Shown in pieces: positions 1-64,000 of a stretch of 64,000 nt of DNA. Numbering within the stretch: the first letter of the stretch is position 1; the number at the start of each line of letters is the position of its first letter. Below the pieces are notes generated by a model, which saw nothing but the letters and a program-made list of their open reading frames with translations, ran no database searches and was not told the DNA's origin. Origin of the DNA: Rhodoferax sp. AJA081-3 (GTDB lineage Bacteria > Pseudomonadota > Gammaproteobacteria > Burkholderiales > Burkholderiaceae_C); the NCBI RefSeq assembly GCF_017798165.1, contig NZ_CP059068.1:1488001-1552000 (forward strand), in the 5' to 3' direction. The position numbers and the translations under genes were made by a program.

Positions 1-88
1 GGCGGTTGAGAGTCACCTGCGTTATAGACACGGGCTTGGGGCCCATGCGTAAATGGCTTTTTCGCCACTTTGCGCCATGAGGACCCCC

Positions 89-2329
89 ATGCAAGACACG
101 ACGACTGACACGACCACCACCCACCACCGCATCTGCCCCCTGTGCGAGGCCTGTTGCGGCCTGGAGATCAAGGTCCAGAACAGCAAGGTCATCAGCATCC
201 GCGGGCACGATGCCGACGTGTTCAGCGCCGGTTATATCTGCCCCAAGGGCGTGGCACTGAAAGACCTGCATGAAGACCCCGACCGCCTGCGTACGCCGCT
301 GATCAAGCGCAACGGCGTGCATGTGCCCGCCACCTGGGACGAAGCCTTTGCCGAGATTGAGCGCCGCCTGCCCCCCATCCTGGCCGCGCATGGCCGCAAT
401 GCGGCGGGTGTGGTGGTCGGCAACCCGTCCGCCCACAAGATCGGCCTGCTGACCTACTTTGGCAAACTGGCCCGCGCGCTGGGCACCAAGAATGTGTTCT
501 CGGCCTCCACGCTGGACCAGATGCCCAAGCAGCTGTCCAGCGGACTGATGTTTGGCCACTGGTTGTCCATCGCCCTGCCCGACATCACCCGCACCGACTA
601 CCTGTTGGTGCTGGGCGCCAACCCTCTGGTCAGCAACGGCAGCATGTGGACCGTGCCCGATTTCCGCGGCAAGGCCAAGGCGCTCCAAGCGCGCGGCGGC
701 AAGCTGGTGGTGGTGGACCCGCGCAAAACCGAAACCGCGTCCGTGGCCGATGCCCACCACTTCATCCGCCCCAATTCCGACGTGTTTTTGCTGGCCGCCA
801 TGGTGAACACCTTGTTTACCGAGGGCTTGGTCAGGCTGGGCACGGTCGCTGAATGGGTCAACGGTGTGGATGCCGTCAAGCAGGCCATAGCGCCCTTCAC
901 TCCCGAGGCCGCAGCCGACCGTTGCGGCATCAGCGCCGACACCATCCGCACACTGACCCGCGAGCTGGCCGCCGCCCCACGCGCCGCCGTGTACGCCCGC
1001 ATCGGCACCTGCACACAAGAGTACGGCACGTTGGCCAGCTGGCTGGTGGATGTGCTCAACACCTTGACCGGCAACCTGGACAAGGAAGGTGGTGTGTTGT
1101 TTGCCAAGTCCGCCGCCTTCGCATCCAACACGGCTGGCAAGCCCGGCATCGGAAAGGGCGTCAGCACCGGCCGCCACCACGCCCGTGTCAGCGGCGCTCC
1201 CGAGGTGTATGGCGAGCTGCCCATGACTTGTATGGCCGAAGAAATCGAGACCCCGGGCGAAGGCCAGATGCGTGTGTTGTTCACCGTGGCCACCAACCCC
1301 GTATTGTCCAGCCCCAATGGCCCGCGTTTAGCCAAGGCACTGGACACACTGGACTTCATGGTCAGCATGGACATCTACCTGAACGAAACCACCCGCCATG
1401 CGGACGTGATCCTGCCCGGCCAATCACCGCTGGAAGACTTCCACTACGACGTGGCCTTCCCCCAACTCTCCTGGCGCAACCATGCGCGCTACAGCCCGCC
1501 CGTGCTGCAAGCCGCGCCCGGCCAACCCGAGGAATGGCAGACCCTGCTCAAGTTGGCAGCCATCGTGCAAGGCAAGGGCGCGAACGCGGATGCCAATACG
1601 CTGGACGACGCCCAGTTTGCCGAAGACGCACAACGCATGTTTGGTGAACACGCCAATGCCGTCATCGAAGCCACCAAAGGGATTAAAGGCCCGCAACGCA
1701 CGCTGGAAGTGGCGTTGCGTAGCGGCCCCTACGGCGACCAGTGGGGCCGCAAACCCGACGGCCTGACGCTGGCCAAGGTGCAGGCATCCAACACCAACGG
1801 CGGCATTGACCTGGGCGCGCTGCAGCCCCGCATCCCCGAAATGCTGCGCACCCCCAGCGGCAAGGTGGAGCTGGCACCGCCCACGTTGCTACAAGATTTG
1901 CAGCGCGCAGCCCAGGATGTGCGGGGGCCAGCGCCCGATCTGGTCATCATCGGCCGGCGCGACGTGCGCACCAACAACAGCTGGATGCACAACCTGCCCA
2001 TCCTGGCCAAAGGCCCGTTCCGCTGCACTGCGCTGGTCCACCCCACCGATGCCCAACGCCTGGGCCTGCAGGACGGCGCCCTGGCCGACATCCGCAGTGC
2101 CGGTGGCCACGTTCAGGCTCAGGTGCAAATCACCGCCGACATGATGCCCGGCGTCGTCAGCCTGCCCCACGGCTGGGGCCACAACGCGCCGGGTGCGCAA
2201 ATGCGGGTGGCGGCTGAACGGCCGGGGGCGAACCTGAATGCGCTGCTGGATGACCAGCTGCGGGACCCGCTGTCGGGGAATGCGGTGTTGGGTGGGGTGG
2301 CGATTACGATGCAGGCGGCTGTAGTCTGA
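89..2329 (+). CDS. Molybdopterin-dependent oxidoreductase with N-terminal 4Fe-4S site
   Basis: A 746-aa DMSO-reductase-superfamily enzyme. The N-terminus has the 4Fe-4S ligand pattern C16-x2-C19-x3-C23 and C51 (in GYICPKG), as in formate dehydrogenases and assimilatory nitrate reductases. The middle carries bis-MGD binding motifs such as LVLGANPLVSN and VVDPRKTETA, and the C-terminus has the cofactor-binding barrel (NNSWMHNLP, LPHGWGHNAPGA). Where FDH has the Cys/Sec metal ligand, before a GL-x-FG motif, I align an Asp (STLDQMP); this is tentative. There is no Tat signal, so the protein is probably cytoplasmic. I chose ATG 89 because an AGGA lies 5 nt upstream; in-frame ATGs at 53 and 77 are alternatives. 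The substrate cannot be told from sequence, and no partner subunit lies downstream. Confidence 0.85.
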   Translation: MQDTTTDTTTTHHRICPLCEACCGLEIKVQNSKVISIRGHDADVFSAGYICPKGVALKDLHEDPDRLRTPLIKRNGVHVPATWDEAFAEIERRLPPILAAHGRNAAGVVVGNPSAHKIGLLTYFGKLARALGTKNVFSASTLDQMPKQLSSGLMFGHWLSIALPDITRTDYLLVLGANPLVSNGSMWTVPDFRGKAKALQARGGKLVVVDPRKTETASVADAHHFIRPNSDVFLLAAMVNTLFTEGLVRLGTVAEWVNGVDAVKQAIAPFTPEAAADRCGISADTIRTLTRELAAAPRAAVYARIGTCTQEYGTLASWLVDVLNTLTGNLDKEGGVLFAKSAAFASNTAGKPGIGKGVSTGRHHARVSGAPEVYGELPMTCMAEEIETPGEGQMRVLFTVATNPVLSSPNGPRLAKALDTLDFMVSMDIYLNETTRHADVILPGQSPLEDFHYDVAFPQLSWRNHARYSPPVLQAAPGQPEEWQTLLKLAAIVQGKGANADANTLDDAQFAEDAQRMFGEHANAVIEATKGIKGPQRTLEVALRSGPYGDQWGRKPDGLTLAKVQASNTNGGIDLGALQPRIPEMLRTPSGKVELAPPTLLQDLQRAAQDVRGPAPDLVIIGRRDVRTNNSWMHNLPILAKGPFRCTALVHPTDAQRLGLQDGALADIRSAGGHVQAQVQITADMMPGVVSLPHGWGHNAPGAQMRVAAERPGANLNALLDDQLRDPLSGNAVLGGVAITMQAAVV

Positions 2330-2425
2330 TTTCGGGAAGAGGCTATTGGTCAAATCGGCCTGTATCCCCCGGATTTATTACCTTATACGCTATCATAACA
2401 GTAGCGCATTGACGTCTGCGTGGTA

Positions 2426-2504
2426 GCAGAGTTTGGGGCCGGAGCCCGCGCCTCATGGTGTCAAACGCCCACAAATCGGCGCGGACCCCGACCCCAAACT
2501 CTGC
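2426..2504 (+). repeat. 79-nt palindromic repeat, copy 1
   Basis: The element is 74/79 identical to 52122-52200. The outer arms (2426-2442 and 2488-2504) pair over 17 bp with one G-U-type position. An inner CCGCGCC/GGCGCGG stem (2446-2452 with 2478-2484) sits inside. Position 3 and its partner 77 change from A-T here to T-A in copy 2, which is a compensatory change. It lies in the otherwise empty 2330-2794 interval, at the boundary between a core gene and the HNH/TA segment. Confidence 0.85.
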
Positions 2505-2601
2505 GGGTAGCGGTGGTGGGTTGCGATGCGGGTTGTGGGTGCAATTGACTACCGGTTGTGGGCGCTATCGGGTGTTGACCAGTGTGCCCTTTCTTTCTGA
2601 C

Positions 2602-2634
2602 ACCCAATTGCAATTGCTTGCCAAGCAATTGGGT
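2602..2634. other. Perfect nested palindrome in a gene-free stretch
   Basis: ACCCAATTGC (2602-2611) pairs perfectly with GCAATTGGGT (2625-2634). An overlapping alternative, CAATTGCTTG (2611-2620) with CAAGCAATTG (2622-2631), is also perfect. The rest of 2330-2794 holds the 79-nt repeat and no gene I can support. The palindrome could be an operator or a transcript hairpin for the HNH gene starting at 2795. Confidence 0.5.
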
Positions 2635-2794
2635 CACAGCGACTCGTCAATCCCACAGACAGTTAGACAGGAAAGGCTGATTGCTCTGAAGTCAGACGTC
2701 TTGCTAGCGGTCTTACACTCCAAAGCTCCAATGCCAAACACAACAGTGAATCAGAGTAGCCGTCAAATTGGTGCAATCAAGGGGGACACAAAAG

Positions 2795-4192
2795 ATGCCA
2801 ATAACACATCGCTTACCCTCCACTCGGACAGTCAAGGAGCTTTACGCGAACGCGTTTCGATGCGCAGCTCCAAGCTGCCAGCGCCCGCTTTATAAGTTAG
2901 ATCCAGAGACCGGTGCCCGAACTCTCAACTCAAACGTATCTCACATCTGTGCGCGCAGTGAAGGTGGCCCTCGCTGGAATGCGAATCAAACGGAGGATGC
3001 AAATCGATCTGTTGACAATCTTTTGCTGCTTTGCCTTGAGCATGCGTGGGAAGTTGACCAGCCAAATAGAGTTACTGATTTTCCTCCAAAGCTATTGAAG
3101 GAGTGGAAGCAAAGCCAGTTGGATGATTTCGACGGACTGGGGCATCAGGGCTGGGCCTTGACCCCCGATATGGTTGATGAAGCGTTGAGATCGTCATCTA
3201 CAACCATGAATTTCAACAACTCGACCGTCAGTCTGGGTGGTGCTGGAGGTAATGCACCTGGAGCGGGTGGAGGTGGAGGCGGTGCGATTGGCCAAAACGC
3301 TCGCGGTGGAATTGGTGGTCCCGGTGGGGGAGTCCGTTATGAGGGTATCCCTTTCCCTGAGAAAAGGGACCCTGAAACTTCAGAATCCAATAGTCGCCAA
3401 TGTGTTCACGATCTAGTGAAATCTGCTTTCCCCGCTGACTATCGGCTACCTTCTGACTTGGCTCCCGGTGCGGGTGGTGGCGGTGGCGGAGCGGTCGGAC
3501 CAGACGCAGTTGGAGGCAATGGCGGCGGCGGCGGTGAGCAAGTCCTCGCAATGATCGACCTAAGCGAGTTTCACTCCGACGGGCCTGTATACATGGAAGT
3601 CCCTGTCGGAAAGGGAGGTGTTAGCAACACTTTTCCCTGGGAACATGGCAGGGATGGTGAAAACTCCAGCATCAAAGTTATTGCCGCAGACGGTCGCATA
3701 TTGCGCACCATAACGGCCGCCGGCGGAACCGGTGCACGGGCCAACTTTGAGTTCCCAGAAGGTTCGCGCGAGGTGAGTGTTGATGACATAAAGAATGGAC
3801 TCACAGTACCAGTCCTAATAACCGCTGAGTTTGTTCAGGAAAAGAACGGCCTTCTGTATGTTCTCGGAGGTAACTGGAGTATCTGGGCTGCGCCTCAGTT
3901 GCCGGTCGCTGTGCAATCTGCGCTGACTTGTGTGGTGTCCTTTGGACAGGCAATACCCAACTGCATACTGATGTTCTTCATTGTTGTAGAGGACCCGTCT
4001 GGTCAAGAAGTTATACGGATGCCATTTGCTGCCACAAACGAATACATGCGCCCCGTCGCCAATGTCATGCGGGGATTCGAGTTGCAATTCCATGCAGATG
4101 TAGCAGGGGTCTGGAACGTAAGAGTGCTTTCTGGACGCTTTGAATTGGCCAGATTACCGCTGGAGGTTCGGATGCTGGAAGCAAAGGCTTGA
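2795..4192 (+). CDS. HNH-nuclease-like protein with glycine-rich spacer and beta-rich C-terminus
   Basis: A 465-aa protein of unknown role. Residues ~20-90 look like an HNH/McrA-type zinc nuclease fold: C23-x4-C28, a histidine in VSHICA (about H50), N75 in SVDNLLLLC, then C80-x2-H83. Two glycine-rich tracts follow (about 148-180 and 222-250) around a short linker. The C-terminal ~130 residues look like an all-beta domain, perhaps DUF6941-like (weak recall). I prefer ATG 2795, which has GGGGGA about 9 nt upstream, over the first in-frame start at 2768. The base composition is AT-richer than the neighbouring core genes, and the gene sits next to toxin-antitoxin genes. A role in defence or as a toxin effector is inference only. 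Confidence 0.7.
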   Translation: MPITHRLPSTRTVKELYANAFRCAAPSCQRPLYKLDPETGARTLNSNVSHICARSEGGPRWNANQTEDANRSVDNLLLLCLEHAWEVDQPNRVTDFPPKLLKEWKQSQLDDFDGLGHQGWALTPDMVDEALRSSSTTMNFNNSTVSLGGAGGNAPGAGGGGGGAIGQNARGGIGGPGGGVRYEGIPFPEKRDPETSESNSRQCVHDLVKSAFPADYRLPSDLAPGAGGGGGGAVGPDAVGGNGGGGGEQVLAMIDLSEFHSDGPVYMEVPVGKGGVSNTFPWEHGRDGENSSIKVIAADGRILRTITAAGGTGARANFEFPEGSREVSVDDIKNGLTVPVLITAEFVQEKNGLLYVLGGNWSIWAAPQLPVAVQSALTCVVSFGQAIPNCILMFFIVVEDPSGQEVIRMPFAATNEYMRPVANVMRGFELQFHADVAGVWNVRVLSGRFELARLPLEVRMLEAKA

Positions 4193-4353
4193 GTTTTTGA
4201 TCTTTGGCGTCAAAACGGAGTTTTGGGTGATAGGCGACGAAGTGTCGCTACGGCGTTAAACCGCTGACCACCGAAACGCTACGCCGAGGGCTACTGGGTA
4301 TTCCGAGCGACCGTGACCGCCGGAATACGCAACGGTTTAGTTCAATATCCAGC

Positions 4354-4761
4354 TCAAGCCAAAGCATCCATCGGAACGCCAAACCGCTTTGCCAACGCTT
4401 GGACTTGGCGCAAGTTCAAGTCCCTTTTACCGGACAGCACCGCAGACACCAAGCTTTGCGCGCCCACCTCAGGCAGATCGCTCTGGCGCAGGCCGTGTTG
4501 CTCCATCAAAAAGGCCAGCCGGGTCGCGGGGGTGCTGGTGTCGGGCCATGGGTGCACACGGTCCTCGTACTCGCGGATACGGTCTGCCACCAGGTCCACC
4601 AACCCACCCATTGGGCCACTCTCCAGCGTGTACGCGTCGCCCATCAGGGCTTCGACCACGCCCATAAGCTCGTCATAGTGCGCCTCGTCACGCACAGGCC
4701 CACCCAAGCCCAGTGACTCGTGCAGGGCAACCCAGTGGGCAGTGATGTCTGAGAGGTTCAT
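4354..4761 (-). CDS. HigA-type XRE antitoxin / transcriptional regulator (no toxin partner)
   Basis: A 135-aa protein with the HigA layout. The N-terminal helical half contains an AHYDELMGVVEALMG segment like the E-A-x-Y-E-x-A-x-x-x-I-E-x-L part of HigA. The C-terminal half is an XRE helix-turn-helix (LAFLMEQHGLRQSDL to LSGKRDLNLRQVQALAKRFG). I chose ATG 4761 over ATG 4767 because AAAGGAG lies 8 nt upstream of it. HigB normally lies just 5' of higA. Here 4762-5037 has no RelE-like reading frame, so the antitoxin appears solitary. It could have lost its partner or could act as a free regulator. Confidence 0.75.
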   Translation of the reverse strand: MNLSDITAHWVALHESLGLGGPVRDEAHYDELMGVVEALMGDAYTLESGPMGGLVDLVADRIREYEDRVHPWPDTSTPATRLAFLMEQHGLRQSDLPEVGAQSLVSAVLSGKRDLNLRQVQALAKRFGVPMDALA

Positions 4762-4920
4762 TTCCATGCTCCTTTGTCGTAATCGCATGTAGAACAACGG
4801 GTGCGGTGGGTCAATCTCTGCTCCCGCACCGCGGCGGTAGAAGCTGGGATTTGTTCCAGCTCGGGCTAATGCCAAGAGACTCTCGATCCCATGGCCCTCA
4901 CCACTGGCAAATGTCCTTGT

Positions 4921-4946
4921 AAAAACTGCATCATGACGCAGTTTTT
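4921..4946. promoter_or_regulatory. Perfect 9-bp hairpin with A/T tails between higA-like gene and vapB
   Basis: AAAAACTGC (4921-4929) and GCAGTTTTT (4938-4946) are perfectly complementary around an 8-nt loop. The A and T tracts make it look like a bidirectional terminator. Its GCATC/GATGC content also matches the vapBC operator region just downstream, so it may instead be an operator half. Confidence 0.55.
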
Positions 4947-4974
4947 GCAATATTAAAGTTGCCACGCGTGGTCA

Positions 4975-5017
4975 TTTGAAACCGATATGATGCAAACAAT
5001 GATGCGAAATTGCATCA
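4975..5017 (+). promoter_or_regulatory. Probable vapBC promoter/operator
   Basis: A TTGAAA -35-like box (4975-4980) and AATGAT -10-like box (4998-5003) are 17 nt apart. The inverted repeat TGATGCAA (4988-4995) / TTGCATCA (5010-5017) overlaps the -10 region. This is the usual arrangement for autorepression by a VapB-VapC complex. Confidence 0.55.
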
Positions 5018-5037
5018 ATATTTAAATCGGAGCATGC

Positions 5038-5244
5038 ATGAGAACCACCGTCACCATTGAAGACGCCCTGTACGAAAAGGCTTTGGAAGTCGCCGACCCC
5101 ACGATGGAGAAGTCGGAAATCTTTCGTGAGGCCATGAAGACTTTCGTGCGGGTGCAGGCCGCTAAACGCCTGGCCGCTCTTGGCGGAACCTTGCCGAACA
5201 TGCAGGACATTCCCCGCCGTGGCTCGGATATCACCACCCCATGA
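5038..5244 (+). CDS. vapB: VapB-family antitoxin
   Basis: A 68-aa ribbon-helix-helix-type antitoxin. The N-terminus MRTTVTIEDALYEKALEVA is typical of the VapB family that pairs with PIN toxins, and the C-terminal ~25 residues would wrap the toxin. A GGAG lies 6 nt before the ATG at 5038; an overlapping ATG at 5034 is out of frame. The gene overlaps vapC by 4 nt (ATGA), so the two are translationally coupled. An inverted repeat upstream is the probable autoregulatory operator. Confidence 0.85.
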   Translation: MRTTVTIEDALYEKALEVADPTMEKSEIFREAMKTFVRVQAAKRLAALGGTLPNMQDIPRRGSDITTP

Positions 5245-5624
5245 GTGTGTTGATCGACACCTCGGTGTGGTGTGACCATTTCCGCCGTCGCAATGGCGTG
5301 CTGGCGGAATTGATTCAACTCGATCAGGCCCTCACCCACCCCCTGGTTGTCGGTGAACTGGCCTGCGGCACCCCGCCAGAGCCTCGCGTAAGGACCTTGG
5401 GCGACATCGAATTGTTGCAAGCCGCCAACCAGGCCAGCGTTGACGAAGTCAGAGCGTTTATTGAGCGTGAAAAGTTGTACGGACTGGGATGCGGCTGGGT
5501 GGACTTTTCGTTGCTGGCCTCAACCCTGATTACACCCGGCGCACGGCTGTGGACGCTGGACAAACGCCTTGCTGAGCTTGCTGTGCGGTTTGGGCGCAGC
5601 TTCATCACGCCATCGGTCCACTGA
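5241..5624 (+). CDS. vapC: VapC PIN-domain ribonuclease toxin
   Basis: A 127-aa PIN domain with the acidic metal-binding residues in the expected order: D6 (LIDTSVW), E39 (VVGELACG), D88 (GWVDFSLLAS) and D107 (LWTLDKRL). VapC toxins cleave tRNA or rRNA; which target this one uses is not visible. The start overlaps the vapB stop. The 3' end overlaps the convergent tetR-family gene by 20 nt. All catalytic residues are present, so it looks active. Confidence 0.9.
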   Translation: MSVLIDTSVWCDHFRRRNGVLAELIQLDQALTHPLVVGELACGTPPEPRVRTLGDIELLQAANQASVDEVRAFIEREKLYGLGCGWVDFSLLASTLITPGARLWTLDKRLAELAVRFGRSFITPSVH

Positions 5625-6246
5625 ACGTACCGGCCCCACCCAGCCCGGCCAGATACGCATCCAGCGCCTGCGCACCCACCACCTCCAGGTCAAAGGCCTC
5701 GGGCTGCAACAGCCAGTTGGTCATCAGGCCGTCCAGCAGGGCGAACAGGCCCACGGCGGCGCTATGGGTTTCCAGCTGCGGGCGCACCTGGCCCTTGGCC
5801 TGGGCCAGGGCCAGCACGCGGGCCAGGTCCACCACGCGCTCCGCACGGTGGGCAATGTGCCGTTCGCGCACGGCCTGCAGGTCGTCGCCGTACTCCACGC
5901 GATGTGAGGCTATCTCAAACACCCGGCGCACCTGCAGGTTGTGCACGGTTTCGTTAAAAGCCGCGGCCACGTTCTGGCGCAGGTGCGCCAAGGGGTTGTC
6001 GGATTCGGCCTGGGGCTGGCTGTTGAGCCGGGTCAACATGGGCAGCTTCACGCGCTGCAGCATCGCGTCAAACACATCGGCCTTGTTCTGGAAGTGCCAG
6101 TAGATGGCGCCGCGGGTGAGCTGCGCCTCTTCGGCAATCTCTTGCAGCGCAGTGCGCGCCACGCCGCGGCGCAGGAACACCCGCTCGGCCGCGTCCAGTA
6201 TCAGGTCGCGGGTGATCAGGGCGTCTTCTTTGGTTCTGCGGGCCAT
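5605..6246 (-). CDS. acrR: TetR/AcrR-family repressor of the adjacent RND efflux operon
   Basis: A 213-aa TetR-family regulator. The N-terminal HTH (RDLILDAAERVFLRRGVART to GAIYWHFQNKADVF, residues ~12-58) matches AcrR/TtgR/MexR-type efflux repressors, and the C-terminal part is the ligand-binding domain (MAATS-type C-terminus). It is transcribed divergently from the efflux operon across a 172-nt region that contains a palindrome like the E. coli acrAB operator. Ligand-relieved repression of the pump and of itself is the likely role. The symbol rests on family and context, not proven orthology. Confidence 0.85.
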   Translation of the reverse strand: MARRTKEDALITRDLILDAAERVFLRRGVARTALQEIAEEAQLTRGAIYWHFQNKADVFDAMLQRVKLPMLTRLNSQPQAESDNPLAHLRQNVAAAFNETVHNLQVRRVFEIASHRVEYGDDLQAVRERHIAHRAERVVDLARVLALAQAKGQVRPQLETHSAAVGLFALLDGLMTNWLLQPEAFDLEVVGAQALDAYLAGLGGAGTFSGPMA

Positions 6247-6309
6247 AGGTTTCGGGTTATGCGTATCGGACTATGTTGACAACAGGGTTATTGCTTTCTG
6301 CACGCAATT

Positions 6310-6329
6310 TACATTCATTCATGTATGTA
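6310..6329. promoter_or_regulatory. Putative AcrR operator in the efflux promoter
   Basis: TACATTCATT-CATGTATGTA is an imperfect 20-bp palindrome with 8/10 positions symmetric. It closely resembles the TACATACATT...GAATGTATGTA operator known upstream of acrAB. A TATACT -10-like box (6328-6333) overlaps its right edge, so binding would block the pump promoter. Confidence 0.65.
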
Positions 6330-6418
6330 TACTAATCCAGATTTTCGAAATTGCCAGCCTCTTATGCTGCGCCCGCCTCCCGCCAGGTCCCCGTTTTGCC
6401 CTCCCAAAAGGATTTTTT

Positions 6419-7696
6419 ATGTCCTCGTACCGCACCGTTGCTGACTCCGCGCGTTATCCCGCTCCCCCCTTTTCCCTGACCCGCCCTTTCCTGCTGGTGT
6501 TGCTGCCACTGGTCGCCGCCCTGGCCGCCTGTGGTGCCAAAGATGCCGCACCCGGCGGCGGAGCCGGTGCTGGTGGCCCACCCCCCGCCACCGTGGGGGT
6601 GGTGACGGTGGCCAACGAGGCCGTGGCAATGCAAACCGAGTTGCCGGGCCGCGTCAGCGCAGTGCGGGTGGCGCAGGTGCGGGCACGGGTGAATGGCGTG
6701 GTGCTCAAACGCCTGTTCCGCGAGGGCAGTGAGGTGAAAGCCGGCCAGGCCCTGTACCAGATTGACGCCGGCCCCTACCGCGCCGCGCTAGAGAGCGCCC
6801 AGGCCAGCCTTGCCAAGGGCCAGGCCAATCTGGCCCAGGCAACTGCCCAGGTCGAACGCTACAAACCGCTGGTAGAGGCCAACGCCATCAGCAAGCAGGA
6901 ATACACCACCCTGCTGACCACCCAGAAGCAGGCCGAGGCCGATGTGGCCACTGCCAAGGCGGCTGCACAAACGGCACAGATCAACCTGGACTACGCCAGC
7001 GTCAACGCACCCATCTCCGGCCGCATCGGCCAGTCGCTGGTGACCGAAGGTGCCCTGGTCAGCGCAGCAGAGGCCACACAACTGGCCGTGATCCAGCAGA
7101 CCGACACGGTGTATGTCAACTTCACCCAGTCCACCACCGACGTGTTACGCCTGCGCAAAGCCATAGCGGCCAAACAGGTGCGCAGCGCAGGTGATGGCTC
7201 GGTGCCGGTGCGCGTGGTGCTGGAAGACGGCAGCGAATTGGCACGCCCCGGCAAACTGCTGTTCACCGATTTGACGGTGGACGCGACCAGCGGCCAGATC
7301 ACGCTGCGTGCCGAAGTGCCCAACCCCGATGGCATGTTGTTGCCCGGCCAGTATGTGCGGGTGCGCCTGTCGCAAGCCGAGATTCCTGCCGGCATTTTGC
7401 TGCCACAACAGGCGGTCACCCGCACCAACCAGGGCGACACCGTGCTGGTGGTGGGGGCAGACAGCAAACCCACACCGCGCCCTATCAAGATTGGCAATGC
7501 CCAGGGCAACCAATGGGTGGTACTGGACGGGCTCAAGCCCGGTGAGCAGGTCATTGTGGATGGCTTCCAGAAGATGATGGTGCCCGGGGCGCCGGTCAAG
7601 CCTGTGCCATGGAAGGCTGGTGCTGCGGCCTCTGCGCCTGCATCCGCGCCAACATCAGCGCCAGCGGTTGCCCCATCCGCCGCGGCCAGCAAATAA
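6419..7696 (+). CDS. RND efflux periplasmic adaptor (MexA/AcrA family)
   Basis: A 425-aa membrane-fusion protein. The signal peptide ends in lipobox LAAC, which suggests an inner-membrane-anchored lipoprotein. After it come the lipoyl half-motifs (RVNGVVLKRLFREGSEVKAG), the alpha-hairpin (ALESAQASLAKGQANLAQA...) and the second lipoyl half (APISGRIGQSLVTEGALVS), then the beta-barrel and membrane-proximal domains. The tail is Ala/Pro/Ser-rich. I chose ATG 6419 because it directly precedes the signal peptide and AAAAGGA lies upstream. It is the first gene of a three-gene pump operon. Confidence 0.93.
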   Translation: MSSYRTVADSARYPAPPFSLTRPFLLVLLPLVAALAACGAKDAAPGGGAGAGGPPPATVGVVTVANEAVAMQTELPGRVSAVRVAQVRARVNGVVLKRLFREGSEVKAGQALYQIDAGPYRAALESAQASLAKGQANLAQATAQVERYKPLVEANAISKQEYTTLLTTQKQAEADVATAKAAAQTAQINLDYASVNAPISGRIGQSLVTEGALVSAAEATQLAVIQQTDTVYVNFTQSTTDVLRLRKAIAAKQVRSAGDGSVPVRVVLEDGSELARPGKLLFTDLTVDATSGQITLRAEVPNPDGMLLPGQYVRVRLSQAEIPAGILLPQQAVTRTNQGDTVLVVGADSKPTPRPIKIGNAQGNQWVVLDGLKPGEQVIVDGFQKMMVPGAPVKPVPWKAGAAASAPASAPTSAPAVAPSAAASK

Positions 7697-7708
7697 GAGG
7701 CACAACAC

Positions 7709-10700
7709 ATGGCCCAGTTTTTTATCGACCGCCCCATCTTTGCATGGGTGATATCGCTCTTCATCATGGTCATGGGCGGCGTGGCGATCACGCAATTGCC
7801 CATTGCCCAGTACCCACCGGTGGCGCCGCCCACCATCGTCATTTCTGCGGGTTACCCCGGTGCATCGGCCAAGATACTGGAAGACAGTGTGCTGTCCGTT
7901 ATCGAGCGCGAAATGAATGGCTCGCCCGGCATGATCTACATGGAGTCGGTGGCCCAGGCCAACGGCACAGGTTCCATCTCCATCAGTTTTGAGCCCGGCA
8001 CCAATGCCGACCTGGCGCAGGTGGATGTGCAAAACCGCCTCTCACGCGCCACACCGCGCCTGCCTGCGGCTGTTACCCAGGCCGGTGTGCGGGTGGACAA
8101 GGCGCGCTCCAACTTTTTGCTGTTCACCATGTTGTCCAGCGACAACCCGGACATCGACATCGTGGCCCTGGGTGACTACGCCTCGCGCAATGTACTGCCC
8201 GAAATCCAGCGCCTGCCCGGCATTGGCCAGGCCCAGTTGTTTGGCACCGAGCGCGCCATGCGCATCTGGGTGGACCCGGCCAAGCTGAGTGGCTACAACC
8301 TGTCTGCGGCCGAGGTCAACGCCGCCATACGCTCGCAAAATGCGCAGGTGTCGTCCGGCACCATTGGTGAGCTGCCCAATATTGCCGGCCAGACCATTGC
8401 TGCCACCGTGGTGGTGGATGGCCAGCTCAGCACCGTGGAGCAATTTGGCAACATCGTGCTGCGGGCCAACACGGACGGCTCCACCGTGCGCCTCAAAGAC
8501 GTGGCCCGTATCGAACTGGGCGCCCAGACCTATGCCACCTCGGCCCGCCTGAATGGCAAGCCCGCCGCCGGTATTGGTGTACAGCTGGCACCCAGCGGCA
8601 ATGCACTGGCCGCAGCCAAGGCCGTGCGTGAGCGCATGGCGCAGTTGGAACCGTATTTCCCCAAGGGTGTGAAGTGGACCATTCCTTACGATGCTTCGCG
8701 CTTCGTGAAGATCTCCATATCGCAAGTGGCCGAGACGCTGATTGAGGCCGTCATCCTGGTGTTTTTGGTGATGTTCCTGTTCCTGCAGAACTGGCGCTAC
8801 ACCATCATTCCCACCATCGTGGTGCCGGTGGCTCTCTTGGGCACCTTTGCCACGCTGCTGGCACTGGGCTTCTCCATCAACGTGTTGACCATGTTCGGCA
8901 TGGTGCTGGTGATCGGCATTGTGGTGGACGACGCGATTGTGGTGGTCGAGAACGTCGAGCGCATCATGAGTGAAGAAGGCCTGCCACCGCTGGAGGCCAC
9001 CCGCAAGGCGATGGGCCAGATCTCTGGCGCCATCGTCGGTGTGACTGTGGTGCTGATTGCGGTGTTTGTACCGCTGGCATTCTTCCAGGGCTCGGTGGGC
9101 AATATCTACCGCCAGTTCTCGGCGGTGATGGTGGCATCCATCGGCTTCTCTGCCTTCATGGCGCTTTCGCTCACACCCGCGCTGTGTGCCACCCTGCTCA
9201 AGCCGGTAGAGGCTGGGCACCACCATGCCAAGACCGGCTTCTTTGGCTGGTTCAACCGCGGCTTCACTCGCACGGCCAAAACGTACGAAGGCTGGGTGGC
9301 TCGCATACTGTCGCGCGCTGGCCGCTACCTGATCATCTACGCCGCCATCATTGCCGTGGTGGGTGTGATGTATGTGCGCCTGCCCACCGCCTTCTTGCCC
9401 AATGAAGACCAAGGCACCATGCTGGTCAGCATCCAGCTACCACCGGGCGCTACGCGTGAGCGCACACAAAACGTCATGCAGCAGGTAGAGGTCTTCATGC
9501 TCAAGCAGCCCGAAGTGCAAAGCATGGTGGGCGTGCTGGGCTTCAGCTTCTCGGGCCAGGGGCAAAACGCCGCCTTCGGGTTTATCACGCTCAAAGACTG
9601 GTCTGAGCGCAAGGGCGAGGCGCATTCTGCGCAGGCCATTGCCGGGCGCGCTTTTGGTGGCCTGATGGGCATACGCGATGCGTTTATCTTCCCCTTGAGC
9701 CCACCGGCCATTCCCGAGCTGGGCCAGGCGTCTGGCTTTACCTTCCGCCTGCAAGACCGCGCTGGCAAGGGGCATGAGGCCCTGGTGGCCGCACGCAACC
9801 AGTTGATGGGTATGGCATCCAAGAGCAAGGTGCTCACCCAGGTGCGCCCGGATGGTCTGGAAGACGCGCCGCAATTGCAAATCGACATTGACCGCGACAA
9901 GGCCAGTGCGCTGTCGGTCAGTTTTGATTCCATCAACAGCACCATCTCCACCGCGCTGGGCTCGGCCTACATCAACGACTTCCCCAACCAGGGCCGCCTG
10001 CAGCGCGTGGTGGTGCAAGCCGACGCCACGGCGCGTATGCAGCCGGACGATATTTTGAAGCTGACCACGCCCAACGCCCGCGGCGTGCCGGTGCCACTGT
10101 CTGCGTTTGCCAGCACCCGCTGGGTCAAGGGTGCGATGCAAACCATCCGTTACAACGGCTACCCCGCCATGCGTATTGGTGGCTCTGCAGCGCCGGGCTA
10201 CAGCACCGGTGACGCCATGGACGAGATGGAAAAACTGGCCGCGCAATTGCCCGAAGGTTTTGCCTTTGAGTGGACCGGCTTGTCGCGCGAGGAAAAAATC
10301 GCCGGCTCACAAGCCTTAGTCTTGTATGGCTTTGCCATCCTGGCCGTGTTCTTGTGCCTGGCCGCGTTGTACGAGAGTTGGTCCATCCCGCTGTCCGTCA
10401 TTCTGGTTGTGCCCGTGGGCGTGCTGGGCGTGCTGCTGGCCACGGTGATGCGGGGTTATGCGAACGACGTGTATTTCCAGGTCGGGCTGATCACCATCAT
10501 CGGCCTGTCTGCCAAAAACGCGATTCTGATCATCGAGTTTGCAAAGGACTTGCAGGCCCAGGGCAAGACGGCTGTGCAAGCCGCACTGGCTGCGGCGCAT
10601 ATGCGCTTCCGCCCCATCTTGATGACGTCGATGGCTTTTATGCTGGGCGTGTTGCCGCTGGCTATCAGCAGCGGTGCAGGCTCTGCCAGCCAACGCGCTA

Positions 10701-10864
10701 TCGGCACCGGGGTGATTGGTGGCAGCCTGGTGGGCACCATCCTCGCCGTCTTCTTTGTGCCCATCTTTTTTGTGGTGGTACGCAGCATCTTCAAGGGCAG
10801 CGAACGCCAGCGCCAGTTTGATGCGGCACACGGACACCAGTCAGGAGTGCAAAGCCATGAGTAA
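7709..10864 (+). CDS. RND multidrug efflux inner-membrane pump (HAE1/AcrB family)
   Basis: A 1051-aa proton-driven pump of normal length. It starts with the family signature FFIDRPIFAWVISLFIMVMG. Twelve TM segments and two large periplasmic loops can be traced. TM4 carries the proton-relay aspartates (GIVVDDAIVVVENV), and the GLSAKNAILIIEFAK segment of TM10-11 is intact. It lies 12 nt after the adaptor gene and overlaps the outer-membrane factor gene by 8 nt. The substrate range cannot be read from sequence; AcrB/MexB relatives export hydrophobic antibiotics and dyes. Confidence 0.95.
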   Translation: MAQFFIDRPIFAWVISLFIMVMGGVAITQLPIAQYPPVAPPTIVISAGYPGASAKILEDSVLSVIEREMNGSPGMIYMESVAQANGTGSISISFEPGTNADLAQVDVQNRLSRATPRLPAAVTQAGVRVDKARSNFLLFTMLSSDNPDIDIVALGDYASRNVLPEIQRLPGIGQAQLFGTERAMRIWVDPAKLSGYNLSAAEVNAAIRSQNAQVSSGTIGELPNIAGQTIAATVVVDGQLSTVEQFGNIVLRANTDGSTVRLKDVARIELGAQTYATSARLNGKPAAGIGVQLAPSGNALAAAKAVRERMAQLEPYFPKGVKWTIPYDASRFVKISISQVAETLIEAVILVFLVMFLFLQNWRYTIIPTIVVPVALLGTFATLLALGFSINVLTMFGMVLVIGIVVDDAIVVVENVERIMSEEGLPPLEATRKAMGQISGAIVGVTVVLIAVFVPLAFFQGSVGNIYRQFSAVMVASIGFSAFMALSLTPALCATLLKPVEAGHHHAKTGFFGWFNRGFTRTAKTYEGWVARILSRAGRYLIIYAAIIAVVGVMYVRLPTAFLPNEDQGTMLVSIQLPPGATRERTQNVMQQVEVFMLKQPEVQSMVGVLGFSFSGQGQNAAFGFITLKDWSERKGEAHSAQAIAGRAFGGLMGIRDAFIFPLSPPAIPELGQASGFTFRLQDRAGKGHEALVAARNQLMGMASKSKVLTQVRPDGLEDAPQLQIDIDRDKASALSVSFDSINSTISTALGSAYINDFPNQGRLQRVVVQADATARMQPDDILKLTTPNARGVPVPLSAFASTRWVKGAMQTIRYNGYPAMRIGGSAAPGYSTGDAMDEMEKLAAQLPEGFAFEWTGLSREEKIAGSQALVLYGFAILAVFLCLAALYESWSIPLSVILVVPVGVLGVLLATVMRGYANDVYFQVGLITIIGLSAKNAILIIEFAKDLQAQGKTAVQAALAAAHMRFRPILMTSMAFMLGVLPLAISSGAGSASQRAIGTGVIGGSLVGTILAVFFVPIFFVVVRSIFKGSERQRQFDAAHGHQSGVQSHE

Positions 10865-12239
10865 GTTACGTTTGGCGCCACTGTGTGCGGCCATGGCCCT
10901 GTCAGCCTGCAGCTTCATACCTACGTATGAGCGCCCCGCTGCCCCGGTGGCCAGCAGCTTCCCCGCAGACGGTGCAACCGCCACCGGTGCCGCGCCCACG
11001 GCTGCAGCCGATATCGCCTGGCAAGACTTCTTCAAAGATGCCCGCCTTAAAAAGCTGATCGAGCTGTCTCTGCACAACAACCGCGACCTGCGCATCGCCG
11101 TGCTGGCCATCGAGCAGACCCGCTCCCAGTACAACGTGCGCCGTGCCGACGAACTGCCCACGCTGAATGCCGGCATCACCGGCAGTCGCGGCCCTGTTGC
11201 TTCGGGGGCTATTAACAGCACCTACACCGCAGGCTTTAGCGTCACCGCCTACGAGCTGGATTTTTTTGGCCGCGTGCGCGCGCTCAGCCAGGCCGCACAG
11301 GCCCAGGTGCTGGGGTCTGAAGAGGCACGCAAGACCGTGCAGATCAGCCTGATTGCGGCCGTGGCCAACACCTACCTGAGCCTGCTGGCCAATGACGAAC
11401 TGCTGCGCGTCACCCGCGAGTCCCTGGCCACACGGCAAGAGTCTCTGCGCCTGACGCAATTGAAGTTTGACAACGAAGCCGCATCCAAGCTAGAGCTGAG
11501 CCAAGCCCAGAGTCTGCTGGAGGGCGCCAAGGCCGCCTTCGCCCAGACCACCCGCCTGCGTGCGCAGGACGAAAACGCGTTGACCCTCTTGGTAGGCCAG
11601 CCCCTGCCCGCCGACCTGCCGGCCGGGCTGCCCATCACCGCCCAAGGCATGCTGCCGGATCTGCCGGCCGGTGTGCCGTCTGAGCTGCTGACCCGCCGCC
11701 CGGACATCCGCCAGGCCGAACAACAGCTGCTGGCCAACAACGCCAACATTGGTGCGGCGCGGGCTGCCTTCTTCCCCCGCATCACGCTGACCGGCAGCGC
11801 GGGTGTGGTCAGCAACGATCTGGACACCTTGTTCAGCAACGGCACGTCCGCCTGGACCTTTGTGCCCCAGTTGCTGCTGCCTATCTTTGACTATGGCCGC
11901 AACCAGGCCAATCTGGAATCTGCCAAGGTGGCCCGCGAGATTGCGGTAGCCCAGTATGAAAAGGCCATCCAGACCGGATTCCGCGAAGTGGCCGACGCTC
12001 TGGCCGGCCGCGCCACGCTGGGTGAGCAACTGCGCGCCCAGAATGCCCAACTGGCCGCCGAGAAGACCCGCATGGACCTGACCGACCTGCGCTTCAAACA
12101 CGGCGCGTCCAATGCTTTTGACGTGCTGGACGCCCAGCGCTCGCTGTTTGCGGCGCAACAGGCGGCGGTGCAGGTGCAGGCGCAGCAGGTGCAGAATTTG
12201 GTGACGCTGTACAAGGTATTGGGAGGCGGCTGGAAATAG
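10857..12239 (+). CDS. RND outer-membrane efflux factor (NodT/OprM family lipoprotein)
   Basis: A 460-aa outer-membrane channel subunit. The signal peptide has lipobox LSAC, and two OEP repeats follow, with motifs such as YELDFFGRVRALSQAAQAQ and LLTRRPDIRQAEQQLLANNANIGAARAAFFP. I chose ATG 10857, which overlaps the end of the pump gene; the longer upstream frame lies inside that gene. It is the last gene of the efflux operon. The borosin-like precursor gene begins 107 nt downstream in the same direction, with no obvious terminator between them. Confidence 0.93.
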   Translation: MSKLRLAPLCAAMALSACSFIPTYERPAAPVASSFPADGATATGAAPTAAADIAWQDFFKDARLKKLIELSLHNNRDLRIAVLAIEQTRSQYNVRRADELPTLNAGITGSRGPVASGAINSTYTAGFSVTAYELDFFGRVRALSQAAQAQVLGSEEARKTVQISLIAAVANTYLSLLANDELLRVTRESLATRQESLRLTQLKFDNEAASKLELSQAQSLLEGAKAAFAQTTRLRAQDENALTLLVGQPLPADLPAGLPITAQGMLPDLPAGVPSELLTRRPDIRQAEQQLLANNANIGAARAAFFPRITLTGSAGVVSNDLDTLFSNGTSAWTFVPQLLLPIFDYGRNQANLESAKVAREIAVAQYEKAIQTGFREVADALAGRATLGEQLRAQNAQLAAEKTRMDLTDLRFKHGASNAFDVLDAQRSLFAAQQAAVQVQAQQVQNLVTLYKVLGGGWK

Positions 12240-12251
12240 CAGGGTATGTGT

Positions 12252-12283
12252 CAATTACATATCGTTACACGGGCTATAGAATC
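12252..12283 (+). promoter_or_regulatory. Candidate promoter of borosin-like cassette 1
   Basis: GGGCTATAGAATC (12271-12283) is identical to the sequence upstream of the second precursor gene (17633-17645), and a GTTAC motif precedes it by a few bases in both. TATAGA/TAGAAT fits a -10 box. TTACAT (12255-12260) is a possible -35. The two cassettes are otherwise diverged here, so the conservation suggests a shared control element. Confidence 0.6.
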
Positions 12284-12346
12284 TGACAAAGGTTGCTGAG
12301 CCCAGGCAACCTTGTCCTACTTTCGTTCACTACCAAGGCCCCGTCA

Positions 12347-12568
12347 ATGTCTAAACTACTCGACTACCTGAACCACCTGGATTCCAATGCGACAGCCATT
12401 GCGGCTCACAACGCTGATCCGGCGGCCTATATGACGCAGTTTGGTTTGAATGCGAATGAGCAGCAAACGTTTATGTCTGGGGACAAGGCGGCAATTGCTG
12501 TTTTGGCCGGAATTGATCCGGGAGATTTGCCAAAAATTCAAGTGATGAACGTTGATGAGACCTTTTAA
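12347..12568 (+). CDS. Putative split-borosin precursor peptide 1
   Basis: A 73-aa peptide. Residues 1-56 form a compact helical leader with DPAAYMTQFGLNANEQ and SGDKAAIAVLAGID, matching the layout of SonA-type borosin precursors (a LigA-like borosin-binding domain). The last ~17 residues (about 57-73, including KIQVMNVDETF) are the candidate core, with branched hydrophobics that suit backbone N-methylation. It is the same length as the second precursor at 17699; the leader is conserved and the tail diverged. The start is the ATG at 12347 (MSKLL...), aligned to precursor 2; an upstream in-frame start adds 18 unlikely residues. It is the first gene of a P-DGC-DGC-methyltransferase operon. Methylation is inferred, not shown. 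Confidence 0.8.
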   Translation: MSKLLDYLNHLDSNATAIAAHNADPAAYMTQFGLNANEQQTFMSGDKAAIAVLAGIDPGDLPKIQVMNVDETF

Positions 12569-12597
12569 CCTGAGCTAGATTCCACTTTGCGAAGTCG

Positions 12598-14361
12598 ATG
12601 GTACGTCACAACATCATCAGGGCACTTGTTTGCCTTGCATTGGGATGGACTTATTCGTACGGTGTTATTGCTGAGGGGCAAGCGACTTTCGAAACCATCT
12701 TTGCTGAAGCGACAAAGGAATTAAGTACCTCACCGAACGAAGTCAGTTCAAGACTCGAACAGCTCAAGGCGTTGCAACCAACGTTCACACCTGAGCAGAA
12801 TGAAAGATATCACTTGCTTTATGCATTTTCCCTTGGCGCAAAAGGGATGCATGAAGAGCGGGTCGCGTTAGTAGAGTCTTTTATTGGTCAGGTAACCTCA
12901 CCTGCGCGGCGAGCGCGTTTCCAATACGAATTGATTGATGCCAACACCGCGTTGGGTAAGTATGAGCGGGCACTGCAAACAATGAATGAATCCATTGTGT
13001 TGCTACCTGCGATGGAAAAAACGTCGCAAAAGATCGTCGTCTTGCAAGGCGCTTTGAATTTATTGAACTCACTGCGGGCCTATGACGAGGCGCTGGAGTT
13101 CGCGGAGCGCATTTATGCATTGCGCGGTGACACTGCAGGCTCCTACGCAGCTTGCGTGGGCTTAGCCAACAAAGTTGAGACGAACTACATGCGCGGAAGC
13201 AATGCCACAGCCCGCGGATTGGTGCCAGATGCCATCCTGGCCTGCGATGCCAATAAAAATCAATTCTTTTCCCTGATCGTCAAAGTCTATGCGGCTATTG
13301 ATGTGATTGACTCTGGTGAGCACACAAAAGGTATCGCCACAAGCCTACCGCTGCTGAAAGACTTCTCGACACTGAGCAAAGACTCGGATTACCTCACGCA
13401 GTTGGAAGAGGCCCTTGCCCGCGCATACCTCAAGACCGGCAACACGGAACGTGCCGAACACTACGGGCTGAAGGCCTACCAACGGGCTCAGTCCAGCCGT
13501 GTCCTTGCATTGCAAGAAAAAACCAGCGAAACCATGGCCGCCATCAAACGCGCCCAAGGCCAGTTGGCCGCCGCCATAGGTTATTACGACATCAACCTGG
13601 ACCTGAAGAAAAAAGTATTGGACGACCAGTTGCACAAAAACCTGGCCTACCAGCGCGTCAAGTTCGACACCCAAGACAAGGCCAACCAGATGGCCTTGCT
13701 GGAGCAAAAGAACAAAAACCTGAACACCGAAAAAGCCCTGCAGCAAAACGAGTACCAGAACCTGATTCTGTTGTTGACGCTGGGCGCTGTGGTGCTGGCC
13801 ATACTTGGCGCGTGGCTGTACAACACACTGCGCCTTAAAAACATCTTCCGTGTGTCGGCCCAGGTGGACGGGCTTACGCAGGTGAGCAACCGCAGCCACT
13901 TCACGGCGTCGTCGCACCTGGCTTTCAGCGACCCCATGCGAAACGTGAGCCTGGTTTTGTTTGACATGGACTATTTCAAAAAAATCAACGACACCTATGG
14001 CCACGCTGCGGGTGATTGGGTGCTAAAAACGGTGTGCGCCACCGTGAAGTCCGAGTTGCCCAAAACTACCTTACTGGGGCGCCTGGGTGGTGAAGAGTTT
14101 GCCCTGTGCCTGCCCAATGTGCAGCACGAGGACGAAGCCCGCGCCCTGGCAGAACGCTGCCGCGCAGCCATAGCGGCTATCAACACAGCTCCCAGCGGTT
14201 TTGACTTTGCCATCACCGCCAGTTTTGGTGTGGCCACGCGCAACGCCCACCTGACCGACAGTTTTGAAGAGACATTGGTGCAGGCCGACAAGGCGCTGTA
14301 CCTCTCCAAAAACGAAGGACGCAACCGCGTCACCGTATACCAGCCTTCGGGAAAAGCCTAG
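12598..14361 (+). CDS. Membrane TPR-GGDEF putative diguanylate cyclase 1 (cassette 1)
   Basis: A 587-aa protein with an N-terminal signal/anchor, then a ~330-residue helical region with TPR-like repeats (NTERAEHYGLKAYQRAQ and similar), predicted periplasmic. One TM segment (about 388-406) and a cytoplasmic GGDEF domain follow. The active site is GGEEF at 497-501. The four residues at the usual RxxD I-site are PKTT, so product inhibition is probably absent. Its C-terminal half is very similar to the third cyclase at 17932. It lies 29 nt after the precursor gene and is co-directional. Family knowledge says it makes c-di-GMP; what the TPR part senses is unknown. Confidence 0.85.
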   Translation: MVRHNIIRALVCLALGWTYSYGVIAEGQATFETIFAEATKELSTSPNEVSSRLEQLKALQPTFTPEQNERYHLLYAFSLGAKGMHEERVALVESFIGQVTSPARRARFQYELIDANTALGKYERALQTMNESIVLLPAMEKTSQKIVVLQGALNLLNSLRAYDEALEFAERIYALRGDTAGSYAACVGLANKVETNYMRGSNATARGLVPDAILACDANKNQFFSLIVKVYAAIDVIDSGEHTKGIATSLPLLKDFSTLSKDSDYLTQLEEALARAYLKTGNTERAEHYGLKAYQRAQSSRVLALQEKTSETMAAIKRAQGQLAAAIGYYDINLDLKKKVLDDQLHKNLAYQRVKFDTQDKANQMALLEQKNKNLNTEKALQQNEYQNLILLLTLGAVVLAILGAWLYNTLRLKNIFRVSAQVDGLTQVSNRSHFTASSHLAFSDPMRNVSLVLFDMDYFKKINDTYGHAAGDWVLKTVCATVKSELPKTTLLGRLGGEEFALCLPNVQHEDEARALAERCRAAIAAINTAPSGFDFAITASFGVATRNAHLTDSFEETLVQADKALYLSKNEGRNRVTVYQPSGKA

Positions 14362-14387
14362 CTCTCCGATGACCAAGTCAGCAGCAG

Positions 14388-16169
14388 ATGCCCATTGCGA
14401 CTGACCTTGGGTTTTGTATCCGTGCGGTGCTGCTTGTGGTCTGGACCATGGCCTCTCCGCTGCTGGCCTTTGCTACCGAGCCGGACACTGTGGATGCGCT
14501 CCTCTCTGAGACTTCCAAACACCTGTACTCGGCGCCAGAGAAGGCCTTGGCTCCGCTTGAAAAGCTCAGCGCGCTGCAGCCTGCTTTTACACCTTCACAG
14601 AAGGAACGTTACCACCTGTCGCTTGCCAACTCACTGGGCTTTCGTGGGCAACATGCGCAACGCGTGGCCCTGGTGCAGTCCTTCATCGGCGAGGTGACTA
14701 CACCTGGGCGCCGTGCCAGTTTTCTCTACGAATTGATCGACGGTTACACCTCATTGGGCCAGTACGAGCAAGCCTTGCAGGCCCTGAACGAATCCATCGC
14801 CCTGTTGCCCGTGCTTGTAAAAACCGGTGACAAAATTGCCGTGTTGCAAGCTGCCCTTGCCGCCACCATCGCCTTTGAGGACTATGAGGTGGCGCTGGAC
14901 TTTGCCGAGCGCATCTATGCCCTGCGTGGGCCCGACAAGCCCGGCACCTACGCTGCGTGTGTGGGCCTTACTGACAAGGTAGAACTGCACTTCATGCGTG
15001 GTGCCAGCGCGCAGGCGCGTGCCCTGTTGCAAGACGCCATAGACGTCTGCAAGACCAACAACAACCCGTTCTTTGTGTTGATCAACCAATCCAATGCGGC
15101 GGTAGACCAGATCAACGCCGGTGACTATGCGGCGGGCCTGGCCAGTGGCTTGCCACTGTTCGCAGAACATGCTGCGATAAACCAGGGCTCGGACTATGTC
15201 ACCCAGCTGGAAGAGGCGGTTGCCCGTGCCTACCTGCAAATGGGCAATACCGAACGCGCCGAACACTATGGGCTGCAGGCCTACCAGCGTGCGCAGGTCA
15301 GCAAGATATTGGCCATGCAGGTCAAGACCAGCAAGACCATGGCTGCCATCCACCGCGCGAAGGGCGCGCCGGACCGTGCACTGTTTTACTACGACGCGCA
15401 CCTGGCACTGCGTAAACAATTGCTGGACGACCGCTTGCAACGAAACCTGGCCTACCAGCGGGTGCGCTTCGACACCCAGGACAGGGCCAACCAACAGGCC
15501 CTGCTGGAGCAGATAAACAAGAGTCTGGGCATTGAGAAGGCGTTGCAACAGGGCCGCTACCAAAACCTGGTGCTGCTGATGACACTGGGCCTGGTGGTGC
15601 TGGCCATAGTGGGCGCTTGGCTGCTGCGCACGCTGCAGCTCAAGAACCGGTTGCGCAAGTCGGCTCAGGTGGATGGGCTCACCCAGGTTTGCAGCCGGGC
15701 CCACTTCATCGCATGCGCACAGCAGGTATTTCGCGACACCGACCAGGACACCAGCCTGATGTTGTTTGACATGGACTTTTTCAAAACCATCAACGACACC
15801 TACGGCCATGCCACGGGTGACTGGGTATTGCAAGCGGTGTGCCACACCGTTCAGCAGCAACTGCCCAAAACCGCCCTGCTGGGGCGCCTGGGTGGGGAAG
15901 AGTTCGCCATCTGCCTGCCGCAGTTCAGCGCACAAGAGGCTCGCGCGCTGGCCGAACAATGCCGCGCAGCCATTGCAAACATTGGTGCACACCCCAGCGG
16001 ATTAAACTTGGAGATACGGGCCAGCTTTGGTATTGCCACACGCAGCGTCCAAGGCCCCGCCAGCTTTGAAGAGACACTGGCCGCGGCCGACAAGGCCCTC
16101 TACGTCTCCAAAAACGAAGGACGCAACCGCGTCACCGCTTATCAACACTCAGGTGCCCATTCCACATGA
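14388..16169 (+). CDS. Membrane TPR-GGDEF putative diguanylate cyclase 2 (cassette 1)
   Basis: A 593-aa paralogue of its neighbour with the same architecture: signal/anchor, periplasmic TPR-like sensor, one TM at about 392-410, and a GGDEF domain with GGEEF at 502-506. The I-site position reads PKTA, so there is no RxxD. It is more diverged than cyclases 1 and 3 are from each other, and it has no counterpart in cassette 2. The stop overlaps the start of the methyltransferase gene by 4 nt (ATGA), which implies translational coupling of cyclase and peptide-modifying enzyme. Confidence 0.85.
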   Translation: MPIATDLGFCIRAVLLVVWTMASPLLAFATEPDTVDALLSETSKHLYSAPEKALAPLEKLSALQPAFTPSQKERYHLSLANSLGFRGQHAQRVALVQSFIGEVTTPGRRASFLYELIDGYTSLGQYEQALQALNESIALLPVLVKTGDKIAVLQAALAATIAFEDYEVALDFAERIYALRGPDKPGTYAACVGLTDKVELHFMRGASAQARALLQDAIDVCKTNNNPFFVLINQSNAAVDQINAGDYAAGLASGLPLFAEHAAINQGSDYVTQLEEAVARAYLQMGNTERAEHYGLQAYQRAQVSKILAMQVKTSKTMAAIHRAKGAPDRALFYYDAHLALRKQLLDDRLQRNLAYQRVRFDTQDRANQQALLEQINKSLGIEKALQQGRYQNLVLLMTLGLVVLAIVGAWLLRTLQLKNRLRKSAQVDGLTQVCSRAHFIACAQQVFRDTDQDTSLMLFDMDFFKTINDTYGHATGDWVLQAVCHTVQQQLPKTALLGRLGGEEFAICLPQFSAQEARALAEQCRAAIANIGAHPSGLNLEIRASFGIATRSVQGPASFEETLAAADKALYVSKNEGRNRVTAYQHSGAHST

Positions 16170-16996
16170 TCCCAATCACCAAGCAAGGCAAACTCATCTG
16201 CGTAGGCACCGGCATGCGCATGGCAGGGCAAGTAACACCGCTGGCGCAGAGTTATCTAGAGACAGCAGACGTGGTGGTGTCCGCCGTGCCCAACATCTTT
16301 ACACGCAAGTGGATTCAGGGCCTTGCCAAGGAGTTCATATGTGTGCTGGGCTATTACGAAGACTGCGATGTAGACGGCAAAGACCGCCGCGACACCTACC
16401 GCCGCATGGCCGACACCATTCTGGACCAGGTGCGCGCGGGCAAGACGGTGTGTGCGGCCTTTTACGGCCACCCCGGCATTTTTGCCTGCATCTCCCACAT
16501 GGCGATCAAGGATGCACGGGCCGAAGGCTACAGTGCCGAGATGTTGCCGGGCATCTCGGCCGAAGACTGCCTGGTGGCCGACCTGGGCATTGACCCCGGC
16601 CGCACCGGCATGCAGTCCATGGAGACCACACAGTTCATGATTTATGAACGCAACATCGACCCCACGGCCCTGTTGATCCTGTGGCAGCCCTCACTGGCGG
16701 GAGAGCTGAGCCTGAAGCGTTTCGAGACCACGGCGGCACGCATACAGGTGCTGGTGGACAAACTGGCGCGGCACTACCCGCTGGACCACACTGTGATCCT
16801 GTACGAGGCAGCCACCAGCCCGCTGGAAACAACACGTATCGACAAAATCGCGCTGCGCGACCTGCCCACGGCCCACCTGGTCAGCTCCACCACCCTGGTC
16901 ATCCCCGCTGCATTTGCATTGAAGCGGGACGAGGCCATCATCGCCCAACTCAACGCGCTGCCCGAGGCGCCGCGGCTGGAAACAGAAGCGGCTTAA
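16166..16996 (+). CDS. Putative borosin alpha-N-methyltransferase 1 (SonM/OphMA-like)
   Basis: A 276-aa tetrapyrrole-methylase-fold SAM enzyme. GKLICVGTGMRMAGQVTPL starts the fold. YGHPGIFACISHM and the SAM-site segment MLPGISAEDCLVADLG follow, then DPGRTGMQSMETTQFM and LLILWQPSLAGE. It resembles the stand-alone borosin methyltransferase SonM more than any cobalamin or siroheme enzyme. The Y63/Y64 and R74-x3-Y78 residues fit the catalytic Tyr/Arg region reported for OphMA/SonM (from memory). There is no fused substrate tail, so a separate precursor is expected, and one lies at the operon start. The predicted reaction is SAM-dependent methylation of core amide nitrogens. Confidence 0.82.
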   Translation: MIPITKQGKLICVGTGMRMAGQVTPLAQSYLETADVVVSAVPNIFTRKWIQGLAKEFICVLGYYEDCDVDGKDRRDTYRRMADTILDQVRAGKTVCAAFYGHPGIFACISHMAIKDARAEGYSAEMLPGISAEDCLVADLGIDPGRTGMQSMETTQFMIYERNIDPTALLILWQPSLAGELSLKRFETTAARIQVLVDKLARHYPLDHTVILYEAATSPLETTRIDKIALRDLPTAHLVSSTTLVIPAAFALKRDEAIIAQLNALPEAPRLETEAA

Positions 16997-17029
16997 GCCA
17001 CCCGGGTGATCGGCGGCGATCGGTGGCGC

Positions 17030-17518
17030 TCAGCGAGCCATCGCCTCCAGGAAAGCAAAGGCGTTCGGGAAGCTATTGGGTTCTGGTGACCGCGGCCAGA
17101 TGTGGCTGGGTGGGGGGGCACCAAAATACTTCAGGTAATCCGCCTCCAGCAGGCGCAGCTTTTCACGCATGTTCTCGGCCGATGCGATCTGCTCCTCAAT
17201 ACCACCACCGCCTGTCTCCGGAGAGTGGTGGATGAATGTGCCTGCTATCTCCTGGCAGAAGCGCGCGTAGTCTTTTGTAAACAGGATGAAGGTGTGCCAC
17301 ATGGCATCCACCTGCCCGCCCGTTGCGTACGTCTTCTCAGGGTGCAAAGCGCATAAGGTGAACCACCGCTTGAGTTCCAGCAAGGTTTCAGCGGCCGACT
17401 CCAAAGGCACATTGCCATCTTTGGCATACCGGGCAGTGACCTTTGCGAAGTCAAACATGGAAATTTTGTCGAACAAGCGTCTGGCCTGTTCGGTGTCTGG
17501 GCTTGTCGCAAAGGTCAT
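17030..17518 (-). CDS. Hypothetical protein between the two borosin-like cassettes
   Basis: A 162-aa soluble protein. Its core contains VDAMWHTFILFTKDYARFC followed by GTFIHHSPE. This recalls the W-H-x-F/H-x-L-F segment of the GRDP-like (glycine-rich domain protein) family, but no glycine-rich tail is present. It is transcribed divergently from precursor 2 and faces the end of methyltransferase 1. It could be part of the RiPP locus or an unrelated insert between the duplicated cassettes. No function is assigned. Confidence 0.65.
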   Translation of the reverse strand: MTFATSPDTEQARRLFDKISMFDFAKVTARYAKDGNVPLESAAETLLELKRWFTLCALHPEKTYATGGQVDAMWHTFILFTKDYARFCQEIAGTFIHHSPETGGGGIEEQIASAENMREKLRLLEADYLKYFGAPPPSHIWPRSPEPNSFPNAFAFLEAMAR

Positions 17519-17614
17519 GGTGCTGGTTTGCGGGTAGGCTTGTATCGGTGGTCGTGTATCTTAAGCTGCCTCCAGGATGGGCTGGGGCCGTGGCGACGGT
17601 GGCTGCGGGTCGCC

Positions 17615-17645
17615 GGATACAACTTGTTACCTGGGCTATAGAATC
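17615..17645 (+). promoter_or_regulatory. Candidate promoter of borosin-like cassette 2
   Basis: It has the same GGGCTATAGAATC (17633-17645) as upstream of cassette 1, again preceded by a GTTAC motif. A TACAAC/TTGTTA stretch lies at about -35. It sits 54 nt before the precursor ATG. The preceding region back to 17519 contains no gene and separates this operon from the divergent 162-aa gene. Confidence 0.6.
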
Positions 17646-17698
17646 CGTGGCGGATTGAAAGTCTGCACTGCCTCATCCACCAAAAAATAGGATTCTCC

Positions 17699-17920
17699 AT
17701 GTCGAAACTGTTGGGCTACCTCAATCTCCTGGACACAGACGCTGCAGCACGCGCAACCCACGCGGCGGACCCTGCCACTGCGATGACGCAGTTTGGCTTG
17801 AATGATGCCGAACAGGGCGCAGTGTTGTCTGGGGACAAAGCGGCGATTGGGCAGCTGGCAGGCGTTGATTTGAAGGATGGGCTGACTACACAGAGCGGCT
17901 GTACAGGCGACGCGAGATAA
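17699..17920 (+). CDS. Putative split-borosin precursor peptide 2
   Basis: A 73-aa paralogue of the peptide at 12347. The leader is strongly conserved (MSKLLGYLNLLD, DPATAMTQFGLNDAEQ, SGDKAAIGQLAGVD). The C-terminal ~17 residues (ending TTQSGCTGDAR) are unrelated to the first core and lack its hydrophobic run. The length is identical, so this looks like core divergence, though loss of a functional core is possible. ATG 17699 has TAGGA about 9 nt upstream. It is followed after 11 nt by cyclase 3. Confidence 0.78.
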   Translation: MSKLLGYLNLLDTDAAARATHAADPATAMTQFGLNDAEQGAVLSGDKAAIGQLAGVDLKDGLTTQSGCTGDAR

Positions 17921-17931
17921 GGATCGAACGA

Positions 17932-19686
17932 ATGCGATGGTTCATAAGAGCCGTTGCGTTGCTTGTATGCGTACTGGGCTGCGTGGGCCTAGCGCATGCA
18001 AACGCTCAGAATCCAGTAAATCTTTTACTGGATGAATCGCTGGCGTTGATTCTTTCAACACCGGAGAAGGCGTCTGTCCCGCTCACCAAATTGCAAGCAC
18101 TGCGGGACACCTTCACACCAGATCAGAATCAGCGCTACCACGCTCAGTATGCAAATTACCTGGGTTTCCAAGGCAGACATGAAGAGCGCGTCGCCTTGGT
18201 ACGGTCCATCATTGACCAAGTTTCAACACCGTTGAGACGGGCCTCCCTGCTTTACAACCTGGTGGATGGTAACCGCGCCTTAGGCAACTACGAAAGTGCT
18301 CTACAGGCAATGAATGAGTCCATTCTCCTATTGCCGTCACTCGACAAGATCAACGCCAAACTTTTGGTGCTGAACGGTGCCATATCCCTGTTGACTACCC
18401 TGCGTGCGTATGACGAGGCCCTCGATTTGGCAGAGCGTCTGATCGCCTTGGATCCAGGCGCAACTGGAACCCGCACGCAGTGCCACGGTCTGGCTGCCAA
18501 AGCGGAGCTGAACTTCAAGCTTGGCAACAGCCAACTGGCCGAGTCCTTGGTGCCACAAGCCGTGCTGGCCTGCGACGCCAGCAAAGAACACATGGCGTCC
18601 CTGATCGTCAAGAGTTTTGTAGCCATTGACTTGGTCGATGCAGGGCAATACGCAAAAGGCATCACCACCAGCCTGACCCTGGTACAACAGTTTCAAACCG
18701 TAGGCACGGGTTCGAACTGGTTGGCTGCAGTTGAAGAGGCGCTGGCCCGCGCCTACCTCAAAACCGGCAATATGGAGCGCGCCGAGCATTTCGGCACGCT
18801 GGCCTACGACCGTGCACAGTTAGCCAAAGATCTGGAATGGCAAGAAAAAACCAGCGAAACCATGGCTGCGATCAAGCAGGCCCAGGGTCAGTTGGCAGCG
18901 GCCATTGCTTACTACCAGACCAATCTGGCCTTCAAGAAGAAGGTACTGAACGACCAACAGCAAAAGAACCTGGCCTACCAACGCGTCAAGTTCGAGACCC
19001 AGGACAAGGCCAACCAAATGGCTTTGCTGGAGCAGAAGAACAAAACCCTGAGCACCGAGAAGGCCCTGCAACAAAACGAATACCAGAACCTGATTTTGCT
19101 GCTGACCCTGGGTGCGGTTGTGCTGGCCATACTCGGTGCCTGGCTGTTCAATACCCTGCGGCTGAAAAACATGTTCCGTGTTTCTGCGCAGGTGGACGGG
19201 CTCACGCAGGTCAGCAACCGCGCGCACTTCACGGCGTGTGCGCAGGCGGCATTCAACGACGCGGCAAGCAGCGTGAGCCTGGTGTTATTTGACATGGATT
19301 TCTTCAAAAAAATCAACGACACCTACGGCCACCCGGCGGGGGACTGGGTGCTCAAGACCGTGTGCACCACCGTAAAAGACCAGTTGCAAACCGCTGATTG
19401 CTTAGGGCGCCTGGGTGGTGAAGAGTTTGCCCTGTGCCTGCCCAATTCCTCCGACGAAAAAGCGGCGGCTCTTGCAGAGCGTTGCCGCGCGGCAATTGCT
19501 GCAGTCGACACCCATCCCAGCGGCTTTGATTTTTCCATCACTGCCAGTTTTGGCATTGCCACGCGCAAGGCACACGAAGCTTCCAGTTTTGAGGAAACGC
19601 TGGTAGCGGCGGACAAGGCGCTGTACTTCTCCAAAAACGAAGGGCGCAACCGCGTCACGGTCTACCAACACTCCGGTGCCTATTAA
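17932..19686 (+). CDS. Membrane TPR-GGDEF putative diguanylate cyclase 3 (cassette 2)
   Basis: A 584-aa protein: signal peptide ending near AHA, periplasmic TPR-like region, a TM at about 385-404, and a GGDEF domain with GGEEF at 495-499. The I-site position reads QTAD rather than RxxD. From about residue 300 on it is nearly identical to cyclase 1 (MAAIKQAQGQLAAAIAYY, then the linker and the cyclase domain), while the N-terminal sensor is more diverged. An AAGGA precedes the ATG. It lies 2 nt before the methyltransferase 2 gene. The role is inferred as a membrane c-di-GMP synthase tied to the RiPP locus. Confidence 0.85.
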   Translation: MRWFIRAVALLVCVLGCVGLAHANAQNPVNLLLDESLALILSTPEKASVPLTKLQALRDTFTPDQNQRYHAQYANYLGFQGRHEERVALVRSIIDQVSTPLRRASLLYNLVDGNRALGNYESALQAMNESILLLPSLDKINAKLLVLNGAISLLTTLRAYDEALDLAERLIALDPGATGTRTQCHGLAAKAELNFKLGNSQLAESLVPQAVLACDASKEHMASLIVKSFVAIDLVDAGQYAKGITTSLTLVQQFQTVGTGSNWLAAVEEALARAYLKTGNMERAEHFGTLAYDRAQLAKDLEWQEKTSETMAAIKQAQGQLAAAIAYYQTNLAFKKKVLNDQQQKNLAYQRVKFETQDKANQMALLEQKNKTLSTEKALQQNEYQNLILLLTLGAVVLAILGAWLFNTLRLKNMFRVSAQVDGLTQVSNRAHFTACAQAAFNDAASSVSLVLFDMDFFKKINDTYGHPAGDWVLKTVCTTVKDQLQTADCLGRLGGEEFALCLPNSSDEKAAALAERCRAAIAAVDTHPSGFDFSITASFGIATRKAHEASSFEETLVAADKALYFSKNEGRNRVTVYQHSGAY

Positions 19687-19688
19687 CG

Positions 19689-20510
19689 ATGACACCAACA
19701 CAACACGGCAAACTGGTCTGCGTCGGCACCGGCATGCGCATGGCCGGGCAACTGACACCACTGGCGCGCAGCTATATCGAGACGGCGGACGTGGTGGTTG
19801 CGGCGGTGCCCAACCGTTTTGCACGCAAGTGGCTGCAAGATATTGCCAAGCAATACATTTGCCTGCTGGACTACTACGCAGACTGCGATATCGAGGGCAA
19901 AGACCGCCTCGACACCTACCAACGCATGTCAGCAACCATCCTTGATGAGGTGCGCGCAGGTAAAACAGTTTGCGCCGCCTTTTATGGTCACCCGGGAATA
20001 TTTGCCTGCATCTCACACATGGCCATTGAGGCTGCGCGGGCCGAGGGTTTTAGTGCAGAAATGCTGCCCGGCATATCTGCGGAAGACTGCCTGGTGGCCG
20101 ACTTAGGCGTAGACCCGGGCCGTACGGGCATGCAGTCCATGGAGGCGACGCAGTTCATGATTTTCGAGCGCCGCATCGACCCGACGGCGCTATTGATTCT
20201 GTGGCAACCCTATATTGCCGGTGACCTGAGCCGCAAGCGTTTTGACACCACGGCCGCCCGGTTGCAGGTACTGGTGGACAAGCTGGCGCGGGACTACCCG
20301 CTGGACCACCCAGTCATCCTGTACGAAGCCGCCACGAACCCGCTGGAAGAGCCGCGCATGGAGACTATCCTGCTGCGCGATTTGCCTAGCGCCGTGTTGA
20401 ATGGCATCACCACGCTAGTCATTCCAGCCGCATACCCATTGAAGCTGGACGAGGCCATCATCGCCCAGCTCCAAGCGCTGCCCGAGGCACCGCTGCTGGA
20501 GGCGGTTTAA
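19689..20510 (+). CDS. Putative borosin alpha-N-methyltransferase 2 (SonM/OphMA-like)
   Basis: A 273-aa paralogue of the enzyme at 16166, closely similar over its whole length. It shares GKLVCVGTGMRMAGQLTPL, YGHPGIFACISHM, MLPGISAEDCLVADLG, DPGRTGMQSMEATQFM and the KDRLDTYQRM segment with the Arg and Tyr expected near the active site. It has no C-terminal substrate extension, which fits a split system acting on the peptide at 17699. It is the last gene of cassette 2. A dispersed repeat begins directly after its stop codon. Confidence 0.82.
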   Translation: MTPTQHGKLVCVGTGMRMAGQLTPLARSYIETADVVVAAVPNRFARKWLQDIAKQYICLLDYYADCDIEGKDRLDTYQRMSATILDEVRAGKTVCAAFYGHPGIFACISHMAIEAARAEGFSAEMLPGISAEDCLVADLGVDPGRTGMQSMEATQFMIFERRIDPTALLILWQPYIAGDLSRKRFDTTAARLQVLVDKLARDYPLDHPVILYEAATNPLEEPRMETILLRDLPSAVLNGITTLVIPAAYPLKLDEAIIAQLQALPEAPLLEAV

Positions 20511-20560
20511 GCAAAATAAGCCTCTAGCCCTCGTGAAATATAGTGGTATAGCTATCAATT
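20511..20560 (+). repeat. Dispersed palindromic repeat, copy A
   Basis: GCAAAATAAGCCTCTAGCCC opens the copy, then TCGT and an AT-rich tail with TATAGCTAT. It shares the GCCTCTAGCCCCCGT-type core with copies at 26961, 39057, 48024, 58859 and 62949. It lies between the convergent ends of methyltransferase 2 and the next gene. Confidence 0.75.
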
Positions 20561-21213
20561 CATGAGCGACTGAAGTTCAGAAAGTGGCCTTTATAGGCCT
20601 CACCCGTGCTCTGCGTGCTGCCCGCGCGCTGCAGATCCAGCGTGTAACCTAGCGCTTCCATCTTGCGGCAAAAGCCCTTGCGGTTGCCGCGGTCCGGGTC
20701 CAGCACGATGATGCTGACGGGGTCGGCCGAGTGCAGGTGGATGAACTGCGACAGTGTCTCGGGTTGGTCCCGCTCATACAACACGTCGCTGGCAATGATC
20801 AGGTCGAACTGGCCTAGCCCCAGGTTCTCGCGGCCCCAGTGGCCGGTCTGGTACTTGAGCGCCGGCAGGTCGTTGCGCAACACGTTGTCGGCCAGAAAAG
20901 CCGCAGTCAGCGGGTGGCAGTCACTGGCGGTGATGTCGCCCAGGCGGCGGTGGATGACCAGGCTGGCCAGCGCCAGGCCACAACCAATCTCCAGAATGCG
21001 CTTGCCCGCAATGTCGTAGGTCTGCATGGCGTTGGCCAGCATACGCGCCGACGGCCACACCATGCCAAACAGCGGCCAGCTGGCCGACGAGATGCCCGCA
21101 GCCAGCGCCGCGCCATCCGGGTCGGCATACTGCTGGCGGTCCAGCAGCGAGCGAATTTCAAAATGGGATGTACCCAGCAAGTGGGTCTCGAACTTGACCT
21201 GGTAGCCTGGCAT
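20560..21213 (-). CDS. Class I SAM methyltransferase (Methyltransf_16 / lysine methyltransferase-like)
   Basis: A 217-aa Rossmann-fold methyltransferase. Motif I is ILEIGCGLALASLVIHR. D/SDCHP marks the acidic loop, and FDLIIASDVLYER is the motif typical of the Methyltransf_16 (METTL21/EEF2KMT) group, which methylates protein lysines. ATG 21213 is preferred because AGGAGC lies 6 nt upstream; the longer frame uses a TTG start. It is convergent with the borosin-like cassette 2. The substrate is unknown. Confidence 0.75.
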   Translation of the reverse strand: MPGYQVKFETHLLGTSHFEIRSLLDRQQYADPDGAALAAGISSASWPLFGMVWPSARMLANAMQTYDIAGKRILEIGCGLALASLVIHRRLGDITASDCHPLTAAFLADNVLRNDLPALKYQTGHWGRENLGLGQFDLIIASDVLYERDQPETLSQFIHLHSADPVSIIVLDPDRGNRKGFCRKMEALGYTLDLQRAGSTQSTGEAYKGHFLNFSRS

Positions 21214-21403
21214 GTCGCCGCTCCTGAAAGCCAATGCTGTGTGGCAGGTGAGAAAAAATGCTTTTGCTCATCAGACACAACACGGGCAAGCGTGCGATGT
21301 GGGTGGACCGGGCACCGAGTGCGGGCTTTGTGGCCCGCTGCCCGAGTGTAACGGGCCACCCTAGAATGGGCTTTGCGAGGGCTGCCATGCCCCGCAAGCC
21401 AGC

Positions 21404-22114
21404 ATGCCCACACCCTCTCCAGCCACGGCCCACCAAACTGATCCGCCCCACGCGGTCCGCGCACTGCTGCTCGACCTGGATGACACACTGATAGACGACC
21501 GCAAGGCCATGGCGGCTGCGGTCTTGCTATTGCGTGCACAACTGGGGTTAGCGCCCAGCGAAGACAACGACGGCGTCGCGGCCCGTTGGGATTCGATAGG
21601 CAGGGCTTTATGGGGCCGGTGTGCGGCGGGCGAGATCAGCTTTGCGGAGCAGCGCCGCGTGCGCCTGCGCGAGACCTTTGGCATCGCGCTGGCCGACCGC
21701 GAGGCAGACGCCCTGTTTGACGAATACCTGCGCTTCTACGCGCTGCACTGGGAACTGTTCCCCGGTGCCACAGAATTCCTTGCTGCCACCGCACACCTGC
21801 CGCGAGTGCTCGTGACCAACGGCCACCGTGCCCAGGTAAACAAAAAACTGCAGACGCTGGGGCTGGCAGGCCATTTCCAGTTTGTGGTTACGCCGGACGA
21901 CTGTGGAGCCAAGAAGCCTGACCCGCGCATCTTTTTGCGTGCGCTAGAGCTTCTGGGTGTGGCACCGCAACACGCCATGATGCTGGGCGACAACGCCGTG
22001 TCGGACATTGCGCCCGCAGCTGCACTGGGTATGCAAGTGTTCCATGTAGACCACCGTGTGCAAGGCCAGTCTATTGCGGATGGCATTCGCCACGCCGTGG
22101 CAAGTCACTACTAA
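21404..22114 (+). CDS. HAD-family hydrolase (subfamily IA, phosphatase-like)
   Basis: A 236-aa HAD phosphatase. Motif I is LLLDLDDTLIDD, with nucleophile and acid/base Asp. Motif II is RVLVTNGHRAQV. The motif III Lys is in CGAKKPDPRIF, and motif IV is MMLGDNAVSDIAPA. A helical cap lies between motifs I and II. This is the YjjG / phosphoglycolate-phosphatase-like layout, and the substrate cannot be assigned. The first ~17 residues are Pro/Thr-rich, so the true start may be slightly later. Confidence 0.85.
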   Translation: MPTPSPATAHQTDPPHAVRALLLDLDDTLIDDRKAMAAAVLLLRAQLGLAPSEDNDGVAARWDSIGRALWGRCAAGEISFAEQRRVRLRETFGIALADREADALFDEYLRFYALHWELFPGATEFLAATAHLPRVLVTNGHRAQVNKKLQTLGLAGHFQFVVTPDDCGAKKPDPRIFLRALELLGVAPQHAMMLGDNAVSDIAPAAALGMQVFHVDHRVQGQSIADGIRHAVASHY

Positions 22115-22151
22115 CTTAATTGCTAGCGGGCCAGTCTCCTCCATCCAACCC

Positions 22152-22172
22152 TTAGCCAAGCGAAAGGTTGGC
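22152..22172. promoter_or_regulatory. 21-nt motif upstream of the response regulator
   Basis: TTAGCC-AAGCGA-AAGGTTGGC shares 18/21 positions with 24221-24241. It contains an inverted GCCAA/TTGGC and lies just upstream of the response-regulator start. A candidate autoregulatory binding site of this two-component system. Confidence 0.5.
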
Positions 22173-22190
22173 GGCCAGATAATGGTCGCC

Positions 22191-22847
22191 ATGCATCTAC
22201 TACTTATTGAAGACGACCTGGATTTGGGGCGCGCACTGCAGCAGGCGCTCAAGGCCGAAGGCTTGAGCAGTGAATGGTTTCGCCGCTCGGGCGACGCCCT
22301 GCAGGCCTTTGCAAGCGGCACTTTTGACTGCGTGCTGCTCGATCTGACACTGCCAGATGGCGATGGCATGGAGCTATTGGCGCGCTGGCGGCGTAGTGGC
22401 ATGACCCTGCCGGTCGTGGTGATCACCGCACGTGCTGAGCTTGACGACCGCCTCGCAGGGCTGGACGGTGGGGCGGACGACTTTGTCGTGAAGCCTTTTG
22501 CAACCGCAGAGCTGGTGTCGCGTATACGGGCGGTGTGCCGCCGTTCGGTGCAGCAGGCCAGTGAACAGTGGACGTTTGGTGACCTGGATATTGAGCCAGG
22601 GCGGCACCGGGTCACGCTCAAGGGCCAGGTAGTGGATCTATCTCCCCGAGAGTTTCAGCTGATGCTGGAGCTGGCGCGGCAGGCTGGAAAAGTGGTGTCC
22701 AAGAGCGTACTCTCCCGGCGCCTGGAGCCCTTGGGTGACCCCCTGGAATTCAGCGCGATTGAGGTGCACTTGTCCAATTTGCGGCGCAAGATTGGCGCCC
22801 ACCATGTGCGCACGGTGCGCGGCGTGGGCTACATGTTGCAAGCATGA
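22191..22847 (+). CDS. OmpR/PhoB-family response regulator (QseB/PmrA-like)
   Basis: A 218-aa two-domain regulator. The receiver domain is residues 1-115, with acidic pocket EDD near residue 8, phospho-acceptor D51 (LLDLTLP) and the conserved Lys in FVVKPFA. The winged-helix DNA-binding domain covers about 125-218 (LSPREFQLMLELA, VRGVGYML). ATG 22191 gives the canonical N-terminus MHLLLIEDD; ATG 22182 is possible. It overlaps the sensor kinase gene by 4 nt. A shared 21-nt palindrome upstream of this gene and of 24337 suggests autoregulation and one target. Confidence 0.9.
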   Translation: MHLLLIEDDLDLGRALQQALKAEGLSSEWFRRSGDALQAFASGTFDCVLLDLTLPDGDGMELLARWRRSGMTLPVVVITARAELDDRLAGLDGGADDFVVKPFATAELVSRIRAVCRRSVQQASEQWTFGDLDIEPGRHRVTLKGQVVDLSPREFQLMLELARQAGKVVSKSVLSRRLEPLGDPLEFSAIEVHLSNLRRKIGAHHVRTVRGVGYMLQA

Positions 22848-24217
22848 ACGTAAAGCAATTTTTCCGCCCAACGCTGGTGCGGCGTGTGATGGTTGCGCTG
22901 ATGATTGCGTTTGCGCTGATGTGGCTGTTCTTGTTGGTGGTGCAGTTTCTTTCAGCCAGCAGACCTGATCGGCAAGACCGCGAATTGCGTGGCTTTAGTG
23001 ACGATCTGATCACGACACTGGAAGCGTTTGACGACCAAGCCGAGGCAACGGTTGTGGCTGCTGCGTCCGAGGCGCAGGTGAACCAGATGCACAGCCGCGC
23101 CAAAACCCCGCGGTTGGTATTGGTACAACTGCATGATCTCAACGGCAACTTGCTGTACGCGCCGCAAGCGGCGCACAAAGCGGTGCTGACTGGGGAACTG
23201 GGTGGCATCACCCAGGCCGAATTTGCGGGGCAGACGCTACGGGTCTACCACACCCAAGGCAAACGCTGGCGCGTGTTGGTAGCGAGCACACAATTGCCCA
23301 GACTCTGGATACTGGGCCGGTTGGCGGCAGAGTTGTCGTTTTACATGCTCATCGCCTTTCCCTTTGTACTGGTGCCACTTTTAGCGGTGTCGCAGGGCCT
23401 TCGGCCACTGCGCGAGATTTCTGAAGAAATTGATGCCCGCAGCGCAGACGATTTGTCGCCCACCGGCCTGACGCCGCGATACCTCGAGCTCAAGCCGTTA
23501 ATCCGGTCGCTGGATTCATTGCTCAGCCAGTTGCGCAGCAAGGTCAAACGCGAGAGCGCCTTTGTGCATGAAGCGGCCCATGAGTTGCGCACCCCCATGG
23601 CCGTGGTCTCGGCCCAAGCCCATGCATTGGTGCACGCGCCGACCCCGGTCGAGCGACGCGAGGCAGAAGCACGTTTGGACCATGCCATTGCACGGGCATC
23701 CCACCTGGTGGAGCAGTTGCTGCAATTGGCCAAGGTAGACAGTGATTGGTCACAACCGGCGCAATCGGTAGACCTCACCCAGGAACTACAGCAAGCGCTG
23801 GCCATGCTGGCACCGGCTGCCATGGAGAAGAATTTGGAGCTCAGCCTGGACGCTCCCGACTCGGTGGTGCATGTGCTGGAACTCAACGCTTTTCGGTCCA
23901 TTCTGCATAACCTGGTGGGCAATGCCATTTTGTATGTGCCGGCGGGTGGGCAGGTAGAGGTCACACTGGCAGTGGACAGCAACCGATTGGTCATGGCCGT
24001 AGCGGACGATGGGCCCGGCATCCCGGAAGAACATTGGCCATTGGTGTTTGAACGGTTCTTCCGAGGCACAGGGCACGACCAACCCGGCTCGGGCTTGGGG
24101 CTTGCCATTGTGAAACAGGCCAGCGCCAAGCTGGGCGGCTTGGCATGGGTCGAACGGGGCCTGAAGGGACGGGGTTGCAAATTTGTGGTGTCACTGCCGC
24201 GCAGTGCGGTGCGCTGA
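22844..24217 (+). CDS. Sensor histidine kinase partner of the OmpR-type regulator
   Basis: A 457-aa membrane kinase. TM1 is at about 15-36 and TM2 at about 163-185, enclosing a ~125-residue periplasmic sensor. A HAMP-like linker leads to the H-box HEAAHELRTPMAVV with phospho-His H246. The HATPase_c domain has an N-box (ILHNLVGNAI), G1 (VADDGPGIPEEH) and G2 (GSGLGLAIVK). It resembles QseC/PmrB-type kinases. Its start overlaps the regulator stop (ATGA). The signal is unknown. Confidence 0.92.
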   Translation: MNVKQFFRPTLVRRVMVALMIAFALMWLFLLVVQFLSASRPDRQDRELRGFSDDLITTLEAFDDQAEATVVAAASEAQVNQMHSRAKTPRLVLVQLHDLNGNLLYAPQAAHKAVLTGELGGITQAEFAGQTLRVYHTQGKRWRVLVASTQLPRLWILGRLAAELSFYMLIAFPFVLVPLLAVSQGLRPLREISEEIDARSADDLSPTGLTPRYLELKPLIRSLDSLLSQLRSKVKRESAFVHEAAHELRTPMAVVSAQAHALVHAPTPVERREAEARLDHAIARASHLVEQLLQLAKVDSDWSQPAQSVDLTQELQQALAMLAPAAMEKNLELSLDAPDSVVHVLELNAFRSILHNLVGNAILYVPAGGQVEVTLAVDSNRLVMAVADDGPGIPEEHWPLVFERFFRGTGHDQPGSGLGLAIVKQASAKLGGLAWVERGLKGRGCKFVVSLPRSAVR

Positions 24218-24220
24218 TCT

Positions 24221-24241
24221 TTAGCCGACCTAAAGGTTGGC
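24221..24241. promoter_or_regulatory. 21-nt motif upstream of the exported-protein gene
   Basis: TTAGCCGACCT-AAAGGTTGGC contains GCCGACCT/AGGTTGGC, palindromic with one mismatch. It is 18/21 identical to 22152-22172. It lies right after the kinase stop and 96 nt before the next start, and it suggests control of that gene by the adjacent regulator. Confidence 0.5.
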
Positions 24242-24336
24242 AACGCAACAATACGCCTGACACCGGCCCTGCGCATGGCATGGGCCCAGGATTTACTTCA
24301 CCATCGGGTTCGAAAGCGCCCGCAGAGAACACAACA

Positions 24337-25914
24337 ATGCATTGGATTACCTGGACTCAGTATGGCTTGCGGCTGATGGCATTCGCCATGATTTTCACAG
24401 GCGTTCATGCGGCGGACTTTGAGAAGCCCCCTTCTGCCAACCATGGATTTGTGTTCGTCACTTTGCCTGGCAGTGAACCCATCGATGCGCTGGTGTTGCG
24501 CTCAGTGGCCGACATGACGGACTATCGGCTCGCCAAGATTCCCAACCGCGAGGGCAAAACATTTGGACTGTGGTTGCCTGCGGGCGAGTACAAGATACAG
24601 AAGTGGCGCGACTCCTATTTAAAAGAGTACCCCAACCTTTCAGTGGCCCCAGGTCAACTGACCGACATGGGCAGCCTGGTACCGGTGCCGGTGGGTGATG
24701 GCCAGTTGGTGCTGCTGCCCCTGCGCAACGACGAAACACGGTCCAAAGCGCAGGCCACTGTGGCAGAACTTCAAGAAGCCCTGCCGTCAAAAGACATGCG
24801 CCCATGGGTTGTGGACCGCGTGCCCCCAGCCATTGCCGATTTCGTCGACGCCGACCCTGCCAATCGCTTTGGCCTGATTGGCGCGCTGCTCATGTACTAC
24901 GAAGGCCGTGCCAATGCATCGCCCATCAGCAAGCAACTGCGTGCTACTACGGGTGTTGATGCGTTTCTGGCCTTGGCCAAAACTGCTACGCCACCGCTCA
25001 CCCAAAAGCTGGTCGTCGATGCAAAAAGGCGCAGCTACTTTGGCGCCGCCTTGTGGCAGATCAGGGTGCGCGATACAGGCGGCGTTTGGGGCGCTCTGGA
25101 CACCGGCTCCTTGCACAACGTGACAGCCGTGGCAGCATGGGAAGACACACTGCTGGCCGGTTTCGAAAACGGCGTGGTTCGCATGAGTACGGACGGCGGT
25201 TTGAGCTGGAAGCTGGTTGCAACTTTGGACCGCGGTGTTGCTATCACGGACATCTCGCGCATCGGCGACCAGTGGCTGGTGACTGCGGCCCGGGGTGTGG
25301 TGGTGCGCAACTTGTTTCGCAGTGTTGACCAGTTGAGCATTTACGTGGCCCGTGCTGCAGACTTGTCAGACATCGCCAAACAGCGCGAGTTGGCGGTTGA
25401 GGTCGAGCCCCTGTTGCGTCCGAGCGCCGTGGCCTACAAGAACTTCTATTTCGTCAACGCCTATCCCAAGCTGTGGCGACTGGACACTTCGACCATGCAG
25501 TGGAGTGCGGTGGGCCCCGACACCGATGTGCATGGCTTTCAAGTCACCCCCGGCAACGGCACTTTGGCCGCGTACCGCATCAAGGGCGGTTTCTCCAAGC
25601 TTTTTGTTTCAACGGATCTCGGGCAGAGCTGGACCAAATACGACAACCCGCCCTACGTCATCATGGACATTCGATTCACCAACGCCCAGGATGGACAGGC
25701 CGTCCGCTGGAATGCGGGCGCTTTCTCAGGGGTGATCGAGCTTCTGCAGTATGACCGGGCCAAAGACGCCTGGAGCAAATTTACCGACGCGCCTGCGGGC
25801 TGCAAAACCATGCTGCCCGATGTGTCGAACATCGCAAAGCTCTGCGTGACCCGTGGCGGCAATATTTTGAACTTTGCCGACGGCAAGTGGCTAGCCGAAT
25901 TTGCGGTGGATTGA
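24337..25914 (+). CDS. Exported protein with BNR/Ycf48-like repeats
   Basis: A 525-aa protein with a signal peptide (cleavage near VHAAD). The C-terminal two thirds contains Asp-box-like repeats such as STDGGLSWKLV and STDLGQSWTKY, typical of beta-propellers (BNR/Ycf48-like), so a periplasmic or outer-membrane propeller is likely. The N-terminal ~150 residues are a beta-rich segment I cannot name. ATG 24337 directly precedes the signal peptide. It follows the two-component system and shares its candidate operator. The function is unknown. Confidence 0.7.
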   Translation: MHWITWTQYGLRLMAFAMIFTGVHAADFEKPPSANHGFVFVTLPGSEPIDALVLRSVADMTDYRLAKIPNREGKTFGLWLPAGEYKIQKWRDSYLKEYPNLSVAPGQLTDMGSLVPVPVGDGQLVLLPLRNDETRSKAQATVAELQEALPSKDMRPWVVDRVPPAIADFVDADPANRFGLIGALLMYYEGRANASPISKQLRATTGVDAFLALAKTATPPLTQKLVVDAKRRSYFGAALWQIRVRDTGGVWGALDTGSLHNVTAVAAWEDTLLAGFENGVVRMSTDGGLSWKLVATLDRGVAITDISRIGDQWLVTAARGVVVRNLFRSVDQLSIYVARAADLSDIAKQRELAVEVEPLLRPSAVAYKNFYFVNAYPKLWRLDTSTMQWSAVGPDTDVHGFQVTPGNGTLAAYRIKGGFSKLFVSTDLGQSWTKYDNPPYVIMDIRFTNAQDGQAVRWNAGAFSGVIELLQYDRAKDAWSKFTDAPAGCKTMLPDVSNIAKLCVTRGGNILNFADGKWLAEFAVD

Positions 25915-25947
25915 TCCACGCAACACACAACAAAATAGGAAATTGAC

Positions 25948-26949
25948 GTGATTATTTGGGGAAAGAAAATTGTCAGGAGTCACCTTGGCTATGCCGCGGA
26001 CTTCTGTCCCGTTTGTGCATGCGCAAGGCCATTTGCGCTGAACCGCGTGGGGTCGGCGGGGCATCTCTATTTCATAGCTGTGGGCGATGGTGACCTGGTG
26101 GGTTATGAGCGTGCTTGCATGGTGTGTACGGTTGTGCTCAAAGCAAACCCCACCCAGTATGCTGAAGTGGCGACCCGCCCCAGCGCGATTCTGGACCTGG
26201 TGAAACAAACCTTTCCGAATTTGATACAGGTGTACCAAGAGCGTTTGACCCTGGAGCGTGCTATCCGGCTTGATCCCACGATGGTGAGCGACGCCAACAG
26301 ACAAACGCTCCTCATGGAGCCTTTTCTTCTGCTATCGGTCAAAGTGTCAGAGCGCTTCGAGAATTCGGCGTTCAGCGCCAACACGGGCTTCCTGAAGAAT
26401 GAAGTGCTGCCGATACTGGCTCGCGCCCTGCGCCGCTTGCGCCCCACAGAAGCGGAGTTGAAAACTGCGTTGACGCGTATGGTGCAAATGAAGGAACCCA
26501 TAGGTTCCAAGATCAAACTGGCGGATCTGATGGCCGCACTTCAACAGCCGGCCTCGAACGATGCGGCGTTGGCACCTGCAAAAGCAGGAGGGCAAGCGCC
26601 GGTGCAGGTTGGGCACGCGGCCAAGCACCGCACTAATGCGGGAAAGCTGATGCGATGGTTGTCGTATTTCATCGCAGTGGGCGTGCTGGGTCTGGGCCTG
26701 TTGACACTTGTGCCCAGCGAAACCAAACAGGCACCTTCCGCGCTGTGGGTTATCTTGGCATTGGCAGGAATGGTCGGCTTTGCCGTCTACCGCGCGAGTG
26801 CAGCAGTCATGCAGGGATTGACCTGGGGGCGCACCGTGGGCAGCGCCTTTGGTGTGTTGCTGCTCTTTGGATTCCCGTTCGGCACAGCCTTGGGCGCGTA
26901 CCTTCTGTGGTGCTTGGGGCTGAAGTGGACCAGCGCTGATTTGGCTTAA
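25948..26949 (+). CDS. Hypothetical membrane protein with N-terminal Cys motifs
   Basis: A 333-aa protein of unknown family. The N-terminus carries CPVC (near residue 20) and CMVC (near 58), paired CxxC motifs that could bind zinc. A helical middle region follows. Near the C-terminus three or four hydrophobic segments can be seen (YFIAVGVLGLGLLTL, LWVILALAGMVGFAVY, FGVLLLFGFPFGTALGAYLL). The start is GTG 25948, with AGGAAA upstream. It is probably co-transcribed with the preceding exported-protein gene, 33 nt away. A dispersed repeat follows. Confidence 0.6.
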   Translation: MIIWGKKIVRSHLGYAADFCPVCACARPFALNRVGSAGHLYFIAVGDGDLVGYERACMVCTVVLKANPTQYAEVATRPSAILDLVKQTFPNLIQVYQERLTLERAIRLDPTMVSDANRQTLLMEPFLLLSVKVSERFENSAFSANTGFLKNEVLPILARALRRLRPTEAELKTALTRMVQMKEPIGSKIKLADLMAALQQPASNDAALAPAKAGGQAPVQVGHAAKHRTNAGKLMRWLSYFIAVGVLGLGLLTLVPSETKQAPSALWVILALAGMVGFAVYRASAAVMQGLTWGRTVGSAFGVLLLFGFPFGTALGAYLLWCLGLKWTSADLA

Positions 26950-26960
26950 AGTTGTCAACC

Positions 26961-27019
26961 CAATAGCTATAGTATTTATAGCAATACAAGCATAATTCAC
27001 GGGGGCTAGAGCCTCATTT
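26961..27019 (-). repeat. Dispersed palindromic repeat, copy B
   Basis: Read on the minus strand it carries GAGGCTCTAGCCCCCGTGAA followed by an AT-rich stem region (TTGCTATAAATACTATAGC). It lies between the converging ends of the membrane-protein gene and parC. Confidence 0.75.
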
Positions 27020-27040
27020 GACTCAAACCTCTTTAGCAAA

Positions 27041-29428
27041 TCACTCCACCCGCGTTACCGCGTTGGGCTTGAAGCCCAGGTCTGCCGCCTTGCCCTTGCG
27101 CCCACGTGCGGCGCGGGCGTTGTTGAGGCTGCGGATTTCCAGCGTCTCGTCGCGCTCTTTGCCACCGCGGCCAATGCCGTCGATGCGGATGCTGCGGGTA
27201 TAGGCTGCCGCGCCGGCCAGGGTGTCTTTGGCTTCCAGATCAATCAGCATAAGACCACGGCCACCATTGGCCATGGACTTGAGTTCGCTGATCTCAAAGG
27301 TCAGGATGCGGCCACCGGTGGATGCACAGGCCACATGGGTGGCAACGGGCACCATGGCGGCTGGCGTGCCCGCCACCGTGACCTTGCCCTGTGCGCCCGA
27401 TACCAGGGAGGGGCAGCACAGCGTCTCGCCATCGTTGACGGACACAAAGGCCTTGCCCGCCTTCTGGCGCGAAACCATGTTCTCCACTGTGGCCATAAAG
27501 CCGTAACCGGCTGTGCTGCTGAGCAGCAGCGTGGCGGCGGCCGGACCGGCAAAGTAGTACAGCAGTTGCGTGCCGCTTTCCAGCTCAATCAGCGTGGTGA
27601 CGGGCTGGCCATCGCCCCGGCCACCCGGCAGCAGCGACACAGCCACCGAGTAGACGCGGCCGTTGGAGCCAAACACCAGCAGCGTATCGACACTGCGGCA
27701 CTCAAAGGTGCCGTACAGGCCGTCGCCGGCCTTGAAGGCGAACGAGGTGGCCTCGTGGCCATGGCCGGTGCGGGTGCGCACCCAGCCTTTTGCGCTGACG
27801 ACCACGGTGACGGGTTCGTCCACCACTTTGATTTCCAGCACAGCTTTTTTCTCGGCCTGGATCAGTGTGCGGCGCTCGTCGGCAAAGGTCTTGGCATCGG
27901 CCTCGATCTCTTTGACCATCAAGCGGCGCAGCGCTGCAGGGTTGCCCAGAATCTCTTCGAGCTTGCCCTGCTCGGTGCGCAGCTCCAGCAGCTCTTGTTC
28001 GATCTTGATGGCTTCCAGCCGGGCCAGTTGGCGCAGACGGATCTCCAAAATGTCTTCGGCCTGGCGGTCGCTCAGGTTGAAACGTGCGATCAATGCCGCC
28101 TTGGGCTCCTCGGCCTGGCGGATGATGGCAATGACCTCGTCGATATTCAGCAGGACGAGTTGGCGGCCTTCCAGAATGTGGATGCGGTCCAGCACCTTGG
28201 ACAGGCGGTGTTGCGAGCGGCGCTCAATCGTTGTCTGGCGGAATGCAATCCACTCCAGCAGCATCTGGCGGAAGGATTTTTGGGTGGGCCGGCCATCCAG
28301 ACCAATCATGGTCAGGTTGATGGGGGCAGATGTCTCCAGGCTGGTGTGGGCCAGCAAGGCGGTAATCAGCTCCTGCTGGGAGATACGCGAGGTCTTGGGC
28401 TCGAACACCAGACGCACGGTGGCGTCTTTGTTGGATTCGTCGCGCACCACGTCCAGCACCGACAGCACACTGGCCTTGAGCTGGGTCTGGTCTTGCGACA
28501 AGGCCTTTTTACCGGCCTTGACCTTGGGGTTGGTCAGCTCTTCAATCTCTTCCAGCACACGCTGGCTGCTGACACCGGGCGGCAGTTCGGTCACCACCAG
28601 TTGCCACTGCCCGCGGGCCAGGTCTTCGATCTTCCAGCGGGCGCGCACCTTGAGCGAACCACGGCCGGTGCGGTAGGCATCGGCAATGTCGCTGGCGCTG
28701 CTGATGATCTGGCCGCCACCGGGGTAATCCGGGCCGGGCACCAGGGCTGCAAGCGCATCGTCGGCCAGGGCTGGCGTCTTGATCAGGGCCACGCAGGCGT
28801 CGGCGATCTCGCGCAGGTTGTGGCTGGGGATTTCGGTGGCCAGGCCGACGGCGATGCCGCTGGCGCCATTGAGCAGGCTGAACGGCAGGCGGGCCGGCAA
28901 CTGGCGCGGTTCTTCGGTAGATCCGTCGTAGTTGGGCTGAAAGTCCACCGTGCCCATGTCGATTTCATCGAGCAGCAGGCTGGTGATCTTGGCCAGGCGG
29001 GCCTCGGTGTATCGCATGGCAGCGGCGCCGTCGCCATCACGGCTACCAAAGTTGCCCTGGCCGTCGATCAGCGGATAGCGCTGCGAAAAGTCTTGCGCCA
29101 TGCGCACCAGCGCGTCGTACGCTGCCTGGTCACCGTGGGGGTGGAAGCGGCCCAACACATCACCGACCACGCGGGCGCTTTTGACGGGGCGGGCACCGGT
29201 GTTGCCATTGGCCCCACCAAAGCCCAGGCCCATGCGCGACATGGAATACAAAATGCGGCGCTGCACGGGCTTTTGGCCGTCGCAGACATCGGGCAAGGCG
29301 CGGCCCTTGACCACACTCAGGGCGTATTCCAGGTAGGCACGTTGGGCGTAGGTGGCTAGATTCAGTTCGTCATCACCGCCATCACGGGGCGGCTCGGCGG
29401 TCAGGTCAAGAGTGGCTTGGTCGGTCAT
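27041..29428 (-). CDS. parC: DNA topoisomerase IV subunit A
   Basis: A 795-aa type IIA topoisomerase cleavage subunit that decatenates replicated chromosomes with ParE. The N-terminal winged-helix/tower region has [30 protein letters not shown] and [10 protein letters not shown], whose Tyr is catalytic. The C-terminal beta-pinwheel is present ([19 protein letters not shown]). It lacks the GyrA-box run of GyrA, which supports ParC. The quinolone-position Ser of E. coli ParC is Gln here, which I recall as common in Burkholderiales. It is followed by a lytic transglycosylase and parE in the upstream direction. Confidence 0.93.
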
Positions 29429-29437
29429 GGAAACTTG

Positions 29438-30337
29438 TTAATTCGACAATTCTGTAAGGGACTGTGCCGCCTTGGCGGTCTGGCCCGAGCCGATCACCAG
29501 ATCGTGGGCGTGCAAGGGGTCGCGCCATGTCTTTTTGGCCTGGGCGTCTCCCTCTTGCGGGCTGCTCACGCCGTCCCATCGCAAATTGACATTGGCGCTG
29601 TGAAACTGGCCCTGCACACGGGCGCCTGTCGATGCCGCAGGGACAACCCCACGGGCCTGGGGATTGAGGCGCTGGTACAACTGCATGACGGAGCGCACGT
29701 AGTTCTGCGTTTCCTTGTAGTTGGGTATCTTGTTGCCCGCCCTTTGCACCGCGCCCTCGCCCGCGTTGTAGGCGGCAACGGCCAGCTCCAGCTGGCCGGG
29801 GAACATCTTGATCAAGTCGCGCAGGTAGCGCGCGCCAGTCTGGATATTGGTCTTGGGGTCGGTCAGCTTGGCGGATACCGTGCCGCGCTGGTCATTGGCC
29901 AAACCGTAGCGCTCTGCGGTTGCCGGCATGACCTGCATTAGACCGACCGCACCCTTGGGCGACACCGCTGTGGGGTTGAAGCGGGACTCGGTATGGATGA
30001 CGGCTTGTAGCAGCGCCATATCCAACTGGTGGGCATCGGCCGCGGTGCGCAGATGGTCCTTGACGGCCATGAAACCGGGAGACACTTCAATGGCCGCCAC
30101 GCTCTTGGCCGAGAACTCGGTTGTGCGGGCTTCCATTTGCCCGCTGCCAACAACCTCTGCGGTGTCCGCGCTGGACGCGGGCAGGCCGCGGAACATCAGC
30201 TGGTAACGTTTGTCGAGCTGGCTGGACGCAAAGTGTTTCACGCCCTTGGGATCGGTGTAGATCCACATATCGGCATAGGCCGCCTGACCTGCCAGCAGCA
30301 CCAGACCGACCAACAGGTTTTGGAGTTTTGCAGCCAT
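29438..30337 (-). CDS. Lytic transglycosylase (SLT/GH23-type), exported
   Basis: A 299-aa murein lyase that cleaves MurNAc-GlcNAc bonds. It has a signal peptide (LVGLVLLAGQAAYA) and a DUF4124-like start (MWIYTDPKGVKHFASS). The SLT domain at about 130-250 has the catalytic Glu in HTESRFNPTAVS, plus GAVGLMQVMPATAERYG and AVAAYNAGEGAV. ATG 30337 overlaps the parE stop (TGATG), so translation is probably coupled to parE. It lies between parE and parC, an arrangement that may be lineage-specific. Confidence 0.9.
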   Translation of the reverse strand: MAAKLQNLLVGLVLLAGQAAYADMWIYTDPKGVKHFASSQLDKRYQLMFRGLPASSADTAEVVGSGQMEARTTEFSAKSVAAIEVSPGFMAVKDHLRTAADAHQLDMALLQAVIHTESRFNPTAVSPKGAVGLMQVMPATAERYGLANDQRGTVSAKLTDPKTNIQTGARYLRDLIKMFPGQLELAVAAYNAGEGAVQRAGNKIPNYKETQNYVRSVMQLYQRLNPQARGVVPAASTGARVQGQFHSANVNLRWDGVSSPQEGDAQAKKTWRDPLHAHDLVIGSGQTAKAAQSLTELSN

Positions 30338-32307
30338 CACACGTCCACCTCGACCGAGTCGCCGTGCAACTCCATCAGTTCGCGCCGGGCGGCGGCCTCG
30401 CCTTTGCCCATGAGTTTGGTGATCAGCGCCTCGGTATCGCCAAAATTGATGGCGCCCAGTGTGACCGGCAGGAGGCGGCGGGTGTCGGGGTTCAGGGTGG
30501 TGTCCCACAACTGCTCGGCATTCATTTCACCCAGACCCTTGAAGCGGCTGATGCTCCACGCGCCCTCGCGCACGCCTTCTTTGCGCAATTTGTCGAGAAT
30601 GGCGACTAATTCACCCTCATCCAGCGCGTACGCCTTGGAAGCGGGTTTTTTACCGCGCGCGGGGGCATCCACCCGGAACAAGGGTGGACGGGCCACAAAC
30701 ACGTGGCCGGTTTCGATCAGTTTAGGGAAGTGGCGGAAGAACAGGGTCAACAGCAGCACCTGGATGTGGGAGCCGTCCACGTCCGCATCACTCAGTATGC
30801 AAACCTTGCCGTAGCGCAGGCCGGACATATCCGGCGAGTCGTTGGGGCCGTGGGGGTCGACCCCGATGGCGACCGAGATGTCGTGGATTTCGGTGTTGCC
30901 AAACAGGCGGTCGCGGTCCACTTCCCAGGTATTTAAGACCTTGCCGCGCAGGGGCAAAATCGCCTGGTTTTCCTTGTCGCGGCCCATCTTGGCGCTGCCG
31001 CCCGCAGAATCACCCTCGACCAGGAACACTTCGTTGTAGGCAATGTCCTTGCTTTCGCAGTCGGTTAGTTTGCCGGGTAACACGGCCACACCAGAGCTTT
31101 TGCGCTTCTCCACCTTTTGGCCGGCTTTTTGTCGGCTTTGCGCGGCTTTGATCGCCAACTCCGCCAATTTCTTGCCGTAGTCCACGTGCTGATTGAGCCA
31201 CAGTTCCAGCGCGGGGCGCACAAAACTGGAGACCAGACGCACGGCGTCACGGGAATTGAGTCGTTCTTTGATCTGGCCCTGGAACTGCGGGTCCAGCACC
31301 TTGGTGGACAACACATAACTAGCGCGGGCAAACACGTCTTCGGGCATCAGCTTGACACCTTTGGGCAACAGCGAATGCAGGTCGATGAAGCTTTTGACAG
31401 CGGTGAACAGGCCATCGCGCAGGCCGCTTTCGTGGGTACCACCGGCGCTGGTGGGGATCAGGTTGACGTAACTTTCGCGCACGGGTTGGCCGTCTTCGGT
31501 AAAGGCGACACACCAGGAAGCGCCCTCGCCTTCGGCAAAGTTGTCACTTTGGTTGTCTGCAAAACCTTCGCCTTCAAACAAAGGGATGACGGGGTCGCCA
31601 GTAAGCGTTTGTGTCAGGTAGTCGCGCAGGCCGCCTTTGTAGAGCCAAGTTTGGGTTTCTTTGGTTTTCTCGATCAGCAGCGACACGCTGACACCGGGCA
31701 TCAACACCGCTTTGCTGCGCAGCAGGTGGGTCAGCTCGGCCATCGGCAGCGCGGCGGACTCAAAGTATTTGGCATCGGGCCAGACACGTACCGTGGTGCC
31801 GGATTTACGGTCACCCTCGCCCGTTTTGCGCGCTTCCAGCGCCTGGGTGACGTCACCGTTTTCAAAGACGATGGTGGCCACCTGGCCCTCGCGATATGAA
31901 GTAGCCTCCAGGCGCTTGGCCAGGGCATTGGTCACGCTGACACCCACGCCGTGCAGACCACCGGAGAAGCTGTAGGCGCCGCCCTTGCCCTTGTCGAACT
32001 TGCCACCGGCGTGCAGGCGGGTGAACACCAGCTCGATGACCGGCGCCTTTTCTTCGGGGTGCATGCCAAACGGGATGCCGCGGCCATCGTCTTCTACGGC
32101 GATGGAGCCATCCACATGGACGGTGACTTTGATCTTTTTACCGTAACCGCCCAGGGCCTCATCGGCCGCGTTGTCCAGCACTTCCTGGATGACGTGCAGC
32201 GGGTTGTCGGTGCGGGTGTACATGCCCGGACGTTGTTTGACGGGCTCCAGGCCTTTGAGGACCCGGATGGAACCTTCGGAGTATTCGGGGGTAGCTTTGA
32301 CGGACAT
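30337..32307 (-). CDS. parE: DNA topoisomerase IV subunit B
   Basis: A 656-aa ATPase subunit. The GHKL ATP site has EVLDNAADEALGG, DDGRGIPFGMH and GLHGVGVSVTNAL. The transducer domain precedes the TOPRIM metal site (EGDSAGGSAKMGRD and DADVDGSHI), and the C-terminus ends in the QLWDTTLNP region. ~650 residues fits ParE rather than the ~800-residue proteobacterial GyrB. I chose ATG 32307, which gives the usual MSVKATPEYSEGSI start. It heads the parE-transglycosylase-parC cluster. Confidence 0.93.
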   Translation of the reverse strand: MSVKATPEYSEGSIRVLKGLEPVKQRPGMYTRTDNPLHVIQEVLDNAADEALGGYGKKIKVTVHVDGSIAVEDDGRGIPFGMHPEEKAPVIELVFTRLHAGGKFDKGKGGAYSFSGGLHGVGVSVTNALAKRLEATSYREGQVATIVFENGDVTQALEARKTGEGDRKSGTTVRVWPDAKYFESAALPMAELTHLLRSKAVLMPGVSVSLLIEKTKETQTWLYKGGLRDYLTQTLTGDPVIPLFEGEGFADNQSDNFAEGEGASWCVAFTEDGQPVRESYVNLIPTSAGGTHESGLRDGLFTAVKSFIDLHSLLPKGVKLMPEDVFARASYVLSTKVLDPQFQGQIKERLNSRDAVRLVSSFVRPALELWLNQHVDYGKKLAELAIKAAQSRQKAGQKVEKRKSSGVAVLPGKLTDCESKDIAYNEVFLVEGDSAGGSAKMGRDKENQAILPLRGKVLNTWEVDRDRLFGNTEIHDISVAIGVDPHGPNDSPDMSGLRYGKVCILSDADVDGSHIQVLLLTLFFRHFPKLIETGHVFVARPPLFRVDAPARGKKPASKAYALDEGELVAILDKLRKEGVREGAWSISRFKGLGEMNAEQLWDTTLNPDTRRLLPVTLGAINFGDTEALITKLMGKGEAAARRELMELHGDSVEVDV

Positions 32308-32423
32308 AGGGCGGTGATTGTAATCGCCACACCCTAACACAGCTGTATGCAAATACAGCCAGCAGGGAAAACGGCTTTGTGTTAACCCCAGCACCGCACC
32401 TTCGGATTGGCGACAATCTGCCA

Positions 32424-33650
32424 ATGCACCACGCCCCCAAACCGCTTTCCACCGCCCAGGTATTGGCCTGCGGCGCCATCATCGTCACGCTGTCCATGGG
32501 TATACGCCACGGTTTTGGCCTGTGGCTGCAGCCCATCACCACCGCCCAGGGCTGGACGCGGGAGACCTTTGCCTTTGCGATCGCCATCCAGAATCTGGCC
32601 TGGGGCATTTCCGGCATTTTTGCCGGCATGGCGGCGGACCGTTTTGGGGCATTCCGGGTCATCATTGTGGGATCGCTGCTGTATGCACTCGGGCTGGTGG
32701 GCATGGCCTATGCCAGCACGCCCTTGCTGTTTTCCCTGAGTACGGGCGTGTTGATTGGCATGGCGCAGGCCGGTACCACCTATGCGGTGATCTACGGCGT
32801 GATCGGCCGCAATGTGAGTGCCGACAAACGTTCCTGGGCCATGGGGGTGGCTGCGGCAGCGGGCTCGTTCGGGCAATTTTTGATGGTACCAACCGAAGGC
32901 TTTTTGATCAGCCACTTTGGCTGGCAAGAGGCGCTGGTGATGCTGGGCGTGGCGTCGCTGCTGATGATTCCGCTGGCCTGGGGGCTTCGCGAACCGGCGT
33001 TTGGGGGTGCTTCTGCTGCACCCCGCGAGCAGACCATCACCCAGGCGCTGCGCGAGGCCTTCAAATACCCCAGCTTCCAGTTGCTGATGGCGGGTTATTT
33101 CGTCTGCGGCTTCCAGGTGGTATTTATCGGTGTGCACATGCCCAGCTATCTAAAAGATAAGGGCCTGTCGCCCCAGGTGGCCAGTTACGCACTGGCGTTG
33201 ATCGGCCTGTTTAATGTGTTTGGCACCTACGCCGCCGGCGTGCTGGGCCAGAAGATGCAGAAGAAAAACATACTGGCCTTTATTTACTTCGCCCGCGCGG
33301 TGGCCATCAGCCTGTTTCTTCTGGCGCCGCTGACGCCCGCCAGTGTGTATGTGTTTTCCAGTGTGATGGGGCTGCTGTGGTTGTCCACAATTCCGCCGAC
33401 AAATGCCACCGTGGCGCAGATTTTTGGTGTGGCGCATTTGTCCATGCTGGGTGGTTTTGTGTTCTTCAGCCACCAGATCGGCTCCTTCCTGGGCGTCTGG
33501 CTGGGTGGTTATCTGTATGACAGGACCGGCAGCTACGACATCGTCTGGTACATCGCCATTGCACTGGGTGTAGCGGCCGCACTGGTCAACCTGCCGGTGA
33601 AAGAGGCGGCCATCGTCCGGCCCCTGCCACGGGATACGGTCACGCCATGA
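32424..33650 (+). CDS. MFS transporter (OFA/monocarboxylate-like)
   Basis: A 408-aa major facilitator with 12 predicted TM helices. The N-terminal GFGLWLQPITTAQGWTRE segment and the A-loop DRFGAFRVIIVG resemble the OFA/MCT branch, which moves small carboxylates. The substrate is not assignable. It is divergent from parE across a 116-nt gap. Its stop overlaps the start of a 41-aa membrane peptide gene (ATGA). Confidence 0.85.
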   Translation: MHHAPKPLSTAQVLACGAIIVTLSMGIRHGFGLWLQPITTAQGWTRETFAFAIAIQNLAWGISGIFAGMAADRFGAFRVIIVGSLLYALGLVGMAYASTPLLFSLSTGVLIGMAQAGTTYAVIYGVIGRNVSADKRSWAMGVAAAAGSFGQFLMVPTEGFLISHFGWQEALVMLGVASLLMIPLAWGLREPAFGGASAAPREQTITQALREAFKYPSFQLLMAGYFVCGFQVVFIGVHMPSYLKDKGLSPQVASYALALIGLFNVFGTYAAGVLGQKMQKKNILAFIYFARAVAISLFLLAPLTPASVYVFSSVMGLLWLSTIPPTNATVAQIFGVAHLSMLGGFVFFSHQIGSFLGVWLGGYLYDRTGSYDIVWYIAIALGVAAALVNLPVKEAAIVRPLPRDTVTP

Positions 33651-33772
33651 CGCTGCGCAAGCGCTTGGCTGTTGCAGCACTGGCCCTGGCCGTGTTGGCC
33701 GGGGTGTTTGTGCTGTACACCCGGCCAGACTTCATGGTGCAGATGGCCAACCAGGTGTGGGCCTGCTTTTGA
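33647..33772 (+). CDS. 41-aa small membrane protein
   Basis: A short ORF that overlaps the MFS stop by 4 nt (ATGA). It encodes a basic N-terminus (MTLRKR), one hydrophobic helix (LAVAALALAVLAGVFVLY) and a tail ending in MANQVWACF. The layout, the coupling and the overlap with the start of the next gene make it likely to be translated. I recall similar small proteins in Burkholderiales but cannot name a function. It might be an accessory to the transporter. Confidence 0.55.
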   Translation: MTLRKRLAVAALALAVLAGVFVLYTRPDFMVQMANQVWACF

Positions 33773-34320
33773 ACAGCCCCTCCCCTTGGGTTGAGCGCTG
33801 GTCGCATTTGCTGGCGCCTGGCACCACCGTGCTGGACGTGGCCTGTGGACCGGGCCGACACCTTGCCTGGTTTGCCGGGCGGGGCCACGCGGTCACGGGG
33901 GTTGACCAGGACATTGAACGGGCCCGCCAGCAGGTACCCAGCGCGGAGCTGGTGTGTGCCGACATAGAAGCCGGGGCCTGGCCGCTTCAGCGGGACGGGC
34001 AGATGCGCACATTTGGCGCGGTAGTGGTCACCAACTACCTGTGGCGTCCGCTGCTCGACAACATTGTGGGCAGCGTGGCGCCCGGGGGCATACTGTTGTA
34101 TGAAACCTTCGCCGCGGGCAACGAGGCGTTTGGGCGCCCCAGCCGGCCCGATTTCCTGCTGCAACCCGGCGAACTGCTGCGCGCCTGCACCGCGATGGAC
34201 GTGGTGGCGTACGAGCACGGTTACCTGCCCGATCCACCGCGGATGGTGCAACGCATAGCAGCGCTGAAGCCCGCTGCTGATGGGGCCAGGCCACCAGAAT
34301 CGAAGCGCATTGCACTCTAG
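33757..34320 (+). CDS. Class I SAM-dependent methyltransferase
   Basis: A ~187-aa Rossmann methyltransferase. Motif I is VLDVACGPGRHLAWFA, followed by the acidic VTGVDQD and motif IV-like VVVTNYLWRP. This is close to TehB/UbiE-type small-molecule methyltransferases, and the substrate is unknown. The start is uncertain: GTG 33757 or TTG 33769, the latter overlapping the small protein's stop. There is no ATG near, so coupled re-initiation is likely. It is upstream of dapA. Confidence 0.75.
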   Translation: MGLLLNSPSPWVERWSHLLAPGTTVLDVACGPGRHLAWFAGRGHAVTGVDQDIERARQQVPSAELVCADIEAGAWPLQRDGQMRTFGAVVVTNYLWRPLLDNIVGSVAPGGILLYETFAAGNEAFGRPSRPDFLLQPGELLRACTAMDVVAYEHGYLPDPPRMVQRIAALKPAADGARPPESKRIAL

Positions 34321-34344
34321 GTAAAATAGTTGATTACTGACCAA

Positions 34345-35250
34345 ATGACCGACATGAACCAACCCCAAGGCCCCCTTACCGGCAGCATCGTCGCCCTGAT
34401 CACACCCATGCAGGAAGACGGCTCCGTAGACTACCCGGCGCTGCGCAAACTGATCGACTGGCACATCGCCGAAGGCACGGATTGCATAGGCGTGGTGGGC
34501 ACCACCGGTGAATCCCCCACGGTCAACGTCGAAGAACACTGCGAAATCATCCGTGTTTCCGTCGAACAAGCCGCCAAACGTGTGCCCATCATGGCCGGCT
34601 GCGGCGCCAACTCCACCGCAGAGGCTATAGAGCTGGCGCGTTTTGCCAAGAAGGTCGGCGCCGATTCGCAGTTGCAGGTGGTGCCCTACTACAACAAGCC
34701 GACACAAGAAGGCCAGTACCTGCACTTCAAGGCCATTGCTGAAGCCACCGGCGACCTGCCCGTCATCCTGTATAACGTGCCCGGCCGCTCGGTAGCCGAT
34801 ATGGCCCACGACACGGTCATGCGCCTGGCCCAGGTGCCTGGCATCGTCGGTATCAAGGAAGCCACCGGCAATATCGAACGTGCGCAGTGGCTGATCAAGG
34901 AAGCGCCCAAGGGTTTTGCCATTTATTCAGGGGATGACCCTACGGCAGTGGCCCTGATGTTGTGCGGTGGACATGGCAATGTCAGCGTCACCGCCAACGT
35001 GGCGCCACGACTGATGCACGAGTTGTGTGTTGCGGCCTTGGCTGGCAATGTGAAGCGCGCCATGGAGATCCAATTCCAGTTGCTGCCCTTGCACAAATCG
35101 CTTTTCGTAGAATCCAACCCGATTCCCGTCAAATGGGCTGCTGCCCGCATGGGTCTGTGCACAGACGCCCTGCGCCTGCCATTGACCCCGTTGACACAAG
35201 CCAATCAGCCGGCACTGGAGCGTGTGATGCGCGCCACCGGTCTGATCTAA
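34345..35250 (+). CDS. dapA: 4-hydroxy-tetrahydrodipicolinate synthase
   Basis: A 301-aa TIM-barrel aldolase for lysine/diaminopimelate synthesis that condenses pyruvate with aspartate semialdehyde. The signature [18 protein letters not shown] is present, and [11 protein letters not shown] and VPGRSVAD are conserved. The Schiff-base Lys lies in [14 protein letters not shown] 34345 is chosen; 34354 is an alternative, and the TTG at 34330 is unlikely. It is followed after 26 nt by bamC, the familiar dapA-nlpB order. Confidence 0.95.
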
Positions 35251-35276
35251 GTTCCTGTTCCATTTCAAGGATTTCC

Positions 35277-36389
35277 GTGAACCCTTTCTTTAAATTGACG
35301 CTTGTCAGTGCAGCGATCGCGCTGTCAGCCTGTACCGTTCTAGAGTCTGACAAGGTGGACTATCGCAGTGCAGGTGGCGGCGTAAAGGCGCCCGCACTGG
35401 ATGTACCGCCCGACCTGACCCAGCTGTCCAAAGACACGCACTATGCGGTGGTAGGCGGCACGGTTTCGGCGTCTGGTTTTAAGGCAGGTCAACCCGCCGC
35501 TGTGGCAACTGGCGCTCCTTCCGTTGCGGCCGTCACCATGGGCGATGTGCGCATAGAGCGTTCTGGCAACCAGCGCTGGCTGGTGGTCAACCGCCCCGCG
35601 GACAAGCTGTGGGACCCGGTAAGAGAGTTCTGGCAGGACAACGGCTTCCTCTTGGCCATGGACCAGAACACCCTGGGCATCATGGAGACCGACTGGGCCG
35701 AAAACCGTGCCAAGATCCCGCAGGACTTCATCCGCTCCTCGCTGGGCAAGCTGTTTGACTCGCTGTATTCGACCGCAGAGCGCGACAAGTTCCGCACCCG
35801 CCTGGAGCGCAACGCCAACGGCGAGACCGAAATTTTCATCAGCCACCGCGGCATGATTGAAACCGTCACCACCACATCTGCCAAAGAATCCGGCGGCACA
35901 CTGTGGCAACCCCGCGCTGCAGACCCCGAACTGGAAGCCGAATTTTTGCGCCGCCTGATGGTCAAGTTGGGTGTTGCCGAGGCACAGGCCAAGACATTGG
36001 TAGCAGCCCCCACGATCACCAAAAAGAGTATTGCGTCGGTTTCCACCGAAAACGGACAACCCGCCGTGCGTATTGAAGAGGGCTTTGATGGCGCGTGGCG
36101 CCGTGTGGGTCTGGCACTGGATCGCACAGGCTTTACGGTAGAAGACCGCGACCGCAAGCAAGGTATCTACTTTGTGCGCTACGTGCCCCCGAACGCCGAA
36201 AACACCGAGCCCGGTTTTTTCAGCAAGTTGTTCAGCAGCAGCAAGGCTACCGACGCGGCCAAATTCCAGATCGCTGTACGCAGCGTGGCCAATGTGACGA
36301 CGGTGTCCGTGCTCGACGCCAAGGGTGCACCAGAGACTTCGGTCAGTGCCCAGCGTATTGTCAAAGTCATCGCGGACGACATCAAATAA
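35277..36389 (+). CDS. bamC: Outer-membrane assembly lipoprotein BamC
   Basis: A 370-aa NlpB/DapX-family lipoprotein of the BAM beta-barrel assembly complex. The signal peptide ends in LSAC. The unstructured N-terminal stretch (YRSAGGGVKAPALDVPPDL) fits the segment that contacts BamD, and two helix-grip domains follow. I chose GTG 35277, preceded by AAGGA, because it places the lipobox correctly. The dapA-bamC linkage supports the call. It ends before a strong terminator. Confidence 0.88.
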   Translation: MNPFFKLTLVSAAIALSACTVLESDKVDYRSAGGGVKAPALDVPPDLTQLSKDTHYAVVGGTVSASGFKAGQPAAVATGAPSVAAVTMGDVRIERSGNQRWLVVNRPADKLWDPVREFWQDNGFLLAMDQNTLGIMETDWAENRAKIPQDFIRSSLGKLFDSLYSTAERDKFRTRLERNANGETEIFISHRGMIETVTTTSAKESGGTLWQPRAADPELEAEFLRRLMVKLGVAEAQAKTLVAAPTITKKSIASVSTENGQPAVRIEEGFDGAWRRVGLALDRTGFTVEDRDRKQGIYFVRYVPPNAENTEPGFFSKLFSSSKATDAAKFQIAVRSVANVTTVSVLDAKGAPETSVSAQRIVKVIADDIK

Positions 36390-36445
36390 GCAAAACGAGC
36401 CGCATCCTGGCGGGCTTGAACAGCCCTTTCAGGGTGTGACAGGCG

Positions 36446-36475
36446 AAAAAAAAGCCACCGAACGGTGGCTTTTTT
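36446..36475. terminator. Bidirectional rho-independent terminator
   Basis: The stem AAGCCACCG/CGGTGGCTT has an AA loop (36452-36471) and is flanked by A and T runs on both sides. It serves the convergent bamC and small lipoprotein genes. Confidence 0.9.
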
Positions 36476-36489
36476 GCTGGGCGCTCGAT

Positions 36490-36699
36490 TTAGCTCTTTG
36501 CTGGCTCGGAAGCAGTAGCAGATGCTGGAGCGGCAGGAGCCGATGCGTCAGCAGCAGGAGCGGAAGCAGCAGGTGCAGCAGGAGCTGGAGCGGCGACAGG
36601 AGCGGGAGCAACTACTGGAGCAGGAGCTTCTTCTTTCTTACCGCAAGCAGCCAAGGCAGCGGCAGCGATAACGGCTGCCAAGACGAGTGATTTGTTCAT
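36490..36699 (-). CDS. Small Ala/Pro-rich lipoprotein
   Basis: A 69-aa protein with signal peptide and lipobox (AAAALAACGKKEE). The rest is a low-complexity Ala/Pro/Ser tail (APAPVVAPAPVAAPAPAAPA). No domain is visible. The lipidated Cys is followed by Gly, so outer-membrane sorting is likely. It ends at the shared terminator. The low-complexity tail probably spans or coats the envelope; the function is unknown. Confidence 0.75.
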   Translation of the reverse strand: MNKSLVLAAVIAAAALAACGKKEEAPAPVVAPAPVAAPAPAAPAASAPAADASAPAAPASATASEPAKS

Positions 36700-36726
36700 T
36701 TTTAAAAACTAGAGTGAGTTAACGAA

Positions 36727-36747
36727 ACAATTTTCGGAAATTGTCAA
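36727..36747 (-). promoter_or_regulatory. Probable promoter/palindrome of the small lipoprotein gene
   Basis: On the minus strand a perfect TTGACA (36742-36747) overlaps the near-palindrome ACAATTTCC-GAAAATTGT (36727-36744). The -10 is not clear. Upstream of it, 36748-36855 holds two CCCTCTATAC direct repeats (36822 and 36841) and no gene. Confidence 0.45.
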
Positions 36748-36855
36748 AGCAGCGCGCCGCCCAGACTCAGACAAAAAGCATTCGATCTCTTTTTGCCTAA
36801 CCGGCGAGTATACAGGATAGTCCCTCTATACACGGGAAAACCCTCTATACCGTGG

Positions 36856-37371
36856 CTATAAACCCAAAGTTGTTGCCGAAAATCCAGGTGAACTTTGGCG
36901 CCGGCATTCGTCAAGCTCTTCCTTGAGCAGCACCCGCCGTGCCGGTTCCAGGTCCGCCACACCGGTGCTACGCACCAAATCGAGGCGCCGCATGGCCCAT
37001 TGTGGGCTCCACAGAGCACTGGGCATTTCACTGGCGTCAATATTCTTGCAAACCCGGCACTCAATGATGTGGTCCCACGTCTTGCGCCAGGTGACAAAGC
37101 GGGGTTGGTAACGGATGACAGAGTCGTAACTGCGTGCTAGGAGCACCAATTGACGGCCGCTTCCGGCCCAGGCCTGCAAGGATTCGGAAACGGCACGCTC
37201 TCCGAGCGGCCATTCTTCAAAATTCGCATCGCTCCAAACCATGGACGGCCAGTTTTCTTGCGCTGCGCGCGCCAAAGCGGCCCGAATGGTCTGCGCAAAC
37301 GCCTTGGGCCCGCTGAATGGGCCCTTCAGCACCTCACCACCACTGTCTTCACCGGTTTCAGTTGTCGCCAT
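36856..37371 (-). CDS. Hypothetical protein downstream of the JmjC-cupin gene
   Basis: A 171-aa soluble protein with Trp- and Arg-rich segments (WPSMVWSDANFEEWPLGER, VTWRKTWDHIIECRVC). It resembles an uncharacterised betaproteobacterial family (possibly DUF7931, from memory). The start ATG 37371 lies inside the last codons of the cupin gene (overlap of 14 nt), so the two are probably co-translated. The family is sometimes thought to relate to RNase/PLD-like folds, but I see no catalytic motif. Confidence 0.65.
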   Translation of the reverse strand: MATTETGEDSGGEVLKGPFSGPKAFAQTIRAALARAAQENWPSMVWSDANFEEWPLGERAVSESLQAWAGSGRQLVLLARSYDSVIRYQPRFVTWRKTWDHIIECRVCKNIDASEMPSALWSPQWAMRRLDLVRSTGVADLEPARRVLLKEELDECRRQSSPGFSATTLGL

Positions 37372-38491
37372 GGATCCACCCCGCTTCCAACCAGTCTTGC
37401 ACCAATTCACGGGCCGGTGCACTCAGCCGTTTGACGCTAGTTGCGCCTAAAACCCGTTCATCGGCAAGCAAACGCATCAATTGTGCGTCCCGCCCAGAGG
37501 CCAGGAAACTCTCGCCGTTGATAAACACATGTTTGGCGTCATAGGCCATGCGGGTGCGCCGGTCCAGAACCAAACCGGCGTCCGCCTCGCCCGTGGCTTC
37601 CGCGTCGAACAGGACATGCCCCTTGGGCTCGGTCAGATACTCGCCCAATATCCGTTGGAGGGCAAGCGGGTCGCGCAGTGCATCTTCCAGAGCCTTGCGG
37701 GCGAACGCGACGAGTGTGTCGGGAATCTGCCCGGCCTGGGCCACTGCCGCCTGTTTGGGATCGGCATACAAGCCCTCACCCACGGCATCTCCCGCATCTT
37801 CGGCCAGACGCTGCAAAAGCTCGCCAGCCAATTCTGATCGACTGGGCGCCCTGAAACCTATGGAATAGGTCATGCACTCGCCCTCTGCAATACCGTCGTG
37901 TGCGTAACGGGGCGGAAGATACAGCATATCCCCCGGATTGAGCACGAACTCCATTTCAGGCTCAAAGTGGGCCAGTATCTTCAGCGGCATGCCAGGCTGC
38001 AGGCTCAGGTCTTTTTGTTTGCCAATACGCCAGCGCCGCTGGCCATGGGCCTGCAACAAAAACACGTCGTAACTGTCGAAATGCGGTCCCACACCGCCGC
38101 CGTCGGTGGCGTAGCTGACCATCACATCGTCCAGACGCGCATCGGGCACAAAACGAAACTGGTTCATCAGCGCGTGCACGCGTTCATCGAGCAGGTCCAC
38201 ACCCTGCACCAGCAGCGTCCAGCCAGTCTGTTTGAACGGGGGCAGGGCCTTGCGGCCAAACGGCCCGTGTTTGAAACGCCAAGGCTGTTTGCCACCCTCG
38301 CTGGCCTGCACCACCAGGCGCGACTGCACCTCTTCTTGCGCCGCCAGGTCGAGCAAATCGCTGCGGTCCAACGGGGGGACAAAGCCAGGAATCGCCTGGC
38401 GGATGACCAAGGGCTTTTTTTGCCAATGGCGTTGCATAAAGGTCTTGGGTGCAAGCCCGCCCAGGAGCTGCAGAGGTGTATCAATGTTCAT
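37358..38491 (-). CDS. JmjC/cupin-4 ribosomal oxygenase (RoxA/YcfD-like)
   Basis: A 377-aa 2-oxoglutarate/Fe(II) oxygenase. The HxD iron motif is GPHFDSYDVFLLQ, and the distal His is in LPPRYAHDGIAEG. The dimerisation/winged-helix C-terminus is present. YcfD hydroxylates Arg81 of ribosomal protein L16; this is inferred from family. ATG 38491 is the natural start. It is divergent from slyD with only 16 nt between start codons. Confidence 0.85.
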   Translation of the reverse strand: MNIDTPLQLLGGLAPKTFMQRHWQKKPLVIRQAIPGFVPPLDRSDLLDLAAQEEVQSRLVVQASEGGKQPWRFKHGPFGRKALPPFKQTGWTLLVQGVDLLDERVHALMNQFRFVPDARLDDVMVSYATDGGGVGPHFDSYDVFLLQAHGQRRWRIGKQKDLSLQPGMPLKILAHFEPEMEFVLNPGDMLYLPPRYAHDGIAEGECMTYSIGFRAPSRSELAGELLQRLAEDAGDAVGEGLYADPKQAAVAQAGQIPDTLVAFARKALEDALRDPLALQRILGEYLTEPKGHVLFDAEATGEADAGLVLDRRTRMAYDAKHVFINGESFLASGRDAQLMRLLADERVLGATSVKRLSAPARELVQDWLEAGWIHGDN

Positions 38492-38507
38492 GGGACAATT
38501 CTGCCCT

Positions 38508-39047
38508 ATGGAAATCACTGAACAATGCGTCGTTGCCCTCACCTGGACGCTGAAAGACACTTTGGGCGAGGAACTGGACGTTTTGGACGAGCCAGTGGAG
38601 TTTTTGGTCGGCGGCCACGACCTGCTGCCCGTGATCGAAACGGCGCTGCAAGGCCACGGTGTGGGTGCCAGCTTGCAACTGCAGATCGAGCCCGAACAGG
38701 CTTTTGGTGACTTCAACGACCAGTTGTTGTTTCTGGAGCCCCGCCACCTGTTTCCGGCGGATCTGCAGGAAGGCTTGACCATGGAAGGCAGCGCCCTGCC
38801 CGAAGGTTGCCATGCCGATGCCCCGAAAGACGCGCTGTACACCATCACCGACATCTACCCCGACCACGTGGTGCTCGACGGCAACCACCCACTGGCCGGC
38901 ATTGCCATCCGCATCAGCCTGAAGGTGGAGGCCGTGCGCGACGCGACAGAAGAAGAAATCGGGCGCGGCAGCTGCGGCACTGGCTTCTTCAAGCTGCAGG
39001 TTGGGCACACAGAAGACGATGTGCACGCAGACCGAACGCTGCACTAG
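38508..39047 (+). CDS. slyD: FKBP-type peptidyl-prolyl isomerase (SlyD-like)
   Basis: A 179-aa SlyD-type isomerase/chaperone. The FKBP half is split by an insert-in-flap domain (about 70-125; EPEQAFGDFNDQLLFLEPRHLFP), as in SlyD. It lacks the His/Cys-rich metal tail of E. coli SlyD; only a few Cys/His (SCGTGFFKLQVGHTEDDVH) remain. The expected role is cytoplasmic folding catalysis. A dispersed repeat follows the stop. Confidence 0.85.
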   Translation: MEITEQCVVALTWTLKDTLGEELDVLDEPVEFLVGGHDLLPVIETALQGHGVGASLQLQIEPEQAFGDFNDQLLFLEPRHLFPADLQEGLTMEGSALPEGCHADAPKDALYTITDIYPDHVVLDGNHPLAGIAIRISLKVEAVRDATEEEIGRGSCGTGFFKLQVGHTEDDVHADRTLH

Positions 39048-39056
39048 AATCTCTTA

Positions 39057-39117
39057 GGCAAAACCCACCTCTAGCCCCCGTCGGTATTCAGTGTATTGCT
39101 ATTGTTATGATAGCAAT
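39057..39117 (+). repeat. Dispersed palindromic repeat, copy C
   Basis: GCAAAACCCACCTCTAGCCC opens the copy, then CCGT and a perfect stem ATTGCTAT/ATAGCAAT. It lies between the converging slyD and dut genes. Confidence 0.8.
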
Positions 39118-39129
39118 GTGCAGATAGCC

Positions 39130-39576
39130 TCAGTGCTTGCCGGTCGAGCCATAACCGCCCGCACCGCGCTCCGAGGCCACAAAGTCCGCCACGATGTTGA
39201 ACTGCGCCTGCACCACCGGCACGATGACCAGTTGCGCAATACGCTCCATGGGCTCTATCGTGAAGGCCACATCACTGCGGTTCCAGGCGCTGACCATCAG
39301 CTGGCCCTGGTAGTCGCTGTCGATCAGCCCGACCAGATTGCCCAGCACGATGCCGTGTTTGTGGCCCAAGCCCGAGCGCGGCAATATCAGCGCGGCATAC
39401 GCCGGGTCTTGCAGGTAGATGGCCATGCCGGTGGGCACCAGTTGCCACGCATTGGGCGCCAGCGTTAATGGCTCGCTCAGGCAGGCCCGCAGGTCCAGCC
39501 CGGCGCTGCCCGGCGTGGCATAGGTCGGCATCTGCTCGTTCAGGCGGGTATCAAGAATTTTGACGTCAATCTTCAT
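39130..39576 (-). CDS. dut: dUTP diphosphatase
   Basis: A 148-aa trimeric dUTPase that hydrolyses dUTP to dUMP. Motifs are in order: motif 1 ([10 protein letters not shown]), motif 2 ([14 protein letters not shown]), motif 3 ([18 protein letters not shown]), motif 4 ([10 protein letters not shown]) and motif 5 ([10 protein letters not shown]). The length is standard. It lies 3 nt after coaBC, the widespread coaBC-dut operon. Confidence 0.96.
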
Positions 39577-39579
39577 TTT

Positions 39580-40806
39580 TCAGTGTTGGGTTACAGGGGG
39601 AATACGGCCGGCAATCTCGGTTATGAGTTGCCGGGCCAGCGCGAGTTTGTTGTTGTGGGGCAGTTCGCGGGTGCCGTTGGCGTCCACCAGCAACATGGCA
39701 TTGTCGTCCTTGCCAAAAGTGGCCGGACCAATATTGCCGACCAGCAGTGGCACGCCCTTGCGGATGCGCTTGGCCGTGGCGTGTGCCAGCAGGTCATGGC
39801 TTTCCGCAGCAAAGCCCACGCAGAACAATGCGCCACTTTGCGCGCGTGCAGACTGAGCAATCGTGGCCAGGATGTCGGTGTTCTCCACAAATGACAGGGT
39901 GGGCGTCTGGCCGGAACCGTCCTTCTTGATCTTCTGGTTGGACGCCTGCGCAGGCCGCCAGTCCGCCACCGCCGCAGTTGCTACGAATACGCTAGCGGCT
40001 TGTGCACTCGCCACGCAGGCTGCGAGCATATCGGCCGCAGACTGCACGTCGATACGCTGCACACCACGCGGGGTGGGTAGCGACACTGGCCCCGCCACCA
40101 GCGTGACCTGCGCACCGGCCTCCTGCGCCGCACGCGCAATGGCGAAACCCATCTTGCCGCTGGACCGGTTGGTGATGCCGCGCACCGGATCAATGGCTTC
40201 AAAGGTAGGCCCGGCCGTCACCAAAACGTGTTGGCCCGACAGGGGCTTGGGCTGAAAGAATGCAATAACGTCTTGCAGCAATTCCTGCGGTTCCAGCATA
40301 CGGCCATCACCGGTTTCACCGCAGGCCTGGAAGCCACTGCCAACACCTAGAATCGAGGCGCCGTCCGCCGCCAGTTGAGCCAGGTTGCGCTGGGTCGCGG
40401 GGTGGGCCCACATCTCGCGATTCATGGCGGGTGCGACCAGCAGCGGCACGGTGTCGATGGGCCGGGCCAGGCACATCAGGCTCAACAAATCGTCGGCTCT
40501 GCCATGCAGCAACTTGGCCATGAAATCGGCACTGCAGGGGGCGATCAAAATAGCGTCAGCCTCGCGGCTGAGGTTGATATGCGCCATGTTGTTATCGGGG
40601 CGGGCGTCCCATTGTGAATCGAAAACCGGGCGGTTGCTCAGTGCTTGCATGGTCACGGGTGTGATGAACTGGGCGGCGGCCTCGGTCATCACGACCTGCA
40701 CGGTAGCGCCCTCTTTGATCAGGGCCCGGCACAACTCGGCCGCCTTGTAACAGGCGATGCCGCCAGTAAGGCCCAGGACGATGTGTTTTCCAGCGAGGTC
40801 GTTCAT
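39580..40806 (-). CDS. coaBC: Bifunctional phosphopantothenoylcysteine decarboxylase/synthetase
   Basis: A 408-aa fusion enzyme for coenzyme A synthesis. The N-terminal CoaC flavoprotein (LGLTGGIACYKAAEL, with the conserved PAMNREMW) decarboxylates PPC. The C-terminal CoaB half (TAGPTFEAIDPVRGITNRSSGKMG) ligates cysteine to phosphopantothenate. ATG 40806 gives MNDLAGKHIVLG. It is in an operon with dut and divergent from pyrG. Confidence 0.95.
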   Translation of the reverse strand: MNDLAGKHIVLGLTGGIACYKAAELCRALIKEGATVQVVMTEAAAQFITPVTMQALSNRPVFDSQWDARPDNNMAHINLSREADAILIAPCSADFMAKLLHGRADDLLSLMCLARPIDTVPLLVAPAMNREMWAHPATQRNLAQLAADGASILGVGSGFQACGETGDGRMLEPQELLQDVIAFFQPKPLSGQHVLVTAGPTFEAIDPVRGITNRSSGKMGFAIARAAQEAGAQVTLVAGPVSLPTPRGVQRIDVQSAADMLAACVASAQAASVFVATAAVADWRPAQASNQKIKKDGSGQTPTLSFVENTDILATIAQSARAQSGALFCVGFAAESHDLLAHATAKRIRKGVPLLVGNIGPATFGKDDNAMLLVDANGTRELPHNNKLALARQLITEIAGRIPPVTQH

Positions 40807-40936
40807 GGGGGGCAATGTAGCAGAGCGCGTCTGGTTTGCGAGACCGGATGAGATGCTAGGCGCGGGCCACCGCAAAGGCTGGTGCCTTTGCAAGGTTCGC
40901 AACGCCGCAGATCGCCGGTATCGCAAACCTGACACG

Positions 40937-42651
<1,715 letters not shown>

Positions 42652-42652
42652 C

Positions 42653-43510
42653 ATGAAGCTTTGCGGATTCGATATCGGACTGGAACACCGCTTCTTTTTG
42701 ATCGCAGGACCCTGCGTTGTCGAATCCGAGCAATTGCAGATGGATGCCGCCGGGACGCTGAAGGAAATCACCTCCAGCTTGGGCATTCCTTTCATTTTCA
42801 AAAGCAGTTTTGACAAGGCCAACCGAACCAGCGAAACGGCCTACCGCGGCTTGGGGATGGAAAAGGGCCTCGAAATTCTTGCCAAGGTCCGGCGCGAGAT
42901 AGGCGTCCCCGTTCTCACCGATATCCACCGCGAAGACCAGATCGCCCAGGTCGCACCGGTGGTGGACGTGTTGCAGACGCCAGCCCTTCTGTGCCGGCAG
43001 ACCGATTTCATCCACGCCGTGGCGTTGTCCGGCAAGCCCGTGAACATCAAGAAGGGGCAATTCATGGCCCCCGGCGACATGAAGAACGTCATCGTCAAAG
43101 CGCGCGCCGCTGCGAAAGCCGCTGGCCTCTCCGAAGACAACTTCATGGCCTGCGAACGGGGTGCCAGCTTTGGCTACAACAACCTGGTCAGCGACATGCG
43201 CTCGCTGGCCATCATGCGTGACACCGGCGCCCCCATCGTGTTTGATGCCACGCATTCGGTGCAGTTGCCAGGCGGACAAGGCACCAGCAGTGGTGGAGTT
43301 CGCGAAATGGTGCCCGTGTTGGCGCGCGCCGCCGTTGCGGTGGGCGTCGCAGGCCTGTTCATGGAAACCCATCCTGACCCGGCCAACGCGCTGTGTGACG
43401 GCCCCAATGCCGTCCCCCTCAAACACATGAAGGCGCTGCTGGAAACCCTGGTCGCGCTGGACCATGTGACCAAAAAGAATGGCTTTCTGGAGAACCATTT
43501 TTCTGCCTGA
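42653..43510 (+). CDS. kdsA: 3-deoxy-8-phosphooctulonate synthase
   Basis: A 285-aa KDO-8-phosphate synthase for LPS inner-core synthesis. It has the family signatures [31 protein letters not shown] and [19 protein letters not shown]. Start ATG 42653; the longer frame begins at TTG. The residue at the metal-Cys position was not resolved, so metal dependence is not assigned. It sits between pyrG and eno. Confidence 0.96.
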
Positions 43511-43612
43511 CCTGCGTGGTTACCAGCTGAGAACAATCGGCACGGCCGACGGCTCCAGCGCAGCAAGCCATGCAAAAATCGCCCGCAACCGTTTTTTTAA
43601 CTTAGGAAATAA

Positions 43613-44899
<1,287 letters not shown>

Positions 44900-44923
44900 A
44901 ACACGGCGAAACCTTCCGTTTAG

Positions 44924-45199
44924 ATGGGCAAGCGCATTGTTCCTGCAGCCTTGATCGCCTTGCTGGTGATCTTGCACGGCCAGTTATGGTTTGGCAGGGG
45001 CAGTGTGCCCAACGTCTCGCTCTTGGTGCGCAAACTCGACGAGCAACAGCTAAGCAATGCCCAGGCGGCCCGCGCGAACGAGCGTGTGGCCGCTGAAATC
45101 CACGACTTGCGCGAGGGTCTGGAAATCGTCGAAGAAAAGGCCCGCTCGGAGTTGGGCATGGTCAAGGCCAACGAAATCTACGTGCAGATCGCCAAGTGA
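44924..45199 (+). CDS. ftsB: Cell division protein FtsB
   Basis: A 91-aa bitopic divisome protein. A short cytoplasmic N-terminus and TM helix (AALIALLVILHGQLWFG) are followed by a periplasmic coiled coil (ANERVAAEIHDLREGLEIVEEKAR) with the family end ELGMVKANEIYVQI. It bridges FtsL and FtsQ. It follows eno, as in many proteobacteria. The stop overlaps the GTG start of the next gene. Confidence 0.93.
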   Translation: MGKRIVPAALIALLVILHGQLWFGRGSVPNVSLLVRKLDEQQLSNAQAARANERVAAEIHDLREGLEIVEEKARSELGMVKANEIYVQIAK

Positions 45200-45651
45200 A
45201 GATTGCAGTGGTGGGCGCCCCCGGCACCGGCAAGACGACCCTGGTGCAGGCATTGCGCCAGGCACTACAAGCGGATGCAGACACCCTGGCCTTCACGGTC
45301 TCCGAAGAAGGTGCGCCGCAACAGCCCCACCCCTACGATCTGACCTTGCTGATGGGCCTGGACCTGCAGCACCACCGTGCCAACACCGATCCCGATTTGC
45401 TGCATGCCGACACCCGCTTGCGGCACACACTGGGCAGCCAATCAATAAGCTACGCCGTGGTCTACGGCAGCGAACACGCCCGCACCGATTGCGCTTTGCA
45501 GGCTATTGACTACCACCGCAAGCACTCGGCCAGGCGGCCTTCAACGGCCGCGTCCGGCTGGCACTGGAACTGCGAAACCTGCTCCGACGCCGATTGTGAA
45601 CACCGCCTGTTCAGCGCCCTGGTAGGCGCGAGCCGCTCAGTGCGGCAATGA
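45196..45651 (+). CDS. Small P-loop ATPase-like protein
   Basis: A 151-aa protein starting at GTG 45196, overlapping the ftsB stop. It has a Walker A (VVGAPGTGKTTLV) and a Walker B-like DLTLLMG; no other motor motif is seen. The C-terminal Cys cluster (HWNCETCSDADCEHR) might bind metal. I recall related AAA-like proteins near ftsB in Comamonadaceae but no function. The coupling to ftsB suggests co-expression. Confidence 0.65.
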   Translation: MKIAVVGAPGTGKTTLVQALRQALQADADTLAFTVSEEGAPQQPHPYDLTLLMGLDLQHHRANTDPDLLHADTRLRHTLGSQSISYAVVYGSEHARTDCALQAIDYHRKHSARRPSTAASGWHWNCETCSDADCEHRLFSALVGASRSVRQ

Positions 45652-46629
45652 ACCACCAGGGTCCTGCAACACTTCTGGCGGGGTAAACAGTTGGGCCGCA
45701 TCCACCGCATCAAAGCGGTACTGCACACCACAGAATTCACACCCCACTTCGATATCGGCGCGCTCCGTCAGAATACTTTCGGCCTCGTCACGCCCCAAGC
45801 TCACAATCATGCGGCCCACCCGTTCGCGACTGCAGGAGCAGGCAAAACGCGGTGCCGTGTCGCCCTCCAGCGGTTCAAACCGGGTCAGCGATTCTTCCCA
45901 GAACAACCTGCGCAGAATGGTGTCCACATCCAGCGTCAGCAACTCTTCCCGCTTGAGGCTGCTGGCCAAGATGGCGATGCGGTTGTAGTGCTCGTTCAGG
46001 CCAATCTCATCTTCGTTTTCCTTGCTGACCATGCTGCCCGACAGATTGTCCGTGCCCTGCATGGGCAGACGCTGGATCAACAGGCCGGCGGCCACTTTGT
46101 CGTCTGCAGCCAGCACCAGTGTGGTGTCGAGCTGTTCACTCTGCAGCATGTAGTGCTCCAGCACCGCGCTCATTTTTTCGATCTTGTGGCGGCGGTCGTC
46201 AAACAGCGGCACCACGCCCTGGTAGGGCTGCTGGCCCGGGAATTTGGTTGTAGGGTCCAGCGTGATGGCGCAGCGACCCTCGTTGCCCACATTGACCATC
46301 TGGCTCAGCGTGGCGTCATCCGCCACCTCGCCCACCACGGTGGCCGTAGCGCGCAGCGCCAGATCGGGCTGCACCTCCACCACCGCCAGCTTGACCGGGC
46401 CATCACCAAATATCTGCAGCACCAAGGCGCCATCAAACTTGATATTGGCCTGCATCAGGCTGGCCGCGGCCACCATCTCGCCCAGCATGTCGCGCACCGG
46501 CTCGGGATAAGCACCGTGTGTAGTGTTGGATGCGCGCCGGCGCAGGATTTCGATCCAGGTGTCGGTCAGGCGCACCACCATGCCACGCACGGGCAGGCCA
46601 TCGAATAAAAACTTGTGCAATTCAGACAC
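45637..46629 (-). CDS. hslO: Redox-regulated chaperone Hsp33
   Basis: A 330-aa holdase activated by oxidation. The N-terminal core domain is typical (LTDTWIEILRRR start region). The C-terminal zinc site has the required CxC (FACSCSRERV) and CxxC (GCEFCGVQYRF), so redox switching should be intact. The gene overlaps the 3' end of the convergent P-loop gene by 15 nt. Confidence 0.94.
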   Translation of the reverse strand: MSELHKFLFDGLPVRGMVVRLTDTWIEILRRRASNTTHGAYPEPVRDMLGEMVAAASLMQANIKFDGALVLQIFGDGPVKLAVVEVQPDLALRATATVVGEVADDATLSQMVNVGNEGRCAITLDPTTKFPGQQPYQGVVPLFDDRRHKIEKMSAVLEHYMLQSEQLDTTLVLAADDKVAAGLLIQRLPMQGTDNLSGSMVSKENEDEIGLNEHYNRIAILASSLKREELLTLDVDTILRRLFWEESLTRFEPLEGDTAPRFACSCSRERVGRMIVSLGRDEAESILTERADIEVGCEFCGVQYRFDAVDAAQLFTPPEVLQDPGGSLPH

Positions 46630-46646
46630 GTTGCGCTCCCCTGCCG

Positions 46647-47171
46647 TCAGGCAATTTTTTTCAGGCCGCGCTGGAAGCGCTTGGCGTTTTCTATGTAGTG
46701 GATGGCGCTCATCTTGAGCGCATCCTGCTGGGTTTGGGAGAGCTCGCGCACCGCCTTGGCGGGGCTGCCCAGGATCATGGAGCCGTCGGGGAACTCCTTG
46801 CCCTCAGTCACCAGAGAGCCCGCGCCCACGATGCAGCCCTTGCCAATTTTGGCACCGTTGAGCACCACGGCACCGATGCCGATCAGCGACCCATCACCAA
46901 TGGTGCAGCCATGCAGCATGACCTGGTGGCCCACGGTCACGTTTTCGCCGATGGTCAGTGGCTGGCCAATGTCGGCATGCAACACGCTGCAATCCTGGAT
47001 GTTGGAGCCGCGGCCGATGCGGATGGTTTCGGTATCACCCCGCACCACAGCGCCAAACCAGATGCTGGTGTCTTCGGCCAGCTCCACATTTCCCATCACC
47101 TGGGCGCTGTCGGCCACCCAGGCAGTGTCTGCCAGGCGAGGGGCAATGGTGTCGAGTTCGTAAATGGCCAT
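46647..47171 (-). CDS. Gamma-carbonic anhydrase-like hexapeptide protein
   Basis: A 174-aa left-handed beta-helix protein of the YrdA/PaaY family. Hexapeptide turns fill residues ~15-130. The three zinc His candidates lie in CSVLHADIG and [11 protein letters not shown]. The C-terminal helix ([14 protein letters not shown]) completes the fold. The family binds metal, but carbonic anhydrase activity is not assured. It is co-directional with hslO, 17 nt away. Confidence 0.88.
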
Positions 47172-47220
47172 GGATTTCCTATGCAGTGGGGGACGTAGCT
47201 TCTTACCTAGAATTGTAAGT

Positions 47221-48027
47221 ATGGAACTCCGTCAGCGTGCCCTAGCGGCCTTTTGCCTCACCGACCCCCAACAGAAGGCTGCCGCCACGGCGGCTATCCA
47301 ATACGACCCCACCGCGCCAGAGGCGCTGGACCGCGACATACACCTACCTTACGCGGGCCCACCCGGGCGCCCTGCCCTGCCAGCGCTGGTGCACCCCCAG
47401 CAGGTGCCGCGGCGCTCGCCCTTTACGCTGGAAGGCCATTGCGCGCTGGTGCATTCCATCGCCCACATCGAGTTCAATGCCATCAACCTGGCGCTGGACG
47501 CCATCTGGCGCTTTGCCGGCATGCCCGCCAGCTACTACCAGGATTGGCTGCAGGTGGCCCAGGAAGAGGCCAAACACTTCACGATGCTGCGGGGCCACTT
47601 GCTGGAGCAGGGCCACGACTACGGTGATTTTGTCGCCCACGATGGCCTGTGGACCATGTGTGAGAACACCCGCCACGATGTAACCACCCGCATGGCCCTG
47701 GTGCCCCGCACCCTGGAGGCGCGGGGGCTGGACGCCACTCCCATCATCCAGGCCAAGCTGCGCAAGGTCGGCACACCGCAGGCGCTGGCCGCCGTGGGGA
47801 TTCTGGACGTCATCCTGGCCGAAGAAGTGGGCCACGTGGCCATCGGCAACCGCTGGTACCACTGGCTATGCCAGCGCGAGGGCCTGGACCCCACGGCGTT
47901 TTACGCCGACGTGGCGGCGCGCCATGGGGCGCCCCGCCTCAAGCCCCCATTCAACCTGGTGGCGCGCAAACTGGCGGGTTTTACAGACCGAGAACTGGCA
48001 GATCTGCCTACCGGGGAAACTACGTAG
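47221..48027 (+). CDS. DUF455-family ferritin-like protein
   Basis: A 268-aa four-helix-bundle protein. Carboxylate/His metal ligands lie in [26 protein letters not shown] and [16 protein letters not shown], a di-iron layout. DUF455 proteins are uncharacterised and are sometimes compared with MiaE-like tRNA hydroxylases. ATG 47221 starts directly before MELRQRAL. It is divergent from the gamma-carbonic anhydrase gene. Confidence 0.85.
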
Positions 48028-48090
48028 ATGCTATGAATAGCGTAGCAACTTTACTATATTTCACGGGGGCTATGGCCATATTTTGCATAT
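48024..48090 (-). repeat. Dispersed palindromic repeat, copy D
   Basis: Read on the minus strand: AATATGGCCATAGCCCCCGT then GAAATATAG and a GCTACGCTATTCATAGC stem. It begins in the last codons of the DUF455 gene. The remaining gap to 48214 holds no further feature. Confidence 0.75.
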
Positions 48091-48214
48091 ACTGATTTGG
48101 TGAAAGCGGGGTGTGGCGGCATTATTTGTGCATAAGCAGGGGTACAACAGGCACAATCCACAAACCTCGCCCTCGGCACACCAAACGCAAGCCACCCGCT
48201 GCCAACCACAAACG

Positions 48215-50809
48215 ATGAGTACACCGCAAGCCAGCGCCCAACCGCATGACGGTAGCCCCAAGGTGGTCGCGCTGATTGTGTTTGTGCTGGCGGCCCTGGC
48301 CAGCGGTACCTATGTATGGACGCTGGAGCAGCGCAACACGGCATCTGAGCGCATGCGCATGGAGGCCATGGCCAGTGACCACGCGCACGACATCCAGACC
48401 ACCATGGAGCGCGCCCTGTCGGCCACCTACTCGATTGCGGCCATGGTGCGCCAGGGCAAGGGCCATGTGCCCGACTTTGAAGGCGTGGCCGCCGAAATGC
48501 TGCCCTGGTACCCCGGTGTGGCCATTCTGGGCCTGAGCCCCGGTGGTGTCATACGCCGCGTGGCGCCGCTGGAGGGCAATGAAAAGTCCATCGGCTTCAA
48601 CCAGTTGACCGACCCCAAACAGGGCCGCGAGGCACGCATGGCCCGCGACACCGGCAAGCTCACCCTGGCCGGGCCCTTGAAGCTGGTGCAGGGTGGCCTG
48701 GGCGCCGTGGGCCGGCTACCCATTTTTCTGGATGACGCCGATGGCAAACCCGTGTTCTGGGGGCTGACCTATGCCGTCATCCGTTTCCCCCAGGCACTGA
48801 CCAATGTGCGGCTGCACCAAATGGCGGAAAACGGCATTGCCTATTCGCTGTGGCGCATCAACCCGGACACCGGCGTGCGCGAGACCATCGCAGGCTCCGA
48901 AACCGTGCCGCCGTCGCCGGTAGAGCGCAGCCTGACCGTGCCCAACGGCCAATGGACGCTCAGTGTGGCGCCCGTGCGGGGCTGGGGCGACACCTCGGGC
49001 CTGATCCTCAAATCGGCCATTGCGCTGGTATTCAGCCTGATGCTGGCCTATGCCAGCAAACTGCTGGTCAAACTCAAGGCCCATGAACGCGGGCAAGAGA
49101 GCCTGATCGCCCAGCGCACACTGGAAATAGCAGCGTCGCAAAACAAGCTCAAGGCCACGCTGGAAGCCATACCCGACGTCATGCTGGAAATGGGGTTGGA
49201 CGGCACCTACCACGACTACCACGCGCCCCGGTCCAACACCTCGTTCCCGCCGGCCGAGTTTTTTCTGGGCAAAAAGGTAACCGACGTACTACCGCCCGAT
49301 GCTGCCCGCGCCGTGATGGCTGCCCTGCAAGAGGCCAACGAACAGGGGCACTCCGAAGGCCGCGAGTTTGCGCTGGAGACCTCCAAAGGCAACTACTGGT
49401 TTGAGATTTCACTGACTCGCAAACAGGGCACCACCAACGGTGAAACCCGCTTCATTGTGTTGTCCCGCAACGTGACACAGCGCAAATCGTCTGAAGAAGA
49501 GATCAACAAACTGGCGTTTTACGACCCGCTGACCAACCTGCCCAACCGCCGGCTGATGGTGGACCGCCTGCGACAGGCACTGGCCATCAGCAGCCGCAGT
49601 GGTTTTATAGGTGCCCTGCAGTTTATTGACTTGGACAACTTCAAGACGCTGAACGACACCCAGGGTCACGACATGGGCGACCTGCTACTGCAACAGGTGG
49701 CCAAACGCCTGACCGCCTGCATGCGCCAGGGCGACACCGTGGCCCGCCTGGGGGGCGACGAGTTTGTGGTCATGATCGAAGAACTCAGCGAAAACCGCGA
49801 AGAAGCCGCCGCACAGGCCGAAATGATTGGCGAGAAGATACTGGCCGCCATCAGCGTGCCCTACAAGCTGGCCGGGCTGGATTACCAGATCACACCCAGC
49901 ATAGGCATCACGCTGTACTCCGACCACCAGCAGTCCACCGACGAACTGCTCAAACAGGCCGATCTGGCCATGTACCAGTCCAAGTCGGCAGGGCGCAATA
50001 CCCTGCGCTTTTTTGACCCTGCCATGCAGGCGGTGATCACCACCCGCGTGAAGATGGAAAACGATATCCGCCAAGGCATCTTAAAAGGCGAGTTCGTGCT
50101 GTATTACCAGCCCCAAATCAACCGCGAAGGCCGCACCGTGGGTGCCGAGGTGCTGCTGCGCTGGCCCCACCCCATCCGGGGTATGGTGTCACCGGCCGAA
50201 TTTATTCCACTGGCCGAAGACACCGGACTCATCTTGCCCCTGGGCAACTGGGTACTGGAAACCGCCTGTACCCAACTGGCCCTGTGGGCCAAAAACACCC
50301 ACATGCAACACCTGACGTTGGCTGTGAACGTGAGCGCCCGCCAGTTCAGGCAGCCCGACTTTGTGGAGTACGTGCTGGACCTGATCAGCTACACCGGTGT
50401 GGACCCCAAACGGCTCAAGCTGGAGCTGACCGAGAGCCTGCTGGTCAACGACATCGAAGAAACCACGCTCAAGATGACGGCACTCAAAGCCCGCGGCGTG
50501 GGCTTCTCTTTGGACGACTTTGGCACCGGCTATTCGTCGCTGTCTTACCTCAAACGCCTGCCGCTGGACCAGCTCAAGATTGACCAGTCCTTTGTGCGCG
50601 ACCTGATGACCGACCCCAATGACGCGGCCATAGCGCTGGCGGTCATCACCCTGGGCCATGCGCTGGGGTTGACCGTCATCGCCGAGGGGGTGGAAACACA
50701 GGCCCAACGTGACCACCTGCACAGCCAGGGCTGTGACGCCTACCAGGGCTACCTGCTGGGCAGGCCCATGCCCTTGCAAGATTTTGAAAGCAGGCTGCTT
50801 GCACTGTGA
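48215..50809 (+). CDS. Membrane CHASE-PAS-GGDEF-EAL c-di-GMP turnover protein
   Basis: An 864-aa hybrid. TM1 (about 17-35) and TM2 (about 250-275) flank a periplasmic CHASE sensor. A PAS domain (about 305-420) leads to GGDEF (ARLGGDEFVVMIEE, catalytic motif intact) and EAL. The EAL motif is EVLLRW, but DDFGTGYSS, LKIDQSFV and AEGVET are present, so phosphodiesterase activity is plausible. ATG 48215 is preferred to an upstream in-frame start. Another c-di-GMP-type gene follows 21 nt later. Confidence 0.92.
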   Translation: MSTPQASAQPHDGSPKVVALIVFVLAALASGTYVWTLEQRNTASERMRMEAMASDHAHDIQTTMERALSATYSIAAMVRQGKGHVPDFEGVAAEMLPWYPGVAILGLSPGGVIRRVAPLEGNEKSIGFNQLTDPKQGREARMARDTGKLTLAGPLKLVQGGLGAVGRLPIFLDDADGKPVFWGLTYAVIRFPQALTNVRLHQMAENGIAYSLWRINPDTGVRETIAGSETVPPSPVERSLTVPNGQWTLSVAPVRGWGDTSGLILKSAIALVFSLMLAYASKLLVKLKAHERGQESLIAQRTLEIAASQNKLKATLEAIPDVMLEMGLDGTYHDYHAPRSNTSFPPAEFFLGKKVTDVLPPDAARAVMAALQEANEQGHSEGREFALETSKGNYWFEISLTRKQGTTNGETRFIVLSRNVTQRKSSEEEINKLAFYDPLTNLPNRRLMVDRLRQALAISSRSGFIGALQFIDLDNFKTLNDTQGHDMGDLLLQQVAKRLTACMRQGDTVARLGGDEFVVMIEELSENREEAAAQAEMIGEKILAAISVPYKLAGLDYQITPSIGITLYSDHQQSTDELLKQADLAMYQSKSAGRNTLRFFDPAMQAVITTRVKMENDIRQGILKGEFVLYYQPQINREGRTVGAEVLLRWPHPIRGMVSPAEFIPLAEDTGLILPLGNWVLETACTQLALWAKNTHMQHLTLAVNVSARQFRQPDFVEYVLDLISYTGVDPKRLKLELTESLLVNDIEETTLKMTALKARGVGFSLDDFGTGYSSLSYLKRLPLDQLKIDQSFVRDLMTDPNDAAIALAVITLGHALGLTVIAEGVETQAQRDHLHSQGCDAYQGYLLGRPMPLQDFESRLLAL

Positions 50810-50830
50810 TCACACGCCACCACTGCCAAC

Positions 50831-52084
50831 ATGACTGAGACCCAGACGCTTCCTCTACCGCCCGCCCTGACCCTGTCGCCATTTGCCTTTGCGCACCAGG
50901 CCATTCTGGACCAGCAACACGCTGTTTTCGGATATGAGTTGTTTGACCGCTCTGCATTGGCACACGGCCACACTGCATCGAGTGATGCGCAGTTGTTGTT
51001 CAACGTATTGAGCGCAGTGGGTGGCGAGTCACCGCTAGGCAGCAAGACCATATTTATCAACTGCACCCATGACAGCCTGGCCGGTGGCCATCTGGATCTG
51101 GTGCCACCCCAGCGGGTGGTGCTGGAGGTGCCTCCGTTGGCCGTGTCCGACGTAGACCAGATCACCACCCGCCTGCCCCATTTGCAGGACCTGCAGCGCC
51201 AGGGTTTCCGGCTGGCGTTTGACTATTCGGTGCTGACACAGCCGTATGCCGCGTGGCTGGCCTTGGCGTCGTTCATCAAGTTTGATTTGTCGGTGATACG
51301 CCCCCAATCGGTAGGCTCGTTTGTCAAGCTGGCGCAGGCCAAGTCGGGCGCACGCCTGATCGCCGAAAAAGTGGAAACCCCGGCCCAACACACCATGGTC
51401 AGTGATCTGGGTGTGGGCTTGTTCCAGGGTTTTTGGTTTGCCAAGCCCGTGCTGGTGCAAGGGCAGTCAGTACGCCCGGCGCAGGCCGTGATCCTGCAGC
51501 TTATCAACCTGGTGCGCAAACAGGCCAGTACGGCCGAGATAGAAGAGGTGCTCAAGCGCGACCCCACGCTCTCGTTCAACCTGCTGCGCTTCATCAACTC
51601 GGCCGGCTTTGGTATGCGCTCGGAGGTCACGTCTTTCAAACACGCGGTCATGCTGCTGGGCCTGAACCGTTTGTTCAAGTGGGCGGCGTTGTTGCTGACC
51701 ACATCACAGGGTGGCGACTTGCCCCCAGCCGTGGGCACCACGGCCGTGGCGCGTGGCAGGCTAATGGAGTTGCTGGCCGCAGAGCTGCTGCCGCCCGAGG
51801 AATGTGACAACGCCTTTGTGGTGGGTGTGTTCTCGCTGCTGGACACCATGCTGGGTATGTCAATGGAATCCGCCCTGGCCACCGTGGCCCTACCCGAATC
51901 CGTGACACACGCACTGCTGACACGCACCGGCCCGCTGGCACCTTTTTTGGAGTTGACGCTGGCCTGTGAGACCGGTGACGACGAAGCCTTTGCCCGCAGC
52001 GCCACACAGTTGGGCTTGAGTGATGGACAGGTCAACTGGGCGCATGTGCAGTCGCTGGCTTGGGCGGAATCTATGGGGGTTTAG
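50831..52084 (+). CDS. YuxH-type degenerate EAL-HDOD signalling protein
   Basis: A 417-aa protein. The N-terminal EAL-like domain (GYELFDRSAL, FIKFDLSVIRP, LIAEKVET) lacks the full set of metal-binding residues, so it probably does not cleave c-di-GMP. The C-terminal HDOD domain (about 200-400; LKRDPTLSFNLLRFINSAGFG, GLNRLFKWAALLL) has no HD catalytic pair. YuxH/CdgJ-like proteins affect motility. It is likely co-transcribed with the GGDEF-EAL gene. Confidence 0.88.
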   Translation: MTETQTLPLPPALTLSPFAFAHQAILDQQHAVFGYELFDRSALAHGHTASSDAQLLFNVLSAVGGESPLGSKTIFINCTHDSLAGGHLDLVPPQRVVLEVPPLAVSDVDQITTRLPHLQDLQRQGFRLAFDYSVLTQPYAAWLALASFIKFDLSVIRPQSVGSFVKLAQAKSGARLIAEKVETPAQHTMVSDLGVGLFQGFWFAKPVLVQGQSVRPAQAVILQLINLVRKQASTAEIEEVLKRDPTLSFNLLRFINSAGFGMRSEVTSFKHAVMLLGLNRLFKWAALLLTTSQGGDLPPAVGTTAVARGRLMELLAAELLPPEECDNAFVVGVFSLLDTMLGMSMESALATVALPESVTHALLTRTGPLAPFLELTLACETGDDEAFARSATQLGLSDGQVNWAHVQSLAWAESMGV

Positions 52085-52121
52085 GGTCTGCCTTGTTTGT
52101 CGTCAGGCTCTGACAGTGGCG

Positions 52122-52200
52122 GTTGAGTTTGGGGCCGGGGCCCGCGCCTCATGGTGTCAAATGCCCACAAATCGGCGCGGACCCCGACCCCAAACTCAGC
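52122..52200 (+). repeat. 79-nt palindromic repeat, copy 2
   Basis: 74/79 identical to 2426-2504, in the same orientation, with the same outer 17-bp arms and inner CCGCGCC/GGCGCGG stem. Changes at the arm ends keep pairing. It lies 37 nt after the EAL-HDOD gene and opens the AT-richer immunity-like segment. The rest of 52085-52331 contains no gene. Confidence 0.85.
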
Positions 52201-52331
52201 GGCGGTGGGTGGTTTGAACAATGACGCAAAAAATCAAGAGTGGGGCGGATGCGGACGTCCAACTGCTCTGCCCCCTTTTGGACTAGAAATCAAAGCAAAA
52301 CCGGCGACATAGACACCCTACTTTCTGACTA

Positions 52332-52694
52332 ATGATGATCACACTTGAAACGCTTCAGCAAATGTTTAACAACATTCGGGAGAATACGAAATGGTCGATT
52401 GATGGCCCCATGTTGTGGGGCTACTTCTTTACAGACGCATCAGCCAATAAATTGAAAGATCTAGTACCAATTCTTGAAGCCCAAGGCTACCGGTACGTGG
52501 ATATGTTCATACCCAAGCTTGACGATGGCGAAGATGAATATTTCTTCCTTCATCTTGAAAAGGAAGAGGTGCATACGGTGGAATCACTCAACGACAGAAA
52601 CCAACAACTCTATGCATTGGCGGAAGCATACGAGCTTGCAAGCTATGACGGTATGGACGTTGGACCAATATCAACGGAAGTTACTCTTCAATAG
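52332..52694 (+). CDS. RraB-family protein (RNase E inhibitor-like / immunity-like)
   Basis: A 120-aa protein. The central FFTDASANKLKDLVPILEAQGY and the end LYALAEAYELASYDGMDVG fit the RraB family, whose E. coli member inhibits RNase E. RraB-like domains also occur as stand-alone accessory genes among immunity arrays. Here it is AT-richer than the core genes and sits with DUF7668-, ankyrin- and Imm26-like genes, so a non-RNase role is plausible. Starts at 52332 or 52335 are equivalent. Confidence 0.7.
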   Translation: MMITLETLQQMFNNIRENTKWSIDGPMLWGYFFTDASANKLKDLVPILEAQGYRYVDMFIPKLDDGEDEYFFLHLEKEEVHTVESLNDRNQQLYALAEAYELASYDGMDVGPISTEVTLQ

Positions 52695-53090
52695 GCAGTG
52701 TGGCCTCCGCATCGGGGCGGAGACGTTCATCCGTGTGGACAGGTTTAGCGGGCTATAGTTGCGACTGATGACATCCAATGTTCGTTAAGCCTCATACCTT
52801 CCATGGACGAAGACCTCACAAATCGCAATCACCTCGTTGGCGAGTTGGTCACGTCGCTCGCTGACGGCAAATTCTCTGAGGCAGTAGCTAGCTCACGAGG
52901 CTCTCTAGTTACGGCACAGCAGTTGCGCGATGCAGTAAGTGACTACGGTCGTCAACTCGTGCCGCTCCCTCCAGAGGGTTACGAGCTCATCGACTACATT
53001 GCAGTGTTGGGCTCCCGGCCTCTTGAGTGGTCGGTAGTAGTGCCTCTCTTCACAAAGGAGGAAGGTCGTTCGGATCTATCGCTGGAGTTG

Positions 53091-53098
53091 TCGGTCAT
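53091..53098 (+). repeat. Target-site duplication, left copy
   Basis: TCGGTCAT directly precedes the left end of the IS; the same 8 bp follow the right end at 54564-54571. An 8-bp duplication is normal for IS256-family insertion. Confidence 0.9.
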
Positions 53099-54563
53099 GG
53101 GAGTGTCAGAATTTCTGTGTGTGAGGCGGTTTCAGAAATCAGCTGATGGGTAAATTTTATTCAAACTAAGGCCCCTGCCAGGCCGCCGGAGGCCCCCCCC
53201 GGTAGAACCCTGAGTGGCAGGGTTCAGCTCCTTCATTTTGCACCCCCGTGAGTGGGCTGCGTGAACCTGTCGCCGTAGAGGATGGCAAACTGGTTCATGG
53301 CTGATTTCCAGTGGTTAGCCGCACGTCCCCAATCCTCGGTAATGTTGCGCAGTGCCAGCCAGATCAGCTTGGTGGCCGCATCGTCACTGGGGAAGTGTCC
53401 TCTGGACTTGATGATCTTGCGCAGTCTGGCATTTACGCTCTCAATGGCATTGGTCGTGTAGATCACACGGCGTACCTCGGGCGGGAACGCAAAGAAGGGA
53501 ATCACTCTGTCCCAAGCCCTGCGCCAGGCTCCCACCACGGTGGGGAACTTCTGGCCCCAGGGACCTGCCTCAAATGCATCGAGTTCAGCCTGTGCTGCCT
53601 CTGCGCTCACCGCCGTGTAGATGGGTTTGATGGCCGCAGCCAGCGCCTTGCGATCCTTCCAACTGGCAAAGTCCAGGCTGTTGCGTATCAGGTGCACGAT
53701 GCACGTTTGCAGTGTCGTGGCCGGGAACACCGCGCCCAGGGCCTCTGGCATGCCTTTGAGCCCGTCGGTGACGGCAATCAGGATATCCTGCACACCTCGG
53801 GTCTTCAAATCGTTGAACACTTTCATCCAGAATTTGGCCCCTTCGGTGTTCTCGACCCAGATCCCCAGGATGTCGCGGCTGCCATCGGCCAGCACGCCCA
53901 GGGCCAAGTACACGGCCTTGGAGCGCACCACCCCGTCCTCACGAATCTTGACGCGCAGCGCATCGAAGAACACCACCGGGTACATGGATTCCAATGGGCG
54001 GCTCTGCCAGGCTGTCACCTCGCTCATGACTTCGTCAGTCACGCGGCTGATGAGGTCGGGCGATACATCGACCGAGTACATCTCGCTCAAAAACGCCTGT
54101 ATCTCGCGCACGGTCATGCCACGCGCGTACATGGCGATGATCTTGTCGTCAAAGCCGGTGAAACGGCGCTCGTGTTTGCCGATGAGTTGGGGTTCGAACG
54201 TGCCTTCCCGGTCGCGCGGGACGTCAATGCGCAGGGCTCCTGCATCGGTCAGTACCGTCTTAGCGCTTTTGCCGTTGCGGTGGTTTGCAGGCGCTCCCTC
54301 GGGTTTGGCCTTGCCCGGCGCGTAGCCCAGGTGATGGCTCATTTCTCCAGCCAGTGCCCGCTCCAGCACGGCCTTTTTGAACTGGTCAAACAGTCCCTGG
54401 ACTTGACCGGCTGTCATGGGGCCGGTCACCAGTTGGTCCAGCAACTCGGCTGGGATTTGAAGTTGTGTTGCGTTGTCCGCCACCGTGGCGCTCTTTGTCT
54501 TGCTTGGCATTCATGCTCCTTGTTGACATGTTATGCCTCGCACACAAAATTTCTGACAGGCTC
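53099..54563 (-). mobile_element. IS256-family insertion sequence (1465 bp)
   Basis: The ends are 29-bp imperfect inverted repeats (53099-53127 and 54535-54563, about 23/29 matching), flanked by a perfect 8-bp duplication. One transposase gene fills the element. Both ends and the gene are intact, so it may still be mobile. It lies inside the DUF7668-like gene. The size is typical of IS256. Confidence 0.93.
53233..54510 (-). CDS. IS256-family transposase
   Basis: A 425-aa DDE transposase (transposase_mut family). Catalytic acids lie in VVFFDALRVKIRED, VTDGLKGMPEALG and TNAIESVNARLRK. The last shows the family Y-T-T-N-A-I-E-S signature, and the N-terminal DNA-binding region is complete. ATG 54510 is preceded by GGAG. 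There is no frameshift, so it should be functional. Relatives are widespread in Burkholderiales. Confidence 0.95.
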   Translation of the reverse strand: MPSKTKSATVADNATQLQIPAELLDQLVTGPMTAGQVQGLFDQFKKAVLERALAGEMSHHLGYAPGKAKPEGAPANHRNGKSAKTVLTDAGALRIDVPRDREGTFEPQLIGKHERRFTGFDDKIIAMYARGMTVREIQAFLSEMYSVDVSPDLISRVTDEVMSEVTAWQSRPLESMYPVVFFDALRVKIREDGVVRSKAVYLALGVLADGSRDILGIWVENTEGAKFWMKVFNDLKTRGVQDILIAVTDGLKGMPEALGAVFPATTLQTCIVHLIRNSLDFASWKDRKALAAAIKPIYTAVSAEAAQAELDAFEAGPWGQKFPTVVGAWRRAWDRVIPFFAFPPEVRRVIYTTNAIESVNARLRKIIKSRGHFPSDDAATKLIWLALRNITEDWGRAANHWKSAMNQFAILYGDRFTQPTHGGAK

Positions 54564-54571
54564 TCGGTCAT
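54564..54571 (+). repeat. Target-site duplication, right copy
   Basis: TCGGTCAT directly follows the right inverted repeat of the IS and matches 53091-53098. Confidence 0.9.
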
Positions 54572-54646
54572 CGAGTGTCCGCGCGGTGGCCACACGTTCC
54601 AAATCAATGGCCTCCACGCTCTCTAGCCACCAGACGCAGAGTGGAA

Positions 54647-54665
54647 GTCAGCTATGTGTCTTTAA
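54647..54665 (+). repeat. Direct repeat, left copy, bounding ankyrin/Imm26-like genes
   Basis: GTCAGCTATGTGTCTTTAA differs from 55710-55727 by one substitution and one base of length. The pair encloses about 1.08 kb with the ankyrin and Imm26-like genes. Confidence 0.6.
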
Positions 54666-54677
54666 GGAACTGCTTTC

Positions 54678-55109
54678 GTGACTGGCAAACAAACAAACCG
54701 AAAATTACGTCCCGACGTAGATCGGTACGGTCGAACTCAGCTTCACTATGCGGCAGCCGGTGCATTGTGCGATGAAGTTGAGTCTTTGCTGGCAGCTGGC
54801 GCAAACGTCAATCTGCAAGATGACAATGGGTGGTCCCCGCTTCACTTTGCTGCACAAGCGGTCTCACCGGAGTGCACCCTCTCGCTTATTCAAGCGGGAG
54901 CAAACCTCTCGCTTCGGGATTCGTTCGGGAACACTGCCCTGTTTCGAGCTGTCTTCGCTTCGGCCGGTAACGGCGCGGTCATTCAGTCGCTGCTCAATGC
55001 GGGCGCGGACCCAAATTCAAAGAATCACCACGGTACCTCGCCATATGACTTGGCTCGCACTATTGCAAACTACGACGTCGCACAATTTTTTCGAGATACA
55101 GAAAAGTGA
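54678..55109 (+). CDS. Small ankyrin-repeat protein
   Basis: A 143-aa protein built of about four ankyrin repeats (TQLHYAAAGALCDEVESLLAAGANV, SPLHFAAQAVSPEC..LIQAGAN, TALFRAVFASAG, LLNAGADPNSKNHHGTSPYDLA). Ankyrin proteins of this size occur in immunity-protein arrays and bind partner toxins. The start is GTG 54678 with AAGGAA 8 nt upstream. It lies between the interrupted DUF7668-like gene and an Imm26-like gene. The binding partner is unknown. Confidence 0.8.
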   Translation: MTGKQTNRKLRPDVDRYGRTQLHYAAAGALCDEVESLLAAGANVNLQDDNGWSPLHFAAQAVSPECTLSLIQAGANLSLRDSFGNTALFRAVFASAGNGAVIQSLLNAGADPNSKNHHGTSPYDLARTIANYDVAQFFRDTEK

Positions 55110-55156
55110 GTGTATGAAATCAATGGTTTCAACATCGGGACATTACGACCAGCATC

Positions 55157-55615
55157 ATGAACGTCAAATCACAACGTCGCACAGTCGGGATAGTTCTTAA
55201 GGTTCCTTTGTCACCGGAGCAAGCTTGCTTTGCTGTAACTCTGCCAGAGGCTGACTTTGCATTCTTCGGACCAAATGCAACGGAACATGCAGGGTCTGCG
55301 CGCCTCTTTGAGCATCCGATACTCTTTCGAGTAGCTGTTCACAAGTCGGCTTGGTCGACTGGTCGCTGGAGCAAGCGTAGCAAGGTCGATGTGCCCTCCG
55401 AAGTCCTCGCACCAGTGCCTAAGTTCATTCAAGACGCGCTCGATCCAAAGAAGTTTGAACTTTACATTGACGGACAGATAAGGGCCGCTACGAGGCCGGA
55501 ATGCGAGGGCTATGAGCGCGCAGCGGTATGGGAACCTGATCAGGTAGAGCAGCGGTTGCGTGATCATCTCGCGGGTGTTCAGAATGGCTGGGTTGAGCAG
55601 CGTCGCATCAAATGA
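55157..55615 (+). CDS. Imm26-like immunity protein
   Basis: A 152-aa protein. The opening TVGIVLKVPLSPEQACFAVTL, the middle ILFRVAVHKSAWSTGRW and the end RDHLAGVQNGWVEQRRIK match what I recall of the Imm26 family (immunity proteins of polymorphic toxins). No toxin gene is nearby. The gene is AT-richer than the core. The function is inferred from the family and from the neighbouring small immunity-like genes. Confidence 0.65.
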   Translation: MNVKSQRRTVGIVLKVPLSPEQACFAVTLPEADFAFFGPNATEHAGSARLFEHPILFRVAVHKSAWSTGRWSKRSKVDVPSEVLAPVPKFIQDALDPKKFELYIDGQIRAATRPECEGYERAAVWEPDQVEQRLRDHLAGVQNGWVEQRRIK

Positions 55616-55709
55616 TGCCCTCCTATTAATTGAGCTGACGACAAACCATTTGTGTCCGTTGGGTACCACTCATGTTAGAGAGCAATGACTGCGTCGGAGC
55701 GCTAGCGGA

Positions 55710-55727
55710 GTCGGCTATGTGTCTTAA
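55710..55727 (+). repeat. Direct repeat, right copy, bounding ankyrin/Imm26-like genes
   Basis: GTCGGCTATGTGTCTTAA matches 54647-54665 apart from one A/G change and one missing T. It lies at the edge of the gap before xerD. Confidence 0.6.
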
Positions 55728-55755
55728 CCCGCCGCCCTGTTCCGCCCGGCAACCC

Positions 55756-55920
55756 GCCACCCGAAGGCGGATGGTGGGGCTTGCGGGCGCAGGCCGCAGT
55801 CGCGGTTGCCACACAACACGCATACCCACCAACGGCTTCACGAAATAGCACCAGCGGACCAACCCAGTCGCCCGCGAGGCGAGCCGGAGAACGTAAGCAC
55901 GCCATCCGCCTTCGGGTGGC
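55756..55920. repeat. Large inverted repeat upstream of xerD stop
   Basis: A perfect 19-nt inverted pair, 55756-55774 (GCCACCCGAAGGCGGATGG) and 55902-55920, encloses a 127-nt loop. Each arm can also fold alone (CCGCC-TTCG-GGTGG). It resembles a bacterial interspersed palindrome. Together with the direct repeat at 55710 it is all I see in the 55616-55938 gap. Confidence 0.7.
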
Positions 55921-55938
55921 AGCGCGACACACAGGCGT

Positions 55939-56862
55939 TTACCCCCGCGGATGGTGCTGCGCATGCAGCGTCGCCAGCCGCTCCCGCGCGATATGCGTGT
56001 AAATCGTCGTAGTAGAAATATCCGCATGCCCCAGCAACATCTGCACCGCCCGCAAATCCGCACCGTGGTTCAGCAGGTGCGTCGCGAACGCATGGCGCAG
56101 CGTGTGGGGTGACAGTGGCACGGTGATGCCCGCAGCGGCCGCGTGTTTCTTCACCACCATCCAGAACATCACGCGTGACATGGCGGTGCCGGGGTTGGTG
56201 CCGCGCACGGTGATAAACAAGTCGTCGGTCTGTTTGCCGGCCAGCAGCTCGGCGCGGGCGCCTCCATTGAGGTACTGGCGCAGCCAGGTGCTGGCCACCT
56301 CGCCAAAGGGCACCAGGCGCTCCTTGCTGCCCTTGCCGAACACCCGCAACACGTTGTCATTCAGGCTGACGTTAAAGGTCTTCAGCGTGACCAGCTCGCT
56401 GACGCGCAGGCCGCTGGCATACATCAGCTCCAGCATGGTGCGATCACGCAGGCCCAGGGCCAGCGAGGTGTCGGGCGCGGCCAGCAAGGCCTCTACCTGG
56501 GCTTCGGTGAGCGTCTTGGGTACACGCAGTGCCTGTTTGGCGGATTGCAACTTCAGCGTGGGGTCTACCTGCGCCAGGCCTTCGCGCAGGGCCCAGCGGA
56601 AGTAGCGTTTGAACACCGTGAGCCGCCGGTTGGCCGTGGTGGCCTTGGTGGCGGCGTGTTTTTCAGAGAAGTAGGCCTGGAGATCGGGCTCGGTGGTCTG
56701 CAACAAGCTGTGGGTGTTGCGACCCGCCAGCCAGGCGGCGTACAGCGTCAAATCTTGTCGGTACGCCGCCAGGGTGTTTTTGGACAGGCCCTCTTCCAGC
56801 CAGATGGCGTCGATGAAAGCATCGATCTCGGCCTGACCAAAAGACTTCGGGCCTGCCGTCAT
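55939..56862 (-). CDS. xerD: Site-specific tyrosine recombinase XerD
   Basis: A 307-aa recombinase that resolves chromosome dimers at dif with XerC. The N-terminal SAM-like core-binding domain ([22 protein letters not shown]) and the catalytic domain are complete: Arg in [11 protein letters not shown]-x-x-R in [15 protein letters not shown], the second His in [11 protein letters not shown], and the Tyr nucleophile in that IY. The N-terminus fits XerD rather than integron IntI. It overlaps the Bug-receptor gene by 4 nt. Confidence 0.9.
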
Positions 56863-57836
56863 TCCAAACGCAACTTGGCGGTGTCCACCACTTTTTTGTA
56901 GACCTCGTATTCGGCCTTCATCTGGGCGCCAAACTGTTCGGGCGTGTTGCCCACCACGAAGGAGCCGGTTTCTTCAATGCGTTTTTTCACGGCCGGGTCT
57001 TCCAGCACCTTGCGCACGGCGGCATTGATCTTGTCCACAATCTCCTTGGGCATGCCCTTGGGGCCGTAGATGCCGTAGAAGGCCATGCGGTTCACCGGCT
57101 CCAGGCCCACTTCTTTAAACGTGGGCACATTGGGCAACTGGGCCAGGCGCTGGGGCGCGGCCACCACGATGGGGATCAGCCGGTTGGACTGGATGAAGGG
57201 CAAGGCCGACGGCATATTGTCAAAAATCAGCGGCACCTGACCACCCACCGTGTCGTTCAGGGCCGGGCCGGCGCCGCGGTAGGGAATGTGGGTGATGAAG
57301 GCACCGGTCAGGCTCTTGAAAAGTTCGGTCTGCATGTGGCCAATGCCGCCCGTGCCGGACGATGCGTAGGAATACTTGCCAGGGTTGGCCTTGATCTCGG
57401 CCATGAAACTCTTGTAGTCCTTGGCGGGGAAGCTGGGGTGCACCGCAATCACATTGGGCGTGGCCGCCACATTGATGACGGGGGTGAAGTCGGTCAGCGG
57501 GTTGTAGGGGTTCTTGGGGTTGATGGCCGGGTTGGCCGCCACGGTGGACACGGTGGCCATGCCCAGCGAATACCCATCGGGTGCGGCCTTGGCCGTCTCG
57601 TTGGCACCGACCACGCCGCCGCCGCCAGCCTTGTTTTCCACAATCACGCTTTGGCCCAGGATCTTGCCCAGGGGGTCGGCAATGACGCGGGCCACGATGT
57701 CGGTGGTGCCGCCCGGTGCAAAGGGCACCTGCAGTTTGATCACTTTGTTGGGGTAGGCCTGTGCCATGGCGGCACCGGCTGCAAATGTCAGGGCAAGGGC
57801 GGTCAGGCCCGAGGCCAGTCGTGGGTGGTTTCGCAT
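56859..57836 (-). CDS. Tripartite tricarboxylate transporter periplasmic receptor (Bug family)
   Basis: A 325-aa periplasmic binding protein with a signal peptide ([14 protein letters not shown]) and the family motif [19 protein letters not shown]. Also present are the ligand-loop [14 protein letters not shown] and [19 protein letters not shown]. Bug receptors bind small carboxylates; this one's ligand is unknown. No TctAB membrane genes lie near, which is common for the very numerous Bug genes of Burkholderiales. Confidence 0.92.
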
Positions 57837-57940
57837 GCGGGTTGGTCTCCAGTAGTTGTAGTCTCAGTCACGCAGTGCAAATAGTAACCGCTGACACGCG
57901 GCACACAAAACCACACATAGCAGGCTGGTATTCTTGGCTG

Positions 57941-58846
57941 GTGAATTACGCCCAACTGCTTTTCCCCGATTTTTCCCTCATCCTGTGTGGCTACCTGGTG
58001 TGCCGCTACACCGCCCTCAACCGCCCGGTCTGGGCCCAGGTGGATGCGCTGGTGTACTTCTTTTTGTTCCCGGTGCTTTTGTTCCAGTCCATCGTCAAAA
58101 GCCCGCTGGATGTAACCGCGGCGTCGCGCCTGATGGGTGCCGGCTGGGCGCTGGGGCTCAGTGGCATAGCGTTGGCCTATGCCCTGCCCCACATCCCACT
58201 ACTGAAACGCTGGATCGACAAACGCGACCATGCCAGCAGTGCGCAGGTGGCGTTCCGCTTCAACTCCTTCATTGGCCTGGCCATTGCTGACCGCCTGGCG
58301 GGCGCACAGGGCCTGCAGCTGTTTGCGGTGCTGATTGGGGTCTGTGTGCCGCTGTTCAATGTGGGCGCCGTGTGGCCCATGGCCCGCCATGCCCAAACGG
58401 GCTTGGTGCGTGAACTGGTGCGCAACCCGCTGATCATTGCCACCGCCTCCGGCCTGGCGGCCAATTTGATGGGCTTCACCATTCCGCACTGGCTGGAGCC
58501 CACCACCACCCGCATCGGCGCGGCATCCCTGGCGCTGGGCCTGATGGCCGCGGGCGCCGGCATGCAACTGGGTGCGCTGGCCCGCGCCAAAACGCTGGCG
58601 GTATCCGTGCTGGCCATACGCCACCTGCTGCTGCCGCTGGTGGCCGCGGGCATTTGCTGGTTGTTTGGCTTGAGTGCGGCAGAGGCCACGGTGCTGATGA
58701 TTTTCTCGGCCCTGCCCACGGCCTCCAGCTGTTATGTGCTGGCGGCGCGCATGGGTTACGACGGCGCCTATGTGGCGGGCCTGGTCACGCTGTCCACGCT
58801 CTTGGGGATGCTGAGCCTGCCCTTTGCGCTGGGGGTGTTGCGTTAG
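57941..58846 (+). CDS. AEC-family (auxin efflux carrier-like) permease
   Basis: A 301-aa membrane protein with about 8-10 TM helices. The N-terminal FPDFSLILCGYLVCRY and the C-terminal FSALPTASSCYVLAARMGYD are typical of the AEC family, which includes malonate and malate permeases. The start is GTG 57941 near the first TM. The substrate is unknown. It is divergent from the Bug receptor, so a shared carboxylate role is possible but unproven. Confidence 0.85.
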   Translation: MNYAQLLFPDFSLILCGYLVCRYTALNRPVWAQVDALVYFFLFPVLLFQSIVKSPLDVTAASRLMGAGWALGLSGIALAYALPHIPLLKRWIDKRDHASSAQVAFRFNSFIGLAIADRLAGAQGLQLFAVLIGVCVPLFNVGAVWPMARHAQTGLVRELVRNPLIIATASGLAANLMGFTIPHWLEPTTTRIGAASLALGLMAAGAGMQLGALARAKTLAVSVLAIRHLLLPLVAAGICWLFGLSAAEATVLMIFSALPTASSCYVLAARMGYDGAYVAGLVTLSTLLGMLSLPFALGVLR

Positions 58847-58858
58847 CCGGGTGCATTT

Positions 58859-58920
58859 AAGCAAAATTGGCCTCTAGCCCCCGTATTATCTATCTACTGC
58901 GCTATTTAAATAGTAGCAAC
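58859..58920 (+). repeat. Dispersed palindromic repeat, copy E
   Basis: GCAAAATTGGCCTCTAGCCC then CCGT, followed by the stem CTACTGCGCTATTTAAATAGTAG. It lies between the convergent AEC and MFS genes. Confidence 0.8.
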
Positions 58921-58925
58921 CCGCT

Positions 58926-60677
58926 TCAAGCCGGCACCGGCTGCGCTACCACTTGCATCTTCTGCCAGGGCTGCCCACGCAGCAACACCAGCACCATACC
59001 CGCCAACACGGCCACGACCAGGATGGCGTTTTGCATGCCCGCCACAAAGGCCGCAGCGTCTACACCCGCTGGCAACCATTTGGAGATCGGCTCCAGGTAG
59101 TAACGCACATAAAGCAACAGCAGCAGCGGCGCCATCCACACGCCCACGCGGGCCGGCCAGCCACCGGCTTCGGCTAATACCGCCCGGCTGGCCAGCAGGA
59201 AGAGTGCAGACGCAATAAACACCACGGTGAACAACGTGCCCATGATGGGTTTGGCGGCACCGAAGGATGCACTCCAGTAGCTGTAGGGCGCCCAAGCCAT
59301 ACACGCCAGACCCAGGCCCAATGCCAGACCGCGGGCACGTTTGGGGCCCAGTGCATCGGCGTAACGGCTTTCACCGGCAGCGGCGGGCTTGAGCCATGGG
59401 ATCACCAGAATGCAGAACAGTCCCAAAATGCCGTCCACCATCATCGTGGTGGGGTAGCCCCAGGCTTCAATGGCAATGCCCTGCCAAGTGGCGGAATAAG
59501 AAATCGCCAGGTTCATCAACGCCATGTAGGCGGTGAACTGGGTCGCGGCCACGGCGGGGTTGGTCACGTCCATCATGATGGCCGAGCGGGTGCCATACAT
59601 CAGGCCCTGCGCCACGGAATAGAACAGCGTGGCAATCCACAGCGCAGTCACCAGCGCCACCGGCACCTGGGGGCGGTTCTCGGCGCCCTGGGGCACGGGC
59701 ATGACCCAGCCGTATTTGGACAACTCGTTCATCAAATAAAACACCGGCAGACTCATCAGCGCCAGGTACACGGCCAGCGTGCGCCGGCGGCCCAGCCGGT
59801 CCGACACATAACCACCCAGCACACAAAAACTGGCGTTCAGCATGGACGACCAAAAGCCCAGCGCGGCCACCTGGTCATTGCTCATGCCCAGTTCTACTGC
59901 CAGGTTGGATTGCAGGGTCAGGCCCAGGCACATGGCGCCGGCCGGCAACAGCGCAAACAGCAGGCCGCCATAGGCGCCGGGGCTGCCCAGGAAGGAGCGG
60001 AACGCGTCGACGGCAAACGTGCGCATCTCGCGCCCGGCCTGGGCTAGCTTGGAGCCCACCACCGCGGCCCGCGCAGGGCCTGGCACTTCCTTCATCGGCA
60101 ACACCACAAAGGCCGTCACCGCCAGAATGGCGCCCGACACAAAAAAGAAAGTGGGCTGGAAGCCGGTCATGCCGCTCAAGAACAACACACCGCTGCCCCC
60201 CAGCATGCTGCCAATCATGGCGCCGCCAAACATCATGCCGTTGGCCAGGCCGCGTTCTTCTTCCTGCAGCGTGCTGCAGGCCAGCGCGTCGATGGCCACG
60301 TCCTGCATGGCGCCAAAGGTGTTGTGCACAAAGAGGATGATGGTGAAGAGCCATAGCTGCTGCGGCAGGTCCAGCATCACCGTGGACAGCAGCGTCAGCG
60401 CCATCAGCACCTGGGTCACCAGAATCCAGGCGCGGCGGCGGCCAAAACGGTCGGACGAGAACACGTCCACCAGCGGGCCAAAGGCCCATTTAAAGGCCCA
60501 GGGCAGGTAGAAGGAGCCAACAAAGGCGCCGATCTCGGCCGGGCCTACATCCAGACGGCGCAGCATGGTGGCCACCGCGGTGGCGGCAAAGCCCAGGGGG
60601 ATACCTTCGGTGAGGTAGAGCAAAAAGAAAGCCGTCAGACGGCCATTTTTGGTGGCCAGCAGATTGGGTAGTCGCAT
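58926..60677 (-). CDS. MFS transporter of the AmpG/PAT type
   Basis: A 583-aa permease, longer than a 12-TM MFS, consistent with the 14-TM AmpG layout. The N-terminal FLLYLTEGIPLGFAATAVATML and the loop SDRFGRRRAWILVTQ are characteristic. AmpG imports cell-wall anhydro-muropeptides in proteobacteria; identity here is by family. ATG 60677 is chosen over upstream starts. No ampD or ampR is seen nearby. Confidence 0.78.
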   Translation of the reverse strand: MRLPNLLATKNGRLTAFFLLYLTEGIPLGFAATAVATMLRRLDVGPAEIGAFVGSFYLPWAFKWAFGPLVDVFSSDRFGRRRAWILVTQVLMALTLLSTVMLDLPQQLWLFTIILFVHNTFGAMQDVAIDALACSTLQEEERGLANGMMFGGAMIGSMLGGSGVLFLSGMTGFQPTFFFVSGAILAVTAFVVLPMKEVPGPARAAVVGSKLAQAGREMRTFAVDAFRSFLGSPGAYGGLLFALLPAGAMCLGLTLQSNLAVELGMSNDQVAALGFWSSMLNASFCVLGGYVSDRLGRRRTLAVYLALMSLPVFYLMNELSKYGWVMPVPQGAENRPQVPVALVTALWIATLFYSVAQGLMYGTRSAIMMDVTNPAVAATQFTAYMALMNLAISYSATWQGIAIEAWGYPTTMMVDGILGLFCILVIPWLKPAAAGESRYADALGPKRARGLALGLGLACMAWAPYSYWSASFGAAKPIMGTLFTVVFIASALFLLASRAVLAEAGGWPARVGVWMAPLLLLLYVRYYLEPISKWLPAGVDAAAFVAGMQNAILVVAVLAGMVLVLLRGQPWQKMQVVAQPVPA

Positions 60678-60775
60678 AAGGTTGTGCCTTTTAGTGAGGG
60701 CGGGATCATCGCACAGGGGCGACGGTGTCTTCCCCCATGTTTTCCCTCGCCACAAGGGGACGGCAGATGGCCTGT

Positions 60776-61858
60776 TTAGCCGGTTTGCGCCAACGCCCAC
60801 ACAATGTGCTCCCGCACCAGCGGGCTGGAATGCTCCGTATGGCTCCGCAGGAACGGGGCTACATCGGCGCCCTGCCGCAGCGCATTGCCCAAGGCCACAG
60901 CAATATTGCGCTGCCAGCGCTCGTGCCCTATGCGGCGTATCGGGCTGCCCTCGGTGCGCTGCAGGAACTCGGCCTCGGTCCAGCTGAACAGTTGTTCTAG
61001 CTGCTGCCCGCTCAAGCCCTCGCGCGGGTCAAAGTCCTCCAACGGGCTGCGCTGCGCAAACTTGTTCCAGGGGCAGACCAGTTGGCAATCGTCACAGCCA
61101 TAAATGCGGTTGCCCATGGGGGCACGGAATTCCTCGGGTATGGGGCCCGCATGTTCAATCGTCAGGTACGAAATGCAGCGCCGCGCATCCAGCTTGTGTG
61201 GCGCGACGATGGCCTGTGTGGGGCAGGCGGTGATGCAGGCGCTGCAGGTGCCGCAGTGGCCTTGCACGGGGCTGCTTGCGGGCAGCGGCACATCCACATA
61301 AATCTCGCCCAGGAAAAACATGGACCCCGCCTCGCGGTTCAGCAAGAGTGTGTGTTTGCCGCGCCAGCCCTGGCCGCTGCGGGCGGCCAGCTCGGCCTCC
61401 AGCACGGGGGCGGAGTCGGTGAAGGCGCGGTGGCCAAAGGCGCCGATCTCCTGCGCAATACGTTCGCTCAACTTTTGCAGGCGGCTGCGCAAGACCTTGT
61501 GGTAGTCCCGCCCCCGGGCGTAGACGGAGACGATGCCCTCGCCCGGGCGATTCAATCGGTCCAGCTCCACCGTGGTCCAGTCCTCGGGCGTGTCCTTCGG
61601 CAGGTAGTCCATGCGCGCGGTGATGACGCTCAGCGTGCCAGGCACCAGCTCGGCAGGCCGAGCGCGCTTCAAGCCGTGGCTGGCCATATAGGCCATGTCG
61701 CCGTGGAACCCATGCTCCAGCCAACGCAGCAATCCGGCCTCGGCCGACGATAAATCCACAGAGGCCACGCCAATTTGGGAGAATCCCAATTCCCGGGCCC
61801 AGGCCTGCATTTGCGAAACCAGCTGGTTGCCATCGAATTGAGTGCTATTGATCGTCAC
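60776..61858 (-). CDS. queG: Epoxyqueuosine reductase
   Basis: A 360-aa enzyme of queuosine tRNA modification that reduces epoxyqueuosine, with cobalamin and two 4Fe-4S clusters. Cluster ligands are in CGTCSACITACPTQAI and YGCDDCQLVCPWNKF, and the N-terminal cobalamin-binding part precedes them. The start is GTG 61858 or ATG 61810; the former gives a length near that of known QueG. It overlaps the start region of the divergent tsaE gene. Confidence 0.9.
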   Translation of the reverse strand: MTINSTQFDGNQLVSQMQAWARELGFSQIGVASVDLSSAEAGLLRWLEHGFHGDMAYMASHGLKRARPAELVPGTLSVITARMDYLPKDTPEDWTTVELDRLNRPGEGIVSVYARGRDYHKVLRSRLQKLSERIAQEIGAFGHRAFTDSAPVLEAELAARSGQGWRGKHTLLLNREAGSMFFLGEIYVDVPLPASSPVQGHCGTCSACITACPTQAIVAPHKLDARRCISYLTIEHAGPIPEEFRAPMGNRIYGCDDCQLVCPWNKFAQRSPLEDFDPREGLSGQQLEQLFSWTEAEFLQRTEGSPIRRIGHERWQRNIAVALGNALRQGADVAPFLRSHTEHSSPLVREHIVWALAQTG

Positions 61859-62344
61859 GCCCCTATTGTAAAAACCCTGCACTGGCCGGACGAAGCGGCC
61901 ACGCAGCAGTTTGCCAAGTCACTGGCGGCCTTGCCTGATGTGGGCCATGCCTTCATCGCCCTGCATGGCGACCTGGGTGCGGGCAAGACCACATTTGTGC
62001 GCCACCTGCTGCACGCGCTGGGTGTGACCGGGCGCATCAAAAGCCCGACCTATGCGGTGGTGGAGCCTTATGAGTTGTCGAATCTGAACATCTGGCATTT
62101 CGACTTCTACCGCTTTGCCGATCCACGCGAATGGGAGGATGCGGGCTTTCGCGACATCTTTGCCAGCCCCGGCCTGAAGCTGGCTGAGTGGCCCGAGAAG
62201 GCCGGCACCATGCTACCCTGCGCAGACATGGACATCACCATCGTCACCACACCCGACGCCGCGCGCCAAGTGACCCTGCGTGCCAACACGCTTGTGGGTG
62301 TGGCCCTGCTGCTGGCTGCCCCAGCCGAGGGACCGCAGCCTTGA
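61838..62344 (+). CDS. tsaE: tRNA threonylcarbamoyladenosine biosynthesis ATPase TsaE
   Basis: A ~168-aa P-loop protein of t6A synthesis. Walker A is LHGDLGAGKTTFVRHLL, with downstream KSPTYAVVEPY and HFDFYRFADPREWEDAG. No ATG precedes the domain in this frame, so a TTG such as 61838 is likely; an earlier start at 61775 is possible. It is adjacent to the amidase gene, an order seen in many proteobacteria (tsaE-amiB/C). Confidence 0.85.
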   Translation: MSAIDRHAPIVKTLHWPDEAATQQFAKSLAALPDVGHAFIALHGDLGAGKTTFVRHLLHALGVTGRIKSPTYAVVEPYELSNLNIWHFDFYRFADPREWEDAGFRDIFASPGLKLAEWPEKAGTMLPCADMDITIVTTPDAARQVTLRANTLVGVALLLAAPAEGPQP

Positions 62345-62346
62345 CG

Positions 62347-63780
62347 ATGCAACGCCGCACCCTGCTCAAATCCGGCGGCAGCATTGTGCTGAGCCTGGGG
62401 TTGGCGGAATTGGCCCATGGCGCCACCATCATCACCGTGCGGGTTTGGCCTGCGCCCGAGTATTCGCGGGTGACGATTGAATCCGACAGCGCGCTGACCA
62501 CCAAGCAGACCTTTGTACCCAGCCCGCCCCGCCTGGCGGTGGACATCGAAGGCATCACGCTGAACCCGGCACTCAAGGAGCTGGTGGCCAAGGTCCGCGC
62601 CGATGACCCGAATATTGCGGGCATCCGCGTCGGCCAGTTCGCGCCCAATGTCGTGCGCCTGGTGGTGGACCTGAAGTTGCCGATACGCCCGCAGGTCTTT
62701 GCGCTGACGCCGGTGGCAGCCTACCAACACCGCCTGGTGCTGGACCTGTACCCGGCGCAGGAAGCAGACCCGCTGGAAGCCCTGATTGCGCAGCGCTTGC
62801 AAGAAGGTGGTCAGCCCCCCGCTACCTCTGCCAAGCCAGCAAGCACTGCCACCCCCAACCCCAGCGACCCGCTGGGTGATCTGATCACCCAGCAAACACG
62901 CAAGCCAGACCCCGCTGCGGGCACAGCCACCGCACCTGTCAACGCCCAAATAGCTACACAATCGATAGCAACACCATCAGCAAATACGGGGGCTAGTGGC
63001 CAAAATAGCCCCAAGGTATCTGGCAAAACCTCTACCACCGAACCCACGGCGACCGACCGCCTCATCATCATTGCACTGGACCCCGGCCATGGCGGCGAAG
63101 ACCCGGGCGCTGTAGGACCCGGTGGCACGCGCGAGAAAGACGTGGTGCTGCGTCTGGCCCATTTGCTGCGGGCACGTATCAATGCCACCACGGTCAACGG
63201 CAACGCCATGCGTGCCTACCTGACACGCGACGCAGATTTTTTTGTACCGTTGCAGGTGCGGGTGCAAAAAGCCCGCCGGGTGCAGGCCGATTTGTTTGTC
63301 AGCCTGCATGCCGATGCTTTTTTTACACCCAATCCGCAGGGTGCCAGCGTGTTTGCGCTCAGTCAGGGCGGCGCCTCCAGCAGTGCGGCGCGCTGGATGG
63401 CGGCCAAAGAAAACAAGGCGGATTTGATTGGCGGCCTGAACGTGCAAAGCAAAGATGCCACAGTGCAGCGCGCACTGCTGGACATGAGCACTACTGCCCA
63501 GATCAACGACAGCCTCAAACTGGGCAGCAGCCTGCTGGGGGAGATTGGCCGCGTCGGCAAACTGCACAAGCCCAAAGTGGAACAGGCTGGTTTTGCCGTG
63601 CTGAAGGCACCTGATATTCCCAGTGTGTTGGTAGAGGCCGCATTTATCAGCAACCCCACCGAAGAGGCCAAGCTCAACAGTGACGAGTTTTTAAACCAGT
63701 TGGCAGACGCACTGATGCGTGGCATCGAACGCTATTTCTCCAAGAACCCGCCGCTGGCACGCAACCGGGTCAGGGGTTAA
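62347..63780 (+). CDS. amiC: N-acetylmuramoyl-L-alanine amidase (AMIN + Amidase_3), Tat-type signal
   Basis: A 477-aa septal murein hydrolase. A twin-arginine-like leader (QRRTLLKSGGSIVLSLGLAE) precedes the AMIN domain (about 30-140). A long low-complexity linker (about 150-235) leads to the zinc amidase domain, with DPGHGGEDPGA, SLHADAF and the catalytic Glu in VEAAFISNP. A dispersed repeat lies in frame in the linker (residues ~201-222). The start ATG 62347 is 2 nt after the tsaE stop. The symbol rests on architecture. Confidence 0.9.
   Translation: MQRRTLLKSGGSIVLSLGLAELAHGATIITVRVWPAPEYSRVTIESDSALTTKQTFVPSPPRLAVDIEGITLNPALKELVAKVRADDPNIAGIRVGQFAPNVVRLVVDLKLPIRPQVFALTPVAAYQHRLVLDLYPAQEADPLEALIAQRLQEGGQPPATSAKPASTATPNPSDPLGDLITQQTRKPDPAAGTATAPVNAQIATQSIATPSANTGASGQNSPKVSGKTSTTEPTATDRLIIIALDPGHGGEDPGAVGPGGTREKDVVLRLAHLLRARINATTVNGNAMRAYLTRDADFFVPLQVRVQKARRVQADLFVSLHADAFFTPNPQGASVFALSQGGASSSAARWMAAKENKADLIGGLNVQSKDATVQRALLDMSTTAQINDSLKLGSSLLGEIGRVGKLHKPKVEQAGFAVLKAPDIPSVLVEAAFISNPTEEAKLNSDEFLNQLADALMRGIERYFSKNPPLARNRVRG
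62949..63010 (-). repeat. Dispersed palindromic repeat, copy F, inside the amidase CDS
   Basis: Read on the minus strand: TTTTGGCCACTAGCCCCCGT then an AT-rich TTGCTATCGATTGTGTAGC tail. It falls entirely in the linker between the AMIN and amidase domains and keeps the frame. Confidence 0.8.
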
Positions 63781-64000
63781 ACCGCTGCCTTGCTCCGCGT
63801 GCGCCAAGCGCCAAACAAAACAATCAGGCCGGGAACAAAAATCATCGCCCAGATGATCTTGTCCAGATTCGCCTTGACCCAGGGGAAGCTGCCCAAGAAG
63901 TAACCTGCCGTGCAGATGCCCAGCACCCAGATCAGGGCGCCCACCACGTTAAACAGTGTGAATTTGGCACGATTCATCTGCGCCACGCCACCCACAAACG
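63777..64000 (-). CDS. DedA-family membrane protein, C-terminal part (runs off the window)
   Basis: The visible ~73 residues include FTLFNVVGALIWVLGICTAGYFLG and the helix IIWAMIFVPGLIVLFGAW, which fit the C-terminal end of a DedA/SNARE-associated-like membrane protein. The frame stays open to base 64000, so the gene begins outside the window. Its stop overlaps the amidase stop on the other strand. Confidence 0.7.
   Translation of the reverse strand, partial: FVGGVAQMNRAKFTLFNVVGALIWVLGICTAGYFLGSFPWVKANLDKIIWAMIFVPGLIVLFGAWRTRSKAAV

Follow-up and report, generated by a model that had tools for sequence, protein, structure and literature searches.

The closest described system is the type IV split borosin SonM/SonA of Shewanella oneidensis, in which a discrete α-N-methyltransferase is paired with a separate LigA-like precursor of about 70 amino acids. 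A paper of 2023, by its title, reportedly presents one bacterial borosin product. The sections of the 2021 paper that we draw on cover the enzyme and the precursor of SonM/SonA, without a TPR signal protein, and state that no split borosin pathway had then been connected to a final natural product (PMC8429565). A second comparison is with membrane diguanylate cyclases whose sensor is periplasmic; they have an N-terminal hydrophobic segment, a sensor, a transmembrane (TM) segment and a GG(D/E)EF output, as do most of the cassette proteins described here. The RRNPP receptors (Rap-Phr, NprR-NprX, AimR-arbitrium) have a TPR superhelix of similar fold, are encoded next to a small peptide gene and are switched by its peptide. 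Membership of that family is defined by a cytoplasmic TPR domain, an HTH or Rap-type output and a peptide that is re-imported.

The locus lies in a window of 64,000 nt from Rhodoferax sp. AJA081-3 (NZ_CP059068.1, 1,488,001 to 1,552,000), and coordinates are positions in this window. Two cassettes stand in tandem at 12347-20510: cassette 1 runs precursor 1, TPR-GGDEF 1, TPR-GGDEF 2, methyltransferase 1, and cassette 2 runs precursor 2, TPR-GGDEF 3, methyltransferase 2. The doubling and the three predicted cyclases distinguish the locus from SonM/SonA. Its features are:

12254..12283, + strand: promoter-like region upstream of precursor 1, containing GTTACNNGGGCTATAGAATC at 12264-12283
12347..12568, + strand: borosin precursor 1, 73 aa, SonA/LigA-like leader, C-terminus LPKIQVMNVDETF (iterated precursor profile)
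12598..14361, + strand: TPR-GGDEF 1, 587 aa, with TPR domain predicted to be periplasmic, TM helix and GGEEF cyclase (Pfam, hydropathy)
14388..16169, + strand: TPR-GGDEF 2, 593 aa, additional copy within cassette 1 (Pfam)
16166..16996, + strand: SonM-like α-N-methyltransferase 1, 276 aa (PDB match 7ltc_A, SonM)
17030..17518, - strand: 162-aa protein between the two cassettes, without Pfam or NCBIfam match
17626..17645, + strand: promoter-like motif, copy 2 (genome pattern search)
17699..17920, + strand: borosin precursor 2, 73 aa, C-terminus LTTQSGCTGDAR (precursor profile; Pfam LigA and TIGR04509 below cut-off)
17932..19686, + strand: TPR-GGDEF 3, 584 aa (Pfam, AlphaFold2 model)
19689..20510, + strand: SonM-like α-N-methyltransferase 2, 273 aa (Pfam TP_methylase)

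The first-pass annotation correctly placed three TPR-GGDEF genes between precursor and methyltransferase genes, with an overlap of 4 nt (16166-16169) between TPR-GGDEF 2 and methyltransferase 1; the gap from TPR-GGDEF 3 to methyltransferase 2 is 2 nt. The start codon of precursor 1 was set by similarity to relatives, the longest frame beginning at 12293. The 162-aa protein, to which neither Pfam nor NCBIfam assigned a family, is probably not a component of the system, and its relatives lie upstream of the cassette only in L039 and L040 (2 of 24 loci). The GTTACNNGGGCTATAGAATC pattern occurs exactly twice in the 5.17-Mb genome, upstream of each precursor, and TATAGAAT-like boxes precede some but not all of the relatives' precursors. 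A sigma-70-like match at 12254-12282 is weak (1 found versus 2.7 expected by chance), and promoter and terminator scans returned fewer sites than shuffled sequences. An Rfam scan of 10500-21500, at E up to 1, found no c-di-GMP riboswitch and no other RNA, and riboswitch feedback was rejected on that basis.

Methyltransferase 1 matches SonM (PDB 7ltc_A) with an E of 1.2e-84 and the OphMA family with an E of about 1e-41. SonM Y58, R67 and Y71, active-site positions conserved among aligned relatives, correspond to Y64, R74 and Y78, which are invariant across our 18-sequence alignment (A1). Methyltransferase 2 (TP_methylase, E 4e-23) is 78% identical to methyltransferase 1 and groups in the tree with L039/L040. 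Precursor 1 is 79% identical to the L034 precursor and gave an E of only 0.18 in a direct search against SonA in the PDB; an iterated profile seeded with the window pair also recovers the SonA homologue of L170 (62 of 71 residues identical). Precursor 2 matches Pfam LigA (E 1e-3) and the NHLP-related RiPP peptide family TIGR04509 (E 1.9e-5), both below cut-off. The locus has the make-up of a type IV split borosin: discrete methyltransferases (276 and 273 aa) homologous to SonM/OphMA, with no fused core, and a separate adjacent precursor with a SonA-like binding domain by iterated profile. Homology strongly indicates that the precursor's C-terminal core is where the methyltransferase acts, N-methylating its backbone.

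TPR-GGDEF 1, 2 and 3 match Pfam GGDEF (PF00990; E 9e-37, 1e-35 and 3e-39) and TPR_12 (E 3e-4, 1e-7 and 1e-8), with copies 2 and 3 passing the curated TPR_12 cut-off and copy 1 missing it. Hydropathy places a hydrophobic segment inside residues 387-412 of each protein, and an N-terminal one over threshold in copies 2 and 3 but not in copy 1. When both survey sets described below are pooled, 103 of 114 cassette TPR-GGDEF proteins have an N-terminal hydrophobic segment and a TM segment ahead of the output, by hydropathy only, and 109 of 114 have GG(D/E)EF. The three window proteins all carry GGEEF and, by this motif and the GGDEF fold, are predicted diguanylate cyclases. They differ from known membrane cyclases in being dedicated to a RiPP locus and in lacking the RxxD product-inhibition motif, which 86 of 109 cassette proteins keep; their output should therefore be less self-limited. 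Copy 2 is 60% identical to copy 1, and the tree puts copy 1 with L034/L035, copy 3 with L039/L040 and copy 2 apart from both. In the AlphaFold2 model of TPR-GGDEF 3 (pLDDT 89.3) a single helix, 321-420, spans TPR, TM and GGDEF.

Precursor, methyltransferase and TPR genes are linked well beyond this strain, the point on which the first-pass annotation had staked its proposal. In an order-wide survey, 96 of 100 SonM-like loci have a TPR protein encoded on the same strand and no more than 4.5 kb away: 64 TPR-GGDEF, 15 TPR-histidine kinase and 17 TPR-only, as classified by profiles built in this analysis and the 4.5-kb same-strand rule, with L173 scored TPR-only despite a separate GGDEF frame downstream and L231 likewise though cut at a contig end. 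The four negatives are L184, L212, L253 and L262, the last a short stretch at a contig end; at L184 an opposite-strand TPR-GGDEF adjoins. A second set, which overlaps the first (e.g. Neiella genomes) and is not summed with it, gave 45 of 52 loci, the negatives being L060, where a contig end truncates the locus, L071, where the GGDEF protein has no TPR match, and L078-L080, L082 and L085. Conversely, a Shewanella-type TPR-GGDEF query matched in 36 of 295 genomes, every one among the 70 that bear the methyltransferase, at E cut-offs chosen in this analysis that may pass over weaker relatives in methyltransferase-free genomes. Of these matches, 41 of 47 adjoin a methyltransferase and 6 lie away from a cassette; in a separate search, 7 of 16 TPR-GGDEF matches outside the Burkholderiales group lie away. 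The dedicated TPR-GGDEF proteins proposed for a SonM/SonA-type locus are thereby supported.

Numerous aquatic bacteria have a TPR signal partner, among them what appears to be a close relative of S. oneidensis, and the arrangement extends to other genera, families and classes. At L170 a TPR-GGDEF gene adjoins the SonA homologue with 62 of 71 SonA residues, so that the closest relative retrieved for the sonM-sonA pair has the same neighbour, and the pairing is not special to the window strain. In its own genome TPR-GGDEF 3 has 68 matches, and only the three window copies cover the TPR part; this and the recurrence across genera, families and classes argue that the arrangement is not due to chance. 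The first-pass annotation knew of no borosin described with dedicated c-di-GMP enzymes. That none is described is doubtful, and novelty is limited, since the Figure 1 legend of a 2024 paper defines 'GGDEF' among borosin architectures (PMC11395268).

Adjacency through descent alone, without a functional tie, is very improbable. Close relatives do share some flanks (of 276 pairings among Burkholderiales-group loci, 70 have a flanking gene in common), but the other 206 share none, presence is reciprocal, outputs are swapped and gene order depends on the clade (precursor-TPR-methyltransferase or methyltransferase-precursor-TPR). Survey linkage, reciprocal presence and unshared flanks led us to reject neutral synteny. 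The constant part across cassettes is the TPR domain, predicted to be exported; its output varies or is absent, and exported TPR-only proteins without output domain also occur, some as tandem copies beside precursor and methyltransferase. No TPR gene adjoins the precursor-methyltransferase pairs of actinobacteria and acidobacteria (L078-L080, L082), and the same holds for 7 of 10 further loci (29-41% identity); the TPR partner is therefore dispensable for a borosin as such.

We favour, at a probability of roughly 0.55, a reading of type IV split borosins as peptide-signalling modules in which the membrane TPR protein is the dedicated partner of the peptide and its TPR domain the putative receptor. 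Among the results that count against it, inspection by eye revealed no signal peptide in either precursor, and the first 22 clusters of recurrent neighbours (155 loci, up to 6.5 kb each side) include no widely recurring exporter. Most widespread are a GNAT cluster of 33 genes in 14 genera, a pepsin-like protease cluster of 19 genes in 10 genera and a mixed cluster from 12 genera, where 12 of the 16 genes encode GGDEF proteins and 7 of the 16 are on the same strand. ABC-exporter-like (5 genes, 3 genera) and RND (5 genes, 4 genera) clusters are narrow; the ABC-exporter-like cluster is one of ten further clusters whose representatives were annotated, the others being enzymes, a GntR regulator and a histidine kinase. 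The RND efflux operon at about 6104-12239 was rejected as the cognate exporter: it lies upstream of the cassette in L034, L039 and L040, as does its outer-membrane gene in L035, and at 3-4 of 24 Burkholderiales-group loci it is not a general exporter. Plasmid carriage was likewise rejected, five plasmid records holding only distant methyltransferases (33-39%).

The lack of a widespread exporter among neighbours would also suit a TPR protein acting as local regulator, relaying another periplasmic cue through c-di-GMP or a phosphorelay to the borosin genes, with the peptide an effector (antimicrobial, metal binder) and not the ligand. Regulators are often encoded within biosynthetic clusters, and spacing is operon-like: with both sets pooled and frames counted from the first start codon, median gaps are 18 and 8.5 nt, and both gaps are at most 60 nt in 54 of 80 cassettes. 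We nevertheless consider this unlikely, because it would not lead one to expect exported TPR-only proteins that lack an output, or covariation of TPR with precursor once methyltransferase and GGDEF are accounted for; the empty Rfam scan also speaks against it.

That covariation is suggestive: distances between precursors track those between TPR parts more than methyltransferase and GGDEF distances account for. When only the methyltransferase is controlled for, the core correlates equally with fast GGDEF sites and with TPR (0.31 each), and in the dereplicated set a core-GGDEF correlation of 0.19 remains (p 0.002), so uneven rates or shared descent may account for part of the signal. Not the core alone but also the leader covaries with TPR, at about equal strength under full controls. 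Foldseek with the full-length model gave GGDEF proteins only among the 50 matches listed, WspR and PleD included; a TPR-only model was therefore used, and its fold is similar to Rap, NprR and AimR. APC/C and other TPR proteins score equal to Rap, and TPR folds are generic. The cassette proteins are not RRNPP members: their outputs are GGDEF, histidine kinase or none, their TPR domain is predicted to be periplasmic and TM-joined to the output, and their peptide is predicted to be backbone-methylated. The similarity is one of fold, and we retain the comparison as one of how the proteins may work.

TPR domains are protein-binding scaffolds, and the tandem TPR-only forms and the comparable leader covariation would fit a role chiefly as chaperone in the periplasm, or as partner in peptide processing or export, with a signalling domain that reports peptide traffic. 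This we judge less probable still than local regulation, as fusion to a signalling output at 79 of 100 order loci exceeds what a chaperone needs and export machinery does not recur widely. The earlier proposal that the TPR domain senses the peptide gains indirect support from covariation, fold and the exported TPR-only versions. What the data show is linkage of the three genes, from which we infer ligand binding, export and direction only tentatively.

In the peptide-signalling reading, a cytoplasmic methyltransferase would first N-methylate the core backbone, as homology strongly indicates. A peptidase, in one subtype perhaps the pepsin-like aspartic protease, would release the core, and the protease-resistant peptide would reach the periplasm and bind within the groove that the exported TPR superhelix forms. 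The resulting change may travel along the 100-residue helix across the membrane and set the output in the cytoplasm, which in the window would be a GGDEF dimer with c-di-GMP and in the histidine kinase fusions a phosphorelay. Since in other cassettes the same kind of TPR domain is fused to a histidine kinase or has no output at all, c-di-GMP is not the constant feature, and 'peptide-to-signal' describes the circuit better than 'peptide-to-c-di-GMP'. We speculate, more tentatively, that split borosins form a Gram-negative peptide-pheromone system, with backbone-methylated ribosomal peptides, those of sonMA-type loci included, as intrinsic signals and not antibiotics, dedicated periplasmic TPR receptors and interchangeable outputs (c-di-GMP cyclase, phosphorelay or soluble TPR alone).

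The near-constant pairing of methylated-peptide genes with a membrane sensor-type protein suggests that the peptide itself is a signal. If the partner is its receptor, what borosins do could be tested directly in a tractable laboratory bacterium, and c-di-GMP signalling, rich in orphan sensors, would gain a class of gene-encoded ligands.

The window (bases 1488001-1552000 of a single-contig genome of 5.17 Mb) holds two cassettes, both on the + strand, whose closest counterparts lie in Rhodoferax and other Burkholderiales-group records.

Cassettes of the window and flanking features
6104-12239: RND efflux operon, upstream of cassette 1, with a TetR-like gene on the opposite strand
12347-12568, +: precursor 1, followed by TPR-GGDEF 1, TPR-GGDEF 2 and methyltransferase 1
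12598-14361, +: TPR-GGDEF 1 (cassette 1)
14388-16169, +: TPR-GGDEF 2 (cassette 1)
17030-17518, -: 162-aa protein of no known family, separating the cassettes
17699-17920, +: precursor 2, followed by TPR-GGDEF 3 and methyltransferase 2
17932-19686, +: TPR-GGDEF 3 (cassette 2)

The first-pass annotation had placed TPR-GGDEF genes between precursor and methyltransferase, with a 4-nt overlap. The gene layout confirms this (the overlap is at the start of methyltransferase 1, in cassette 1), and the pattern has proved much wider. Methyltransferase 1 matches SonM, from the founding type IV split borosin of Shewanella oneidensis (E = 1.2e-84), with a weaker match to fungal OphMA; methyltransferase 2 is 78% identical to methyltransferase 1. 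Residues Y58, R67 and Y71 of SonM, discussed in PMC8429565, correspond to Y64, R74 and Y78, which do not vary across an alignment of 18 sequences (correspondence read by eye off the SonM alignment). Precursor 1 matches the SonM partner SonA weakly in a direct search (E = 0.18); an iterated profile connects the window precursors with SonA.

The three window TPR-GGDEF proteins are 56-67% identical pairwise, and each has a transmembrane segment within residues 387-412. An AlphaFold2 model (pLDDT 89.3, pTM 0.61) consists of a TPR superhelix, a single helix (321-420) across the membrane and a GGDEF domain. In TPR-GGDEF 3, C184 does not vary across 32 sequences and C214 is conserved at 90% or more; both are invariant in the TPR-only alignment, a sequence pattern that would fit a disulfide in an exported domain. 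The GGEEF motif is intact in the window proteins; all three lack the RxxD inhibitory site, which is retained by 86 of the 109 cassette proteins whose motif could be read.

Linkage beyond this strain, whose loss would have told against the annotation, was found: SonM-like loci elsewhere carry same-strand TPR partners. Neighbours were counted if they shared the strand of the SonM-like gene and lay no more than 4.5 kb from it. A close-relative profile run on public genomes yielded 52 loci, with TPR-GGDEF in 30, TPR-histidine kinase (TPR-HK) in 15 and neither in seven. The order precursor, TPR-GGDEF, methyltransferase recurs in 24/24 Burkholderiales-group loci with an uncut gene (L034-L056 and L061, the titles of two naming no order), some with an extra precursor or second TPR-GGDEF. 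All nine kinases scanned have HisKA, HATPase and receiver domains plus TPR matches (weak in L074), and six also have Hpt. In another order, 70 of 295 genomes hold a SonM-like gene, and its 100 neighbourhoods, a set overlapping the first, comprise 64 with TPR-GGDEF, 15 with TPR-HK, 17 with TPR-only and four with none. A TPR partner occurs in 20 of 21 genera examined, four of which have both GGDEF and HK versions. These 100 stretches contain 89 TPR-GGDEF or TPR-HK genes in the 963 kb inside 4.5 kb of the gene, and none in the 373 kb beyond. Ten further loci from class and family samples comprise three with a TPR partner and seven without, the latter with methyltransferases at 29-41% identity.

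The association also holds in reverse. With a Shewanella-type TPR-GGDEF query (E 1e-45, a cut-off of our choosing; four candidates scored per genome), 36/295 genomes were matched, all 36 within the 70 holding the methyltransferase gene; coordinates read by hand put 41 of 47 match places no more than 5 kb from a SonM-like gene and the other six farther away. For the window's family, TPR-GGDEF (E 1e-40) was found in 1/299 genomes, the window's own, and the methyltransferase (E 1e-20) in 2/299, one at 41%. TPR-GGDEF location was also checked in 47 genomes holding loci of the 52-locus set: the 24 Burkholderiales-group genomes gave 26 matches, every one at the cassette when contig and position are compared, as are 9/16 in the remaining genomes (7/16 elsewhere).

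The founding system appears to share this arrangement. At L170, presumably from a Shewanella, one protein matches SonM end to end (E = 1.5e-167), the precursor equals SonA at 62/71 residues counted on the alignment, C-terminal part included, and the gene next to the precursor encodes a 596-aa TPR-GGDEF.

In quick trees (SH-aLRT support, without bootstrap), cassette 1 groups with L034/L035 and cassette 2 with L039/L040, supported at 98 and 97 for the methyltransferase and 99 and 100 for TPR-GGDEF. Nearest rows of the precursor tree agree; there the clade of cassette 2 has three rows and support of 100, but that of cassette 1 has just two rows, with support of 95. Because the three trees agree, each cassette seems to have been inherited as one unit; TPR-GGDEF 2 falls in neither lineage. 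The RND efflux operon also precedes the single cassettes of L034, L039 and L040, so two arrangements may have been joined in the window's tandem. Relatives of the 162-aa protein likewise stand ahead of the cassette in L039 and L040.

Several loci vary in other ways. A pepsin-like aspartic protease (PF00026) and a GNAT acetyltransferase are encoded near the SonM-like gene in 15/100 and 5/52 loci (L186:4598-6412, L062:8187-9989 and 18 more across the two overlapping sets); precursors at these 20 entries are acidic-core (..PAEDDDE..) in ten, undetected in nine and other in one. Shewasin D is a bacterial pepsin described as mainly cytoplasmic in PMC4814920, a location that would suit a leader peptidase. 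At a small number of loci (e.g. L224:4726-6485) the pepsin-like protease ahead of the GNAT gene is replaced by an M17 aminopeptidase. Another candidate peptidase is an M14-type carboxypeptidase whose gene shares the strand of a nearby cassette at 11 loci from three genera including Undibacterium (e.g. L056:5718-7427). In L219:7695-9875 and L238:1619-6423, precursor and methyltransferase are accompanied by a tandem run of two to four TPR-only proteins carrying hydrophobic segments at their N-termini, and L210 lies downstream of a glycine cleavage P-protein gene. L064:10815-16706 and L065:5258-11158 encode two methyltransferases, a precursor, a TPR hybrid kinase and, after these, a receiver-GGDEF protein; this layout may represent a phosphorelay ending in c-di-GMP.

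In the open literature searched, a single paper, PMC11395268, mentions both borosins and GGDEF; its Figure 1 legend defines GGDEF among borosin architectures. The passages covered gave no statement of a TPR protein as the peptide's receptor and none of the kinase-linked version, which does not prove that either is absent from print; the neighbours may have been described before, in Imani 2022, Cho 2022, Crone 2023 or Lee 2024. We infer peptide binding, export and the direction of signalling; SonM-like genes and membrane TPR signal proteins form a conserved, reciprocal association.
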